The notes under the pieces: generated by a model
Seen by the model: only the letters and a program-made list of their open reading frames with translations
Databases searched by the model: none
Told to the model about the DNA's origin: nothing
Assembly (NCBI RefSeq): GCF_900107215.1
Contig: NZ_FNPD01000001.1
Location: 62,001 to 126,000, forward strand
DNA: 64,000 nt
Direction: 5' to 3'
From: Acetomicrobium thermoterrenum DSM 13490
GTDB lineage: Bacteria; Synergistota; Synergistia; Synergistales; Acetomicrobiaceae
Translations under genes and position numbers: made by a program
In this document: one piece after another, positions 1-64,000 of the stretch
Position numbering within the stretch: position 1 is the stretch's first letter
Layout: every line of letters begins with the position of its first letter

Positions 1-2
1 AG

Positions 3-335
3 GGAAAGGAGATTCATCTTTTGGTTGCCGCATTTGTCGGTGGACTCCTCTGGGATCTGCGGTGGGGAAGCCCTCTAGGCTTTAGCTCCCTTTTCTACGT
101 TTCCGCTATACTGGCAGTCAAGTTGATCTGGGGGGCGATTTCTCAAACAGCGAGAACACGTCTTTCTGCGACGCTTCTCGTTCTTGGTTCCCATATTTGT
201 ATTTCTATAGCGGAAGGATTTATATTCGATGCCCCAATTTTGCATGTAGGCCTTGCTTTTGTGGTAAAGCAAGCTGGCGCTTTTCTTTTTTGTATCCTTA
301 TGAATGCATATATATTTCATCGGGAGATGGACTAA
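3..335 (+). CDS. mreD: Rod shape-determining protein MreD, C-terminal part (5' end outside window)
   Basis: The frame is open from the first bases of the window, so the gene is cut by the left edge. MreD proteins are usually about 160 residues; about 110 are visible. The visible part is very hydrophobic with three or four membrane spans and carries the family-like Gly-Gly-x2-Trp-Asp-Leu then Ser-Pro-Leu-Gly pattern near its start. MreD is an inner-membrane partner of MreC and the RodA-PBP2 elongation machinery. The next gene, a PBP2, starts on the base after its stop codon, which supports translational coupling and the mreD identity. A TTG at 21 could be read as a start but is more likely internal. 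Confidence 0.8.
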   Translation, partial: GKEIHLLVAAFVGGLLWDLRWGSPLGFSSLFYVSAILAVKLIWGAISQTARTRLSATLLVLGSHICISIAEGFIFDAPILHVGLAFVVKQAGAFLFCILMNAYIFHREMD

Positions 336-2069
336 TTGAAACGCCTCGATCTTCCTTTGACGATCGATAAACGCCTTTTGTACTGTATTTATTTTGCATT
401 TGCTATATTGGCTTTTTTGACGATCGCTCTGTTCGTCTTTCAGGTGATGCATGGTGACGATTATGTCAGATTGGCTACGGAAAACAGGCTCAGAGTGATC
501 AGGCTCTCCCCTCAGAGGGGGACTATTTTCGATGCTAACCAAATCCCTCTAGCCGTAAGCATCAGCACTTTTTCCATTCAAGGGTACCCTCTCTCCATGC
601 AGAGCGAGGAAACCATACAACGGATCGCATCCTTCCTTGGAAAGCACGGGATCGTAAAAAGGCCTGAGGATCTCAAAGAAACATTGAAGAGCCAATATAC
701 GGTCCCCTACAGGTCGGTGACATTGGTCAATAACCTTACCCTGGCGCAAATGGCAACGATAGTGGCGGACCCTGAATTTCCCCAGGAGCTGGTGCCCGTC
801 TCTCAGTGGCGTCGCGTATATCCTGCAGGGGAGGTCATGGCTCATGTCGTTGGCTATGTGGGCAGCATTAACAAAGAGGAGCTTAAAAGATACGGCAGCA
901 GAGGCTATCAGGGCGGCGATGAGATAGGCAAATCTGGGGTTGAGGCGAAGTTCGAACACCTTTTACGCGGTAATTTTGGCGGGGAGGCCATAGAGGTGGA
1001 TGCCAGGGGAAGGCTGGTTCGTAAGTTAGATTTCAAACCCTCCGAACCCGGTAAGGATGTTGTTCTTACGCTGGATTTAATTGCCCAGCAAAAGGTCTCT
1101 GAATTGATGAAAGGAAAGAAGGGGGGCGTCATAGTTATGGATGTACAGCGTGGCGATGTAGTGGTGCTTTATTCTTCTCCTTCTTATGATCCCAATCCCT
1201 TGGCATGGGGCTTAAGGGATTTTGAGTGGAGGGCCTTGACCAAAGATCTCTCTTACCCCATGATGAATAGGGTAATAGGAGGCCTTTATTCGCCCGCCTC
1301 GACTTTTAAAATCGTCGCTGCGATTGCCGGGCTGGCAGAAGGCGTCATTACACCGAAAACAACTTTCTATTGCCCCGGCTATTTGGAGGTGGGCAACAGG
1401 AAATTTCGTTGCGTAAGGCCGCATGGCAGGGAAGATATAGTTGGCGCCTTGAGGGATTCCTGTAATGTTTTTTTCTTCCAGCTCGGTTTAAAACTTGGTG
1501 TGGACGTGTTATCCGATTGGGCTTACAGGTTGGGCTTCGGCCGGCCGACGGGTATCTCTCTGCCGGGCGAGGCGACGGGAAATTTGGCGGGTCGTAAGTG
1601 GAAAAAGGACACTTTCGGCGAAAGTTGGTACCTTGGAGATACTGCCAATTACGTAATAGGACAGGGTTTTTTGCTCGTAACCCCAATTCAGCTTGCAAGG
1701 GCCTATGCCGCTGTGGCAAATGGAGGGTTCTTGCCCAGGCCCAGGTTGATCGAAGCAGAAGGCCTAGATGGCGAAGAGATATCGATAGACGATAAGGTTT
1801 TAAGCGTTATAAGAAAAGGCCTGGAAGAGGTGGTCAAATCCGGAACGGGGCGGGCTGCCGGGGCGTATGGTGTCAAAGTCGCTGGCAAAACGGGAACGGC
1901 GCAAACTTCACGAGGTAAAAACGACGCCCTCTTCGTGGGTTATGCTCCTGCGGATTCTCCGAAGTACGTCATTGTGGTTTTATTAGAAGAGGGAGAATCC
2001 GGAGGAAGGGCAGTGGCGCCCCTGGCGGGCGAAATATTGGCCTATTTGCTAAAAGAGAGAGGGGAATAA
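336..2069 (+). CDS. mrdA: Penicillin-binding protein 2 (elongasome transpeptidase)
   Basis: A class B PBP of 577 residues that cross-links peptidoglycan during cell elongation together with RodA. One N-terminal membrane anchor (about residues 14-36) is followed by the PBP dimerisation/pedestal region, with the Arg-Gly-x-Ile-x-Asp motif near residue 60, and then the transpeptidase domain. The three penicillin-binding motifs are visible: STFK at 322-325 (nucleophile Ser322), SCN at 375-377 and KTG at 518-520. The start is TTG directly after the mreD stop. Its position between mreD and the min genes, with rodA six genes on, makes PBP2 far more likely than the division PBP3. Confidence 0.95.
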   Translation: MKRLDLPLTIDKRLLYCIYFAFAILAFLTIALFVFQVMHGDDYVRLATENRLRVIRLSPQRGTIFDANQIPLAVSISTFSIQGYPLSMQSEETIQRIASFLGKHGIVKRPEDLKETLKSQYTVPYRSVTLVNNLTLAQMATIVADPEFPQELVPVSQWRRVYPAGEVMAHVVGYVGSINKEELKRYGSRGYQGGDEIGKSGVEAKFEHLLRGNFGGEAIEVDARGRLVRKLDFKPSEPGKDVVLTLDLIAQQKVSELMKGKKGGVIVMDVQRGDVVVLYSSPSYDPNPLAWGLRDFEWRALTKDLSYPMMNRVIGGLYSPASTFKIVAAIAGLAEGVITPKTTFYCPGYLEVGNRKFRCVRPHGREDIVGALRDSCNVFFFQLGLKLGVDVLSDWAYRLGFGRPTGISLPGEATGNLAGRKWKKDTFGESWYLGDTANYVIGQGFLLVTPIQLARAYAAVANGGFLPRPRLIEAEGLDGEEISIDDKVLSVIRKGLEEVVKSGTGRAAGAYGVKVAGKTGTAQTSRGKNDALFVGYAPADSPKYVIVVLLEEGESGGRAVAPLAGEILAYLLKERGE

Positions 2070-2072
2070 CAT

Positions 2073-2717
2073 ATGGGGTCGCATATCCTCCTAAAGGGCA
2101 CCAGGGAAGGCATACGCTGTATTTTTCCCGAAGATAAAGATATAATTGGCGTTGAGCAGATGTGCGATGAGGTCGTAAGAGAGAGCGGCCATATTTTGCG
2201 AGACGGAACTTTGATCGTAGATTTGCAGGGACGGGAAAGCGACGAAGGCGAAATTGTCGCTATCTTGAAGAACCTCGTGTGGTCCTCCGGTGCAAGGGAA
2301 GTTGTCTGGATGTCCTACAATCCCAACGTAAGAAGGATCTTGAAGTCGGCAGGTTTTTGTATAGAAAATCGTCCAAGTTACGGAAGCGTCGGCGTAAGGG
2401 GTCTTTTTATATTTAAATCTCTGAGATCGGGGCAGAAGGTTGAACACGATAGCGATGTATTCATACTGGGCAACGTAAATGACGGCTCAGAGGTCTGGGC
2501 AGGCGGCAACATTTGGGTTTGGGGAAAACTGCAAGGCCTGGTTCATGCCGGCTGTCACGGGGACGAAGATGCCCATGTACTCGTCAAGGTCTTTGAGTCA
2601 AATCAGGTTAGAATAGGCAAGCTTTATAGCAGTATTGAGAAAGACTGCTCCTATTGGGGTAAACCCGTTTTAGTTTATGTGCAAGAAAATACGATCATTT
2701 TTAAGGAAATTCAATAG
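2073..2717 (+). CDS. minC: Septum site-determining protein MinC
   Basis: Division inhibitor of 214 residues that blocks FtsZ assembly away from midcell when recruited to the membrane by MinD. The C-terminal half carries the diagnostic beta-helix pattern of MinC: an Arg-Ser-Gly-Gln element near residue 117, then Leu-Gly-Asn-Val-Asn, then Gly-Gly-Asn-Ile-x-Val-x-Gly, and an Ala-Gly-x2-Gly-Asp segment. The N-terminal half is diverged, as is usual for the family. It starts 3 bases after mrdA and is followed by minD and minE, so a full Min system is encoded. Confidence 0.93.
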   Translation: MGSHILLKGTREGIRCIFPEDKDIIGVEQMCDEVVRESGHILRDGTLIVDLQGRESDEGEIVAILKNLVWSSGAREVVWMSYNPNVRRILKSAGFCIENRPSYGSVGVRGLFIFKSLRSGQKVEHDSDVFILGNVNDGSEVWAGGNIWVWGKLQGLVHAGCHGDEDAHVLVKVFESNQVRIGKLYSSIEKDCSYWGKPVLVYVQENTIIFKEIQ

Positions 2718-2737
2718 TTTACAGGGAGGCGGGGGCG

Positions 2738-3538
2738 TTGGTCGCTAGGACGATAGTAATAACATCTGGTAAAGGAGGGGTTGGCAAAACCACGACTACG
2801 GCTAATCTGGCCGTAGAGCTTGCAAAGATCGGCAAAAAGGTCGTTGCCATAGACGGAGATATCGGCTTGAGAAATCTGGACGTGGTAATGGGGCTCGAAA
2901 ATAGAATAGTATATACTCTAGTGGATGTCATAGAAGGGGCATGTAGGTTAAATCAAGCCCTTGTCCGAGATAAAAGGATCGAAAATTTGTATATGCTTCC
3001 GGCGGCACAGACGAGAACGAAAGATGCCGTAACTTCAGAACAAATGTGCGAAATTTGCTCGATGTTGTCCGATGAATTCGACTTCATACTCATCGATAGT
3101 CCCGCCGGCATAGAAAGCGGGTTTAGGAACGCCGCAACTCCCGCGCAGGAAGCCCTCATCGTTACCACTCCCGAAGTTTCCGCAGTTAGGGACGCCGATC
3201 GCATCATAGGTCTGTTGGAGTCCATGGAAAAGAGGGGGATCTCTCTGGTGATAAATCGACTCTCCCCAAAAATGGTAAAAAGGGGCGATATGTTGGACAT
3301 ATCGGATGTCGTGGAGATACTGTCGATCAATCTGATCGGCATCGTCCCAGAAGACGAGGCTGTGATAACTTCCACCAACAGGGGAGAGCCTCTGACATTT
3401 CAGGCAGTCGGTCCTGCTGCCAGGGCATTCAGTAATCTGGCGAAACGCATATTGGGCGAAAAGGTTCCCTTCGATGAACTCGAGCATATGAACAACAAGG
3501 GCATATTGGGACGCGTCAAAAAGTTGTTTGGGGTGTAG
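2738..3538 (+). CDS. minD: Septum site-determining ATPase MinD
   Basis: A 266-residue ParA/MinD-type ATPase that binds membrane in its ATP form, recruits MinC, and is released by MinE. The deviant Walker A, Gly-Lys-Gly-Gly-Val-Gly-Lys-Thr-Thr, is at residues 11-19, and the Asp-Ser-Pro-Ala-Gly switch element lies near residue 115. The last 11 residues form a short amphipathic helix with basic and hydrophobic residues, which fits the MinD membrane-targeting sequence. Translation starts at TTG after an AGGGAGGCGGGGG ribosome-binding region. Confidence 0.96.
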   Translation: MVARTIVITSGKGGVGKTTTTANLAVELAKIGKKVVAIDGDIGLRNLDVVMGLENRIVYTLVDVIEGACRLNQALVRDKRIENLYMLPAAQTRTKDAVTSEQMCEICSMLSDEFDFILIDSPAGIESGFRNAATPAQEALIVTTPEVSAVRDADRIIGLLESMEKRGISLVINRLSPKMVKRGDMLDISDVVEILSINLIGIVPEDEAVITSTNRGEPLTFQAVGPAARAFSNLAKRILGEKVPFDELEHMNNKGILGRVKKLFGV

Positions 3539-3574
3539 TTTAAATTTTTTAACATGGATTTGGAGGCATGAGAT

Positions 3575-3850
3575 ATGGCTTTTTTGGATAGATGGTTTGG
3601 CAGAAACAAGACGAAGGATGAGGCAAAGGAACGCCTGCAGCTTGTCTTGATTCACGACAGGACCGATCTGGCCCCGGAACTTCTCGAGCAGCTCAGAACC
3701 GAGCTCATAAAAGTCATATGTAATTACTTGGAAGTAGACGATAAAAAAATTGAACTCGGGCTCGAAAGGGAAGATCGAACCGTAGCGCTCGTGGCTAATA
3801 TACCTGTCAAAAACATCAAAAGATACATTCCTAACGCAAAGAACAAGTAA
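3575..3850 (+). CDS. minE: Cell division topological specificity factor MinE
   Basis: Small protein of 91 residues. The N-terminal part (Phe-Leu-x-Arg-x-Phe, about residues 2-7) fits the MinE membrane-targeting helix; the rest matches the topological specificity domain, with the family-like Ala-Lys-x-Arg-Leu-x-Leu-Val-Leu-x-His-Asp-Arg stretch at residues 18-29. MinE stimulates MinD ATPase activity and drives Min oscillation. It is the third gene of the min run, and rodA follows after 6 bases. Confidence 0.93.
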   Translation: MAFLDRWFGRNKTKDEAKERLQLVLIHDRTDLAPELLEQLRTELIKVICNYLEVDDKKIELGLEREDRTVALVANIPVKNIKRYIPNAKNK

Positions 3851-3856
3851 GGATAA

Positions 3857-4954
3857 ATGGCGGAAAGCAGCAAATTAAAGCAGGTCTTTGCCTCTCTCGA
3901 TCTGCCCCTTATTGCGGCAATTGCAATTTTATATGGTCTAGGGGTTATGACCATATACAGCGCAACTTACGGTCAGGGGCTGGGATATGTCGAAAGGCAG
4001 TTGATTAACGGCATCGTGGCTGCGATGGCAATGGTTGTCTTTTTCTTTATAGGTGTCAGGCGGTTCTTTGAATGGTCCTACCTGTTGTATGGGTTGCTCG
4101 TAATATCCCTGATCGCTCTTTTGTTCTTGGGCGATGCCACGAGAGGTTCCCACAGGTGGATCTATCTTGGAGGATTTGCTTTTCAGCCTTCCGAGATGGG
4201 AAAGCTCATATTATGCTTGGCTTTGGCCCGTTTTTTGGCATTGAAAAAAGACAAGTCCTTCTCGAATTTTTTAAAGGTTCTCGGACTCTCCGCTGCAAGC
4301 GGATTGTTTGTCCTATTGCAGCCCGATCTCGGTTCCTCGATCATATATGTCGTTATTACGATATCCTGCCTTTGGGTGTGGGGTTTGCCGAAGAAGTATT
4401 TCGCTGCCCTCGTTGGATCGTGTCTTGCGTGTATTCCGATTGGATGGCCTTTTTTGAGGGATTACCAGAAGCTTCGTATTTTGACCTTTTTAAACCCCAA
4501 TATCGATCCCTTGGGAGCGGGGTATAACGTGATTCAGTCTCGAATTGCTGTCGGTTCCGGAGGTGTTTTCGGCAAGGGTTTTTTGAAGGGAACTCAAAGC
4601 AAACTGCAGTTTCTTCCCGAACCTCATACTGATTTTATATTCGGTGTTTTCGCCGAGGAATTCGGGTTTATCGGCGCTTTTCTGGTGTTTTGCCTTTATG
4701 CCTTCGTCATTTGGAGAATTCTTCTTGTAGGATTAAAGAGCAAGGATCTGAGGGTTAAGATTTTTGTCGGCGGATTTACGGGGTGGATATTATTTCATGT
4801 ATTCGAAAGCGTGGGCATGAGCATGGGGTTATTACCGGTGACGGGCTTGGCGTTGCCCTTCATGAGTTATGGAGGAAGCTCGATCATTTCTTTAAGCTGC
4901 GGCTTTGGCCTTCTCCTAAGCGCATGCTTGGATTTTCCCAAAAGATACGAATAA
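3857..4954 (+). CDS. rodA: Rod shape-determining SEDS glycosyltransferase RodA
   Basis: A 365-residue polytopic membrane protein of the SEDS family (about ten spans) that polymerises lipid II as partner of PBP2. Family features visible are the Gly-x-Gly-Tyr-Asn-x-Ile-Gln-Ser region near residue 222, the Pro-Glu-Pro-His-Thr-Asp-Phe-Ile-Phe-x-Val segment near 254, and the C-terminal Leu-Pro-Phe-Met-Ser-Tyr-Gly-Gly-Ser motif near 333. RodA is preferred over FtsW because mrdA and mreD lie in the same run and no ftsI or mur genes are nearby. Confidence 0.94.
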   Translation: MAESSKLKQVFASLDLPLIAAIAILYGLGVMTIYSATYGQGLGYVERQLINGIVAAMAMVVFFFIGVRRFFEWSYLLYGLLVISLIALLFLGDATRGSHRWIYLGGFAFQPSEMGKLILCLALARFLALKKDKSFSNFLKVLGLSAASGLFVLLQPDLGSSIIYVVITISCLWVWGLPKKYFAALVGSCLACIPIGWPFLRDYQKLRILTFLNPNIDPLGAGYNVIQSRIAVGSGGVFGKGFLKGTQSKLQFLPEPHTDFIFGVFAEEFGFIGAFLVFCLYAFVIWRILLVGLKSKDLRVKIFVGGFTGWILFHVFESVGMSMGLLPVTGLALPFMSYGGSSIISLSCGFGLLLSACLDFPKRYE

Positions 4955-4978
4955 AAGATAAGTTTGCGAGGAGATCAG

Positions 4979-6778
4979 ATGGAGAATTTGTCTTTGGATT
5001 TGGAGTGGAATAAAGATTGGGATTATCTTACCAAGGTCAAAAGACCCTCCCGATACATTGGAGGAGAGTGGGGTCTTTTGCCCCCGAAAGATGATGAAGA
5101 AAATATCATTTCTCTCTGCCTTGCCTATCCCGATGTGTACGAGGTAGGGATGAGCTACCTAGGATATCAAATTTTGTATTTTTTGGTTAAATCCCTCGAT
5201 TTTGCCGATGTTGACAGGGTTTATGCCCCCTGGCCCGATATGGAGAAAATGCTTGCGAAAGATGGAGTGCCATTGAGGTCTTTGGAGATGAAAAAACCCC
5301 TGAGGAATTTCGACCTATTGGGGTTTACATTACAGTACGAACTTAACGCAACTAACATCCTCACCATGCTTAACTTATCCTCTATTCCCCTTCGATCTGC
5401 CGATCGCGGGGATGAAGACCCCATAGTCATAGCAGGGGGACCCGGAGCCCTTGCGCCAATGCCCTACACCCCCTTTATCGACGTCTTTTGCATGGGTGAC
5501 TGCGAAGAGCTGTTGGTGGATCTTTTATCTATCCTATATGAGCATCGATCTTTTGCCAGAGAGGAAAAGCTTAAATTGCTTTCCAAGATAGATGGGTGTC
5601 ATGTTCCGCTCATGGTAGGGAGATCTGGCAGAGTCAAAAGAAGGATAATATCTTTGAAAGAGGCCTATGCCCCCGAAAGATTCATGGTTCCCTCCGATAA
5701 AATTGTTCATGATCGGGCATCAGTAGAGGTTTTCAGAGGTTGCACCAGGGGGTGCAGATTTTGCCAGGCCGGGATGATATACAGGCCCGTTCGCTACAGA
5801 GATCCGGAAAGGGTTTGCGAGCTGGCGAATAAGATCCTATCTCAAAGCGGTTACGAGGAATTGGGCCTGACATCGCTTTCTACCTGTGATTATCCCTGGC
5901 TTGAGGAGACTATGGATAGATTAGGTCCGCTGCTTTCCGAATACAGGGCTGCTTTAAGCCTTCCCAGCTTGCGGATGGATCCCAAAGCCATTGACGTGGC
6001 TTTGAAGCTTGAAGAGATGAAAAGAAGGGGTCTTACCTTTGCCCCCGAGGCAGGGAGTCAACGTTTGAGAAATGTGATCAACAAGGGAGTGACCGAAAAG
6101 GATATAGAAAACACCTTGAAGGCGGTCTTCGAAGCGGGATGGAGCAAGGTGAAGCTATATTTTATGATGGGCCTGCCAACCGAAACAGAGGAAGACCTCA
6201 GGGGCATAGTTGATATAATAGGAATGGCCCGTTTCCTGGGAAGGTCGTACAATAAAAGGACGTCGGTATCGGCTTCGATTGCCGGTTTTGTGCCGAAGGC
6301 TCACACGCCTTTTCAGTGGGAAGCACAGAACCGGATGGAAGAGTTAATGGATAAGGGGCTTTGGATTAAAAGGCAGTTTCGTCAGAAAAACGTCTCCGTG
6401 AGTTTTCACGAGCCTGCACAAAGTTTTATAGAAGCCGTTATAGCGAAAGGCGATGAAAAGGTGGCCGACGTAATAGAGAGGGCCTGGAAATACGGTGCGC
6501 GGTTTGACGGATGGGGCGATACTTTCGACTTATCTTTTTGGCTAAAGGCGTTCGAGGATTGCGGAGTTGATCCCTACCATAGTACGGCCAGGCAGATTCC
6601 CTACGAAGAAAGGCTCCCCTGGGATCACGTCGATGTAGGCGTAACGAAGGAATTTCTGTGGTCCGAGAGGGGAAAAGCCTTAAAGGGCGAAATAACGGGT
6701 GACTGCAGATGGAGCGGATGCAACGGATGTGGCCTCCGGGATGTTTGTTTCTCAGGTGATGTACGCCATGAGAGTTAG
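4979..6778 (+). CDS. Radical SAM protein of the TIGR03960 type (B12-binding-like N-terminus)
   Basis: About 599 residues. The first 230 residues resemble the Rossmann-like domain that precedes many radical SAM cores. The 4Fe-4S motif CxxxCxxC is Cys255, Cys259, Cys262. The C-terminal tail is Cys-rich (Asp-Cys-Arg then Cys-x2-Cys-Gly and a further Cys, bases 6700-6755), which I recall as a family trait. The reaction is unknown to me. I chose ATG 4979 rather than the upstream TTG at 4964, because the GCGAGGAG ribosome-binding site (4966-4973) would lie inside the longer version. It overlaps the DUF2344 gene by 11 bases; this pair next to ribonuclease G is a recurrent arrangement. Confidence 0.88.
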   Translation: MENLSLDLEWNKDWDYLTKVKRPSRYIGGEWGLLPPKDDEENIISLCLAYPDVYEVGMSYLGYQILYFLVKSLDFADVDRVYAPWPDMEKMLAKDGVPLRSLEMKKPLRNFDLLGFTLQYELNATNILTMLNLSSIPLRSADRGDEDPIVIAGGPGALAPMPYTPFIDVFCMGDCEELLVDLLSILYEHRSFAREEKLKLLSKIDGCHVPLMVGRSGRVKRRIISLKEAYAPERFMVPSDKIVHDRASVEVFRGCTRGCRFCQAGMIYRPVRYRDPERVCELANKILSQSGYEELGLTSLSTCDYPWLEETMDRLGPLLSEYRAALSLPSLRMDPKAIDVALKLEEMKRRGLTFAPEAGSQRLRNVINKGVTEKDIENTLKAVFEAGWSKVKLYFMMGLPTETEEDLRGIVDIIGMARFLGRSYNKRTSVSASIAGFVPKAHTPFQWEAQNRMEELMDKGLWIKRQFRQKNVSVSFHEPAQSFIEAVIAKGDEKVADVIERAWKYGARFDGWGDTFDLSFWLKAFEDCGVDPYHSTARQIPYEERLPWDHVDVGVTKEFLWSERGKALKGEITGDCRWSGCNGCGLRDVCFSGDVRHES

Positions 6779-7352
6779 AATGCTCTACGAAAAAATGGGG
6801 CCCATATGTTTTGTCCCCCATGTCGAAATGCCCACCCTTCTGTCGAGATCCTTAAGGCGGTCAGGAATAAGGCAGATTTTTACGGAAGGCATGTCGCCCC
6901 ATCCTAAGATAAGTTTGGGTCCTCCTTTGCCCGTGGGGGTCTTTTCTCTATGCGAAGTGGCTGATATTTGGGTAGAAAATTGGAGAGCAGAAGATCTCGA
7001 GGCTTTGAATGAAAAACTGCCCCGGGGTTTGATGGCAAAAAAGGCTGTCCCGACAGAGGGCTTGTCTTTGAGCAAATCCTGCGATAAAGCCCAATATCTT
7101 TTGCAATTTAAAAGCAAAGAAAAAGGGAGCGATGCCTGCTTCCTTTTGCAAAACCATGTCCCCGGGGTCGAGATTTTGACGCTTTGCGGAAAAGAAGTAG
7201 AAGCCATAACCGGCAATCCTTATCAAATAAGCCCAACGCTTTTCGTAAAAGCCCTTTCAAAGGGCGGAGTGATCTCCTCCTGGGAGGACATAAGGATAGT
7301 CAGAACAAAACTAGGAAAAAACGAAGAGGGAAAGATACTTCCCCTCTTGTAA
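6768..7352 (+). CDS. DUF2344 / TIGR03936 family protein, partner of the radical SAM protein
   Basis: About 194 residues. The N-terminal pattern Arg-x-Leu-Tyr-x-Lys-x-Gly-Pro followed by a His-x-Glu-x2-x-Leu and a Ser-Leu-Arg-Arg-Ser-Gly-Ile segment matches the DUF2344 start, which often begins near Met-Arg-x-Arg. I therefore place the start at ATG 6768, with an AGGTGA site at 6754-6759; the frame is open up to a GTG at 6699. Some genomes carry this domain fused to the radical SAM protein, so the two probably act together. The biochemical function is not known to me. Confidence 0.82.
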   Translation: MRVRMLYEKMGPICFVPHVEMPTLLSRSLRRSGIRQIFTEGMSPHPKISLGPPLPVGVFSLCEVADIWVENWRAEDLEALNEKLPRGLMAKKAVPTEGLSLSKSCDKAQYLLQFKSKEKGSDACFLLQNHVPGVEILTLCGKEVEAITGNPYQISPTLFVKALSKGGVISSWEDIRIVRTKLGKNEEGKILPLL

Positions 7353-7379
7353 TAAATTGCTGTTTAGGGGGTAACGCTT

Positions 7380-8876
7380 TTGAATGACGACGATAAATGG
7401 ATCATAGCAAATGTCATCGATCCGGAAGAATCTCGCGTTGCCATTTTGGAAGGAGGGCGTCTGGTAGAGCTTTTTGCCGAAAGGATGTGGGAAAGGCAGA
7501 GAGCGGGAGAGATATATAAGGCCAGGATAGATAATATACTTCCAGGGATGAATGCGGCCTTTGTAAATTTAGGTGAAGGGCGAAACGCCTTTTTATATCT
7601 CGACGACGCTAAGAATGCCGAAATAAAGCCAAACGGAGAGATAATCGTTCAGGTTACCAAGGTAGCCAGGAAGGGGAAGGGGCCGCGAGTAACGGCTCGC
7701 ATTTCCTTGCCGGGAAGGTATGTGGTTTTGCTTCCCGGAGCTAGCGACATCGGCGTTTCCAGGCGTATCGACGAATCGGGAGAAAAGGAGCGGTTGAAGG
7801 GCATCGCAAGAGAATTGGTTCCCGATGGTTTTGGCGTCATCGTGCGTACAGTGGCTTCGGGAGTGGATGAAGAGGTCATAAAAGAGGAGATTGGAGAGCT
7901 TTTGGAACTTTGGAAAGATATAAGCGACCTTGCGCTGAAAATGCCATCCCCCTCCCTTCTTTATCGGGATGCCGGCCTGCTGGGAAAAGTTTTGCGCGAT
8001 GAGCTCGACGAAAGGGTCTCTCAAGTGGTTATAGATGATCCTTACGATCACAAGCTCGTACTTGATTACATTTCCAGGCATTCCCACAGGGTACAGCCCG
8101 TTGTGGAACTTTACGCCAGGAACATACCCATATTTGAACATTTCGACATAGAAAAAGATATCAGCGCCGCCCTGGAAAGAAAGCTCTGGCTTTCATCTGG
8201 CGGTTTTTTATACATAGACCAGGTGGAGGCGATGACGGTCATAGATGTCAACACGGGCAAGTATGTCGGAACGGATAATTTAAGACATACCATATTGGAT
8301 ACAAATATGGAGGCGGCAAAGGAGATTGCAAGGCAGCTGAGGCTTCGCTCCATCGGCGGAATAATCATAGTGGACTTCATAGATATGGATTACCAGGAGG
8401 ACAAACAAAAGCTTTTAGACTATCTGGAAGAGCTGTTCAAGGGGGACAGGTATAAATCCAAGGTTTACGGCGTGAGCAAGCTCGGCCTCGTGGAGATTAC
8501 GCGCAAGCGCTCGAGGCCGGACTTGAAGACCTATATGACCAGGCCTTGTCCTTTTTGCGCCAATATGGGTTGGGTGTTAAAGGAAGATGCCGTCGCCATG
8601 GACATAAAGCGTTTCCTGCGGAAGGTGATATTGTCCAGCAAGGTCGAAGCCCTCATATTGGAGGCACACTCTGCCATAGCCGAATACATAGGAAATCACT
8701 TCCTCTCCCAATGGGCTCAGGAATTTGAAAAGGCCCTGTTCGTCCTTCAGTCGAAGGAGCTGGCGTGGGATAAGTATCGCCTTATCTTCCAAGGTCCTCT
8801 GGACCAAGCTCTTTATAAGATCAAATTGTTGGAAGAGGATGGAGATCTCGTTGTACATAGAGCGGGTCGCTCTTAA
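7380..8876 (+). CDS. rng: Ribonuclease G / E family endoribonuclease
   Basis: A 498-residue single-strand-specific endoribonuclease of the Rne/Rng family. An S1-like RNA-binding region at about residues 35-125 (Gly-x-Ile-Tyr-Lys-Ala-Arg) is followed by the RNase H-like catalytic part. The metal-binding acidic residues are Asp289 (in Val-Ile-Asp-Val-Asn-Thr-Gly) and Asp332 (in Val-Asp-Phe-Ile-Asp-Met). The zinc-link pair is Cys390 and Cys393. There is no long RNase E scaffold tail, so RNase G-like length is the better description. It starts at TTG after a GGGGG-containing site and its 3' end overlaps the start of smc. Confidence 0.93.
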   Translation: MNDDDKWIIANVIDPEESRVAILEGGRLVELFAERMWERQRAGEIYKARIDNILPGMNAAFVNLGEGRNAFLYLDDAKNAEIKPNGEIIVQVTKVARKGKGPRVTARISLPGRYVVLLPGASDIGVSRRIDESGEKERLKGIARELVPDGFGVIVRTVASGVDEEVIKEEIGELLELWKDISDLALKMPSPSLLYRDAGLLGKVLRDELDERVSQVVIDDPYDHKLVLDYISRHSHRVQPVVELYARNIPIFEHFDIEKDISAALERKLWLSSGGFLYIDQVEAMTVIDVNTGKYVGTDNLRHTILDTNMEAAKEIARQLRLRSIGGIIIVDFIDMDYQEDKQKLLDYLEELFKGDRYKSKVYGVSKLGLVEITRKRSRPDLKTYMTRPCPFCANMGWVLKEDAVAMDIKRFLRKVILSSKVEALILEAHSAIAEYIGNHFLSQWAQEFEKALFVLQSKELAWDKYRLIFQGPLDQALYKIKLLEEDGDLVVHRAGRS

Positions 8877-11800
8877 GGGATTTAAAAGCTTCGGGGAGCA
8901 GGTCGATATCGAGCTTTCCGAAAAATATACGGTAATCGCAGGTCCTAACGGAAGCGGAAAGAGCAATATTCTAGATGCCATAAGATGGGCTTTGGGGGAG
9001 CAGTCTCCGAGCCGTTTGAGGATATCGAAGCAAAGCGATCTTCTCTTCCAAGGCAGCCCCTCGCGCCCCCCTGCCAGGGAGGCCCGGGTTTCTTTCGTAA
9101 TCAACGATAAGGGAAAACTGAAAGCCTTTAAGCGCGTTCTCGACGAAAGCGGTTCCTCCTTTTTCGTGGATGGCAAAAAGGTAAAACTTTACGAGATGGA
9201 GGAAGAAAAGCGCCTGTTAGGGCTTGAAGGGATCGATTTTGCCTTCATCGGCCAGGGCGAGGTCCTGGAAGCTATTAAGCAAAAGCCCGCCGAAAGGAGG
9301 GAGAACCTGGAAGTTCTCTTCGGTATATCCCAATACCGCAGGAAGAGAGAAGAAGCCCTTTTAAAGCTGATCAGGGCTGATGAAGAGGCCCTAAGATTAA
9401 AAACTTTGATCGATGAATTAAAGCGAAGGCGCAGCGACATTCACCCCCAAGTTATAAGTGCCAGAAAAAAACGCGAATTGGACGAAGAGCTTAAAAGTTT
9501 ATCGAAAAGGATAAAATGGCTTGAGTATTGCAGGGTTATCGAGGAGATCAAAGACGCAGAGGATGCCAAAATGAGAATTTCCGGGAGCCTTTTTGCTGCC
9601 CGGCTCTGGGTTTCTCTATGGCAGAAGGCTCTGAGCCTTTTTGAAAACCAAATCGATGCCTTGGCCTCCGGGGACGAAAGAAATAGAGAGATTTTTGACC
9701 GACTCTCCAGTGAAATCGGCAACTTAAAAAAGAAGCTCTCCTCCCTGGCTTTGGAGCGCAGCAAAACAAGGGACCTCTATTTTCGTACTAAGGAGGAACT
9801 CGAGTCGGCATATATGTCGATGGAAAAGCTTCGACCTGAAGAAGAAAGCCTTAGGCTCGCCGTAGAAGAACTGAAGGAACAATTGGCCGGAAAAAGGCGA
9901 CTGCGCGATGATCTCGAGGCCAAATTGAAAGACAGCTTTTCGAAGATAAAAGAACTTTCCCGAAAGAAAGAAGAATTGCTCGGAAGGAAGGCCCTTTGCG
10001 AAACATCTCTCACTGAGTTGAACCGCAAGGTTCGTTATTCCGGAAAAAGTTACGGCAGCCTGATCTCCCAAATGCTGGAGGCGAAGGAGGAATTATCCGA
10101 TCTTCAAAAATCTGCGAAAGAGACAGCTCTAAAGTTGCAGAATGAAGAAAGGGTCTTTGAGGAATTATCCTCTCAACACATGAAGGCTCTTGCCGAAGCT
10201 CAGGAGACAGCCGCCAAGTTGCAGTCCAAAAGAAAAGAGAGGACAAAGCTGAATTCGGAGATCGAAAGGACCAAAGACGTCCTCTCATCCGGAGTTTATC
10301 CGAGGCCCGTTGAATATCTGATGGCCGCCAAAAGATTGGGAAGGCTGAAGGTTGATTTCGACCCCTTCGTCGATGCAATATCCTGCCCCAAGGAATACAT
10401 CCCAGCCTTGCAGTCCTTTTTGGGTGGGAGGCAATTTTGGATATTAGTGCCCGACGAGCATGCGGCCGGCGAATGTATTGATTACCTGAAAGTGGGCAAT
10501 GCGGGAAGGGCTACCTTTTTACCCTTGAACAGGGCCAACCCTCAGCGGAAAAATCAGGCCATCCGCGTAGACGGAAAGAAGACGATAGGATGGTTTATAG
10601 ATCTCATCTCCTACGAACCCAAATGGGAAAATTGCGTGATGCACCTTTTGGGCAACCTACTTTTGGCGAGCGATTACGGTGAGGCCGTCAGGATATCGGG
10701 CATGTACAGGAATTTTCCGGTAGTGACCCTTGACGGAGAGGTATTCTTGCCAGGCGGTACCATATCCGGGGGCAGCGCGAACAAGTCTTCACAAAACGTT
10801 TTAGCGCTAAGAGGCTATCTGAGAGAAAGCTCGTCTTTTCTTGAATTGCTCGATGAAGAGATAGAAAGATTAAGCTCCACCTTGTCCAAGGCGGAGGAAA
10901 GGGAGATAAGGTTAAAGGAGGACACTCAAAGGCAGCTCGCTTTGGTCGATCGGCTGAAGGGAGAGAAGAAAAAGATCTCAAGCCTTTTATCCAACAGCGA
11001 GAGTCGGATTAAGGACGCGGAAGCCGAGGCTGGCAAATTAAAAAAAGAAATAAAATCCCTCATCGTGGATATGAAAAAAAGAAAGGCCGAACTGGAACAA
11101 ATCTCATTAGAGTTGTCCAGCATGGAAGAGATCGACTTAAACGATAGATTGCAGAGCGATCTTTCCTCCCTTGATCGAGAGGTGGAGTTATTGCAGGAGA
11201 GGATAAGGGGCCGTCAGGATGTGTTGGATAGGATAGAAGATGAGTTATCAGCCCACAGGGAGCGCATCCAGCAAAAGAGGGAGGAAATCCTTAAAGCCGA
11301 AAAGGAATTGGCCGACAGCGATCTCAAAATATCCGAGTTGAAAGGCAAGTACATAGAGCTGTTTTTCAGGCGTCGGAGCCTTGCCGGGGATATGAAAGTA
11401 GCGCAGGAAGTTAGGGCAAAAATCGAAAATATGTTTCGCAAGTCCTCTTCGAAGCTTCAAGAAGCAAGGGAACGAATGAGGAAATGCGAGTCTCAGTTGG
11501 CCTTGGCGAAGGAAAGGCTGAAAAACCTGTATGGCCAGAGAGCAGAACTTGAGGATAGCGCATTCGACGGCAAAGAAAGTCCTCTTTGCGACGTGAGCCC
11601 TGTCGAACTGGAACGCCTTAAGGAGAGGGCAAGAACATTGCAGCGAGAGCTTCAGGATTACTGTGATGTGGACTATGGTGTCTTGTCGGAGGACGCCTCG
11701 CTGATCGGCCGCATTGACTACCTTTCCGAGCAATATGATGATGTTAAGGAAGCCAAAAGAGAGCTCGATGGCATTATAAGGGATACCGACAGGCAGGCGG

Positions 11801-12261
11801 GATTATTGTTCAAGGGGGCCTTGAAGGCTATAAACGATCGCTTTAATGCCATTTTCGTCAAGCTCTTCGGGGGCGGAGAAGCCAATTTGGCTTTAAACGA
11901 CGAGTTTGATCTCTGGAATTCGGGGGTTGAGATAGCTGCTAGACCGCCGGGTAAGAGGCCGCAAAGTTTGGCTCAACTTTCGGGAGGCGAACGCTCCCTG
12001 ACAGCCATCGCCTACCTTTTTTCCGCCATGGAGGAAGCCAGGGTCCCCGTGGCCATTTTGGATGAAGTCGATGCCTCCCTGGACGAAGCCAACTTAAGGC
12101 GTTTTGCCGATTTGGTGGAGCAATACTCCAAATCCCTCCAAATTGTGGCAATTACCCATAGAAGGCTGACAATGGAAAGGGCGGATATAATGTACGGCGT
12201 GACTCTGGAAGAACCCGGACTGTCGAAAATCGTAAGCATCAAGCTTTCCGATTGGGAATGA
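8839..12261 (+). CDS. smc: Chromosome segregation/condensation ATPase SMC
   Basis: About 1140 residues. The Walker A motif Gly-Pro-Asn-Gly-Ser-Gly-Lys-Ser is at 35-42, followed by two long coiled coils separated by a hinge (about residues 475-650, glycine-rich), the ABC signature Leu-Ser-Gly-Gly-Glu at 1047-1051 and Walker B with Asp1075-Glu1076. This architecture is diagnostic. The frame is open far upstream inside rng, but family members start close to Leu-Lys-Gly-Phe-Lys-Ser-Phe. The real start is ATG 8839 or TTG 8851; the latter fits the canonical N-terminus best. Either way smc overlaps rng by 26-38 bases. ScpA and ScpB are not in the window. Confidence 0.95.
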   Translation: MEISLYIERVALKGFKSFGEQVDIELSEKYTVIAGPNGSGKSNILDAIRWALGEQSPSRLRISKQSDLLFQGSPSRPPAREARVSFVINDKGKLKAFKRVLDESGSSFFVDGKKVKLYEMEEEKRLLGLEGIDFAFIGQGEVLEAIKQKPAERRENLEVLFGISQYRRKREEALLKLIRADEEALRLKTLIDELKRRRSDIHPQVISARKKRELDEELKSLSKRIKWLEYCRVIEEIKDAEDAKMRISGSLFAARLWVSLWQKALSLFENQIDALASGDERNREIFDRLSSEIGNLKKKLSSLALERSKTRDLYFRTKEELESAYMSMEKLRPEEESLRLAVEELKEQLAGKRRLRDDLEAKLKDSFSKIKELSRKKEELLGRKALCETSLTELNRKVRYSGKSYGSLISQMLEAKEELSDLQKSAKETALKLQNEERVFEELSSQHMKALAEAQETAAKLQSKRKERTKLNSEIERTKDVLSSGVYPRPVEYLMAAKRLGRLKVDFDPFVDAISCPKEYIPALQSFLGGRQFWILVPDEHAAGECIDYLKVGNAGRATFLPLNRANPQRKNQAIRVDGKKTIGWFIDLISYEPKWENCVMHLLGNLLLASDYGEAVRISGMYRNFPVVTLDGEVFLPGGTISGGSANKSSQNVLALRGYLRESSSFLELLDEEIERLSSTLSKAEEREIRLKEDTQRQLALVDRLKGEKKKISSLLSNSESRIKDAEAEAGKLKKEIKSLIVDMKKRKAELEQISLELSSMEEIDLNDRLQSDLSSLDREVELLQERIRGRQDVLDRIEDELSAHRERIQQKREEILKAEKELADSDLKISELKGKYIELFFRRRSLAGDMKVAQEVRAKIENMFRKSSSKLQEARERMRKCESQLALAKERLKNLYGQRAELEDSAFDGKESPLCDVSPVELERLKERARTLQRELQDYCDVDYGVLSEDASLIGRIDYLSEQYDDVKEAKRELDGIIRDTDRQAGLLFKGALKAINDRFNAIFVKLFGGGEANLALNDEFDLWNSGVEIAARPPGKRPQSLAQLSGGERSLTAIAYLFSAMEEARVPVAILDEVDASLDEANLRRFADLVEQYSKSLQIVAITHRRLTMERADIMYGVTLEEPGLSKIVSIKLSDWE

Positions 12262-13001
12262 GGCGAGCGATGGAGATAACTTTGGATGATATACTTTACG
12301 GCAAGCTAAAATTAAAACAACCCCTGCACGGTCCCAGGGTATCGGTTGATACCGTGTTGTTGTCATGGTTTGTAAGGTTGCGGTCGAAGGATCGGGTGAT
12401 GGAGCTTGGCACGGCAAGCGGTGCCGTTGCCCTGATATTGGCCAAGAGGTGGCAGAAGGTGTCTGCAATAAAGGGCATAGACATACAGGAGGAACTGATC
12501 AAAATTGCAAGAGAGAATGCTGTAGCCAACAATCTTGAGGACAAAGTCACCTTCGAAAGGGGTGATGTAAGGGAGATATCGGCAATTTGTCCCCCCCAGA
12601 CCTTCGATGTGGTTGTAGTCAATCCTCCCTACGATGAAGCTTCGAAAAGCAGGACCAGTCCGAAGGAGGGCGTTGCCCTCGCAAAACAGGGAATTGCCTG
12701 CACTTTAGAGGACGTAATAAGGGCCTCATTTTATTTGTTGAAGGACAGGGGGAGGCTTTATATGGTCTTGAGGGCAAAACGTACCTCTGAATTGTGCTAC
12801 CTTCTTGAAAAAAACAGAATGCCCCTTAAGAGGTTGAAAATAATCTACCCCAAGCCAAAGTCAGAAGCCTCCGTCGTTTTGATCGAGGCCAGAAGAAATG
12901 CAGGAAGAGGTCTGAGGTTGGAGCCTCCCCTTTTTATATGCGACGAGAAGGGAGATTACACCCCCGAACTTCTTGCTGCCTATGAATTGGAGGAAAACTG
13001 A
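12252..13001 (+). CDS. trmN6: SAM-dependent methyltransferase of the TrmN6 (tRNA1Val adenine-37 N6) family
   Basis: A 249-residue class I methyltransferase. The SAM-binding region lies near Glu-Leu-Gly-Thr-Ala-Ser-Gly (about residues 51-57), and the adenine-N6 catalytic motif Asn-Pro-Pro-Tyr occurs near residue 122. The neighbours match the Bacillus yabB-rsmI-metS-yabD cluster, in which the first gene is this family. An in-frame ATG at 12270 is an alternative start that would avoid overlap with smc. The exact tRNA substrate cannot be read from the sequence. Confidence 0.85.
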   Translation: MGMRRAMEITLDDILYGKLKLKQPLHGPRVSVDTVLLSWFVRLRSKDRVMELGTASGAVALILAKRWQKVSAIKGIDIQEELIKIARENAVANNLEDKVTFERGDVREISAICPPQTFDVVVVNPPYDEASKSRTSPKEGVALAKQGIACTLEDVIRASFYLLKDRGRLYMVLRAKRTSELCYLLEKNRMPLKRLKIIYPKPKSEASVVLIEARRNAGRGLRLEPPLFICDEKGDYTPELLAAYELEEN

Positions 13002-13849
13002 TGCCTCTTTTTGTTGTCCCGACGCCGATCGGAAATTTAAAGGATATTACTTTCAGGGCTATAGAGGTGCTGAAGACGTCGGACCTTCTACTCTGCGAGG
13101 ACACGAGAAGGGCGATCAAACTACTAAACCACTATAATATTAAAGTAAAGATGCTTTCATACCATGAGCATAACGAGAAAAGTCGCCTCTGTGAGGTTTT
13201 GGGCATGCTGGATCGCGGAATAAAGGTTGCCTTGATATCCGATGCAGGCACGCCCTGCATATCCGATCCAGGACAACTTCTGATATGTGAAGCGATTAAG
13301 GCAGGCCATGAAGTGGATGCTCTGCCCGGCCCTTCTGCGATACTTCCTGCCCTCGTCATGTCGGGACTTCCTTCGTCTCAATTTTCCTTTTTGGGATTTC
13401 TTCCCGAAGAAAAGGCCTCGCGGCAGAGATTTTTGATATCCTTGAGAAATTTGCCCCATACTTCGCTATTTTACGTTGCACCCCATAAATTAAAGCGAGA
13501 CCTGGAAGACATCATCGAGATTTGGGGCGACAGGAAAGCAGCGCTGGTGAGGGAGATATCGAAAATACACCAGGAATGCCTTCGAGGCTTTCTTTCCGAT
13601 ATTCTCGGCTTCTCAAGGGAGGTAAGGGGCGAAATAACCCTTGTAGTGGATGGCCTTAGAGACACAGCGATTGAGGAAGAGGACGAATCATGGCAGAAGG
13701 TGGCCGTCAACATGAGAAAAGAGGACATGGCCATAAAGGATATTGCCAAAATTCTGTCCGAAAGCTATGGTATAGAGAAAAACCGGATTAGAAAATTCGT
13801 ACTAGGTCGGGAAAGAATGGAGGAAGGAAGAGATGAATCGCGAGAGTAG
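13001..13849 (+). CDS. rsmI: 16S rRNA (cytidine-1402 2'-O) methyltransferase RsmI
   Basis: A 282-residue tetrapyrrole-methylase-fold protein that 2'-O-methylates C1402 in the decoding centre. The start (Phe-Val-Val-Pro-Thr-Pro-Ile-Gly-Asn-Leu) and the Cys-Glu-Asp-Thr-Arg segment near residue 28 are hallmark elements, followed by the Ser-Asp-Ala-Gly-Thr-Pro motif near residue 79. The ATG overlaps the stop of the preceding methyltransferase by one base, and the 3' end overlaps metG by 17 bases, so the three are one transcription unit. Confidence 0.95.
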   Translation: MPLFVVPTPIGNLKDITFRAIEVLKTSDLLLCEDTRRAIKLLNHYNIKVKMLSYHEHNEKSRLCEVLGMLDRGIKVALISDAGTPCISDPGQLLICEAIKAGHEVDALPGPSAILPALVMSGLPSSQFSFLGFLPEEKASRQRFLISLRNLPHTSLFYVAPHKLKRDLEDIIEIWGDRKAALVREISKIHQECLRGFLSDILGFSREVRGEITLVVDGLRDTAIEEEDESWQKVAVNMRKEDMAIKDIAKILSESYGIEKNRIRKFVLGRERMEEGRDESRE

Positions 13850-15773
13850 TTTTTATATCACCACTCCAATTTATTACGTGAACGATGTCCCTCATATAGG
13901 GCACGCATATACGACGGTGGCCGCCGACGTAATGGCGAGATACAAAAGGATGTGCGGAATTGATACCCTTTTCGCTACTGGAACTGACGAACATGGTCAG
14001 AAAGTTCAGCAGGCCGCTCAAAGAGAGGGGATCACCCCTCAGGAGCTGGCGGACAGGACTGTGCTGAATTTCAAGAAGCTTTGGGAGGCATTGAACGTAT
14101 CCTGCGACGATTTCGTGAGGACTACGGAACAAAGGCACATCGAGGTAGTTCAATATATCTTCAAGAAGCTGATGGATCAGGGTGACATATACAAAGGAAC
14201 ATATGAGGGGTGGTACTGCGTCCCCTGTGAGACCTATGTCCCGGAAAGCCAGATGGGAGAAGGGAAAACTTGCCCCGATTGCAGGCGTCCTCTTGAAAGG
14301 ATGACGGAGGAAAGCTATTTCTTTCGCATGTCGAAATATGCCCAACCATTGTTGGAGTACTACGAAAAAAACCCCACGGCTGTCATGCCGGAGTCCCGCT
14401 ATAACGAAATAGTAAGCTTCATAAAGATGGGGCTTAAAGATCAGTCGGTCTCCAGGACTACACTTAAATGGGGCATACCCGTACCTGGCGATGATGCCCA
14501 CGTAATATACGTGTGGTTTGACGCCCTGATCAACTACCTGACCGTCTGTGGTTATCCCCAAGACGAAGAAAGATGGAAGAAATACTGGCCCGTGGTCCGC
14601 CATTTGGTTGGCAAGGACATATTGAGGTTCCACAGCATCGTCTGGCCGTCCATGCTTCTTGCCCTAGGAGTCAATCCCCCGAAACAGGTTTTTGCCCACG
14701 GATGGTGGACTGTGGAAGGCGAAAAGATGTCCAAGTCCAGGGGAAATGTCGTCGATCCCTTTGAGGTCGTCGATCTTTACGGAGCCGATCCTTTCCGTTA
14801 TTTCATGTTGAGGGAAGTGCCCTTCGGCCTCGATGGCGACTTCTCTGAAAAGGCCCTGGTCCAGAGGATTAATTCCGATCTGGCCAACGATCTTGGTAAC
14901 CTCCTGTCCAGGACGTTGCAGATGGTTGTCAAATATTTTGATGGTATCGTTCCGGAACCTCTCCCGAAATCGACGAAAGAGGACCAAGAAATAGGAGGAA
15001 ATGTCGTAGAAGCGTTGCTTCAAAGGGTTGACCGGTCCATGTCGCGCTTTGCCTACGATGATGCCCTAAAGGAGATATGGGGATATGTGGGTTTGGCGAA
15101 TAAATACATAGACCTAACCATGCCCTGGAAACTTGGTGAAGAAGGCGATAGAGAACGTCTCAGCAACGTGCTGTATAACCTTTGTGAGTCCCTGAAGTGC
15201 ATAGCTCTTTTCCTTCGCCCCTTTATGCCCGCCAAGGCCTTAGAAATATGGGAACAGCTTGGCCTAAAGGGCAAATTGTCAATCGATAGCTTCGAGACCG
15301 TAAAGATTCCCTATCCGGCAGGCACTGCCGTCTTGAGGAAAGGCGCCCTTTTTCCGAGGATAGACATTAGAAAATGGGCTTCCAAGAAGGCTGAAAGGGA
15401 CGCTAAAAAAGGGTTGGCTCCCGACCCCGGCGATCATGAAGAGGAGATATCCGTTGACGACTTTAAAAAGGTCGAACTCAGGGTTGCAAAGGTTATATCC
15501 GTAGATCCCATTCCCGGAGCCGATAAGCTCTACAAGCTGACGGTGGATCTGGGTTATGAGCAGAGGACGATAGTTTCGGGTATAAAGGAATTCTATAAAC
15601 CTGATGAACTGGAGGGCAAAAAGATCATAGTGATCTGCAACCTGAAGCCGGCAAAACTGCGAGGTGTGATGAGCAACGGCATGCTTTTGGCTGCAGAATC
15701 ACATGACGGTTCCAAACTTGCTCTCCTTACCGTCGATAACGACGAAATACCCCCGGGAAGCCGCGTGCATTAG
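13833..15773 (+). CDS. metG: Methionyl-tRNA synthetase with C-terminal tRNA-binding domain
   Basis: A 646-residue class I aminoacyl-tRNA synthetase charging initiator and elongator tRNA-Met. HIGH is literally present at residues 21-24 and the KMSKS loop at 298-302. A single C4 zinc knuckle is formed by Cys129, Cys132, Cys147 and Cys150. From about residue 540 there is an EMAP/Trbp111-type tRNA-binding domain, commonly used for dimerisation. The length and domain order match the Firmicutes-type MetS. Confidence 0.97.
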   Translation: MNRESSFYITTPIYYVNDVPHIGHAYTTVAADVMARYKRMCGIDTLFATGTDEHGQKVQQAAQREGITPQELADRTVLNFKKLWEALNVSCDDFVRTTEQRHIEVVQYIFKKLMDQGDIYKGTYEGWYCVPCETYVPESQMGEGKTCPDCRRPLERMTEESYFFRMSKYAQPLLEYYEKNPTAVMPESRYNEIVSFIKMGLKDQSVSRTTLKWGIPVPGDDAHVIYVWFDALINYLTVCGYPQDEERWKKYWPVVRHLVGKDILRFHSIVWPSMLLALGVNPPKQVFAHGWWTVEGEKMSKSRGNVVDPFEVVDLYGADPFRYFMLREVPFGLDGDFSEKALVQRINSDLANDLGNLLSRTLQMVVKYFDGIVPEPLPKSTKEDQEIGGNVVEALLQRVDRSMSRFAYDDALKEIWGYVGLANKYIDLTMPWKLGEEGDRERLSNVLYNLCESLKCIALFLRPFMPAKALEIWEQLGLKGKLSIDSFETVKIPYPAGTAVLRKGALFPRIDIRKWASKKAERDAKKGLAPDPGDHEEEISVDDFKKVELRVAKVISVDPIPGADKLYKLTVDLGYEQRTIVSGIKEFYKPDELEGKKIIVICNLKPAKLRGVMSNGMLLAAESHDGSKLALLTVDNDEIPPGSRVH

Positions 15774-15787
15774 GGAGTTGCGATGCT

Positions 15788-16561
15788 GTGAGATTGGCCG
15801 ATACCCATTGTCATATTTATATGTCGCCCTTGGAAGACCATCTGGACGAGGTCTTGGCGAGGGCCTCAGGCAGGGGTTTGAAGCGTTTGCTCGTTCCCGG
15901 AGTGGATGAAGCATCGAGCTTCGAGGCCCTTTCTTTGACTAGGCAGGTTAGGGCCGTGAAGACCTTTGCGGCCGTTGGCGTTCATCCCCATGACGTTAAG
16001 GATCTGAAAGAGGGCATTCCCGAGGAGCTCCTTTCCTTGGGAGAGAACGAATCGGTGCTGGCTATAGGGGAGACCGGATTGGATTACTATCGCAACCTCT
16101 CGCCCCGGGATGTTCAGCGGGAGTTTTTTATAAAGCACATAGAATGGGCCAAGTGCGTGGGCAAACCCCTCATATGTCACGTGAGGGATGCCTACGATGA
16201 GGTCCTAGAAATTTTGAAAGCCGAAGGCGCCTCCGAGGTGGGAGGGGTTTTGCACTGTTTTCAGGGGGAGATGGAACATGCAAAAAAAGCTATCGACATG
16301 GGCTTTTACATTTCCTTTGCCTGTACCATTACCTACAGAAAAAACGAAAACTTGAGGAGGATTGCCGCCTCCATTCAGCCGGAGAACATCCTTTGCGAGA
16401 CCGATTCTCCGTACCTTTCTCCAGAGGGCCTTCGAGGCAAACCAAACGAGCCGGCCAACGTCGGTTACGTTTACGAGACGATTGCAACTTTGCGAGGTAT
16501 TGAGGTGGAAGAATTGGCCGAAGTAGTGTTCGATAATTCGACGAGGCTTTTAGGATGGTAG
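15788..16561 (+). CDS. tatD: TatD family metal-dependent hydrolase
   Basis: A 257-residue TIM-barrel hydrolase. The metal-binding His-x-His of the family is in Asp-Thr-His-Cys-His near residue 7. Further family markers are Gly-Glu-Thr-Gly-Leu-Asp-Tyr near residue 95, a Cys-His-Val-Arg segment, the His-Cys-Phe segment near 155 and Glu-Thr-Asp-Ser-Pro-Tyr near 205. TatD proteins act as 3'-5' exonucleases or DNA repair factors. The start is GTG at 15788. It is located directly behind metG as in Bacillus yabD. Confidence 0.93.
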   Translation: MRLADTHCHIYMSPLEDHLDEVLARASGRGLKRLLVPGVDEASSFEALSLTRQVRAVKTFAAVGVHPHDVKDLKEGIPEELLSLGENESVLAIGETGLDYYRNLSPRDVQREFFIKHIEWAKCVGKPLICHVRDAYDEVLEILKAEGASEVGGVLHCFQGEMEHAKKAIDMGFYISFACTITYRKNENLRRIAASIQPENILCETDSPYLSPEGLRGKPNEPANVGYVYETIATLRGIEVEELAEVVFDNSTRLLGW

Positions 16562-18717
<2,156 letters not shown>

Positions 18718-18734
18718 ATCGCCATGCGAAGCAG

Positions 18735-18821
18735 GGGCAGGTGGCGGAAAGGTAGACGCGCTGGCCTCAGGAGCCAGTGGGCTTAGCGCCTGTGGGGGTT
18801 CAAATCCCCCCCTGCCCACCA
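18735..18821 (+). tRNA. tRNA-Leu, anticodon CAG
   Basis: The 7-bp acceptor stem pairs 18735-18741 with 18811-18817, followed by discriminator A and encoded CCA (18819-18821). The anticodon arm is CTGGC / loop CTCAGGA / GCCAG, giving anticodon CAG. The long variable arm (about 18779-18792) marks a class II tRNA, and the T arm has the GTTCAAAT loop. No separate promoter is seen before it, so it is probably co-transcribed with ywlC and processed. Confidence 0.97.
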
Positions 18822-18912
18822 TTCTTAAAACTACACAATTATATTCATCCCTTCAGGAGTGAGATGTATCCATAATCACCTCAAGTTATGGAAAAGAGAT
18901 ATTCCTATGGTA

Positions 18913-18941
18913 TTGACAGAGCGTTCGCCATTTGTTATCAT
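18913..18941 (+). promoter_or_regulatory. sigma70-type promoter for rpoBC
   Basis: A perfect -35 TTGACA (18913-18918) is separated by 17 bases from a -10 TATCAT (18936-18941). Transcription would start near 18948, giving an untranslated leader of about 65 bases before the rpoB ATG. The rest of the 190-base gap between tRNA-Leu and rpoB is AT-rich and shows no ORF. Confidence 0.85.
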
Positions 18942-19013
18942 GTTCGCTCGCATTATAAACAATGGTTCCCATTTTAACCCACCAAAAACATAGATAGGGA
19001 GGTCGTTGCTCCC

Positions 19014-22000
19014 ATGTCAAATTTCGTGAATATGGGGAGAAAACGCGAGAGGTTGTTTTTTGGTCCTTCAAAAGAATTAGTCGCCCTGCCTTATTTAGTC
19101 GAGCTGCAACACCAATCTTACAAATGGTTTTTACAACCAGATGAAGCCCCTGACTACAGAAAGTCTCAGGGGCTTCAGGAGCTGCTAGAAGAGATCTTTC
19201 CGATAGAAAGTTACGACGGTTCCTTTGTCATCGAGTTTGTTCGATATTACATCGATCCTCCCACCTTGACGGAAGAAGAGGCAAGACAAAAGGATTTGAC
19301 CTGGTCCATGCCTCTTCGTGCTACAGTTCAGCTGATCAATCGCGGCACCGGTGAGATCAAGGAGGAAGAGATTTTCCTCGGAGATTTTCCCGTAATGACA
19401 GACAGAGGAAGCTTTATCATCAACGGCACGGAAAGGGTTGTCGTAAACCAGCTGGCTCGCTCGGCGGGAGTTTATTTCAGCATTGAGACGGGGGCTCCCG
19501 GTCAGGAGGTTTACAAGGCCAAGATTATACCCGACAGAGGCGCCTGGCTCGAGTTCGACCTTACCCCAGGCGACGTTTTGTCCGTTAACATCGACAACAG
19601 GCGCAAGGTTCCCGCAACAGCGCTTCTAAAGGCCTTTGGCATCAGGGACAATACGGAGTTGCTAAGGACATTCGGAGGTGTCGAGGAAGAGGTCGATATC
19701 GTAGAGGAAGAGATTAGAGGGCGCTTGATCGCCGAAGACATAATAGACAGCGCCGGCCACGTGGTAATACCCAAAAACGATCGTCTCACCAAAGAGCACG
19801 TCGAAGTTTTATGGAACAGCGGCAGGACGAAGGTAAGATTGTGGAATGTGGACCCTGTATTCGCAGCTACCCTGGAACGCGACGGCACCGATACGCCCGA
19901 GGAGGCGATGCTCGAGATTTTTAGGCGCATGCGTCCTAACGAGCCTCTGAGGGTGGAAAACGCTAAAGATTACGTCTATTCCCTTTTCTTCGATACCAGA
20001 CGATACAACTTGGGCCGAGTGGGAAGGTATAAATTGAACAGAAGGCTTGGTCTCAATATATCCGAGGAGGTTCGTCTGCTCACTATAGATGATTTGGTGA
20101 CCATCGTTAAGGGCATACTCAACTTGAGAGACGGATTGGAGCGGGAGGACGATATAGATCATCTCGCCAACAGGCGTGTCCGTTCGGTAGGGGAGCTCCT
20201 TCAGAATCAAATTCGTATAGGACTGCTGAGGATGGAACGCATCGCAAAGGACAGGATGACCACCATACCCGATCTTTCTACCGCAACAGCTCACGATCTC
20301 ATAAACATTCGCCCCATCTCGGCTGCAATAAGGGAATTTTTCGGTTCCAGCCAGTTATCTCAATTTATGGATCAGACTAACCCTCTGGCCGACGTCACAC
20401 ATAGGCGGAGGTTGTCCGCCATGGGGCCCGGAGGTTTGACCAGAGAAAGAGCGGGGTTTGAGGCGAGGGACGTACACCCGTCTCACTATGGGAGGATATG
20501 CCCTATCGAGACTCCGGAAGGTCCAAACATAGGTTTGGTTACCTCCTTGGCCAATTACGCCAGGGTCAACGAATACGGCTTCCTGATGTCGCCAAAGCGC
20601 GTCGTCAGGGACAGGTATGTCACCGACGAAGTTGTGTATCTTCCCGCCGACGAAGAGGACGAGGCCTTTGTCGCCAGAGCAAACATACCCTTGGATGAAG
20701 AGGGAAGGATATGCGAAGAAGAGGTCCACGTCAGGCATCGCGGATCCATAGTCATAGTTCCTCCCGAACAAGTAAATTACGTCGACGTAACGCCAAAACA
20801 GATCGTGTCCGTTTCGGCAGCCCTGATACCCTTCCTTGAACACGACGACGCCAATAGGGCTTTGATGGGTTCTAACATGCAAAGACAAGCTGTTCCTCTC
20901 ATGCAGAGCGAGTCTCCCCTTGTGGGCACGGGCATGGAGGAAAAGGTCGCAAGGGACTCGGGAGCCTGTATATTGGCCAAAAGGCCCGGGACGGTTACCT
21001 ATGTCGATGCCAACAAAATTCAGGTCACTACCGAGGATGGCTTGGTGGATACCTATACTTTGATAAAGTTCAGAAGGTCTAACCAGGGAACGGTAATACA
21101 CCAGCGTCCTATCGTCAGAAAGGGAGATTTTGTCAATGAGGGCGATTTTCTGGCCGACGGTCAGGCGGTGGATCATGGCGAATTGGCGTTGGGCAGGAAC
21201 GTCTTGGTTGCCTTCATGGGGTGGGAGGGCTATAACTTTGAAGACGCCATCCTTCTCAGTGAAAGGCTCGTAAAAGAGGACGTATATACGTCGATCCATA
21301 TAGAGGAATACGAAATAGATGCCAGGGATACGAAGCTGGGTCCCGAGGAGATAACCAGAGATATCCCCAACGTGGGAGAAGACCAGCTGAAAAATTTGGA
21401 CGAAAAAGGCATTGTTCGTATAGGAGCTGAGGTGAGGGCCGGGGACATCCTGGTAGGCAAGGTCTCGCCCAAGGGCGAAACGGATCAGACTCCTGAGGAA
21501 AAGTTGCTCAGGGCTATTTTCGGGGAAAAGGCCCGCGAGGTGAGGGATACTTCTCTGAGGGTGCCTCACGGCGAAGGTGGCAAGGTCGTAGCTGTTAAGC
21601 GGCTTTCCCGGGATGAATACGGCGACGATCTTCCTCCCGGAGTCAACGAAGTGGTCAAGGTATTTTTAGCCCAAATCAGAAAAATTACCGTGGGAGATAA
21701 GATGGCAGGACGCCACGGCAACAAAGGGGTTGTGTCCAGAATCTTGCCCGTGGAAGACATGCCTTATTTGCCCGATGGCACCCCCGTAGATGTGGTCTTG
21801 AACCCGCTTGGCGTTCCCAGTCGAATGAACTTGGGCCAAGTTCTTGAGACCATATTAGGGTTTGTGGCCTATCACAACGGATGGAGCGTTGCGACTCCCG
21901 TCTTCGAAGGTGTCTCTGTAGATGAGATATTCAAGTATATGGAGGAGATTCGAGATCGCAAGCTTCCCGATCTCACCAGGGACGGAAGCATCGTCCTTTA

Positions 22001-22565
22001 CGACGGGAGGACGGGCGAACCCTTCGAGAATAAAGTTACCGTGGGATATATGTACATGCTCAAGCTGATCCATCTTGTCGACGACAAGATCCATGCCAGA
22101 TCCGTTGGCCCCTATAGCTTGATAACGCAACAGCCTCTGGGAGGAAAATCTCAATTTGGCGGACAACGCTTCGGAGAAATGGAAGTTTGGGCCCTGGAAG
22201 GATATGGCGCATCTCACATATTGCAGGAGATGCTCACCATCAAATCCGATGATGTACAGGGGCGCCTCAAGACATTCGAGAGCATAGTCAAAGGTCAAAA
22301 CATAGGAAACCCCGGTGTGCCCGAGAGCTTTAGGGTACTCGTAAAAGAGCTTCAGGGATTGGGCCTTGATGTGCAGGTCCTTTACGACGACGACAGTGTT
22401 GGCTACGTTGAGGAGGAAGAGCAGAATATAGTTGAAGTGAAGAAAGAGGCGGAGAAAAAACCTCAGACAAAAAAGGAAGAGGCAAAGATAGGTTTGGAAG
22501 CCAGGATCTTCGGCGATCCGGACGATGACGAAGCAGAAGTGGATCCTGAGGGGGATGATGCGTAA
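19014..22565 (+). CDS. rpoB: DNA-directed RNA polymerase subunit beta
   Basis: 1183 residues, the beta subunit of RNA polymerase. The rifampicin region around 20340-20420 keeps the wild-type-like Phe-Met-Asp-Gln, Thr-His-Arg-Arg-Arg and Leu-Ser-Ala-Met-Gly residues, so no classic rifampicin-resistance change is seen. It lacks the large E. coli-type insertions. The C-terminus ends in a charged, disordered-looking tail of about 50 residues with a Lys/Glu-rich part and then an Asp/Glu-rich part. A GGGAGGT ribosome-binding site precedes ATG 19014. rplKAJL, the usual upstream partners, are absent here. Confidence 0.98.
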
Positions 22566-25500
22566 ATGAACAATCGCGAAATTGTAGGCGTTCGAATCAG
22601 GTTGGCAAGTCCCGAAAGGATAAGGGAACTGTCAAGCGGCGAGGTAAAACGCCCTGAGACGATAAATTACAGGACCCTTAGGCCCGAAAAGGACGGTCTC
22701 TTTTGCGAGCGCATTTTTGGACCTGTAAAGAGTTACGAATGCGCCTGTGGGAAATACAAGCGAAACGGCCCTAAATTTAAGGGCATAGTGTGTGACCGCT
22801 GTGGAGTCGAAGTTACCGACAGCAAGGTGAGAAGGGAGAGGATGGGCCATATAGAGCTCGCCTGTCCGGTCGTTCACATCTGGTATCTGCGCGGCATCCC
22901 GAGCAGGTTGAGCCTGTTTTTAGGAACGACGTCTAAAGATCTGGAGAGAGTGGTGTATTTCGCCCCTTTAAGGCGAAGGGAAATCCTCTACAAAGTAGTA
23001 ATGGAGGGCAAAAGGCCCGATCTGGTCAAAAAAGGCGATCTCATACCCGCCTGCGAAGAGCGCATCCACAGGCACTACGATCCTAAATTCAAAGCTGAGG
23101 AAGCGTATCGTATCACTAGAGTAGACGATTTGCCCTTAAAAGAGGGGGATATACTTTCGGCCCAACAGGTATCTCGCTATCGAACGGAGTATGGCGATGA
23201 CCTTTTTAAAGTCGAGCCGGCTTACACGATTACCGAGATAGAAGAAGCCAATTTCAGGGTTGGCGATGTGGTAAGCCAGAGCGACATCGAACGACTCCAA
23301 AGACATGGCGTCAAGGTCGAATTCCAGAGGGCGGCTATCAAAAATCAGGAGGCTTTTATGGTCGTCGCTGCTGTGCGCCTGCCCTTTTCTAAGGACGATG
23401 TGGTTTCGACTTCCGAGTTACAGCTTTATATGAAAAACTATCCGGGCAGATTTACCTCTCAGCAGGAGACAGTGGCCATCGAGGATCCTTCATATATAGT
23501 GATAGACGGAAGCGATTCGCCCTTTGAGCAGTGCGACATCATAGTCGAAAGAGAACAAAGGCTGTGCAAGGCTTACGACAAGGATTTTGCAGCAGGCATC
23601 GGGGCGGAAAGCATTTTAGAGTTACTCAAGAACATAGATATAGACGAGTTGGCCATATCCCTTAGAGAAGAGATCGCGAATTCGACGGGCCAAAAGAAGC
23701 GCAAACTGATAAAACGTCTTCAAGTTGTGGAAGATTTCAGGAAGGGCGACAGCAAGCCGGAGTGGATGATCATGAGCGTTCTTCCAGTCATTCCTCCGGA
23801 TTTGCGCCCCATGGTGCAGCTCGACGGCGGCAGATTTGCCACTTCCGATTTGAACGACCTTTACAGGAGGGTCATCAACAGGAATAACCGTTTGAAAAAG
23901 TTACAGGAACTCCGAGCCCCGGAGATGATCATAAGAAACGAGAAGAGAATGCTTCAGGAAGCCGTGGATGCCCTGATAGACAATGGACGGGTTGGTAAGG
24001 CCGTTTTGGGCGCAGGCAACCGTCCCCTTAAGAGTTTGACCGATTTGCTAAGGGGGAAGAAGGGACGCTTCCGTCAGAACTTATTGGGTAAGCGCGTCGA
24101 CTACTCGGGCAGGTCCGTAATAGTCATTGGTCCGGAGCTCAAGCTTTACCAATGCGGTCTACCAAAAGAAATGGCACTGGAGCTATTTAGGCCTTTCGTA
24201 ATGCATAAGCTTATTGAGAAGGGTATAGCCTCAAACGTAAAGGGCGCAAAGCGCGTTATAGAGCGCAGGAGAGATGAGGTATGGGAAGCCCTGGAAGAGA
24301 TAATCAAAGACCATCCCGTTATGCTCAATCGCGCGCCCACTTTGCACCGTCTGGGGATTCAGGCCTTTGAGCCCCTGTTAATGGAAGGCAAGGCTATAAG
24401 GCTTCATCCACTGGTCTGTACCGCCTTTAACGCAGACTTCGACGGAGACCAGATGGCCGTTCACGTTCCTCTTTCTTTGGAGGCTCAAGCGGAGTCGAGG
24501 GTATTGATGCTGGCGGGGCACAATCTGTTGTCGCCGGCCCACGGTAAACCTATAGTTACGCCCACGCAGGATGTTGTTTTGGGAATATATTACTTGACTG
24601 CAATGACCGAGGGGCGTAAGGGAGAGGGCATAGTTTTCAGGGATATTGAAGACGTATTGACGGCTCTGGATCACGGAGTGGTCCACCCCCACGCAAAGGT
24701 GAAGATGTGGTGGGATGGGCAGCTGATCGAGACCTCGCCGGGGAGGGCTTTGTTCAACAGCATGCTTCACCCGTCGTTGAGGTATATCAATAAACAGATT
24801 GCCAAAAAGGACCTGGGGGCCCTGCTGGATATGGCCTTCGACCGAGTAGAACACGAAGACCTGGTCAAGATGTTAGATGACGTTAAACTTCTTGGCTATC
24901 GATGGTTTACCAAATCTGGAGTTTCCTTGAACATAGATTCGATCGTCATCCCTATCGAGAAACAAGAGATTGTTAGGGAAGTAATGGAAAAGGAGAGCGA
25001 ACTCAACAACCAGTACGGCATGGGCATCCTCACCGAGGACGAATATTTGAGGCAAACAGAGCTTCTTTGGACGGAGGCCGCATCCAAAATCGCGGACTGC
25101 ATTTTGGAGCATATGGATGAATTAAATCCACTTCGCATGATGATAGATTCCGGCGCTCGCGGTAGCAAGAGCCAGGTTTCCCAGATGGCGGGAATAAGGG
25201 GAGTCATGGCCGATCCCTCCGGTAAAGTCATCGACTATCCTATCGTTTCCAACTTTAGGGAAGGGCTGAACATGTTGGAATACTTCATTTCCACCCATGG
25301 CGCCAGGAAGGGGTTGGCCGACACGGCATTGAGGACGGCCAAGTCTGGTTATCTGACGAGACGACTTGTCGATGTGTCGCAGGACATCATTGTCCTCGAG
25401 GAAGATTGCGGCACAGATCAAGGCGTCTACATCACTCCCCTGCTTCAAGACGACAAGGTCGTGATCCCTTTGAACGAAAGGATTTACGGCAGGACAGCTC

Positions 25501-27524
25501 TGGAGGATGTGCGCCATCCTGTCGATGGGACTGTTTTAGTCGGGGCGGGCGAGATCATAGATCAGGAAAAGGCCGACGCCATAGAGGCTGCAGGAGTAAA
25601 GGGCCTTTGGGTCAGAAGTCCTATGTCTTGCGCATTGCGCAATGGTATATGCCAGAAATGTTACGGCCTTGATTTGGCCACGAGAAAGCCCGTAGCCATA
25701 GGTGAAGCCGTGGGAGTCGTGGCAGCCCAGTCTATCGGTGAACCCGGCACCCAGCTCACCATGAGGACGTTCCATACCGGTGGCGTGAGGATTACGGGCG
25801 AGGACATCACTCAAGGGCTTCCCAGGGTGGAACAGCTCTTTGAAGCGAGAAAGCCAAAGAAGACGGCCTTACTATCCGAGGTCGACGGAGTCGTAACTGA
25901 GATTCGAGAGATGGAGGGCAAAAGAAAGATCGTCATACAATCCGCCGACAACCCCGAGGAAAAGATGAGCTTCAACGTCTCCACGGCTCAAATGCTCCTC
26001 GTCGAAGAGGGAGACGAGGTGAAGAAGGGCCAAGTGCTGACCGAAGGCTACATCGACCCCCAGCAGTTGATGGAGGTCAATGGTATCGAGGCCGTGCACG
26101 CCTACATGGTTGATGGCATCCAGGAGGTTTACAAATCTCAAGGTGTCTCCATAAACAATAAACATATAGAGGTAATATTGCGCAAGGTTGCGCCCGTCAA
26201 CAAAGTTCGGATAGCCGATGAAGGAGATACCTCCTACGTGGTTGGTGAAATAGTGTGGATCGACGAGCTGGAAAGGGAAGTCCAGGAAATCAGAGAGCAT
26301 AACCAGCAATGCATAGATAATTCCGTTGCCATGTTGAAGGGTAAAATCCTCAAGGATGTTATCGGCAAGGGATCGCTGGACCACGCCGCTCAGTACAAAG
26401 GAGAGGCTCTCGACGAAGGGGCCATCAAGATCCTGTTGCAGCCAGGTACAGCTCTTACTGAATTGATAGTTGAAGATGAGGGAGAATTAGTAAGGGTTGT
26501 AGTGGGAGAATCCATTTTCAGACGCGAGCTTGAAGGGTTGGAGCTCGTCGAGGATTACGAATCCGTCGATGGCGTGAAGATCGATGCCGGTAGTTCGCTT
26601 TCGATGAAACAGCTTACCCTTATCACCAAAGACCTGCGAAGGCCCTTGCAGATCCTGGATACGGACAAGCTATTCTCCCTTTGTGACGTTACCTATTTAG
26701 CCGAGGATGTTGTAAGCGGCGATAGGGTTATAGCTGCCAAGGATGCTCTTTTGACAAGGGAAGCCGCTTTAAAGATAAAGGAGAGCTTCATTAAAGAAAT
26801 CAAGGTATGGAAGGCTCCCGAGACGATAGATCTGCCCGATGCCATCCAGGAATACCTGATCAGCAAGATATGGGGCAGGCCGCTTGGCAAGGTTATTGAT
26901 GCCAGCGGAAACGAACCCATAGATGTCCCGCCTATAGTGGACGGCAGCATTGTTCGCGGTATAATTGAAGGCGATATAACAGCTATAGAGGCTGACGGCG
27001 AGATATATTCGCGCCAGAAAATACTTCACAGCGTCCTTACCGAAAAAATTTACGGAAAGGTCCTGCTCGAGCCTGTTAAGGATAAATTGGGTAACGTTGT
27101 CGTGCCTGCAGGGACAGAAGTTAATCAGCAGGTTCTAGAACGCCTAACCGAGCTGGAGCCGACGAAGATCGTCATTAGGCCGATACTGGCGTTGTCTCAA
27201 GTCGAAAGGCTTATACAAAAGGTGACCTTCGTGAGAAAACTTCGCCAGGAGCCGATATGGAAGCCGGTATTATTGGGCATAACTAAGGCTGCTCTTGCAA
27301 CGGACAGCTTCCTTTCGGCCGCGTCCTTCCAACAGACGGCTCAAGCGTTGGCATCGGCCGCCGTTCGCGGCGAAGTCGATTACCTTAAAGGTTTGAAGGA
27401 AAACGTCATAATAGGACACCTGATACCTGCCGGAACAGGCGCTACCGTGAATCGCAACTTCGAGGTAGTCGAAGTGGAGAGAGAGCCCGCTTTCGAATCC
27501 GTTTCGGCGGATCGAGCGGGGTAG
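22566..27524 (+). CDS. rpoC: DNA-directed RNA polymerase subunit beta' with two large insertions
   Basis: 1652 residues, about 250 more than E. coli. The first zinc site is Cys59, Cys61, Cys76 and Cys79. The catalytic Asn-Ala-Asp-Phe-Asp-Gly-Asp loop starts at residue 622 with Asp624, 626 and 628. The second zinc site lies near residues 965-1035. Compared with E. coli the protein carries roughly 160 extra residues after about residue 140 and roughly 290 between about 1250 and 1540, while the E. coli trigger-loop insertion SI3 is missing: the segment Thr-Phe-His-Thr-Gly-Gly joins almost directly to Gly-Leu-Pro-Arg-Val. The start ATG follows the rpoB stop without a gap. Confidence 0.98.
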
Positions 27525-27532
27525 GAGCCTCG

Positions 27533-27563
27533 TCAAGTGGGTTCCAAAAAGGGGCCCACTTGA
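27533..27563 (+). terminator. Hairpin after rpoC (possible terminator or attenuator)
   Basis: An inverted repeat forms a 13-bp stem (two G-U pairs) with an AAAAA loop: 27533-27545 pairs with 27551-27563. It starts 8 bases after the rpoC stop. No clean U-run follows at once; the next T-rich stretch is about 20 bases on, so intrinsic termination may be partial. The 3' arm contains the first four bases of the -35 box of the next promoter. Confidence 0.6.
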
Positions 27564-27588
27564 CATTGCGCTTCGGCGTTGTTATTAT
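27560..27588 (+). promoter_or_regulatory. sigma70-type promoter for the str operon
   Basis: -35 TTGACA at 27560-27565, a 17-base spacer and -10 TATTAT at 27583-27588. This is a near-consensus promoter placed about 36 bases before the GTG of ybxF, so the operon is likely to have its own strong start in addition to any read-through from rpoBC. The leader is about 30 bases. Confidence 0.85.
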
Positions 27589-27624
27589 TCCTCGGTGCCT
27601 TATGTCACGAGAAGGTGATTTATT

Positions 27625-27894
27625 GTGCCCTTACAGGAGCTGGCTGCAGGCAAACGCGTAGTTGGTGCCAGAAGCGTCTATAGGAAGTTGATCAAGTCGG
27701 AGATCGTAAAAGTATTCGTCGCACGTGATGCCGAAAAAAAGGTCATCGAATCGGTGCTCAAAGAGGCGGAAGCGAGGAGCATCCCGGTGGAATGGGCGGA
27801 TGACTCTAAGATATTAGGAAGGGCCTGTTTGATCGAGAGGCCGGCGGCAGTAGCCGGCTTATTAATAGATCGAAGAATCAATAATATAAGATAG
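27625..27894 (+). CDS. ybxF: L7Ae-like RNA-binding ribosomal protein (YbxF type)
   Basis: An 89-residue L7Ae/L30e-fold protein. In this family the RNA-binding face recognises kink-turn RNAs; the Ala-Gly-x-Arg and Val-Glu-Trp-Ala-Asp segments fit the fold. It sits directly before rpsL, the position of ybxF in the Bacillus str operon. The start is GTG at 27625 after AGAAGGTGA. The exact ribosomal or RNA target is not evident. Confidence 0.85.
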
Positions 27895-27926
27895 TTATTT
27901 TTAAGCAGATCGAAGGGGGGACATTT

Positions 27927-28298
27927 GTGGCTACTATCAATCAGCTAATACGCCAAGGGCGTAAGGAGAAGAAGAAGCGATCCGGTGCTCCGGCATTGCA
28001 GGGTAATCCGCAAAAGAGAGGAGTTTGCACGAGGGTCTATACCGTTACACCAAAGAAGCCAAACTCCGCCTTGAGGAAAGTGGCTCGTGTGAGGCTGACG
28101 AACGGCATAGAGGTTACGGCCTATATTCCCGGGATTGGCCATAATTTGCAGGAGCACTCGGTGGTATTGGTTCGCGGAGGGCGCGTCAAGGACCTTCCCG
28201 GCGTTCGTTATCACATTGTGCGCGGGGCTCTTGATTGCGGCGGAGTCGAAAATCGCCGTCAAGGAAGGTCTAAGTACGGCGTAAGAAAACCTAAATAG
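27927..28298 (+). CDS. rpsL: 30S ribosomal protein S12
   Basis: 123 residues, decoding-centre protein uS12. The Pro-Lys-Lys-Pro-Asn-Ser-Ala loop (about residues 41-47) keeps the lysines whose substitution gives streptomycin resistance, and the second conserved loop [10 protein letters not shown] is present near residue 84. GTG start after GAAGGGGGG. Confidence 0.98.
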
Positions 28299-28318
28299 AG
28301 AACGAGGAGGTCGATGTC

Positions 28319-28789
28319 ATGCCGCGAAAGGGGCATGTGACTAAAAGGAAGGTTTACCCCGATCCTTTATATAAGAACGAAGCAATAGCCAAGTTTATTC
28401 ATTGCGTCATGTACGATGGTAAGAAAAGCATTGCCGAACGGATAGTATATGGAGCCTTGGAAGTGGCCGCAAAGAGGTTAAACGTATCTCCCGATGAGGT
28501 TTTCGATAAAGCTTTGGAGAACGTTAAACCCCTGATAGAGGTCAGGCCGCGGAGGGTCGGAGGAGCTACTTATCAGGTTCCAGTGGAAGTAGATCCCGCC
28601 AGAGCTCAGGCCTTGGCGATAAGGTGGATAATAAACAGCGCCAGATCTCGTAAAGGCATTCCTATGATCGAGCGCCTTGCCAGGGAATTTGTAGATGCTT
28701 ACAAGGGAGAAGGATCAGCGGTAAAGAAACGGGAAGATACCCACAGAATGGCTGAAGCAAACCGAGCTTTTGCCCATTATCGCTGGTAA
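28319..28789 (+). CDS. rpsG: 30S ribosomal protein S7
   Basis: 156 residues, uS7, primary binder of the 16S 3' major domain. The N-terminal Met-Pro-Arg-Lys-Gly and the [15 protein letters not shown] stretch near residues 74-88 are diagnostic. GAGGAGG lies upstream, and fusA follows 30 bases later. Confidence 0.98.
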
Positions 28790-28819
28790 TATGGTAATTA
28801 GGGTGGTGATTTGTAAGGC

Positions 28820-30895
28820 ATGAGCGATGCAGGAATAGATATTCGCAAAATACGCAATATTGGCATAGCAGCGCATATAGATGCAGGCAAAACGACGACA
28901 TCGGAGCGCATTCTTTTTTATACGGGAAAAATACATAGAATAGGCGAGGTGCACGAAGGCGCCGCTACGATGGACTTCATGGATCAGGAGCGCGAAAGGG
29001 GCATTACCATATCCTCGGCAGCTACGACATGCTACTGGAAGGAATATATGGTCAATTTGATTGATACGCCCGGGCACGTGGACTTTACTATGGAAGTGGA
29101 AAGATCGCTCAGGGTGTTGGATGGAGCGGTTGCCGTCTTTTGCGCTGTAGGAGGAGTTGAACCGCAGTCAGAAACGGTTTGGCGCCAGTTGGACAAGTAC
29201 AGGGTTCCCAGAATTGCTTTCGTGAACAAGATGGACAGGGTGGGCGCAAATTTCTTCGACGTTATGGAACAGATTAAGGAACGGTTAGGGGCTAACCCCG
29301 TTCCCATACAGCTGCCAATGGGCGCCGAAGATGCCTTTAAGGGCATCATCGACCTCATAACGATGCAGGCAATCGAGTACGCCGACGAGCTTGGAACCCG
29401 CTTGGAGTTGGAAGAGATACCTCAGGCTTTTCTGGCAGAGGCCAAAAAGTGGCGTGAGCGCCTGATAGAGGCCTTAGCCGAAGTTGACGACGAAATCATG
29501 GAATCCTATCTCGAAGGGCGGGAAATATCGGAGGAGAGCATAAAAAGGGCTCTGCGTTTCGGTACCATAAGTCTAAAGCTGGTTCCCATGCTTTGCGGAT
29601 CGGCCCTCAAAAACAAAGGGATTCAATTGCTTTTGGATGCGGTGATCGATTACCTTCCATCTCCCTTGGACATTCCCCCTGTAAAGGGAGTCGATCCGCG
29701 CACGGGAGAGGAAGTTGTCCGCCATACCGATGCGGAGGCGCCCTTTACGGCACTGGCTTTCAAAGTGTTGGTGGACCCATACGTCGGTCGGGTCGTCTAT
29801 ACGAGGATATATAGCGGAAAGCTACACACCGGAATGTCGGTGCTCAATACGAACACCGGGAAGAAGGAGCGTATAGGGAGAATATTGAGGGTGCATGCCA
29901 ATAAACGTGAGGACATCGAATCGGCCTTGGCCGGCACGATAGTGGCCATTCCCGGCCTTAAGAACACGAGGACGGGAGATACGCTTTGCGACGAAAAGGA
30001 ACCCGTTGTATTGGAAGGGATGAACATACCCGAACCGGTCATTTCTTTGGCCATCGAACCGGCAAGCAAGGCCGACCAGGTCAAGTTGTCCAAGGGCTTG
30101 GCTGCCCTTGCAGAAGAAGACCCGACATTTAGGGTTGCCATAGATCACGAGACGGGGCAAACGATCATATCGGGTATGGGCGAGCTTCACCTGGAGATCA
30201 TAGTAGATAGGCTGCGTAGGGAATTTGGAGTTGACGTCAGGGTCGGCAAGCCTCAAGTTGCCTACCGTGAAGCCATAAAAAGACCCGCCAGAGGAGAGGG
30301 CAAGTTCATACGCCAATCCGGCGGTCGCGGCCAGTACGGCCACGTGGTGTTTGAAATAGAAGCCCTCCCGGGACATAGGGGATACGAGTTTGAAGACAGG
30401 ATCGTGGGGGGCGTGATCCCCAAAGAATTTATACCTGCCGTACAAAAGGGTGTAGAAGAAGCCTTAACCAGCGGTGTCGTTGGGGGATACCCAGTCATAG
30501 GCATAAAGGTTGCACTGGTGGACGGGAGTTTCCATGAAGTCGACAGCTCCGAGATGGCCTTCAAGATAGCTGCGTCTATGGCTTTCAAGGAGGCGATGAA
30601 AAAGGCAGACCCTGTTTTGATGGAACCTATTATGGAGGTGGAGGTAGTAACGCCTGAGGAATACCTCGGAGACGTTATGGGAGACCTCTCATCGCGCAGA
30701 GGGCGGATCGAGGGGATGGCCACTCGATCGGGAGCAAAGGTCGTCAAGGCGTACGTTCCTCTGTCCGAGATGTTCGGTTATGCCAGTGCACTGAGGAATA
30801 AAACCTCGGGAAGGGCTACGTTTACGATGAAATTCAGCCACTACGAAGAAGTTCCTTCCGAGGTGGCGGAAAAATTGTTAGCATCGGCATCTTAG
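28820..30895 (+). CDS. fusA: Translation elongation factor G
   Basis: 691 residues, five-domain GTPase that drives translocation. The P-loop Ala-His-Ile-Asp-Ala-Gly-Lys-Thr-Thr is at about residues 18-26, Asp-Thr-Pro-Gly-His near 82 and Asn-Lys-Met-Asp near 136. Position between rpsG and tuf and the full domain IV (Gly-Gly-Arg-Gly-Gln-Tyr-Gly-His near 508) support canonical EF-G rather than a paralogue such as EF-G2 or TetM. Confidence 0.97.
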
Positions 30896-30958
30896 ATGCT
30901 CTAATACAATAAGTTTAAAATTATTGAGGAATAAATTTTTTAAGGGAGGCTGACAAGC

Positions 30959-32164
30959 ATGGCAAAGGCAAAGTTTGAGAGGATGAAACCACATTTAAAC
31001 ATAGGAACCATAGGGCACATCGACCACGGCAAGACAACCTTGACCGCCGCTATAACCAGGACCCTTTCCACCCAGGGATTGGCTGACTTCACCCCCTTCG
31101 ACGAGATAGACAAGGCCCCTGAGGAGAGGGAACGCGGAATAACGATAAGCATATCCCACGTGGAGTACCAGACCGAACACAGACACTACGCCCACATAGA
31201 CTGCCCCGGACACGCCGACTACATAAAGAACATGATCACCGGAGCAGCCCAGATGGACGGAGCCATATTAGTCGTATCCGCTGCCGACGGGCCCATGCCG
31301 CAGACGAGGGAACACGTCCTTTTGGCAAGGCAGGTCAACGTCCCCTCCATAGTGGTCTTCATGAACAAGGTGGACATGGTAGACGACGAGGAACTCCTCG
31401 ACCTTGTCGAGATGGAAGTGAGAGACCTCCTTTCAAGCTACGACTTCCCGGGAGACGAAATCCCCGTGATAAGAGGCTCCGCCCTGAAGGCCCTGGAGTG
31501 CGGCTGCGGCAAGAGGGAGTGTCAGTGGTGCGGCAGGATATGGGAGCTCATGGACGCCTGCGACAGCTACATACCCCTTCCAGAGCGTCCCGTGGACCAA
31601 CCCTTCCTCATGCCCATTGAGGACGTCTTCTCCATAACGGGACGCGGTACCGTCGTCACCGGCAGGGTCGAAAGAGGAAAGATAAACTCAGGCGAGGAAG
31701 TGGAGATCGTAGGCATGAAGGAGGACAAGACAAAGACCGTGGCCACCTCCCTTGAGATGTTCAGAAAGATCTTAGACGAGGCCATAGCGGGAGACAACAT
31801 AGGAATACTCCTTCGGGGCATAGGCAAAGACGACGTGGAAAGGGGCCAGGTAGTGGCAAAACCCGGCACCATAACACCCCACAAACACTTCAAAGCCGAG
31901 ATATACGTCCTGAAGAAGGAAGAAGGCGGAAGACATACCCCCTTCTTCAACGGCTACAAACCTCAGTTTTACTTCAGGACCACCGACGTCACCGGTGAGA
32001 TAACCCTGCCCGAGGGCGTAGAGATGGTAATGCCCGGAGACAACGCCAACATAGAAGTGAAGCTCATAGTTCCCGTAGCCTTGGAGAAGGGCTTGAGGTT
32101 TGCCATAAGGGAAGGCGGACGTACAGTAGGTGCCGGCGTAGTAACGGACATACTGGACAAGTAA
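30959..32164 (+). CDS. tuf: Elongation factor Tu with a Cys-rich insertion
   Basis: 401 residues, the GTPase delivering aminoacyl-tRNA. P-loop Gly-His-Ile-Asp-His-Gly-Lys-Thr at about 19-26, Asp-Cys-Pro-Gly-His near 81, Asn-Lys-Val-Asp near 136. At the end of the G domain, after Ser-Ala-Leu-Lys-Ala-Leu-Glu, there is a segment with Cys181, Cys183, Cys188 and Cys191 that most EF-Tu proteins lack. Codon use is visibly tighter than in fusA or rpsJ, with many C-ending codons and frequent ATA for isoleucine, as expected for a very highly expressed gene. An AAGGGAGG site precedes ATG 30959. Confidence 0.97.
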
Positions 32165-32165
32165 G

Positions 32166-32188
32166 TCCCCTTAAAAGTGAAAGGGGGG
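32166..32188 (+). promoter_or_regulatory. Short hairpin covering the rpsJ ribosome-binding site
   Basis: CCCCTT (32167-32172) can pair with AAGGGG (32181-32186), which is part of the AAAGGGGGG site of rpsJ, leaving an 8-base loop. The stem is only 6 bp but GC-rich at its base. It lies directly behind the tuf stop. No U-run follows, so it is unlikely to be a terminator. Confidence 0.4.
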
Positions 32189-32194
32189 ATATGA

Positions 32195-32500
32195 ATGGCT
32201 CAAAATATCAGGATTAAGTTGAAGGCCTTTGATCATAGGGTCCTGGATGCATCGGCGCTGCAGATTGCCGAAACAGCGAAAAGAACGGGGGCTAAGGTTT
32301 CAGGCCCCATACCATTGCCCACGGCGATCAATAAGTACACGGTTTTAAAGTCGCCTCACAAGGATAAAGATGCACGAGAGCAGTTCGAGGTGCGCACTCA
32401 TAAGAGGCTTATAGATATAGTCGATCCTACGCAGAAGACCATGGAAGCGCTGATGCAGCTGAACCTCCCTTCAGGAGTAGATATACAAATACAACTGTAG
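32195..32500 (+). CDS. rpsJ: 30S ribosomal protein S10
   Basis: 101 residues, uS10, also the NusE transcription factor. The family core Gly-Pro-Ile-Pro-Leu-Pro-Thr near residue 38 and the Arg-Thr-His-Lys-Arg-Leu-Ile-Asp-Ile segment near 67 are present. It heads the S10 gene run; the ATG at 32195 is preferred over an out-of-frame ATG at 32191. Confidence 0.98.
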
Positions 32501-32531
32501 GGGAGCTCTGAGCTGAAAGGAGAGAAAATTG

Positions 32532-33161
32532 ATGAGTCTAGGGATTTTAGGTGTTAAGGTTGGAATGACCCAGATTTTCGACGAAGAGGGTCAGGCTGTG
32601 CCCGTTACCGTCGTAGAGGCAGGCCCCTGTAAGGTAGTTGCTTTAAGAAGGCCCGAAGTAGAGATGTATTCGGCCATAGTCTTGGGCTTTGGGAAGGTGA
32701 AAGCCCATAGATTGAACAAGCCCATGCTAGGCGTATATAAGAAAGCGGGGATCGAACCTAAACGATGGTTGCGGGAGTTCCGCGTAGATGACGTTACGGG
32801 TTATGAAGTTGGACAGACCATCGACGTAACTATCTTTGAAGTAGGCGAAGTCGTCGATGTTGCGGGCACCAGCAAAGGCAAAGGTTTTGCCGGTGTCATG
32901 AAAAGACACGGCTTTGGAGGCGGCCCTGCAAGTCACGGTGCTTCTCTCTTTCACAGGCGAGCCGGTTCGTCGGGAGCCAGCAGCTCTCCGAGCCATGTCT
33001 TTAAGGGCAAGACGATGCCCGGTAGGATGGGTAACGAGCGAGTGACCGTGAAAAACCTCAAAGTCGTTGCTGTCGATAAAGAAAATAATTTGCTATTGAT
33101 TAAAGGAGCCATCCCAGGGCCCCGTAACGGCCTTGTTATGGTGCATAAAAAGGAGGGCTAG
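32532..33161 (+). CDS. rplC: 50S ribosomal protein L3
   Basis: 209 residues, uL3. Begins with the typical Leu-Gly-x-Lys-Val-Gly-Met-Thr-Gln and contains the Gly-Lys-Gly-Phe-Ala-Gly-Val-Met-Lys-Arg and His-Arg-x-Gly-Ser segments of the peptidyl-transferase-reaching loop. AAAGGAG at 32516-32522 serves ATG 32532; a TTG one codon earlier is also possible. Confidence 0.98.
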   Translation: MSLGILGVKVGMTQIFDEEGQAVPVTVVEAGPCKVVALRRPEVEMYSAIVLGFGKVKAHRLNKPMLGVYKKAGIEPKRWLREFRVDDVTGYEVGQTIDVTIFEVGEVVDVAGTSKGKGFAGVMKRHGFGGGPASHGASLFHRRAGSSGASSSPSHVFKGKTMPGRMGNERVTVKNLKVVAVDKENNLLLIKGAIPGPRNGLVMVHKKEG

Positions 33162-33164
33162 TTT

Positions 33165-33791
33165 ATGCCTACTGTCGATGTTATCGGAATCGATGGACAA
33201 AAGGTGGGCGAAGTTGCCCTTGCCGATGATGTTTTTGCGGCGAGAATCCACGTTCCCGCTATGCATCAGGTCGTCGTAGCCTATTTGGCAGCACAAAGGC
33301 AAGGAACGCATTCGACGAAGACCAGAGGAGAGGTGCGCGGCGGCGGAAGGAAGCCCTGGAGACAAAAACACACCGGAAGGGCAAGGCATGGAAGCATACG
33401 CTCTCCTCTTTGGACAAAGGGTGGAGTTATCCATGGTCCCAGACCGCGCTCGTACGATCAAAAGGTAAATAAAAAGGTGAAGCGGTTGGCGATTAAGAGC
33501 GCTCTGAGCCTTAAGGTTAAGGAAAATAAGCTTATTTTGGTCGAGGGAATCGAAACAATGTCGCCCAAGACGAAGGATATGTGTGCCTTTTTGGCAAACG
33601 CTCAAGCACAAGCCAAACCGTTGATCGTCATACACGAATCGTTGCCTTCAATTTATATGGCGGCGAGAAACATACCTGGAACGAGGGTGTTACATGTTGA
33701 CAGCATTAACGTATACGAAATATTAAATCATGAGCACCTCATATTGACTAAAGGCGCGGCACAAAGGCTGGAGGAGGTGTACTCAGCGTGA
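33165..33791 (+). CDS. rplD: 50S ribosomal protein L4
   Basis: 208 residues, uL4. The tunnel-loop motif [16 protein letters not shown] is at about residues 47-62. In E. coli L4 autoregulates the S10 operon; a comparable leader is not evident here. Its stop overlaps the rplW start. Confidence 0.98.
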
Positions 33792-34087
33792 AATTGACTT
33801 CCTATGATATAATTTTGCGGCCAGTAATAACCGAGAAAAGCAGCCGTCATATGATATACAATAAGTATACCTTTGAAGTGCATCCGAGCGCCACTAAGGT
33901 GGAAATTAAAAAGGCAATAGAGGAGATCTTCGACGTGAAGGTCGAAAAGGTCCATACGGTAAACGTCAAGCCAAAGCCGAAGCGCCTCGGGCGTTTTTTA
34001 GGACGCTCGAGAAGGTGGAAAAAAGCGATCGTAACATTAGCGCCAGGCGAACGCATTGAGTTCTTTGAAGGCGTACGGACGACTTAA
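33788..34087 (+). CDS. rplW: 50S ribosomal protein L23
   Basis: 99 residues, uL23, at the tunnel exit where it docks trigger factor and SRP. The Ile-Arg/Leu-Arg-Pro-Val-Ile-Thr-Glu-Lys start and Asn-Lys-Tyr-Thr-Phe-Glu-Val segment are diagnostic. The GTG start overlaps the rplD TGA in a GTGA. Confidence 0.97.
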
Positions 34088-34100
34088 AGGAGGAAGTCCA

Positions 34101-34934
34101 ATGGGAATTAAAAAATACAAACCGGCGACTCCTGGTAGACGCCAGATGGCCACATCGGACTTTTCGGAAATTACCAGAGATGAATTTGAAAAGAGCCTGG
34201 TAGTTTCCTTAAAAAAGAAGGCGGCCGGAAGGAACAATAAGGGAAGGGTCACTGCGAACCATCGAGGCGGGGGGCACAAGAGACTCTATAGAATCGTAGA
34301 TTTCAAGAGAGATAAATTCGACGTTCCCGGGAAAATAGCCGCGTTAGAGTACGATCCCAACAGATCGGCAAGGATAGCGCTCGTACATTATGCCGACGGT
34401 GAGAAGCGCTACATCCTGGCCCCTGTGGGCTTGAGCGTAGGAGATGTGGTAATGTCTGGAGAAAAGGCTGACATTAAACCTGGCAACGCATTAAAGCTAC
34501 GGGATATTCCTGTCGGCACCTTCGTTCATAACATCGAGCTGCAGCCGGGGCGAGGCGGCGTGATGGCCAGATCTGCCGGCGCACAGGTGCAGATAATGGC
34601 AAAGGAAGGAAAATACGTTTTGCTGCGCATGCCGAGCGGTGAAATAAGGTATGTTCTGCAGGAGTGTATGGCTACGGTTGGCCAGGTCGGAAACGTGGAA
34701 CACGAAAACGAGGTGCATGGCAAGGCCGGCAGGAAGAGGTGGCTTGGCAGGAAGCCAAGGGTGCGTCCTATGGCCATGAACCCCGTCGATCACCCCCTCG
34801 GTGGTGGCGAGGGTAAAACGAAGTCGCACAAGCACCCCGTTTCGGCTACGGGCGTTCCGGCTAAGGGGTATAAAACCCGTAAGCCTAAAAAGGCATCGAC
34901 CAAATATATCGTTCGTCGCAGGAACGTTCAGTAA
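34101..34934 (+). CDS. rplB: 50S ribosomal protein L2
   Basis: 277 residues, uL2. The true start is the ATG at 34101, giving Gly-Ile-Lys-Lys-Tyr-Lys-Pro-x-Thr-Pro-Gly-Arg-Arg, preceded by AAAGGAGGAAG; the frame is open 45 bases further upstream, but that would overlap the ribosome-binding site. The C-terminal Gly-Gly-Gly-Glu-Gly-Lys segment near residue 233 with its preceding His-Pro is present. Confidence 0.98.
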
Positions 34935-34950
34935 GGGAGGGAACTGACTT

Positions 34951-35232
34951 ATGCCCCGTTCGGTAAAAAAAGGTCCCTACGTGGATCAAAAATTGTTGAA
35001 ACGAATAGAGGAAATGAACGCGTCCGGAAACAAGAGAGTGATCAAGACATGGTCAAGGAGATCTACAATAGTGCCAAGCATGATTGGCCATACTGTCGCG
35101 GTTCACAACGGACGCACTCACATACCTATTTACATAAGCGAAAATATGGTAGGCCATAAGCTCGGAGAGTTTGCCCCGACCAGAAAATTTGGCGGGCATG
35201 CCGGGCAGGAACGCACCACCAGGGTAAGGTAG
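34951..35232 (+). CDS. rpsS: 30S ribosomal protein S19
   Basis: 93 residues, uS19, at the head of the small subunit. The Pro-Arg-Ser-x-Lys-Lys-Gly-Pro-Tyr start and the Thr-Trp-Ser-Arg-Arg-Ser-Thr-Ile segment near residue 33 are family signatures. GGGAGGG site upstream. Confidence 0.98.
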
Positions 35233-35240
35233 GGTGAGAG

Positions 35241-35591
35241 ATGATGGAAGCAAAAGCTATATCCAAACAAATAAGGATTTCACCCTTTAAGGTGCGACAG
35301 GTGTTGTCCTTGATCAGAGGCAAGAAAGCCGGGGAAGCTCTTTTAATATTGCGCTATTGCCCCAAAAAGGCCGCGCGATATATTGAGAAGACTTTGACCA
35401 GCGCCATTGCAAACGCTGATCACAACCTGGGCATGAGCGTCGACGAACTTTATGTAGTTAAGGCCATCGCGGATGAAGGTCCTACTTTGAAAAGATGGAA
35501 ACCGGTATCCATGGGAAGGGCCCATCCTTTCAATCATCGTACCTGTCATATCACTATAGTAGTTGGCGAAAGGCAAGGAGGTATTGACTAA
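35241..35591 (+). CDS. rplV: 50S ribosomal protein L22
   Basis: 116 residues, uL22, lining the exit tunnel. The Ser-Pro-x-Lys-Val-Arg-Gln-Val motif near residue 13 and the C-terminal Arg-Ala-x-Pro-Phe-x-His-Arg-Thr-Cys-His-Ile-Thr-Ile-Val-Val segment identify it. Two adjacent ATGs (35241, 35244) are equally plausible starts. Confidence 0.97.
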
Positions 35592-35592
35592 G

Positions 35593-36267
35593 ATGGGACA
35601 GAAAGTACATCCCGTTGGCTATCGTCTGGGAGTCATCCGTGATTGGGAGTCGAGATGGTATGCCGACAAGAAAAATTTTGCCAAGCAATTGCATGAAGAC
35701 ATCAAACTGCGTAAATGGATAAAGGACAGATGGGGACATGCTGGCATCTCCACGGTCGAAATAGAGCGGATCGGAAACGTAATCCGGTTCACGATTTGGA
35801 CCGCCCGCCCCGGTGTCGTAATAGGAAAAGGCGGCAGCGAAATACAGGAAGTCAGGGATGAGCTGCAGAAGATGACGGGATCCAAGGTAATGATCAATGT
35901 CCAGGAGATAAAAAATCCCGACAAAAACGCCCAAATAGTGGCCGAGGGCATAGCATCAGCCCTGGAGCGGAGGGTGTCCTTCCGAAGAGCGATGAAACAG
36001 GCCATATTCCGTGCCATGAAGGCAGGAGCTTTGGGCATCAAGACGCAGTGTTCCGGCAGATTGGGCGGCGCCGAAATTGCCAGAAGAGAGTGGTATCTCG
36101 AAGGTCGCCTGCCTCTGTCCACGCTAAGGGCAGATATCGATTACGGTTTTGCCGAGGCCAAGACGATGTACGGCGTTATCGGAGTAAAGGTATGGATATA
36201 CAACGGCGATGTATTACCCTCGCTCAAGGAGCAGCCTCACGACGAGGTTTCGAGCGAGAGGAGGTGA
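35593..36267 (+). CDS. rpsC: 30S ribosomal protein S3
   Basis: 224 residues, uS3, at the mRNA entry channel. The Met-Gly-Gln-Lys-Val-His-Pro start fixes ATG 35593, with AGGAGGT upstream inside rplV. The KH-domain Gly-Lys-Gly-Gly loop is near residue 80 (Val-Ile-Gly-Lys-Gly-Gly-Ser-Glu-Ile). Confidence 0.98.
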
Positions 36268-36274
36268 ATAGATT

Positions 36275-36700
36275 ATGTTGATGCCAAAAAGGGTGAAGTA
36301 TAGAAAACCTTTTCGCAAGCCTTTGCGAGGCAGGACGAAGGGTGGCGCAACTGTAGCCTTCGGAGATTACGGGTTGCAGGCTCTTGAAAACGTGTGGCTC
36401 ACTGCAAGGCAGATAGAGGCTGCCCGTATAGCCATCACGCGAAAAATGAAAAAGGGCGGAAAACTTTGGATAAGAGTCTTCCCCGACGTCGCATATACCA
36501 AAAAGCCTTTGGAGACCAGGATGGGCAAAGGTAAGGGCGCTCCTGAGTATTGGGTTGCTCCCGTTAAACGTGGCCGGGTTATCTTCGAAGTGGCCGGCGT
36601 TTCCAGAGAAGTGGTAGAAGAGGCTTTTCGCTCTGCCGCACATAAATTGCCCATCAAGGTTCGGGTTATCGAAAGGGAAGAAATGGGTGGTGAAGCATAA
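36275..36700 (+). CDS. rplP: 50S ribosomal protein L16
   Basis: 141 residues, uL16, near the A-site tRNA. The start [11 protein letters not shown] and the Arg-Met-Gly-Lys-Gly-Lys-Gly segment near 78-84 are diagnostic. GAGAGGAGG lies before it within rpsC, and its stop overlaps rpmC by one base. Confidence 0.98.
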
Positions 36701-36915
36701 TGAATCCTAAAGAGTTGCGCGACCTGACCATCGAAGAACTGAAGGAAAAACACAGGGAATATAAAAAGGAACTATACAATCTTCGCTTCCAGCATGCCAT
36801 TGGTCAGCTTTCCAATACGGCAAGAATAGCGGAAGTGAAGAGGACGATCGCCAGGATTCTTACTATCATGCGCGAGAAAGAGACCGGGCGAGATCGCTCC
36901 TCGGTGTTGAATTAA
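36700..36915 (+). CDS. rpmC: 50S ribosomal protein L29
   Basis: 71 residues, uL29, a two-helix protein at the tunnel exit. The [11 protein letters not shown] start and Leu-Tyr-Asn-Leu-Arg-Phe-Gln segment are typical. TAATG overlap with rplP suggests coupled translation. Confidence 0.97.
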
Positions 36916-36928
36916 AGGAGGGAGTTTT

Positions 36929-37222
36929 ATGGAGGAGCGCAAGGCTCAAAAAAAGGTCAGAAGAGGCATTGTCGTAAGCAATAAAATGGACAAAACGGTA
37001 GTGGTCAGAGTAGACAGGATGGCGAAGCACGCGTTATACGACAAACCTGTTCTCAAGAGCAAGAAATTCATGGCTCACGACGAGGAAAATTCTTGCTCCA
37101 TAGGAGATAAGGTTTTAATAGAGGAAACTCGACCTCTTTCGCGAAAGAAAAGATGGAAAGTCGTAAAGATCCTGGAGCGTGCTCCTCTCTTTGAATACAC
37201 TGGACCAGTCGAGGAGGAATAA
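36929..37222 (+). CDS. rpsQ: 30S ribosomal protein S17
   Basis: 97 residues, uS17, an OB-fold protein. The [14 protein letters not shown] segment at about 13-26 and the Thr-Arg-Pro-Leu-Ser-Arg/Lys-Lys-Lys-Arg segment near 67 are diagnostic. AAAGGAGGG site upstream. Confidence 0.97.
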
Positions 37223-37227
37223 AGGCC

Positions 37228-37596
37228 ATGATACAGTTACATACTATGCTTAATGTGGCCGATAATTCGGGAGCAAAAAAAATAAGGTGCATTCAGGTGA
37301 CCGGGGGTAGTTACAGGCGATATGGGACGGTTGGCGACGTAATAGTGGCTTCCGTTAAGGAAGCCATACCGAACAGCAATATCAAAAAAGGCGATGTAGT
37401 CAAAGCCGTAATTGTGCGCGTTCGCAAAGAGGTAAGGCGTCGCGACGGTTCCTACGTTCGCTTCGACGACAACGCCGCCGTTATAATCGATAACCAGGGA
37501 AACCCTCGCGGTACACGCATATTCGGCCCTGTAGCCAGGGAATTGAGGGACAAGGGTTATACGCGCATAGTATCGCTTGCTCCTGAGGTCGTATGA
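37228..37596 (+). CDS. rplN: 50S ribosomal protein L14
   Basis: 122 residues, uL14. The Met-Ile-Gln start, Val-Ala-Asp-Asn-Ser-Gly-Ala-Lys and the [10 protein letters not shown] segment are full family signatures. Confidence 0.98.
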
Positions 37597-37610
37597 GGAG
37601 GCGTGTTTGT

Positions 37611-37937
37611 ATGTCCAAGATGCGAATTAAAAAGGGAGATATGGTCCGCGTTATTTCCGGCAAAGATAAAGGAAAGGAAGGAAAGGTCCTCCAGCGCATA
37701 CCCACAAGGAACATGTTGCTGATAGAGGGAGTGAACGTCGTAACCAAGCATTCGCGTCCCTCTCAGAAAAATCCCCAGGGCGGAATCCTGCGCCAAGAGG
37801 CCCCTATCCATGCGGACAAGGTCATGCTGGTCTGTCCTGCCTGTGGTGAGGCGACGAGGGTATCTCGCGCCTTTTTGGAGGACGGACGCAAGGTTCGCCT
37901 ATGCAAGAAGTGCGGCGAAATAGTGGATAAGCTTTAG
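37611..37937 (+). CDS. rplX: 50S ribosomal protein L24 with C4 zinc-ribbon-like part
   Basis: 108 residues, uL24. The N-terminal KOW motif (Lys-Lys-Gly-Asp-x-Val-x-Val-Ile-Ser-Gly-Lys-Asp-Lys-Gly) is at residues 7-21. The C-terminal part holds Cys75, Cys78, Cys98 and Cys101, a pattern fit for one zinc. I start at ATG 37611, 9 bases after AGGAGG; an ATG at 37593 overlapping rplN would put that site inside the gene. Confidence 0.96.
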
Positions 37938-37956
37938 GTTGAGGAGGAACAGGCAA

Positions 37957-38499
37957 ATGGTTCCGCGATTACTTGAAAAATACAGAAGTGAAGTAGTTCC
38001 GCGAATGATGAAGGCCTTTAATTACAAAAACGTCATGGAGGTTCCACGAATAGAAAAGGTCGTAGTCAATATCGGCGTAAGCGAAGCGAAACAGGATATA
38101 AAATATTTGGACGCTGCTATTAATGAGCTAGCCCTCATCACAGGGCAACGGCCAGTTTTGAAAAGAGCGAAGAAGTCCGTTGCAGGCTTCAAGGTGAGAA
38201 AGGGCATGCCCGTGGCATGCACCGTTACGCTCAGAGGGGCTAAGATGTGGGAGTTTTTGGACAGGTTAATCTCTCTGGCTTTGCCCCGCATAAAGGACTT
38301 TCAAGGCGTTTCGAGAAAAGGCCTCGACGGGCGCGGAAACTATAACTTGGGGTTGAGGGAACAGCTGATATTCCCTGAAATCGAATACGACGATATTATG
38401 CGTATCAGGGGTATGAACGTAAGCATTACGACTACGGCGAAAACCGATGAGGAAGCTTACGGACTGCTAAAAGAGCTGGGTATGCCCTTTAGGCAGTAG
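37957..38499 (+). CDS. rplE: 50S ribosomal protein L5
   Basis: 180 residues, uL5, contacting 5S rRNA and P-site tRNA. Family segments seen are Asn-Val-Met-Glu-Val-Pro near 25, Leu-Ile-Thr-Gly-Gln-Arg-Pro near 65 and Gly-Leu-Asp-Gly-Arg-Gly-Asn-Tyr near 120. GAGGAGG at 37941-37947 supports ATG 37957 over a TTG at 37939. Confidence 0.98.
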
Positions 38500-38520
38500 C
38501 GATGAGGAGGTTAAAATCCG

Positions 38521-38706
38521 ATGTCTAGGAAAGCTCTTGAGATAAAGGCTCAAAGAGAACCAAAGTATAAGGTGAGAAAATACAACAGATGTCCGCTTTG
38601 CGGTCGCCCGAGGGCATTTATGAGGAAGTTTAACATGTGTAGGTGCTGCTTCAGAGATTTGGCGCGACAGGGCAAGATCCCTGGAGTCGTCAAGTCCAGC
38701 TGGTAG
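38521..38706 (+). CDS. rpsZ: 30S ribosomal protein S14, zinc-binding type Z
   Basis: 61 residues, uS14. The short form with the complete zinc ribbon Cys24, Cys27, Cys40, Cys43 is the C-plus (type Z) version. GATGAGGAGG lies upstream. Confidence 0.97.
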
Positions 38707-38733
38707 CCCTATGAAACAAAAGGAGGATCGGCG

Positions 38734-39138
38734 ATGTATGTTACAGATCCGATTGCTGATATGTTGACGCGAATCCGCAATGCGAACATAGCTTACCACG
38801 AAGTAGTGGACATCCCCATGAGCAACATGAAGCATCGTATTGCGCGAGTATTGAAGGACGAAGGTTATATAAAAAACTATAAAGTGATAAACGACCCCGG
38901 CAAGCCCTATCAAATGCTGAGGATATATTTGCACTACGGGCCAAACAAGGAAAGGGTCATACAGGGTCTTCGTCGGGTCAGCAAGCCCGGCAGGCGAATA
39001 TATGTCAACAGCAGAGACTTGCCGAAGGTCATGGGGGGCTTGGGGGTAGCGATAATATCGACTTCAAGCGGACTGATGACTGACGCGGAGGCCAGAAAAA
39101 AGGGCCTTGGCGGCGAAGTCCTTTGCTACGTGTGGTAA
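38734..39138 (+). CDS. rpsH: 30S ribosomal protein S8
   Basis: 134 residues, uS8. Begins with [14 protein letters not shown] and has the Ser-Thr-Ser-x-Gly-Leu-Met-Thr-Asp C-terminal signature. AAAGGAGGA site upstream. Confidence 0.98.
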
Positions 39139-39151
39139 GGGGGGAAAGACG

Positions 39152-39691
39152 TTGTCGAGGATTGGTCGGAAACCGATTTCCATCCCTAAAGGGGTAAATG
39201 TGACGTTGAGCGGTCGCACCGTTAGGGTAAAAGGTCCAAAGGGAGAAATGAGTTTTGATTTGTTGCCCAACATAAACGTTGAGTTGGCCGATGAGCAGAT
39301 AATGGTCATGAGGAATAGGGAAGACAAAAAAACGAAGGCCTTTCACGGCCTTGTAAGGGCCATGTTGAGCAATATCGTCACGGGCGTTACGCAGGGGTTT
39401 GAAAAGGAGCTCGAGATAGTGGGAGTGGGATACAGAGCTCAGATGCAAGGGCAGAAACTGGTCCTGAACCTCGGGTATTCAAATCCCGTTGAATATGTTC
39501 CGCCTAAAGGGATAACGATTACTACAGATAGCCCGACCAAGATAAAGATCTCGGGCATAGATAAGCAAGAGGTCGGTCAAGTCGCCGCTATAATAAGATC
39601 CTTCAGGGCCCCCGAACCTTACAAGGGCAAAGGGATCAGGTATGTTGGCGAAGTTGTCAAGCGAAAGACCGGTAAAGCTAGTGCGAAATAG
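39152..39691 (+). CDS. rplF: 50S ribosomal protein L6
   Basis: 179 residues, uL6. Begins Ser-Arg-Ile-Gly-Arg-Lys-Pro-Ile and ends with the Gly-Lys-Gly-Ile-Arg-Tyr-x-Gly-Glu segment and a basic tail. Start is TTG 39152 after AAGGGGGGAAAG; the frame upstream is open into rpsH but is not homologous. Confidence 0.97.
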   Translation: MSRIGRKPISIPKGVNVTLSGRTVRVKGPKGEMSFDLLPNINVELADEQIMVMRNREDKKTKAFHGLVRAMLSNIVTGVTQGFEKELEIVGVGYRAQMQGQKLVLNLGYSNPVEYVPPKGITITTDSPTKIKISGIDKQEVGQVAAIIRSFRAPEPYKGKGIRYVGEVVKRKTGKASAK

Positions 39692-39706
39692 TGGAGGTGG
39701 ACCATT

Positions 39707-40075
39707 TTGATTAAGCGTAAATCGCGTAACGATATGCGCCTTCTTCGGCATCGCAGGATCAGGAAAAGGCTATTGGGTACACAGGAAAAACCTAGGTTGA
39801 GCGTCTTTAGGAGCCTGAAACACATTTATGTCCAAGTCATTGATGATGAGCGTGGGCATACCCTGGTTTCCGCGTCCACCTTAGACAAGGAACTTAGGCC
39901 TTTTCAGGCAAGCTCCGGCTCCATAGAGGCGGCCAAGGCAGTGGGGCAGCTTGTGGCGAGACGAGCGCTGGAGCGTGGCATTGCTGAAGTCGTTTTTGAC
40001 CGTGGCGGACACGCCTATCACGGGAAGGTCAAGGCGCTTGCCGATGCCGCTCGCGAAGCCGGCTTGAAGTTATAA
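39707..40075 (+). CDS. rplR: 50S ribosomal protein L18
   Basis: 122 residues, uL18, binds 5S rRNA. The Pro-Arg-Leu-Ser-Val-Phe-Arg-Ser segment near residue 27 and the C-terminal Phe-Asp-Arg-Gly-Gly-x-x-Tyr-His-Gly-Lys-Val-Lys-Ala-Leu-Ala signature are present. TTG start after GGAGGTGG. Confidence 0.97.
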
Positions 40076-40090
40076 AGGGGGAGTCTTTGC

Positions 40091-40591
40091 ATGGTCAGGA
40101 TAACGATACCAAAAGGCGTGGAGCTAACCGAGAGGGTTATCGCCATAAACAGGGTCAGCAAAGTCGTCAAAGGCGGCAAGAGATTTAAATTCAGCGTTCT
40201 TGTCGTAGTTGGAGACGGGGAACGATACATAGGAGTAGGCATGGGTAAGGCGAGGGAGATACCCGAAGCGGTTCGTAAGGGCATTGAAAGGGCAAAGAAG
40301 AACCTTGTAGAGGTAAAGAAAGTAGGAAATACCATTCCCCACCCGATAGTTGCGAACTTTGGTGCGGCCCAGGTGCTGCTCAGGCCTGCCGCTCCTGGAA
40401 CGGGAGTTATTGCGGGGGCAGTTGTGCGCGCCATTATGGAGTTGGGCGGCGTAAAGGACGTGTTGACGAAGGTCATAGGCAGAACGTCTAATCCTATCAA
40501 CGTCGCTTACGCTACTGTTGAGGCCGTGAAGGCTCTGAGAAGCCCCGACGAGATCATGAAATTACGCGGGAAAGACCAACAACAGGCTTAG
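40091..40591 (+). CDS. rpsE: 30S ribosomal protein S5
   Basis: 166 residues, uS5, at the mRNA entry site. Segments Val-Lys-Gly-Gly-Lys-Arg-Phe, Gly-Asp-Gly-x-x-Tyr-Ile-Gly-Val-Gly-Met-Gly-Lys-Ala and [10 protein letters not shown] are diagnostic. AAGGGGGAG site upstream. Confidence 0.98.
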
Positions 40592-40608
40592 CGGGGAGGA
40601 ATGAGGTT

Positions 40609-40791
40609 ATGTCCAAAATTAGAGTTACTTGGAAAAAAAGCACCATAGGACGCCCGGAAAGACAGAGAAAATCTATCCGAGCTTTGGGCCTGAAGAAGTT
40701 GAACCATAGCGTAACCCATGACGATACGCCTCAAATCCGAGGAATGATAAGAGCCGTCGAGCATCTCATAGATTGGGAAATCGTCGAATAG
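40609..40791 (+). CDS. rpmD: 50S ribosomal protein L30
   Basis: 60 residues, uL30. The Ser-x-Ile-Gly-Arg-Pro-x-Arg-Gln-Arg-x-Ser/Ile core and the Leu-Gly-Leu-x-Lys-Leu-Asn segment fit the family; it lies in the fixed rpsE-rpmD-rplO order. GGGGAGGAATGAGG precedes the ATG. Confidence 0.96.
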   Translation: MSKIRVTWKKSTIGRPERQRKSIRALGLKKLNHSVTHDDTPQIRGMIRAVEHLIDWEIVE

Positions 40792-40806
40792 CTGGGAGGG
40801 AATAGT

Positions 40807-41253
40807 ATGCGAATTCATGACTTACGCGCCCCTATGGGGGCCCGAAAAAAGCCCAAGAGGGTTGGTCGGGGCAAGGGAAGCGGCCACGGCGGTACGGCTA
40901 CGCGAGGGCATAAGGGGCAAAAAGCCCGTGCCGGTGGAAATATATCGCCCAGGTTCGAAGGCGGGCAGATGCCTCTGGTGAGAAGAATTCCGAAGAGAGG
41001 GTTTAATAATGCGAGATTCGCAAGAAAATATCAGTACGTCAATATTGTGACCCTCGACGAGAAGTTCGGAGAAAATGCAACAGTCACTCCTGAGCAGATG
41101 TACGAGGCTGGCATCATAGAAGATCTCCAAACGCCTGTTAAGATATTAGCGAAAGGGGACATCACGAAACCGCTTACGGTAAAGGCGCACAAATTCAGTG
41201 CCAACGCGAAAAGCAAGATCGAATCGGCCGGCGGCAAGGCAGAGGTGATTTAA
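40807..41253 (+). CDS. rplO: 50S ribosomal protein L15
   Basis: 148 residues, uL15. Starts with His-Asp-Leu and has the long basic glycine-rich arm (Arg-Val-Gly-Arg-Gly-x-Gly-Ser-Gly, Gly-His-Lys-Gly-Gln-Lys-Ala-Arg) and the Gly-Gly-Gln-Met-Pro-Leu segment. CTGGGAGGG site upstream; secY starts at once after its stop. Confidence 0.98.
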
Positions 41254-42546
41254 GTGTTTAGCGCCTTGCGTGACATGTTTCGCCTTCCCGACCTTAAAAG
41301 CAGGATCTTGTTCGTCCTCGGGGTCCTGCTGGTGTTTCGCTTGGGGGCGCACATCCCAACTCCCGGAGTGGATGCGAAGGCAATGGCAAGTCTCTTTGAA
41401 CAGGGCGGGGTATTGAGTCTCTTCGATCTCTTTGCGGGAGGTGCTTTGCGGCGATTCAGCATATTTGCTCTTGGCGTAACGCCCTACATCAATGCCAGTA
41501 TCGTCATGCAACTTCTGGCCGTTGTCGTGCCCGCCATAGAAAAGATGCAAAAAGAGGGCGAAGAGGGAAGGCGCAAGATCGTTCAGTACACGAGGGTGTC
41601 TACGATCCTTTTCGCAGGCATCCAGGCGGTAGGAATGGTTTTGTGGCTCAGGAGCATGGACATCATTTATGTAGGTGGCATCTCTATAGTGGTGGCCATA
41701 GTAACTCTTATTGCTGGATCAATAGCCGTTATGTGGATGGGTGAAATGATATCTGACCACGGCATAGGCAACGGAATATCGCTGCTCATATTCGCCGGAA
41801 TAGTTGCTCGTATACCGGAGGCAATAATGCGAACCTTTACATTGCTTCGTACCGGCGAGATGAATTTCTTAACTCTGATAATTGCCATTGCAATAATGAT
41901 CGTAGTAATTGCCGGATGTATACTCCTTCAGGAGGGCCAAAGGCGATTACCGGTTCAGTATGCGAAAAGAGTTGTCGGAACCAGGGTGTACGGAGGACAG
42001 TCGACCTTCATTCCTTTGAGGGTTAACAGCGCAGGGGTAATACCTATAATTTTTGCATCCTCTGTATTACTCTTTCCCACTACCGTGGCCAGGTTTTTTT
42101 CGGCTGGATTTGCCCAGACGATTGCAGGGATCTTTTCGCCGAGTAGTCCAATATATATGATCCTTTACGTATTGCTGATCATATTTTTCACCTACTTTTA
42201 TACGGCTGTCGTCTTTAATCCTGTCGATGTGGCCAACAATTTGAAGAAATACGGGGGCTTTATACCCGGAATAAGGCCGGGACGTCCTACGGCAGACTAC
42301 ATCGAAAGGGTGTTGTCACGAGTTACGTTGGGAGGGGCGGTATTTTTGGCGGGCATAGCTCTGCTTCCCTCGCTTTTGACGCAAATGCTGGGCATAACGA
42401 CTTTCTACTTTGGAGGCACTGCAGTTTTGATCGTCGTCGGCGTTGCCCTTGAGACGGTACAGCAGATTGAAGCCCAGCTGTTGATGCGCCATTATGAAGG
42501 GATTATGAAAAGAAGGAACAAAGCTGGCGGAATACTAAGACTATAG
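41254..42546 (+). CDS. secY: Preprotein translocase channel subunit SecY
   Basis: 430 residues with ten membrane spans; the protein-conducting channel. Segments seen include Arg-Leu-Gly-Ala-His-Ile-Pro-Thr-Pro-Gly-Val near the start, the spans around Gly-Ile-Gly-Asn-Gly-Ile-Ser, and the cytosolic loop Lys-Tyr-Gly-Gly-Phe-Ile-Pro-Gly-Ile-Arg-Pro-Gly. GTG start directly after the rplO stop, as part of the spc operon. Confidence 0.98.
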   Translation: MFSALRDMFRLPDLKSRILFVLGVLLVFRLGAHIPTPGVDAKAMASLFEQGGVLSLFDLFAGGALRRFSIFALGVTPYINASIVMQLLAVVVPAIEKMQKEGEEGRRKIVQYTRVSTILFAGIQAVGMVLWLRSMDIIYVGGISIVVAIVTLIAGSIAVMWMGEMISDHGIGNGISLLIFAGIVARIPEAIMRTFTLLRTGEMNFLTLIIAIAIMIVVIAGCILLQEGQRRLPVQYAKRVVGTRVYGGQSTFIPLRVNSAGVIPIIFASSVLLFPTTVARFFSAGFAQTIAGIFSPSSPIYMILYVLLIIFFTYFYTAVVFNPVDVANNLKKYGGFIPGIRPGRPTADYIERVLSRVTLGGAVFLAGIALLPSLLTQMLGITTFYFGGTAVLIVVGVALETVQQIEAQLLMRHYEGIMKRRNKAGGILRL

Positions 42547-42579
42547 AACAGCTTTGGGACTAGTTAGGAGGAAGAGAAG

Positions 42580-43239
42580 TTGCGCATGATATTTCTAGGG
42601 CCACCGGGAGCAGGAAAGGGAACGCAGGCGGTAAAATTGGCATCCAAATATGGAATAGCCCATATCTCTACCGGTGATATGTTGCGTTATCATGTTAAAA
42701 ACGGCACCGATCTTGGCGAGAAGGCGAAGGCCTATATGGACTCGGGCCGGTTGGTGCCCGATGATTTGATTATAGAGATGGTCAAGGAGAGATTGGAAGA
42801 AGAGGACGCAAAGAGGGGCTTTATACTGGACGGATTTCCCAGGACCGTGAATCAGGCGGAAGCTCTGGAAGTTCTTCTAAAGTCCAAGGACATTACCCTC
42901 GATGCCGTTGTTTTATTCGACGTTGACGAAGAAACCTTGGTGCGACGCCTCTCAGGAAGGCGCATCTGCCCAAACTGTAATGCGATTTACAACGTTCATA
43001 ACAGCGATTATCCTGAGGATGGTCGTTGTAAAAGGTGCGGTAATGGACTTATACAGCGCGATGACGACCGACCTGAAGTGGTAAGGCGGCGCCTCAAGGT
43101 TTACGAGGAAGAGACCGCCCCCTTGCTTGATTATTACAGAAATAAGGGCAGCCTGATATCTGTCGATGCCTCTTCCGAAAGCGACGCCGTATTGTACGCC
43201 ATAGTGAGTTTGTACGGAGGCAAAGATGATTCGAATTAA
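42580..43239 (+). CDS. adk: Adenylate kinase (zinc-lid type)
   Basis: 219 residues; interconverts ATP + AMP and 2 ADP. P-loop Gly-Pro-Pro-Gly-Ala-Gly-Lys-Gly-Thr is at about residues 7-15, and the long lid has a C4 zinc site Cys130, Cys133, Cys150, Cys153. Start is TTG 42580 with AGGAGGAA 7 bases upstream; an ATG two codons later is possible. Overlaps map by 14 bases. Confidence 0.97.
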   Translation: MRMIFLGPPGAGKGTQAVKLASKYGIAHISTGDMLRYHVKNGTDLGEKAKAYMDSGRLVPDDLIIEMVKERLEEEDAKRGFILDGFPRTVNQAEALEVLLKSKDITLDAVVLFDVDEETLVRRLSGRRICPNCNAIYNVHNSDYPEDGRCKRCGNGLIQRDDDRPEVVRRRLKVYEEETAPLLDYYRNKGSLISVDASSESDAVLYAIVSLYGGKDDSN

Positions 43240-43999
43240 GAAAGATTGGGAAATAGAAAAGATGAGAAGGGCGGGACTTGTGGTCGCAGACGTCTTAAAA
43301 CTTATGAGGGATATGGTCAAACCCGGGGTGGACACGAAAAGCCTCGATGCAGAGGCCGAAAATATGATATTAAAGAGCGGAGGAATTCCGGCGTTCAAGG
43401 GGTATTCCTTTCCTGGGGCACCCTTTCCCTTTCCCGGTAGTATATGCGTCTCCGTCAACGATGAGATAGTTCACGGCATTCCCGATAATAAGAGAGTTTT
43501 GGTCGAAGGCGATATTGTGAGCATCGACGTGGGAGTCTGCATCGACGGATATTATGGGGATGCTGCTTGCACCTTTCCCGTCGGACTCATAAGCGATAGC
43601 AGATCGAGGTTGCTTGAAGTTACGAAAAGGGCCCTCTATTTGGCAGTCGATGCGGCTAAAAACGGCAATACCGTCGGAGATATAGGGCATACCGTGGAAC
43701 AGTATGTCATTTCGCAGGGTTACGGTCTGGTCCGCGACTATGCGGGCCACGGGATAGGGAAGCGCCTCCATGAGGCTCCCCAGGTCCCTAACTTCGGAAG
43801 ACGGGGGGACGGCATAACCCTTAAAAAGGGGTTTACCCTCGCCATCGAACCAATGGTCATCGCCAGTAAAAACGAAGATGTGGCGGTATTGGAAAACGGA
43901 TGGACGGTTGTAACGGCAGATCACTCGGATGCAGCTCACTTTGAACATACGGTGCTCATTTTCGACGAGAGAGGAATCATACTCACGCCTTGGGAGTGA
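43226..43999 (+). CDS. map: Methionine aminopeptidase, type I
   Basis: 257 residues, pita-bread-fold metalloprotease that removes the initiator methionine. The metal ligands are recognisable in Val-Asn-Asp-Glu-Ile-Val-His-Gly-Ile-Pro, Ile-Asp-Val-Gly (first Asp), Gly-Asp-Ala-Ala-Cys-Thr-Phe (second Asp), the Gly-His-Gly-Ile-Gly His, and the two Glu near residues 210 and 240. Usual position behind adk. Confidence 0.97.
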   Translation: MIRIKKDWEIEKMRRAGLVVADVLKLMRDMVKPGVDTKSLDAEAENMILKSGGIPAFKGYSFPGAPFPFPGSICVSVNDEIVHGIPDNKRVLVEGDIVSIDVGVCIDGYYGDAACTFPVGLISDSRSRLLEVTKRALYLAVDAAKNGNTVGDIGHTVEQYVISQGYGLVRDYAGHGIGKRLHEAPQVPNFGRRGDGITLKKGFTLAIEPMVIASKNEDVAVLENGWTVVTADHSDAAHFEHTVLIFDERGIILTPWE

Positions 44000-44307
44000 C
44001 GATATTGGATTTAGATGACTTTCAAACAGGAAGGGTCGTCATATCCCGCAAGGGAAAGGATAAGGGCACTTTTTATGCAGTGATTGGCATGGATCGGTTG
44101 AAAAACAGGGTATACGTGGCAGACGGGTGGCGGCACTCAGTCTCTCGTCCCAAGCCCAAAAACCCGAAGCATCTTCAGATGACAAATTGGTCTTTGCCAA
44201 GATTGGAGGAACGTTTGAGGGACAGCTCGAAAAATAACGATGAGTGGCTACGTCAGCAACTGCTAAACCTGATTCGAGACAAAGGGGCTCAAATTAAGAG
44301 GGGGTAG
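43996..44307 (+). CDS. KOW-domain RNA-binding protein (L14e/L27e-like)
   Basis: About 103 residues. The N-terminal part, with Asp-Phe-Gln-Thr-Gly-Arg-Val-Val and then Lys-Gly-Lys-Asp-Lys-Gly, is KOW-like, and the rest is basic. In many Firmicutes a small KOW protein lies between map and infA, which matches here. The start is uncertain: GTG 43996 overlaps the map stop in a GTGA, while TTG 43990 and TTG 44005 are also possible. Its specific RNA target is unknown to me. Confidence 0.75.
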
Positions 44308-44317
44308 GCCAGCGCGC

Positions 44318-44536
44318 ATGGCGAGGGAAGATGTAATAGAGTTACGGGGTACGGTGCTTGAACCGTTGCCCAACGCGATGTTCAAAGTGCAGCTTGAAAA
44401 CGGTCATATTTTGTTAGCCCATGTCTCGGGCAAGATGCGCATGCATTTCATTCGCATATTGCCCGGGGATAAGGTCTTGGTTCAAGTCTCACCTTACGAC
44501 TTGACAAGAGGACGAATTGTATATAGATATAAATAG
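44318..44536 (+). CDS. infA: Translation initiation factor IF-1
   Basis: 72 residues, single OB-fold S1-like protein. Segments [12 protein letters not shown] and [14 protein letters not shown] are diagnostic. Spacing to rpmJ is 22 bases. Confidence 0.98.
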
Positions 44537-44558
44537 CTTTAAAGGGGGAAGTAAAAAG

Positions 44559-44684
44559 ATGAAAGTCAGACCTTCCGTTAAACCTATTTGCGAACATTGC
44601 CAGGTCATTCGGCGTCACGGCAAGGTATGGATAATTTGCAAAAGAGATCCTAAACATAAACAAAGACAGGGAGCAAGGAGGTAG
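44559..44684 (+). CDS. rpmJ: 50S ribosomal protein L36, zinc-binding
   Basis: 41 residues, bL36, found by reading the gap between infA and rpsM. It begins [11 protein letters not shown] and has Cys11, Cys14, Cys27 and His33 as zinc ligands, i.e. the C-plus form. AAAGGGGGAAG lies upstream, and its 3' end contains the ribosome-binding site of rpsM. It is slightly longer at the C-terminus than the usual 37-38 residues. Confidence 0.96.
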
Positions 44685-44690
44685 TCGGGC

Positions 44691-45074
44691 ATGGCTCGAA
44701 TCGCAGGTATTGATCTGCCCAGGGACAAAAGAGTCGAGATAGCGTTGACTTATATCTACGGCATAGGTCTTCCTTCGGCGAAGAAGATATTGGCATCTAC
44801 GGGGATCAGCCCCGATACGCGGGTTAAGGACCTCACCGAAGACGAGATCAACAAGCTCCAAAGAGAGATTGAAAACAACCATAAGGTAGAAGGCGATTTG
44901 AGGCGCGAGGTCAACGCGAACATCAAGCGCCTGATAGACATAGGCTGTTATCGGGGCTTAAGGCACAGGCTCGGCCTTCCCGTAAGGGGACAGAGGACGC
45001 GCACCAACGCAAGGACGCGCAAGGGTCCAAAGAGGACGATAGCCGGCAAGAAGAAAGCCACAATGAAAAAGTAA
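44691..45074 (+). CDS. rpsM: 30S ribosomal protein S13
   Basis: 127 residues, uS13. Starts Ala-Arg-Ile-Ala-Gly-Ile-Asp-Leu-Pro and has Gly-Leu-Arg-His-Arg-x-Gly-Leu-Pro-Val-Arg-Gly-Gln-Arg-Thr and the basic C-terminal tail. Part of the alpha operon. Confidence 0.98.
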
Positions 45075-45105
45075 CGGAAGCCTATAAATTAAGGAGGGAA
45101 ATTTA

Positions 45106-45498
45106 GTGGCCAAGAGCACCAAAAGACGGACCAAAAGAAAAGAAAAAAAGAATATAAATTATGCCGTTGCCCACATTCACTCTACATTTAATAATACGAT
45201 CATAAGCATAACAGACAAGCAGGGCGGCGTTGTCGGTTGGGCATCGGGGGGGACAGTAGGTTTCAAGGGTACCCGTAAATCGACGCCCTATGCTGCTCAG
45301 ATGGCAGCACAGGTTGTGGCCAAACAGGCACAGGATCACGGCGTCACTGAAATAGACGTAGTCGTCAAGGGCCCCGGACCGGGAAGGGAGTCGGCCATTA
45401 GAAGTTTGCAGGCCGCAGGACTGCAGATCAACATGATAAAAGACGCCACGCCGATTCCTCATAACGGATGTCGTCCTCCAAAAAGACGACGTGTATAA
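45106..45498 (+). CDS. rpsK: 30S ribosomal protein S11
   Basis: 130 residues, uS11. Signatures: His-Ile-x-Ser-Thr-Phe-Asn-Asn-Thr, Gly-Pro-Gly-Pro-Gly-Arg-Glu and the C-terminal [11 protein letters not shown]. GTG start after AAGGAGGG. Confidence 0.98.
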
Positions 45499-45537
45499 GC
45501 CCAACAGGGGAACATTGAAGGAGGGAAAGATCGCGAT

Positions 45538-46164
45538 ATGAGCAGATATACCGGACCTTCCTGCAGGCTGTGTCGCAGGGCAGGAACAAAGTTATTTCTA
45601 AAGGGAGACAGATGCTATTCTGAGAAGTGTGCCATAGCGAGGAGGAACTCCTTACCGGGTCAGCACTCGCAGAGGCGAGCGAAATTCAGCGAATATGGCT
45701 TGCGGTTGCACGAGAAGCAGAAGCTCAGAAGGTTTTACGGAATGACGGAACGGCAGTTTGAGAGGTTCTTCGAAAAGGCCAGCAGAATGGCCGGGCAGAA
45801 GGGGCACAATTTTCTGCAGTTGTTGGAAAGACGCGTTGACAGCGTGGTCTATCGCTTGGGCATTGCCTCGAGCAGAGCTCAAGCCAGACAGCTCGTGACC
45901 CACGGTCACATAACCGTCAACGGCAAAAAACTTGACATACCAAGCGCTTTGGTGAAAGTCGGCGATGTCATAGCCGTTGCTCCCAACAGCAGGGACATTC
46001 CTACTATAAGGGAAAACTTGGAAGTCGCTTCGGCCCGGGCCATACCGGAGTGGCTTGAACTCAATGCCGAGCGGATGGAGGGTAGAGTAGTATCTCTTCC
46101 GACGAGGGAGCAGATCGACGTTCCCGTCAACGAACAGCTCATCGTCGAATACTACGCTCGATAA
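45538..46164 (+). CDS. rpsD: 30S ribosomal protein S4, zinc-binding form
   Basis: 208 residues, uS4, primary 16S binder. Zinc site Cys9, Cys12, Cys26, Cys31 marks the C-plus form. The S4 domain follows (Leu-Asp-Ser/[10 protein letters not shown] at about 96-110). In many bacteria S4 autoregulates the alpha operon; I saw no clear pseudoknot. Confidence 0.98.
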
Positions 46165-46184
46165 TTATTAAGGAGAGGATCAGT

Positions 46185-47219
46185 TTGGAACGTGTTGTGC
46201 CGGATATCCATATAGAAGAAAGCAGTTCGGGATATGGACGGATTAGAATAGAACCCCTGGAGAGGGGGTACGGCGTAACGCTTGGGAATGCCATTAGGCG
46301 AGTCCTGCTGTCGTCCATCCCGGGAGCTGCCGTCTCCGCCATCAGGATCGATGGCGTATTGCATGAGTTCAGTACAGTGCCCGGCGTAATGGAGGACGTA
46401 TTGGAAATAATATTGAACATAAAAAAGCTAGCCGTCGTGTCCCACAGCGATGACGTTCGCATGTTGAGGCTGGAGGCAGAGGGGCCCAAGGTCGTGACGG
46501 TCGCCGATATAATCCCCGACAGCGAGGTGGAGTTTTCCAACCCCGAGGCTTACATATGTACTTTGGAAGAAGGTCATAAATTGGAAATGGACCTTTACGT
46601 CGAGCGGGGTGTAGGCTATCTGACAATGGACAGGCCAAGACCTAACTATTTGCCCATAGATGTTTTACTAGTCGATGCTGTATTTTCTCCCGTCTTGCGC
46701 GTGAACTACAACGTCGGGGCTGCAAGGGTTGGCCAGCGAACCGACTACGAGAGCCTGCTCATCGAATTGTGGACAAACGAGACGGTCGAGCCCGCTAAAG
46801 CCTTTCTTGAGGCTGTCAAGATATTGAACCAATATTTTGGCCATATAGCTTCCCTGTTGCTAAAAGAGCCCGTCTCTCCCGTAGCGGCGGAGGTTCCTGA
46901 GGCTGTCGTTGAGGCTGTAGCGGAGGAAGACCCCATTCTCTCCAGGCCCATTCGGGATCTGGAACTATCCATACGAAGCGAAAACTGCCTGCTTCGCGCA
47001 GGAGTGCGCACCATAGGGGATTTGGTCCAATACACGAGGGACGATCTTTTGAAGATACGTAATCTTGGAAAGATTTCCCTGAAGGAGATAGAGGAAAAGT
47101 TGGATATCTTCGGCCTGTCTTTGAGCGCTCCCAAAGCAGGTTCGAAGGCCGGAACAGATTCCCAGGAAAATGACGCCGAAGGTAACTTGGATGATGAAAA
47201 CGAAGGCAAGGAGGAATAG
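46185..47219 (+). CDS. rpoA: DNA-directed RNA polymerase subunit alpha
   Basis: 344 residues. The N-terminal dimerisation domain has Gly-Tyr-Gly-Val-Thr-Leu-Gly-Asn-Ala-x-Arg-Arg-Val-Leu-Leu-Ser-Ser near residue 28. The C-terminal DNA-binding domain (about 245-310) has Arg-Ser-x-Asn-Cys-Leu and Asn-Leu-Gly-x-x-Ser-Leu-Lys-Glu-Ile. A 30-residue acidic tail follows. TTG start after AAGGAGAGG. Confidence 0.97.
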   Translation: MERVVPDIHIEESSSGYGRIRIEPLERGYGVTLGNAIRRVLLSSIPGAAVSAIRIDGVLHEFSTVPGVMEDVLEIILNIKKLAVVSHSDDVRMLRLEAEGPKVVTVADIIPDSEVEFSNPEAYICTLEEGHKLEMDLYVERGVGYLTMDRPRPNYLPIDVLLVDAVFSPVLRVNYNVGAARVGQRTDYESLLIELWTNETVEPAKAFLEAVKILNQYFGHIASLLLKEPVSPVAAEVPEAVVEAVAEEDPILSRPIRDLELSIRSENCLLRAGVRTIGDLVQYTRDDLLKIRNLGKISLKEIEEKLDIFGLSLSAPKAGSKAGTDSQENDAEGNLDDENEGKEE

Positions 47220-47222
47220 AGG

Positions 47223-47576
47223 ATGAGGCATAGAATGCGCTCTAGGACGCTTGGGCGATATGGAGCACACAGAAGTGCGATGCTCATAAACATGGCTGCA
47301 AGCCTTATAATTCACGAGAGCATAGAGACCACGGTTCCGCGGGCGAAAGAGCTTCGCAGGTATGTTGAAAAGCTCGTTACTCGCGCCAAGGGCGGGACTT
47401 TGCACGACAGAAGGATAGTTATATCGAGATTGCGCAACAAGGAAGCGACGATAAAGCTCTTCAATGAGCTTGCGCCCCGTTATGCCAATCGCCCGGGAGG
47501 CTATACTCGAATAGTGAAACTTGGATACCGCAAGGGAGACGCTGCCCCAACGGCCATAATTGAATTTGTTCAGTAA
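47223..47576 (+). CDS. rplQ: 50S ribosomal protein L17
   Basis: 117 residues, bL17. Starts Arg-His-Arg and contains Leu-Gly-Arg-x-x-x-His-Arg-x-Ala-Met and Thr-Thr-x-x-Arg-Ala-Lys-Glu-Leu-Arg. It closes the alpha operon; no terminator is seen in the 6 bases before the transporter genes. Confidence 0.98.
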   Translation: MRHRMRSRTLGRYGAHRSAMLINMAASLIIHESIETTVPRAKELRRYVEKLVTRAKGGTLHDRRIVISRLRNKEATIKLFNELAPRYANRPGGYTRIVKLGYRKGDAAPTAIIEFVQ

Positions 47577-47582
47577 TCCGAT

Positions 47583-48419
47583 ATGACTGCAAGGACAATT
47601 TTTTCTTTAAGGGATGTGACTTTTTGTTATCCCGGCTCGGACAAACCCGCCATATCGGGCATAACGATGGACGTAGAGGAAGGTCGGTGGGTTTCGGTCG
47701 TAGGAGACAACGGATCGGGCAAGTCTACCCTGGCAAAGCAATTGAACGCCCTGCTGGTGCCAACGCGGGGCGTTTGTTTTGTCATGGGCAAGGACACCAA
47801 AGACCCATCCCTACAATGGGAAATCAGAAAAGACGTCAGCATGGTCTTTCAAAACCCAGAAAATCAGATAGTCGCCTCTGTGGTCGAAGAAGAAGTCGCC
47901 TTCGGACCCGAAAATTTGGGACTTACGAGCGTGGAAATTGAGGAGCGAGTGAGGTGGGCCTTGAAGGTTACAGGCCTTTTTGAGTTTGCACATAGGCCAA
48001 CCTATGCCCTTTCCGGCGGGCAAAAGCAGCGGCTTGCTCTTGCAGGAGCGCTTGCCATGAAGCCCAGATGTATTGTCCTCGATGAGGCGACCAGCATGTT
48101 GGACCCAGAAGGAAGAAAGGATTTGGTCGCAGTTTTAACCAGATTGCACCACGAAGGGATGACGGTGGTCATGATTACCCACAGATTGGAGGAGATACTG
48201 TTTTCCGATCTCACGGCCGTGCTCTCTCGGGGTAAATTGGCCTTCTACGGAGAGACGAAAGACCTTTTGGATAGCACGACCTTTGCCCGATTGGGTATCA
48301 AAGAGCCCCCCTTGTTTAAGTTGTGGCGCAACTTGAAGTCCAGGGGGTTGCTCGAAGAATCTACCTATCCCACTGTTCGGAATATGGTCGAAGAGCTGGT
48401 GGAAAGGCTATGTCTATAA
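47583..48419 (+). CDS. ecfA1: ECF transporter ATPase A1
   Basis: 278-residue ABC ATPase of energy-coupling-factor transporters, which import vitamins and metals using a shared module plus separate S proteins. Walker A Gly-Asp-Asn-Gly-Ser-Gly-Lys-Ser is near residues 41-48, Q-loop Gln-Asn-Pro-Glu-Asn-Gln near 98, Leu-Ser-Gly-Gly-Gln signature near 143 and Walker B Val-Leu-Asp-Glu near 168. The ribosome-binding site is weak. Order after rplQ matches Firmicutes. Confidence 0.93.
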   Translation: MTARTIFSLRDVTFCYPGSDKPAISGITMDVEEGRWVSVVGDNGSGKSTLAKQLNALLVPTRGVCFVMGKDTKDPSLQWEIRKDVSMVFQNPENQIVASVVEEEVAFGPENLGLTSVEIEERVRWALKVTGLFEFAHRPTYALSGGQKQRLALAGALAMKPRCIVLDEATSMLDPEGRKDLVAVLTRLHHEGMTVVMITHRLEEILFSDLTAVLSRGKLAFYGETKDLLDSTTFARLGIKEPPLFKLWRNLKSRGLLEESTYPTVRNMVEELVERLCL

Positions 48420-49261
48420 GGGTTTGCAACGTAAGTTATGTATATCATAGGGATACTCCCCTGGAGACGGTTTCGCTTCGGGATGTCTCGTTCGATGTCG
48501 ATCCTGGAGAATGGATAGCTGTTGTGGGGCATACGGGGAGTGGAAAGACCACTCTGGCCCAAATGCTCAACGGGTTGCTTTTCCCCACGTCGGGAGAAGT
48601 CGTCGTCGACGGATTAAAGCTCTATCCAAAGGCTCCTCATCTAAAGTCCCTTAGACGAAAGGTAGGTCTCGTATTTCAATACCCTGAGCATCAACTGTTT
48701 GCCGAAACCGTATTGGACGAGATGATGTATGCTCCCAAAAACTTCGACATCCCCGAAGATGAAGCGAGGAGAAATATCGAAAGGACTCTCGAGCTTTTCG
48801 ATCTCGACGAAAATGTGCTTTCAAAAAATCCCTTTGAACTGTCGGGAGGACAGAGAAGAAAGGTCGCTCTTGCTTCGATTATGGTGGTAGAGCCTGACTA
48901 TCTCGTTTTGGACGAACCGACGGCAGGGTTGGATTGGAAGGGGAGGGAAGCGCTGTTTTCAATACTTGAGGACTTCAGGAGTAAAGGAATCGCGATCGTA
49001 CAGATAACACATGATATCGAGATGGTTTTGGGTCACTGCGACAAGCTGTTGGTGCTCGAGAATGGGAGAAAAAAGTTGTGGGGAAGGCCCGCAGAAGTGA
49101 TAGAAGATCTGGCCGAAAAGCCGGTAAAGGGGCTTGTCCTTCCCGAGGTCCTGGAGTTTGCCCATTCACTGAGAAATGCTGGACTGAACGTGCCTCTTAC
49201 GTGGGATGAGAAGTCCTTGCTTGAAGCCATAGAAAGGGAGGTTTCTTCGTGCATTTCCTAG
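48410..49261 (+). CDS. ecfA2: ECF transporter ATPase A2
   Basis: About 283 residues. Walker A Gly-His-Thr-Gly-Ser-Gly-Lys-Thr near 44, Q-loop Gln-Tyr-Pro-Glu-His-Gln near 89, Leu-Ser-Gly-Gly-Gln near 145 and Walker B Val-Leu-Asp-Glu-Pro near 170. Family members start near Ser-Ile-x-Val-x-Asn-Val-Ser-Tyr, so I use ATG 48410, overlapping ecfA1 by 10 bases, although the frame is open to 48323. Confidence 0.93.
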   Translation: MSIRVCNVSYVYHRDTPLETVSLRDVSFDVDPGEWIAVVGHTGSGKTTLAQMLNGLLFPTSGEVVVDGLKLYPKAPHLKSLRRKVGLVFQYPEHQLFAETVLDEMMYAPKNFDIPEDEARRNIERTLELFDLDENVLSKNPFELSGGQRRKVALASIMVVEPDYLVLDEPTAGLDWKGREALFSILEDFRSKGIAIVQITHDIEMVLGHCDKLLVLENGRKKLWGRPAEVIEDLAEKPVKGLVLPEVLEFAHSLRNAGLNVPLTWDEKSLLEAIEREVSSCIS

Positions 49262-50061
49262 AGCATCTTTCCTTGGGACAGTACGTCCCCGCTAAATCTT
49301 TCATCCATTCGTTGGACCCAAGGAGCAAAGTTCTGGCCGTCATGTTTTTGATCACCTCTGTTTTTCTGGCGAACACTACTCTGTGGCCTTACGTCATATG
49401 GTTTGTCTTGATCGTTATTATCAGCGCCTTGAGTAATATATCTTTTAAGACGGTCGTGACGTCGACGAGGCCCGTGCTAATATTGATCGTATTTACCTTG
49501 GCGATAAACCTGTTTTTCGCCGACGGCAGGGAGTTGTTCAGGATAGCCTTCATTTCAATTACCGAGGAAGGTCTCTTGACGGGAATTAAAATGGGCCTAA
49601 GGCTTTTTTATCTAGTATTGTTTGCCAATATAACGATGATGACTACAAGCCCGATAGAGCTTTCCGACGGCATCGAGTCTTTGCTTTCGCCTTTCAAGCG
49701 TTACGGGCTTCCAGCCCATGAATTTGCCATGATGATGACGATAGCCCTGCGGTTCATACCGACCCTCTTGGACGAAACGGACAGGATAATGAAGGCCCAG
49801 CTTGCCCGTGGAGCCGATCTGGACAGCGGCGGAATTATAAAGAGGTTTAAGGCTTTGATCCCTGTGCTGGTGCCTCTTTTTGTGATTGTATTCCAAAGGG
49901 CCGAAGAACTTGCAGTAGCAATGGAGGCTAGATGCTACAGGGGCGACTATGGTAGAAGCAGGATGAGACCGCTTGTGTGGGGTGCCTGTGACAGCCTTTA
50001 TTTGGGTGCCATTCTTTTTATCTCAGTAAGCGGGGTGATTTTGGATAGGTGGATACTATAG
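49249..50061 (+). CDS. ecfT: ECF transporter transmembrane coupler T
   Basis: 270 residues with about five to six membrane spans. The coupling-helix motif appears as Ala-Arg-Gly-Ala (near residue 186) and Ala-Met-Glu-Ala-Arg-Cys-Tyr-Arg-Gly (near 224), both typical of EcfT. GTG start overlaps ecfA2 by 13 bases. No substrate-binding S gene is in the window, so this is a group II-like shared module. Confidence 0.92.
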   Translation: MHFLEHLSLGQYVPAKSFIHSLDPRSKVLAVMFLITSVFLANTTLWPYVIWFVLIVIISALSNISFKTVVTSTRPVLILIVFTLAINLFFADGRELFRIAFISITEEGLLTGIKMGLRLFYLVLFANITMMTTSPIELSDGIESLLSPFKRYGLPAHEFAMMMTIALRFIPTLLDETDRIMKAQLARGADLDSGGIIKRFKALIPVLVPLFVIVFQRAEELAVAMEARCYRGDYGRSRMRPLVWGACDSLYLGAILFISVSGVILDRWIL

Positions 50062-50855
50062 GTCGTTTTGCAGTGCTGCTTTCCTATGATGGCTTTGCCT
50101 TTCACGGCTTCCAAAGGCAGAAAGACCTGCCCACCGTGGAATTGGCTCTGGAAGAAGCTTTAAGCCTGCTTGATAAAAAAGGAAGAAAAGTGAAGGTGAC
50201 GGGAGCCGGAAGAACCGACAGGGGAGTGCATGCCCTGGGGCAGGTAGTTCATTTTGACATCTCTTGGCCCCACGGTCCTGCTGCTTTGAGAAAAGCACTG
50301 GAGGCAAATTTGCCTTCCTCTATAGGCATATATGAAGTAGTTCCTGTGGACTTTGCTTTCCACGCCAGAAGGAGCGCCCTTTGGAGAAAGTATGCCTATT
50401 TTATCTGGAAAGGCGATTGCAGACTTCCCCATTTAAGCAGATATGTCTGGTGGAACCGAAGAGGCTGGGACATGGATTTGGCGAAGAAGTTTTTAACGAT
50501 GATAAAGGGTTTCCACGATTTTGGAGCCTTTTGCAGAAAGGCCGATCGTCCTTCTGATGCGAGGCGCACTATAATGGAAGCCGGAATCGAAGAGAAGGGC
50601 CCCCTTTTGAAGATTTCCGTAACGGGGAGGTCGTTCTTGACGAATATGGTAAGGATAATAGTTGGTACAATGGATGAGATAGCGACGGGGAGAAAAAGCC
50701 TGGAGGATATCTCTCGTCTTTTGAGTGGCGGCTCTCGCGGTGAAGCGGGTCCTACGGCTCCAGCGGAGGGCTTGTTTTTGTGGGAAGTTCGCTACGATCC
50801 CATGCCCTTCGGTTGCGAAGAATACAACGCTGTAACAGGCAATTTTATTCTTTAA
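50049..50855 (+). CDS. truA: tRNA pseudouridine synthase A (positions 38-40)
   Basis: 268 residues. The catalytic Asp lies in Gly-Ala-Gly-Arg-Thr-Asp-Arg-Gly-Val-His-Ala near residue 59; Tyr-Asp-Gly-Phe-Ala-Phe-His-Gly-Phe-Gln starts the enzyme. GTG start overlaps ecfT by 13 bases. In Firmicutes rplM-rpsI usually follow; here an mreB-like gene follows instead. Confidence 0.95.
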   Translation: MDTIGRFAVLLSYDGFAFHGFQRQKDLPTVELALEEALSLLDKKGRKVKVTGAGRTDRGVHALGQVVHFDISWPHGPAALRKALEANLPSSIGIYEVVPVDFAFHARRSALWRKYAYFIWKGDCRLPHLSRYVWWNRRGWDMDLAKKFLTMIKGFHDFGAFCRKADRPSDARRTIMEAGIEEKGPLLKISVTGRSFLTNMVRIIVGTMDEIATGRKSLEDISRLLSGGSRGEAGPTAPAEGLFLWEVRYDPMPFGCEEYNAVTGNFIL

Positions 50856-50876
50856 GGCAAAAGGAGGTTACCTCAA

Positions 50877-51920
50877 GTGTTGGGTTTAGATATAGGTATA
50901 GATTTAGGAACGGCGACAATATTGATCTATGTAAAGGGAAAGGGCGTGATTATGAGGGAGCCGTCGGTGGTGGCAATAGATCAGAACAACAACAAGATCT
51001 TGGCCGTTGGCTCGGAGGCCAAGAGAATGCTCGGTAGGACTCCGGGGAACGTCGTAGCCGTTCGACCGCTTCAAAGCGGGGTCATAGCCAACTATACCAT
51101 GACAGAGGCCATGATAAGGCACTTCCTGAAAAAAACCATGTCGGGATTGAACAAATTTTTGCGCCATCGCGTGATGATAGGCGTTCCCTCGGGAGCCACG
51201 GACGTGGAAAGAAGGGCCGTTTTGGAGGCTGCCCTCGAAGTGGGCGCCAAGGAGGCCTACCTCATAGAGGAACCAATGGCTGCAGCTATTGGTGCGGGGC
51301 TGTCAGTGGAGGAACCGCGGGGCAACATGGTGGTGGACGTAGGAGGCGGGACTTCGGATATAGCCGTAATATCCCTGGGGGGGCTTGTAGTGGCCGAGTC
51401 GCTGCGCATGGGCGGAGATGCCATGGATGAGGCGATAATAAGGTACGTCAGAAAGAAATACAATTTGGAGATAGGGTCGCAAACGGCCGAGGCATTGAAG
51501 ATATCGATCGGCAACTGTTGCAACAATATCCCTGAGGAAGAAAAGAAAACGATGGCGGTCAAGGGTAGGGACGTAGTCCTCGGTCTTCCAAGGCAGGTAG
51601 AGTTGACTACAAAGGATGTGAAGGAGGCAATAGAGGACATAGTTTCGTCGATAATCAGGAGCATAAGGCGCGTATTGGAGCTAACGCCGGCGGAACTTTC
51701 TGCCGATATTATTGACAGGGGAATAGTGCTTACGGGGGGAGGAGCCCTCCTTAAGGGGCTTTCCGAGCTCATACACGACCAGACGGGCATAAAGACCTAC
51801 GTAGCCGACTCGCCCCTGGAATGCGTAGCCCTGGGAACGGGAAAGGCTTTGGACGAACTGAACGCCCTCAAAGAATCAGGCTCGGTGTATTCGGCAATAA
51901 AGAAAAGTTCAGGGCGTTAG
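50877..51920 (+). CDS. mbl: Actin-like rod-shape protein MreB/Mbl
   Basis: 347-residue bacterial actin. Phosphate loops Asp-Leu-Gly-Thr-Ala near residue 9 and Val-Asp-Val-Gly-Gly-Gly-Thr-Ser-Asp near 156, the Glu-Glu-Pro-Met-Ala-Ala-Ala-Ile-Gly segment near 131 and the Leu-Thr-Gly-Gly-Gly-Ala-Leu segment near 284. mreD and mrdA at the left edge imply another mreB upstream of the window, so this is probably a paralogue. In Bacillus the mbl gene is followed by flgF/flgG-type genes (flhO, flhP), and here a flgF remnant follows. GTG start after AAAGGAGG. Confidence 0.9.
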   Translation: MLGLDIGIDLGTATILIYVKGKGVIMREPSVVAIDQNNNKILAVGSEAKRMLGRTPGNVVAVRPLQSGVIANYTMTEAMIRHFLKKTMSGLNKFLRHRVMIGVPSGATDVERRAVLEAALEVGAKEAYLIEEPMAAAIGAGLSVEEPRGNMVVDVGGGTSDIAVISLGGLVVAESLRMGGDAMDEAIIRYVRKKYNLEIGSQTAEALKISIGNCCNNIPEEEKKTMAVKGRDVVLGLPRQVELTTKDVKEAIEDIVSSIIRSIRRVLELTPAELSADIIDRGIVLTGGGALLKGLSELIHDQTGIKTYVADSPLECVALGTGKALDELNALKESGSVYSAIKKSSGR

Positions 51921-51963
51921 TCTTACAGATTGCATCTAACAATTAAAGAAGGTGGTTATTTCT

Positions 51964-52287
51964 ATGTTTCGCGGACTTTATGGCGCCTCGTCGGCAATGC
52001 TTATTCAGGAGAAGGTCATAGACGTCGCCTCCCTTGAACAGCTCGAGGTCAGGCCAGATTCAGTGGCCAGAGTTGTCGTAAACGAGCGAACGGGAACGGT
52101 CGTGATGGGTGGAGACGTAAAGATTAGCGCCGTCGTGGTATCTCACGGAAATCTGACGGTCGCTGTGGCCGAGGCACCCCAGGTGGTACAGTCCGAATCC
52201 TTTGCGGGAGGACAGACGGCTGTAGTCCCCAGGACGGAAGTTGCCATCGAAGAACAGCAGGGCAGGATGAACGATGAAGGAGTATAA
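51964..52287 (+). pseudogene. Chimeric flagellar remnant: FlgF start joined in frame to FlgI C-terminal region
   Basis: An intact ORF of 107 codons with AAGAAGGTGG upstream of ATG 51964. Residues 1-21 (Met-Phe-Arg-Gly-Leu-Tyr-Gly-Ala-Ser-Ser-Ala-Met and onwards to Val-Ile-Asp-Val) match the start of FlgF/FlgG rod proteins. From about residue 22 it matches the C-terminal region of the P-ring protein FlgI: Val-Val-Val-Asn-Glu-Arg-Thr-Gly-Thr-Val-Val-Met-Gly-Gly, then His-Gly-Asn-Leu-Thr-Val, then Gly-Gly-Gln-Thr-Ala-Val-Val-Pro. The last 45 or so FlgI residues are missing. I infer a deletion that removed flgF body, flgG, flgA, flgH and most of flgI. It may still be translated; a functional role is unproven. 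Confidence 0.75.
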
Positions 52288-52702
52288 AAATAAACGGTGG
52301 TGGAAGGACGGTTTATATTTTTCCTGCCTTGGATGCGGTCGGTGTTGCGGGGGAGAGCCGGGTTACGTCTGGCTTGATACAAATGAGATTTTTGCTATCG
52401 CCAACTTCCTCGAAGTGGACGTTGCCGATACCCTTCGTTCTTTTGCCCGAAGGGTAGCAGGCCGTATCAGCCTCAGGGAGCTTGAAAACGGAGACTGCGT
52501 GTTCCTGGCCGATGGAAGGTGTCGGATATACCCCGTGAGGCCGCTTCAGTGTCGGACCTATCCCTTTTGGCCTTCGGTGCTTCAAAGCCCACGCTCGTGG
52601 CGCCTCGAAGGACAAAGATGCCCTGGCATCGGGCAGGGAAGCTTTTACCCTCAAGAGACCATTGAGCGTCTTCTTTCCCATATTTCCGCTATGGGACTTT
52701 GA
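52274..52702 (+). CDS. YkgJ-type cysteine cluster protein
   Basis: 142 residues. The N-terminal Cys-Leu-Gly-Cys-Gly-Arg-Cys-Cys (about residues 18-25) plus a later Cys pair (Cys-Arg-Ile-Tyr-Pro-x-Arg-Pro-x-x-Cys-Arg-x-Tyr-Pro-Phe-Trp-Pro near 90-110) is the CxxCxxCC family signature, thought to bind zinc or iron-sulfur. The role is unknown. It overlaps the flagellar remnant by 14 bases, so its expression may depend on that frame. Confidence 0.88.
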   Translation: MKEYKNKRWWKDGLYFSCLGCGRCCGGEPGYVWLDTNEIFAIANFLEVDVADTLRSFARRVAGRISLRELENGDCVFLADGRCRIYPVRPLQCRTYPFWPSVLQSPRSWRLEGQRCPGIGQGSFYPQETIERLLSHISAMGL

Positions 52703-52819
52703 CGATAAGTTAACCGTGCCTAATTTACTTGTATATATTTGCCTTCCGAGCTAGAATGTAAAATGTAAACTGATGCAACATGTGAGTTAAAGATCATTAT
52801 AAAACGGGAGGCGTTAGGC

Positions 52820-54187
52820 ATGGCAAATGTAAAATGGTCGGTTACGCCGGAAGAAGTCTTTCCGACATTGGAAAGGTGGATGTTGCGCGACGGATTCGAC
52901 ATAGTGATCGATATGGAAAAGTCCCAGGGCAGCTGGATAGTCGATGCCCGAACGGGAGAGAAGTGGCTTGATTTTTATACCTTCTTTGCCTCTGCGCCCT
53001 TTGGAATGAATCATCCCAAGCTCGTCAACGACGAATTCAAGGAAAAGATCTTCAGGGCGGCCATAAACAAGGTGGCAAATTCTGACATCTACACCGTGGA
53101 GATGGCCGAGTTCGTTAAGACCTTTTCCGAGGTGGCCCTGCCGAAAGGTTTTAATCACCTCTTCTTCATCGACTACGGAACTTTGGCCATAGAAAACGCC
53201 TTGAAAGTGGCGATGGACTGGAAGGTAAGAAAGCTCCTTGCTCAGGGCAAGATCACCAAGGGTGCGGCCATGGACGGCAAAAAGGGAACGAAGGTCATTC
53301 ACTTCAGGGAGGCCTTCCATGGAAGAAGCGGCTACACCCTTTCCCTGACCAATACCGCCGACCCCAATAAACATCAGTACTTCGCCAAATACGATTGGCC
53401 CAGGGTGTTAAACCCCAAGATAATTTGGCCGCTTGAGGAGCACATAGATGCCGTAAGATGGGAAGAGGAAGTCTCGGAAAGCCAGATATTAAAGCACCTC
53501 TGGGATGACCCCGACGATTACTGTGCAATAATCATAGAGACCATCCAGGGCGAGGGGGGGGACAACCACTTCAGGACCGAATTCTTCAAGAAGCTCCGAA
53601 AGATTTGCGATGAATACGACCTCATGCTCATTTTGGACGAAGTCCAGTGTGGCATGGGTATAACGGGTAAGATGTGGGCCTTCGAGCATCACGACATCAC
53701 CCCCGATATAGTAGCCTTCGGAAAGAAGTCCCAGGTCTGTGGCATCATGGTCGGTCCTAAGGTCGACGAGGTGCCCGAAAACTGTTTTACCGTCTCAAGC
53801 CGCATCAACTCCACCTGGGGCGGCAATGTCTGTGACATGGTAAGGTCCACCAGGTACCTGGAGATCTATCGCGACGACAACGTCTTGCACTACGTCGAAA
53901 ACATAGCCGGACCTCAATTGTTTAATGGTCTGAAAGCGCTGGGCGAGGAATTTCCAAAGCTTCTGTCGAATATCAGGGGCAAGGGGCTCATGTGTGCCTT
54001 CGATCTGCCCTGCGCCGACATAAGGGCGAAGTTCTTAAAGAAGATGCAGGAAAAACACGTCCTCATCCTCCCCTGCGGCACTCGTTCCGTGAGGTTCCGT
54101 CCTGCGCTCAACATAACGCCTGAGGAGATAGACAGAGGCCTTTCCCTTGCAAAGGAAGCACTAGCAGAGCTGAACAAAGAAGTTTAA
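52820..54187 (+). CDS. lat: L-lysine 6-aminotransferase (LAT-like class III aminotransferase)
   Basis: 455-residue PLP enzyme. The N-terminal Phe-Phe-Ala-Ser-Ala-Pro-Phe-Gly-Met-Asn-His-Pro (near 54), His-Gly-Arg-Ser-Gly-Tyr-Thr-Leu-Ser-Leu-Thr-Asn-Thr (near 170) and Phe-Gly-Lys-Lys-Ser-Gln-Val-Cys-Gly (near 300, PLP lysine 302 or 303) match lysine epsilon-aminotransferases rather than generic ornithine or GABA enzymes. It would convert lysine and 2-oxoglutarate to 2-aminoadipate semialdehyde and glutamate. It stands alone, with a 117-base AT-rich gap before it, GGGAGGCG as site and a strong terminator after it. Confidence 0.85.
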   Translation: MANVKWSVTPEEVFPTLERWMLRDGFDIVIDMEKSQGSWIVDARTGEKWLDFYTFFASAPFGMNHPKLVNDEFKEKIFRAAINKVANSDIYTVEMAEFVKTFSEVALPKGFNHLFFIDYGTLAIENALKVAMDWKVRKLLAQGKITKGAAMDGKKGTKVIHFREAFHGRSGYTLSLTNTADPNKHQYFAKYDWPRVLNPKIIWPLEEHIDAVRWEEEVSESQILKHLWDDPDDYCAIIIETIQGEGGDNHFRTEFFKKLRKICDEYDLMLILDEVQCGMGITGKMWAFEHHDITPDIVAFGKKSQVCGIMVGPKVDEVPENCFTVSSRINSTWGGNVCDMVRSTRYLEIYRDDNVLHYVENIAGPQLFNGLKALGEEFPKLLSNIRGKGLMCAFDLPCADIRAKFLKKMQEKHVLILPCGTRSVRFRPALNITPEEIDRGLSLAKEALAELNKEV

Positions 54188-54211
54188 CCTTTCGAAAGGC
54201 CTTAGGTTTTT

Positions 54212-54261
54212 GAAATAATAAAAAGAGGCGGATGTGCACATCCGCCTCTTTTTATTATTTC
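54212..54261. terminator. Bidirectional terminator, 50-bp perfect palindrome
   Basis: Positions 54212-54261 are a perfect inverted repeat with 25-base arms centred between 54236 and 54237. The inner GC-rich part (AGAGGCGGATG and its complement) is flanked by AAATAATAAAA on the left and TTTTATTATTT on the right, so it has a U-run in both orientations. It ends the lysine aminotransferase transcript. Confidence 0.93.
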
Positions 54262-54322
54262 GCACATTTCGCTTATGGCAAATTCCTATCCTTCGTGGTA
54301 TGTTTCAATGGGAGGTGGATAA

Positions 54323-55519
54323 TTGCGATACGGCTTGAGCGAACTTAACTGGGAGTTGGTCTTTTCCCTCGTCATTGCTAGCGCGATAGTCGCTTACATC
54401 GGCGATATTTTGGGAATGAAGCTTGGCAAAAAGAGGATAAGCCTCTTCGGCATGAGGCCCAAATATACGTCTCGTTTTATAACTGTCGTGACGGGTGTTT
54501 CCATTGCCCTTGTCACGCTTTTCGTCATGGCCGTAGCATCCGATACGGTGAGGGTGGCTTTGTTTAACATGAAATACATCCAAAGGGAGATATCAAACCT
54601 AACCGCCGAGTTGGGCAAAAGCAGAAGCGAGCTCGAAAACCTTCAGTTGGATTTATTCAAAAGCCAGGCGGAACTTTCCGAGAAGGAAAGGCAGTTGCAA
54701 AAAGTTGAAAAAGACCTCGCCGAAAACCTGGATAAATTGCGTCAGGTGGAAGAAGAGGTTGCGAGGCTTAACGATAAAGCCAGGGAACTTGAGGTCGATA
54801 AAAGGAAGCTGAGCGAGGAGCTCGAGGAAATGAAAAAAGAACGGGACAACCTCGAAGGCCAGATAGCCGAACTTAAGGCCCAAGCTGCGGAGCTCAGAGA
54901 GAACCTGGAAAGGGTCAAGGAAGGAAGGATATTGGTCCTTGCGGGAGAATTGTTGACACAGATGCCAATCGATCCCGCTTCGGCGAAGGATTTGGAAATA
55001 GGCGACGCTATAAGCAAATTGAAGGAAAATGCTCGGCTGGTCTTATCACTGCGGACGGGGTTGCGACCTGAAGTCATAGACCTTCGCATAGACGAAGTCG
55101 AGCTTGAGGATGCCTTAAAGCAGATAAGAGAAAGCAAAGGAAGGAAGGTCATCAGGTTGGAAGTTGCCACTAATGCCGTGGTGGGTGAGAAGATCGATTG
55201 CGTGGTGAGCGTTCACGATAGCGTGAAAATTTACGCCTCGGGAGAGGTCCTGGTCAGCGAAGTTTTTCTGAAGCCCTTGAGCGAAGAAGAGGCCGAGACC
55301 GAGCTTTATAACCTGCTAAGGCAAGTTAACTTGAAGGCTCAAAGGGACGGCATACTTCCCGATCCCATTTCGGGAACGGTGGGCAGCCTTGAGGCCACTG
55401 AGTTCTTCGATGCCGTGGAGAAGTTGAGCAACACGACGCCTCCCTTCAAGGTTAACGTTATCGCCGCCGCCGACACCTACACAGAAGGTCCGGTTCGCGT
55501 TAAAATAGAGGTTGATTAA
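54323..55519 (+). CDS. DUF3084 membrane protein with long coiled coil
   Basis: 398 residues. Two membrane spans lie at about 10-30 and 48-72, with the conserved-looking Ser-Leu-Phe-Gly-Met-Arg-Pro-Lys-Tyr-Thr-Ser between them. A Glu/Lys/Leu-rich coiled coil covers about 85-205, and a mixed globular domain follows to the end. This layout is that of DUF3084 proteins, whose function I do not know. Start is TTG 54323 after GGGAGGTGG. Confidence 0.85.
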   Translation: MRYGLSELNWELVFSLVIASAIVAYIGDILGMKLGKKRISLFGMRPKYTSRFITVVTGVSIALVTLFVMAVASDTVRVALFNMKYIQREISNLTAELGKSRSELENLQLDLFKSQAELSEKERQLQKVEKDLAENLDKLRQVEEEVARLNDKARELEVDKRKLSEELEEMKKERDNLEGQIAELKAQAAELRENLERVKEGRILVLAGELLTQMPIDPASAKDLEIGDAISKLKENARLVLSLRTGLRPEVIDLRIDEVELEDALKQIRESKGRKVIRLEVATNAVVGEKIDCVVSVHDSVKIYASGEVLVSEVFLKPLSEEEAETELYNLLRQVNLKAQRDGILPDPISGTVGSLEATEFFDAVEKLSNTTPPFKVNVIAAADTYTEGPVRVKIEVD

Positions 55520-55552
55520 ATGTAAATCATGCAAAGAGGAGGCACTGGATCC

Positions 55553-55783
55553 ATGCTCATAGTGGAATGTCAGGTTTGCGGGGAGGTCAAGGTTCTGGCC
55601 GGTGACCCCGATTACGATGGCATGGCCAGGGCGTCGTGGATATGCGCCAAGTGCGGAACGGGCCAGCTGGTGCAGTTGCCCGTGAGCAGCGATGCCCGAG
55701 GTGTGGATTTGAGAAAAATTTTAAAGGGCATGACCCTTCACGCTTCGTCAGGTGAATACGTCTTTTTGGGCGACCGCGACTGA
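55553..55783 (+). CDS. Small zinc-ribbon protein
   Basis: About 76 residues. Two CxxC knuckles (Cys-Gln-Val-Cys-Gly near residue 6 and Cys-Ala-Lys-Cys-Gly near 30) can form one C4 zinc site. I recognise no family. The ATG at 55553 is chosen because AGAGGAGG lies upstream at 55534-55541, inside the longer frame that begins at 55529. It sits between the DUF3084 gene and a GNAT gene, 3 bases apart from the latter, so they are likely co-transcribed. Confidence 0.7.
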   Translation: MLIVECQVCGEVKVLAGDPDYDGMARASWICAKCGTGQLVQLPVSSDARGVDLRKILKGMTLHASSGEYVFLGDRD

Positions 55784-55786
55784 AAT

Positions 55787-56209
55787 ATGGATCTTAGTGA
55801 ATACACTTTTTACGATAACAAACTCGCCGTTTCGCCGCAGGAGATAAAAGCCCTCTACAGGTACATATGGTGGGGAAAAAGTCGCACCGATGAAGGCATA
55901 GTTCGCATGCTCGAAGGCAGCAGTATGTGTTTTTCCGTGCGATACAGAGGTGAACTGGTGGGTTTTTGCCGTATTCTCACGGATTTCGTCTATAGAGCAT
56001 CGCTGTGGGATATAATCATCCATCCCGACCATCAGGGACAGGGATTGGGCACTGCCCTGATGAATTACGTCCTCGAACATCCGGCTATAAAGGATATACC
56101 GCTGGTAATTACCTATACGAGCGACCTTTACCCCTTCTTGGAGAAGTGGGGCTTCAAGGAGATGCCCGGAGCGGTAATTTTGCTTCGAAGCCCTATAGAA
56201 TATTCTTAA
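55787..56209 (+). CDS. GNAT family N-acetyltransferase
   Basis: 140 residues. The acetyl-CoA-binding loop is Gln-Gly-Gln-Gly-Leu-Gly-Thr-Ala-Leu near residue 83, after a beta-strand with Asp-Ile-Ile-Ile-His-Pro. The family acts on very varied substrates and none can be assigned here. ATG start, 3 bases after the zinc-ribbon gene. Confidence 0.85.
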   Translation: MDLSEYTFYDNKLAVSPQEIKALYRYIWWGKSRTDEGIVRMLEGSSMCFSVRYRGELVGFCRILTDFVYRASLWDIIIHPDHQGQGLGTALMNYVLEHPAIKDIPLVITYTSDLYPFLEKWGFKEMPGAVILLRSPIEYS

Positions 56210-56216
56210 AATGCAC

Positions 56217-56246
56217 TTGACAGAAAGGCCCGTTGCAGGTTATAAG
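56217..56246 (+). promoter_or_regulatory. sigma70-type promoter for metK
   Basis: -35 TTGACA (56217-56222), an 18-base spacer and -10 TATAAG (56241-56246). Predicted start near 56253, leaving a leader of roughly 88 bases before metK. Confidence 0.8.
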
Positions 56247-56252
56247 AACTTG

Positions 56253-56340
56253 CACCCTTATTTTAATGCCCGTTTGGGCCCTGGTGCTCTATTGCGTCGG
56301 CATCGGGGTCCACTATTTTTGATAACCGGAGGTGGAATTG
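56253..56340 (+). promoter_or_regulatory. Structured metK leader, possible ribosome-binding-site masking
   Basis: The leader contains GCCC-GTTT-GGGC as a small hairpin (about 56269-56280), a weaker GGTGC/GCATC stem further on, and TCCAC (56309-56313), which is the exact complement of GTGGA (56332-56336) in the ribosome-binding site region. That last pairing could hide the GGAGGTGG site. It does not match the SAM-I, SAM-II or SAM-III consensus as far as I can tell by eye. Regulatory function is only suggested. Confidence 0.35.
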
Positions 56341-57540
56341 ATGCCTAAAGAGCGGCTGTTGCTGACGTCGGAGTCCGTAACCGAGGGTCATCCCGACAAA
56401 TTGGCAGATCAGATATCCGACGGCATTTTGGATGCCATACTCGCCCAAGATCCCATGGGAAGAGTTGCCTGCGAGACTTTGGTCACCACGGGGCTGGTCA
56501 TGGTAGCCGGGGAGATAACTACCAGCTGTTATGTCGATATTCCCCGCCTTGTAAGAAGCATCGTCAAAGATATAGGCTACACCCGGGCAAAGTACGGATT
56601 CGACGGAGATACCTGCGCCGTCATAACGGCCATTGACGAGCAGTCTCCCGACATAGCCCAGGGAGTCAACAGAGCCCTCGAGGTGAGGGAAACCGATATG
56701 ACGGATGACGAAATAAATTTGATAGGAGCTGGAGATCAGGGCATGATGATAGGCTATGCCTGCGATGAGACGGAAGAGCTTCTTCCCATGCCCGTAGCGT
56801 TGGCGCATAAATTGGCCAGGCGCCTTGCCTACGTCAGAAAGGAAAAGATAATTCCCTATCTCCGTCCCGACGGCAAGACCCAGGTGACACTTGAGTACGA
56901 GGACGGAAGGCCCGTAAGAGTGGACACGGTCATAGTCTCTGCCCAACATCACCCGTCGGTCGAGCAGGAGCAGATCAAAGCCGATATCGTGGAACACGTC
57001 ATAGAGCCTATCATGCCTCCCGATCTCATGGAGGATTCCCCTAAAGTGCTCGTCAATCCCACTGGAAGGTTCGTCCTGGGAGGGCCCCTTGCCGATACGG
57101 GGCTAACGGGCAGAAAGATAATCGTCGATACCTACGGCGGGGTTGTGCCCCACGGCGGTGGCTGTTTCTCCGGCAAAGACCCGACGAAGGTCGATCGCTC
57201 CGGGGCTTACATGGCAAGGTACGCCGCCAAAAACGTGGTGGCCGCAGGCCTTGCCCGCAAGTGTCAGATTCAGGTTGCTTATGCCATAGGGGTTGCAAGA
57301 CCTGTCTCCATCTCCGTAGAGACATACGGAACAGGCGTGATTTCCGACGAAAGGATTACGGATTTGGTGAGAGAGTATTTCGACTTCAGACCCGCGGCCA
57401 TGATAAGAGATCTCGACCTACGGAAGCCTCAATATATGTCCCTTGCTGCCTACGGCCATATGGGCAGGATCGATTTGAATCCCATTCCCGCCTGGGAGAG
57501 GACGGACAAGGCGGAAGCGATGAAAAAAGCAGCTCGGTAG
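56341..57540 (+). CDS. metK: S-adenosylmethionine synthetase
   Basis: 399 residues; makes SAM from ATP and methionine. The start [12 protein letters not shown], the Gly-Ala-Gly-Asp-Gln-Gly motif (about residues 128-133) and the Gly-Gly-Gly-Cys-Phe-Ser-Gly-Lys-Asp P-loop-like segment (near 275) are diagnostic. ATG 56341 is preferred to GTG 56332, which lies in the ribosome-binding site. The product feeds rsmI, the tRNA methyltransferase, the radical SAM protein and speD in this window. Confidence 0.97.
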
Positions 57541-57553
57541 GCGGGAAACGGTC

Positions 57554-58216
57554 GTGTCGGGGATAGCGGACCTGTTCCTGCATTTGATCTTTCCCGCCAC
57601 ATGTCCCCTCTGCGGAAAGATCGCGTCTTCCTGTTGCGTTAACTGCGCGGAAGGTTTGCTGTCCCCAAATTTGCCTATATGCATTCAGTGTTTTGGACCC
57701 TATCCCTGCGATAAACACAGCGACTCCTTTCCCCACTATTACGGTGCCGCTCACGAAGGCCAGGCGAGAAAGCTCGTGCATCTTCTCAAATATGGCCACG
57801 ATGGTGCCATAGGCTTTTCCCTGGGGGTCGCACTGTCTTTTCTCCTTGCCGAAACGAGAGCAGACGCTCTGGTTCCCATTCCGCTTCACATGGGAAGCCC
57901 CAGGCTTTTTAATCAATCCAAGAAAATAGTTAAGGGGTTATCCTGTAAACTTAAAATACCGCTACAGGACTGCCTGTCCTGGAACGTCAGGGTGTCCCCC
58001 AGGGCGCCCAAGGCAGCTAAGGACCGAGATCCTCTCCCCGAAAATGCATTTAAGATGAAATATTTTCCCCGTGGCGTAAAAACCGCGATCCTATGCGATG
58101 ACGTCTGCACAACAGGAGCTACTATCTTAAAAGCGGCGTCGGCCCTTCGCGAGGGTGGAATACAAGTGGTGGCCTCCCTCAGTTTTACCCTTGGACAAAA
58201 AGGAACATATAATTAA
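57554..58216 (+). CDS. comF: ComF family phosphoribosyltransferase-like protein
   Basis: 220 residues. The N-terminal part has several CxxC pairs (about residues 17-46), fitting the zinc finger of ComF. The C-terminal phosphoribosyltransferase fold has the PRPP-like loop Leu-Cys-Asp-Asp-Val-Cys-Thr-Thr-Gly-Ala-Thr near residue 176. ComF is linked to DNA uptake in naturally competent bacteria; a direct enzymatic role is unclear. Start is GTG 57554. Confidence 0.9.
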   Translation: MSGIADLFLHLIFPATCPLCGKIASSCCVNCAEGLLSPNLPICIQCFGPYPCDKHSDSFPHYYGAAHEGQARKLVHLLKYGHDGAIGFSLGVALSFLLAETRADALVPIPLHMGSPRLFNQSKKIVKGLSCKLKIPLQDCLSWNVRVSPRAPKAAKDRDPLPENAFKMKYFPRGVKTAILCDDVCTTGATILKAASALREGGIQVVASLSFTLGQKGTYN

Positions 58217-58534
58217 TTTGAATCAAGATTTCCCGCAAATGTGCCAATAAAATTAACAGAAAGGAAATAAACCCCGGGGTCGGATCTTTAATCTTGAATT
58301 TTAGTATAACAGCTTAACGATGCTGCCAAAAACGCTTAATTGTCTCTTTTGTATGTAAATGCCCAAGGCTTAATTTAGAGTAAAGATCAAGTTACCTTCG
58401 ATGTTTTTTGCGATATCATCAGCAAATGATGCACCATATGCCAGCTTTTAGTATTTTCATGCCTTGATTGCTGTATTAAAATCATTCTTCAACCCAAATG
58501 CAATAAGTCAGTATAAAAAATTTTAAAATTCCCG
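58217..58534 (+). other. Non-coding AT-rich gap
   Basis: About 320 bases without a convincing gene on either strand. It holds a small CCCCGGGG palindrome near 58273 and a loose 8-base inverted repeat TCAAGATT/AATCTTGA about 60 bases apart (near 58224 and 58293), too weak to call a terminator. Only the tRNA-Ala promoter at its right end is clear. Confidence 0.6.
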
Positions 58535-58564
58535 TTGACAAAAGCCCGATCCATTCCCTATAAT
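58535..58564 (+). promoter_or_regulatory. Consensus promoter for tRNA-Ala
   Basis: Perfect -35 TTGACA (58535-58540) and perfect -10 TATAAT (58559-58564) with an 18-base spacer. Transcription would start about 6 bases before the tRNA 5' end. Confidence 0.93.
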
Positions 58565-58576
58565 GGGCACTGTCCT

Positions 58577-58651
<75 letters not shown>

Positions 58652-58659
58652 GTGAAAAT

Positions 58660-58693
58660 AAAACCTCCTTTTGCATATGCAAAAGGAGGTTTT
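58660..58693 (+). terminator. Intrinsic terminator of tRNA-Ala
   Basis: A perfect 34-bp inverted repeat centred at 58676/58677, with arms AAAACCTCCTTTTGCAT and its complement, running into TTTTTTG. The right arm contains AAAGGAGG, a ribosome-binding-like sequence, which is paired in the hairpin and has no start codon near it. Confidence 0.92.
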
Positions 58694-58788
58694 TTGTTTA
58701 TTCTCATGCGAAAAGTCTTTTTATATCCGCTCCTTTGTATTAAACTTAAAACCGATTCGTGAACAATAAACAAAGGGGGGTGTTTTGC

Positions 58789-59244
58789 ATGAATCCGAGG
58801 GGACATCACTATATCGTTGAAGCCTCCGGCTGTGCGGAAGTTATTGGGGAAGTCGACAAGATGCAGGAAATCCTCGTCGAAGCGGCGCGCCGTGCGAACG
58901 CTCAGGTATGGGCCGTTTCCTTTCACCGCTTTCCACCGAACGGGGTAAGTGGCGTAGTGGTTATAAGCGAGTCCCATCTGTCCATACACACATGGCCTGA
59001 ACTTGAATACATGGCCTTGGACATATACACCTGCGGAAGCGATACCCGACCCGACGTGGCAGTGGACTATGTATTGGAGAAAGTGAAGGCAAAACACACC
59101 CACGTTACGGAAATAACCCGAGGTCTTGATGACGGAGATCGGGAATTTTATCACTCTCTCATAACCTGGGAGGAACAACTTCGTCAAAACGACGATGGAC
59201 AGAGAGACAAGAAGCCCAAGTCCAAGGATCAGGAAATTCTTTAG
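58789..59244 (+). CDS. speD: S-adenosylmethionine decarboxylase proenzyme
   Basis: 151 residues. Pyruvoyl enzyme making decarboxylated SAM for spermidine-type polyamines. Self-cleavage is expected between Glu61 and Ser62 in Ser-Glu-Ser-His-Leu-Ser-Ile-His-Thr-Trp-Pro-Glu; His67 and the Cys in Tyr-Thr-Cys-Gly (near 82) are the processing and catalytic residues of the family. The ATG at 58789 follows AAAGGGGGG; a GTG at 58759 in the same frame lies before that site. A Lys-rich tail of about 20 residues extends the usual length. speE is not nearby. Confidence 0.95.
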   Translation: MNPRGHHYIVEASGCAEVIGEVDKMQEILVEAARRANAQVWAVSFHRFPPNGVSGVVVISESHLSIHTWPELEYMALDIYTCGSDTRPDVAVDYVLEKVKAKHTHVTEITRGLDDGDREFYHSLITWEEQLRQNDDGQRDKKPKSKDQEIL

Positions 59245-59268
59245 CCTTTACCAAAGGAGGTCATGTCG

Positions 59269-60360
59269 ATGGATACTATGATTTGGGGCAACAGCGTGGG
59301 GGCATGGATAGTTGCCCTTGCTGTTGGTGTTGTTTCTTTTTTCATATTTTACTACTTGAAAAAGATAGCCGATAAATATATCTCTTTTCTGTTTTCTCGA
59401 CGGCCAAGTACGGCCATTAGCCTGGTTTTGGACCTTGTAAGACAGATAAATGTATACTTTTTGATCCTCCTTGCCATACTCGCGGGTTCTTCCTTTCTTT
59501 CCCTGCCGCTGAGGCTATCCAGGGCCATTTCCATGTTGGTGGTTCTTTTTTTGCTCTTACAGGTTGGGCTCTGGGGTAATAAGGCGATCAACTTTTGGCT
59601 GACGTCGAATATAAAAAGAAAGGTCGAAAAGGACCCTTCGGGGGCAACCATGCTTTCGGCCCTTGGCTTCATGGGAAGGCTCCTTTTTTGGGGGATAATA
59701 ATTTTAATCGCTCTGCAGAATATGGGTATAGAAGTATCGGCTCTAGTTGCAGGCTTAGGGATAGGCGGTATCGCCGTAGCTTTGGCGGCCCAGAACATAT
59801 TGGGCGACCTTTTCGCTTCCTGGTCGATAGTGTTGGACAAACCCTTTCTGGTGGGTGACTTCATAGTCATAGACGGCTATTCGGGAACGGTGGAGCACAT
59901 AGGCCTTAAAACGACGAGATTGCGCAGCCTGACCGGGGAACAGCTCATATTTTCCAACTCCGACTTGTTGAAGTGCAGGATACGAAACTACAAGCGCATG
60001 CAAGAGAGGCGCGTCGTCTTTTCCTTTGGAGTGCTCTACGAAACACCTCTCGAAAAGCTTAAAGAAATCCCCGACATAGTCAAAAATATAGTCACTTCAA
60101 TAGAAAACGCCCGCTTTGACAGGGCGCACTTTGCAAGCTACGGCAACTTTTCGCTGAACTTCGAGGTGGTTTACTACGTTCTCTCTTCCGATTACACTGT
60201 CTACATGGACATCCAGCAGAGGATAAACCTTGCCCTTTTCGAGGAGTTTAAAAAGAGGGATATAGTCTTTGCCTACCCGACTCAGACGATCTACGTCTCA
60301 GGAGCCGAGCCGATAAGCGTATCCCTGAAAGGTCAACCTGCTTCAGAAGGATCGGAATAG
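59269..60360 (+). CDS. mscS: Small-conductance mechanosensitive channel (MscS family)
   Basis: 363 residues. Four hydrophobic segments precede the pore-lining helix, which carries the Gly/Ala-rich pattern Leu-Gly-Ile-Gly-Gly-Ile-Ala-Val-Ala-Leu-Ala-Ala-Gln-Asn (near residue 160-177), followed by the beta domain (Gly-Asp-Phe-Ile-Val-Ile-Asp-Gly-Tyr-Ser-Gly-Thr-Val) and a C-terminal cytosolic domain. It would release solutes under hypo-osmotic shock. AAAGGAGG at 59253-59260 fits ATG 59269 better than ATG 59263. Confidence 0.93.
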   Translation: MDTMIWGNSVGAWIVALAVGVVSFFIFYYLKKIADKYISFLFSRRPSTAISLVLDLVRQINVYFLILLAILAGSSFLSLPLRLSRAISMLVVLFLLLQVGLWGNKAINFWLTSNIKRKVEKDPSGATMLSALGFMGRLLFWGIIILIALQNMGIEVSALVAGLGIGGIAVALAAQNILGDLFASWSIVLDKPFLVGDFIVIDGYSGTVEHIGLKTTRLRSLTGEQLIFSNSDLLKCRIRNYKRMQERRVVFSFGVLYETPLEKLKEIPDIVKNIVTSIENARFDRAHFASYGNFSLNFEVVYYVLSSDYTVYMDIQQRINLALFEEFKKRDIVFAYPTQTIYVSGAEPISVSLKGQPASEGSE

Positions 60361-60370
60361 GAGGAGCGAC

Positions 60371-61072
60371 ATGGAGGAAGTAATTCGCTCCATCGCAGAA
60401 TTGATAAGACGTAAGTTCAATCCTCTTAAAATCATTCTTTACGGCTCCTACGCTAGGGGCAGCCAAACATGGGACAGTGACGTCGATTTTCTCGTCGTAG
60501 TCGAAAAGGAAGTGAACAAGCGGGATGTAGCGGTGGCTATGCGCGCTGCCTTGAGCGATTTTCCCTGCGGGAAAGATATAGTAATCGCCACACCTGAAGA
60601 GCTGGCCGTTAAAGGCAGTATTCCCGGAACCCTGCTTTATTCTATGTTAAAGGAGGGTAAGGTCCTGTATGAAGATATGACTCCTTATATCGAAGAGGCC
60701 AGCATCTGGCTGAAATGTGCCTCCGATGACTTAAGTGCTGCTAAAAAATTGCTGGACTTGGGCTTTTATCGCCACGCCTGCTGGCTGTCCGCCATGGGTG
60801 CCGAGAGGGCGTTAAAAGCCCTTTTAATTTCCAATGGCATCCCCTTTCCGCGAAGCCATGACTTAAACGCCCTTTACAGGCTTATTTCCAAACACATATC
60901 TGACGAAAGCCTGAAGCTTGATTCCCTAGAGCTTGCGAAGTTTTCAGAATGGGCCGTCGAGGCTGGGCACCCCGGAGACTGGCCGGCCATTACTCCTCGG
61001 GAAGCCGAAAATGACGTTGCCTCCGCCGAGAGGATTGTCGAAGCCATTACCAAGGCCTTCGGAAAGTTTTAG
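60371..61072 (+). CDS. Single-chain MNT nucleotidyltransferase-HEPN protein
   Basis: 233 residues. The N-terminal half is a minimal nucleotidyltransferase: Gly25-Ser26 in Tyr-Gly-Ser-Tyr-Ala-Arg-Gly and the catalytic acids Asp36 and Asp38 in Ser-Asp-Val-Asp-Phe. The C-terminal half from about residue 105 is a HEPN domain (Ala-Glu-Arg-Ala-Leu-Lys-Ala-Leu-Leu then Pro-Arg-Ser-His-Asp-Leu). The RX4-6H ribonuclease motif of toxic HEPN proteins is not visible where expected. Usually these domains are two genes of a toxin-antitoxin pair; here they are one chain. Function not assigned. Confidence 0.85.
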   Translation: MEEVIRSIAELIRRKFNPLKIILYGSYARGSQTWDSDVDFLVVVEKEVNKRDVAVAMRAALSDFPCGKDIVIATPEELAVKGSIPGTLLYSMLKEGKVLYEDMTPYIEEASIWLKCASDDLSAAKKLLDLGFYRHACWLSAMGAERALKALLISNGIPFPRSHDLNALYRLISKHISDESLKLDSLELAKFSEWAVEAGHPGDWPAITPREAENDVASAERIVEAITKAFGKF

Positions 61073-61178
61073 AATTTTTAAATGCATTTTAAAATAATCG
61101 TAATTATGTTAAGCTATGGGGCGGCATTAGTGCGATAAGGGTTGAAGGATCGTTAGTCCAAAGAAGAAGGGGATGGAA

Positions 61179-62345
61179 ATGTCCAAATACGATTTTGACG
61201 AGGTCTTGGACCGCAGGGGAACCTGTAGCGAAAAGTGGGACGGGTTGCTCGATAACTTTGGGGCAGAAGATCTGCTTCCCATGTGGGTGGCTGACATGGA
61301 CTTCAAGTCTCCTCCTAAAGTAGTGGAGTTTTTTATCGAGAGATCGAAGCATGGCGTGTTCGGCTATCCTGCCAAGGGCAAGTCTTACCATGACGTGATA
61401 GTCGATTGGGTTTTAAAGCGCCACGGTTGGGAAATAAAAAGGGAGTGGATAGTTGACGTTCCCAGTGTCATGCCCGGCATCGCCGCAAGCCTGCTTGCCC
61501 TTACCTCCAAAGGTGACGGAGTCGTCGTGCAACCTCCCGTATATCCTCCCTTCTTTGAGGTGACGGAATCCCTTGACAGGAAGGTCTTGCCCAATTTCCT
61601 GGTTGAGGACGAAGGTTGGCATATGAACCTGAAAAACCTCGAGAAAATTCTTCCTTCGGCCGAAGCGCTGCTCCTTTGCAACCCCCACAACCCGGTGGGC
61701 AGAGTTTGGGCTGAGGATGAGCTTTCTGCCCTTTCGCATCTTTGCACAAAGGCCGGAATTCCGATCATTTCCGACGACATACATTGCGATTTCGTTTACT
61801 CCGGAAGGAAGTACATACCCTTGGCCTCGCTGAACCACGAGGCGATGATGAACAGCGTCACATTTATGTCGGCCAGCAAGACCTTCAATATTGCGGGATT
61901 TAAAAACGCCTACGCCATAGTTCCAAATCCCGATATGAGAGAAAAGCTTACCAAGGTGCTAAGAGGCCTTCATTTCGGTTCGGGAGACCTTTTTGGTATA
62001 CTGGGTCTTGAGACGGCTTACAAATACGGGAGGGATTGGCTCGATGAGCTGATACTTTATCTGGAGAAAAATCGCGATTTTGCCCTCCCGATCCTGCGAA
62101 AGGCGGGCATAGATGTCGTAAAGCCCGAGGGAACGTACCTGCTTTGGCTTGATTTCAGAAAATTTGGCTTAAAGCAGGAGGAGTTAATGGACTTTCTCGC
62201 CAGGAAGGCGAAGTTGGCCTTAAACGACGGCTCCGCTTTCGGGTCAAACGGCGTCGGTTTTGCCAGGATGAACATAGGCTGTCCGAGAAAGACGCTTTCG
62301 GAAGGCCTAAAAAGGCTGACGGAAGCTTTGTCCGAAATACGTTGA
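61179..62345 (+). CDS. patB: PatB/MalY-type aminotransferase (probable cystathionine beta-lyase)
   Basis: 388-residue PLP enzyme of fold type I. The start Tyr-Asp-Phe-Asp-Glu-Val-Leu-Asp-Arg-Arg-Gly-Thr-x-Ser-x-Lys-Trp-Asp is typical of the MalY/PatB group, with Trp-Val-Ala-Asp-Met-Asp-Phe near 35. PLP lysine is Lys234 in Ser-Ala-Ser-Lys-Thr-Phe-Asn. These enzymes cleave C-S bonds in cystathionine or cysteine. ATG 61179 is preferred over ATG 61173 on spacing to AAGAAGGGG. The hydrolase gene follows after 24 bases. Confidence 0.88.
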   Translation: MSKYDFDEVLDRRGTCSEKWDGLLDNFGAEDLLPMWVADMDFKSPPKVVEFFIERSKHGVFGYPAKGKSYHDVIVDWVLKRHGWEIKREWIVDVPSVMPGIAASLLALTSKGDGVVVQPPVYPPFFEVTESLDRKVLPNFLVEDEGWHMNLKNLEKILPSAEALLLCNPHNPVGRVWAEDELSALSHLCTKAGIPIISDDIHCDFVYSGRKYIPLASLNHEAMMNSVTFMSASKTFNIAGFKNAYAIVPNPDMREKLTKVLRGLHFGSGDLFGILGLETAYKYGRDWLDELILYLEKNRDFALPILRKAGIDVVKPEGTYLLWLDFRKFGLKQEELMDFLARKAKLALNDGSAFGSNGVGFARMNIGCPRKTLSEGLKRLTEALSEIR

Positions 62346-62369
62346 ATCCCATTGGGGTGAGGAGGAAGG

Positions 62370-63698
62370 ATGAAGTTGGATCTTTTGATACTCGATGGAT
62401 CTGTCGTAGATCCGGAAAAGCTCGAGACATACAAGGCAAATATAGGCGTTGAAGGCGACAGCATAGTTTACGTCGGAAGCGATGCTCCCACGGATGTCAA
62501 GGTTACGATCGACGCGAAGGGGCTTTACGTCTCGCCGGGTTTTATAGATACTCACGTTCACGACGAAAAGCTCGATGAAGACGACGTCGAAAGGGCTCTG
62601 CTTCTTCAGGGCGTTACTACAGCTGTGGCAGGAAACTGCGGATTGGGGCCCATTTTAAGCGATGAGCTTTTGTCGAAACCTCGCTATTTGAGAATCGGTT
62701 TTTTTACGGGCCATCAGACCTTGAGGCAAGAAGTGGGGCTCAACGACGTATACATGCCTGCCGATTCCAAGGCCATAAAAGAGATGGTCGAGATCCTAAA
62801 GCAGGAGTTGTCCAAGGGCAGCTTTGGCCTTTCTCTCGGACTTGAATACGTTCCCGGGGCAAGTTACAGTGAGATAAGCGAGCTTGCCAAGGTGGTGGCG
62901 CAATACGACAAGAAGTGGGTCTCGATACATATAAGATACGACGGCGAAAGATCGCTTGAAGGCGTTAAGGAAGCAATATCCCTCGCAAGCGAGTGCGGCG
63001 TCAGGGTGCAGATATCCCATTTGGCTAGCATGGCTTCTTTTGGATGTCTCGAAAAGGCCCTTGAGATGATAGAGGAGGCTAAGCCTCACGCCGACGTTAC
63101 CTTCGATTCCTATCCCTACAGGGCATTTTGCACTCGCATTGGATCTGCCGTCTTCGATCCTGGATTTGAGAAGCGGTGGAAAAAGGGTTTTTCCTCGCTC
63201 CAGGTTGCCTCGGGGAAAAACAGGGGCAAAAGACTGACGCAGGAACTTTACGTCAAGCTTAGAAAAGAAGAACCCGACACCCTGATCATAGCCCACGTCA
63301 TGAACGAGGAGGAAGTAAAGGTCGCTTTGAAGCACCCCGATTGTATGATAGCCTCCGACGCACTCATGGAAAATGGCCAGGGTCATCCCCGCGTCTGCGG
63401 CACCTTCCCCAGGGCCTTCAGGATTCTTTTAAAGGAAGGGCTTTCCTGGCCCGAGATCGTGCGCAAGGCGACCTATCTTCCCGCCAAGGCGTCTTGGTTT
63501 GAGGACAGAGGGGTAATCAAGCAAGGCTGCAAGGCCGATCTAGTCGTTTTTCATCCGAAAAAGATAGAGGATTGTGCCACCTTCAAAGAGCCTAACCTTC
63601 CGCCAAAGGGGATAGAATACGTGGTCTTAGGCGGTAAAATTGCGGTACAAAAGGAGACGCTTTTTGAACCCGAGGGAGAAGTGATGTTGCGGAGGTGA
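62370..63698 (+). CDS. N-acyl-D-amino-acid deacylase family amidohydrolase
   Basis: 442 residues. The metal-binding Gly-Phe-Ile-Asp-Thr-His-Val-His-Asp (near residue 57), Gly-Asn-Cys-Gly (near 88), Ser-Leu-Gly-Leu-Glu-Tyr-Val-Pro (near 152), His-Ile-Arg (near 186), Ile-Ser-His-Leu (near 213) and Ala-Ser-Asp-Ala with Gly-His-Pro-Arg (near 328-340) follow the D-aminoacylase pattern. It would hydrolyse N-acyl-D-amino acids or related dipeptide-like substrates. It forms a pair with the PatB gene and ends against a minus-strand gene. Confidence 0.85.
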   Translation: MKLDLLILDGSVVDPEKLETYKANIGVEGDSIVYVGSDAPTDVKVTIDAKGLYVSPGFIDTHVHDEKLDEDDVERALLLQGVTTAVAGNCGLGPILSDELLSKPRYLRIGFFTGHQTLRQEVGLNDVYMPADSKAIKEMVEILKQELSKGSFGLSLGLEYVPGASYSEISELAKVVAQYDKKWVSIHIRYDGERSLEGVKEAISLASECGVRVQISHLASMASFGCLEKALEMIEEAKPHADVTFDSYPYRAFCTRIGSAVFDPGFEKRWKKGFSSLQVASGKNRGKRLTQELYVKLRKEEPDTLIIAHVMNEEEVKVALKHPDCMIASDALMENGQGHPRVCGTFPRAFRILLKEGLSWPEIVRKATYLPAKASWFEDRGVIKQGCKADLVVFHPKKIEDCATFKEPNLPPKGIEYVVLGGKIAVQKETLFEPEGEVMLRR

Positions 63699-63947
63699 TC
63701 AATCTCCGTTCATCAGAATCCAGGGCCCCTCTTCGTCCTTCTCTCGGGAGGGGTCGTATATCCAGAGCTTACCGGAAGAAGAGTCGAACTTCATCATTCC
63801 GTCGTCGTTTATGATTAGTTTATACCTATCGGGGTGGGCAAATAAAGCGTTTCCCAAGTTTACGGAGAATCCCACGACGATACCTATCGTGAAACTTATT
63901 ATGATGATTATTGTTATAATACCTATAGAGAGGTAGTTTTTGGCCAT
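63699..63947 (-). CDS. Small single-span membrane protein, unknown
   Basis: 82 residues. A short basic start is followed by an Ile-rich membrane helix (about residues 7-28), then a short soluble part with Asp-Arg-Tyr-Lys-Leu-Ile and a Trp-Ile-Tyr-Asp-Pro segment. It resembles no family I know. Its stop codon abuts the stop of the converging hydrolase gene. It may be transcribed with the tRNA upstream of it on the minus strand. Confidence 0.55.
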   Translation of the reverse strand: MAKNYLSIGIITIIIIISFTIGIVVGFSVNLGNALFAHPDRYKLIINDDGMMKFDSSSGKLWIYDPSREKDEEGPWILMNGD

Positions 63948-63972
63948 CTTTGAAATGCCCCTAAATAAAAAA

Positions 63973-64000
63973 TGGTAGCCCCAAGGGGATTCGAACCCCT
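63973..64000 (-). tRNA. tRNA 3' end, minus strand, cut by window edge
   Basis: Read on the minus strand, the last 28 bases give a T arm AGGGG-TTCGAAT-CCCCT, then the acceptor 3' strand TGGGGCT, discriminator A and encoded CCA. The identity cannot be read because the anticodon lies outside the window. A T-rich stretch follows the CCA. Confidence 0.85.

Follow-up and report, generated by a model that had tools for sequence, protein, structure and literature searches.

An in-frame flgF–flgI fusion in Acetomicrobium, most probably the scar of a decayed flagellar operon

The chimeric open reading frame and its neighbours

The window, a stretch of 64,000 nucleotides, covers positions 62001–126000 of contig C1 of an Acetomicrobium (Synergistota) genome with a size of 1.97 Mb and a completeness of 99.95%. 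It carries a real open reading frame (ORF) of 107 codons, which starts with ATG, is open throughout, and is preceded by an in-frame GTG four codons 5' of this start. As reference for the breakpoints we used A. hydrogeniformans ATCC BAA-1850/OS1 (G081, locus L032; hereafter OS1), which was marked as the same species by genome search. The relevant features are given below; all but the last lie in the window.

50877..51920, + strand: mbl/mreB-type actin homologue, intact, directly upstream of the scar (PF06723, E=5.9e-139)
51964..52287, + strand: chimeric ORF of 107 codons, FlgF(1-23)::FlgI(247-328)::short out-of-frame tail (Pfam and protein alignment)
51964..52032, + strand: flgF 5' end with start and ribosome-binding site kept (98% DNA identity to L032; protein 22/23)
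52024..52032, + strand: junction 1, 9-bp direct repeat GTCGCCTCC, of which flgF and flgI of the intact operon each have a single copy; 3,796 bp gone
52024..52266, + strand: internal flgI segment (93.8% DNA identity to L032 10001-10243; PF02119 212-298)
52258..52266, + strand: junction 2, direct repeat CAGGGCA (CAGGGCAGG with the UBA3949 allele), common to flgI and flgJ; 457 bp gone
52274..52702, + strand: CxxCxxCC (YkgJ-type) gene, intact (PF03692, E=2.8e-11)
58267..58705, + strand: second flagellar scar, 18.3 kb missing compared with OS1
Contig C14 (G000), ~3654-3725 (L144): third scar, 33.6 kb missing compared with OS1

Residues 1–23 of the deduced product were identical to FlgF of A. hydrogeniformans at 22 of 23 positions, while residues 21–102 revealed 93% identity to positions 247–328 of its FlgI (374 residues). 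The only Pfam family matched was FlgI (PF02119), with residues 16–102 covering no more than positions 212–298 of its 343 (E = 1.1e-26), and solved P-ring structures (PDB 7bgl and others) matched the same stretch. The FlgF part, at 23 residues too short to score in Pfam, is identified by orthology at the DNA level, which amounts to 98% across the joined flank. As a rod protein the product does not qualify, because the domains Flg_bb_rod, D1, and Flg_bbr_C are absent, only the first 23 residues of FlgF are present, and no Pfam rod family was matched. In regard to the P-ring protein FlgI (PF02119; PDB 7bgl), 82 residues are orthologous to positions 247–328, but the chimera represents only about a fifth of that protein, lacks the signal peptide, the N-terminal half and the C-terminus, and has two invariant prolines replaced. 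Its FlgI part is an internal piece of the second half, and the final residues MNDEGV stem from the boundary of flgJ and the next gene, read out of frame. The original prediction, made from the sequence, of a FlgF-like start continued by the FlgI C-terminal region was thus right on both parents, but the FlgI portion is internal and the junction lies at residues 20–23, within the 9-bp repeat common to both genes.

The mbl gene, which had been predicted directly upstream and was found there intact, also adjoins flgF in A. hydrogeniformans (L032 5058–6101), in G004, in G001, and in other Synergistota. On the other side, the start of the CxxCxxCC gene (dN/dS low, 0.16) overlaps the end of the chimera by 14 bp. 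A promoter/terminator scan around the chimera revealed no terminator on the + strand, and the lone promoter-like site, at 52710 downstream, was at chance level. Across Synergistota, a CxxCxxCC (YkgJ-type) gene is found after the flgI region, and in two lineages it was retained after loss of the flagellum.

Deletions in the operon and elsewhere in the genome

In OS1 the locus harbors an intact run, mbl-flgF-flgG-flgA-flgH-flgI-flgJ-CxxCxxCC, whose flanks share about 98% DNA identity with the window; its "flgJ" is an ORF of 111 residues with no Pfam match, named from its position. The order mbl-flgF-flgG-flgI-CxxCxxCC recurs in G004, in G001, and in more distant Synergistota. As in unitary pseudogenes, close relatives (L032 and L034, and also G004 and G001) have the intact orthologs at this locus, and a functional copy elsewhere in the genome is absent.

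Alignment of the window to L032 at the DNA level resulted in three blocks, one extending to 52032 (98%, L032 6213), one from 52024 to 52266 (94%, L032 10001–10243), and one from 52258 onward (97%, from L032 10700), adjacent blocks overlapping by nine bases at both joins. The second deletion removed the 3' end of flgI and almost all of flgJ; its repeat measures 7 bp with the flgJ-position ORF of OS1 and 9 bp with that of UBA3949. While a single deletion between the outer parts had been proposed, and the intervening genes are indeed gone, two deletions (3,796 and 457 bp) took place and flgJ was lost as well. By chance, about 3.5 shared 9-mers would be expected between flgF and flgI; seven are present, of which one was used. 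Deletions between short direct repeats are of the replication slippage type, and each junction of the window likewise has a single repeat copy left, 9 bp (or 7 to 9 bp) in length. Judging from these junctions, the likely mechanism is RecA-independent slippage between repeats of 9 bp. The large deletions described below and the junctions in a second genome (G003) differ from this type in that they show little or no repeat.

Profiles for flagellin, FlhA, Flg_bb_rod, FliG_C, and the CheA dimerization domain resulted in no match in the whole 99.95%-complete genome, while the same profiles matched in G081, G004, and G002. Strain OS1 has been reported as motile by polar flagella, with a complete flagellar gene set (PMC6025917). 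The two larger scars account for the missing genes: the 18.3 kb lost at 58267 comprise, in OS1, hook-associated genes, flagellin genes, and genes of flagellin-type glycosylation (flgN, flgK, flaG, two members of the flagellin family, and a sugar pathway of the pseudaminic/nonulosonic-acid type), and the 33.6 kb lost on contig C14 comprise the flgB/C-type rod, fliG, flhA, and cheA region (basal body, export, chemotaxis). The search for other flagellar genes across the genome, called for by the original prediction, and the intact operon of the same-species strain bear out its reading of the ORF as the scar of a lost mbl-flgF-G-A-H-I run. The further conclusion that FlgI points to a diderm ancestor is trivial, the organism itself being a diderm of the Synergistota.

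What is left at the 18.3-kb scar is part of an Rpn/Transposase_31 gene together with a tRNA-Ala (GGC, 58577–58651). The Rpn/YhgA-like remnant (58270–58497) has a 5' unit that recurs at many Acetomicrobium sites, and one of its edges coincides with the deletion breakpoint.

A second lineage and the ancestry of the deletions

Among 81 relatives, flgI remnants unaccompanied by a full copy were identified in the window genome and in G003 only, and the check for relatives with the short gene next to complete flgF and flgI, proposed as a test of the predicted deletion, did not refute it. G003 is another Acetomicrobium, a sister species with a genome 87% complete, in which flagellin, FlhA, FliG, and CheA were not found either. 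At both large scars (18.3 and 33.6 kb) its breakpoints agree with those of the window genome to the base. The further erosion inside the 58267–58705 remnant differs between the two genomes.

G003 also harbors an in-frame fusion, in this case of roughly residues 1–185 of FlgF with roughly residues 175–221 of FlgI (ORF of 245 residues, L112 5774–6511 on C15); behind it flgI has suffered another deletion, and the flgJ-position ORF is intact. A common origin of the two flgF-flgI deletions was considered and rejected: the two genomes have retained non-overlapping stretches of FlgI, so that neither fusion derives from the other and the common ancestor, or a common donor, must still have had the small operon. 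Assuming descent, we infer that the large deletions came first and that the small flgF-I operon decayed later, separately in the two lineages.

The flanks complicate this picture. Informative sites beside flgF group the window genome with the flagellated G081 and G003 with the flagellated G002 (UBA3949), with 47:1 sites upstream and 61:11 downstream; the large scars are nonetheless common to the window genome and G003, against this grouping, and the SNP splits beside these scars are mixed. Three explanations offer themselves: recombination carried the deletion alleles from one lineage to another, the alleles for flagella were acquired anew, or the same deletions arose more than once. Tentatively, the 33.6-kb and 18.3-kb deletion alleles may have spread within Acetomicrobium through homologous recombination from lineage to lineage, the flgF-I operon then decaying locally in each recipient. 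Although this is the less probable course, such a horizontal spread of loss alleles would explain why breakpoints are shared with G003 in spite of an flgF-region ancestry shared with flagellated A. hydrogeniformans, that of G003 being shared with flagellated UBA3949, and it would disturb the order of events given above. Elsewhere in the window, a stretch at ~35000–49500 is 99.8–100% identical to OS1 amid a background of about 97%, evidently owing to recent homologous recombination.

Interpretation and comparison with known cases

Altogether, we consider the ORF a gene-loss scar, with a probability of about 0.93: two short-repeat deletions in mbl-flgFGAHIJ-CxxCxxCC fused the flgF start with part of flgI without shifting the frame, and the lineage had probably already lost its flagellum when this happened. 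According to this scenario, the 33.6-kb (fli/flh/che) and 18.3-kb (flgN-flgK-flagellins-glycosylation) deletions would have abolished motility first, and the flgFGAHIJ run, by then useless, would have decayed independently in the window strain and in G003.

The original prediction had also left room for a domesticated small protein, that is, a fusion translated and selected for a new role. The ORF has retained its start, its ribosome-binding site, and an open frame, its neighbours on both sides are intact, a terminator-like site is absent from its strand, and the independent fusion in G003 is likewise in frame. Each in-frame join has, however, a one-in-three chance, and different pieces were kept in the two lineages. 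The substitutions P77S and P79S affect positions at which all 18 intact FlgI proteins have proline, and FlgI of OS1 shows no such departures; these two, out of four amino-acid changes specific to the lineage in the FlgI part, support a presumably relaxed constraint. The lineage-specific changes there (about 4 nonsynonymous and 4–5 synonymous) give only a small nonsynonymous excess, and the dN/dS of 0.18–0.30 for the remnant, calculated on few changes, does not by itself exclude residual constraint. A random substitution leads to a stop in 3.5% of cases, and the frame would be expected to stay open after about nine changes with 72% probability, so that openness, expected by chance over so few substitutions, is weak evidence for function. 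The predicted structure was poor (mean pLDDT 55, pTM 0.30; FlgF part below 50). A rod protein requires the flagellar export apparatus, which is lost, as is the signal peptide of FlgI. Taken together, with the invariant prolines replaced and a confident fold absent, domestication is unsupported and highly improbable.

An assembly or binning artefact, in which the operon collapsed at short repeats, appears even less probable: the 9-bp repeats at the junctions could arouse suspicion of a misassembly, but nine bases are too short to mislead ordinary assembly, two breakpoints recur exactly in a separate genome (G003), and the rest of the flagellar regulon is also missing, from three loci of a 99.95%-complete genome. 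Another explanation, compatible with a gene-loss scar and adding a reason for the open frame, is that the ORF is kept open because the CxxCxxCC gene behind it depends for its expression on translation through the scar, whatever the product's sequence. The end of the chimera runs 14 bp over the next start, the strong AGGAGG of the CxxCxxCC gene (as in UBA3949) is AGGATG in the window, so that coupling may matter more, and in G003 it is flgJ that has stayed open as far as the next gene; the CxxCxxCC gene has a low dN/dS and is located after flgI/flgJ across Synergistota. Since an open frame over so few substitutions is expected anyway, we regard this as possible but rather doubtful. If the scar ORF is translated, only a mechanical role would be plausible, carrying ribosomes from mbl into the overlapping CxxCxxCC gene, and an open in-frame scar would avoid polarity.

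The gene-loss scar found here is a well-dated but ordinary one that yielded no new protein. Flagellum loss is documented here with unusual completeness for a group of close relatives, since an intact genome of the same species is at hand for comparison at every breakpoint and a second lineage (G003) supplies the relative order of losses. The case also illustrates that what is annotated as an in-frame "chimeric gene" can be no more than the scar of deletions. If deletion alleles are truly shared against local ancestry, it would clearly exemplify how recombination can spread the loss of genes.

While our literature search returned no report of flagellar loss in Acetomicrobium, deletions of flagellar genes within a species are already known, e.g., from Xanthomonas. 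In X. fuscans 4834-R, the flagellar cluster was hit by a 33-kb deletion, and about 5% of the Xanthomonas strains tested were affected (PMC3826837). As in our case, flagella were lost there by large within-species deletions of several patterns, with motile and non-motile strains coexisting (PMC3826837). While the deletion in these plant pathogens was tied to mobile elements (PMC3826837), three loci were hit here in an anaerobic thermophile, and, unlike in Xanthomonas, the small operon of Acetomicrobium decayed separately in two lineages, each time leaving an in-frame fusion.
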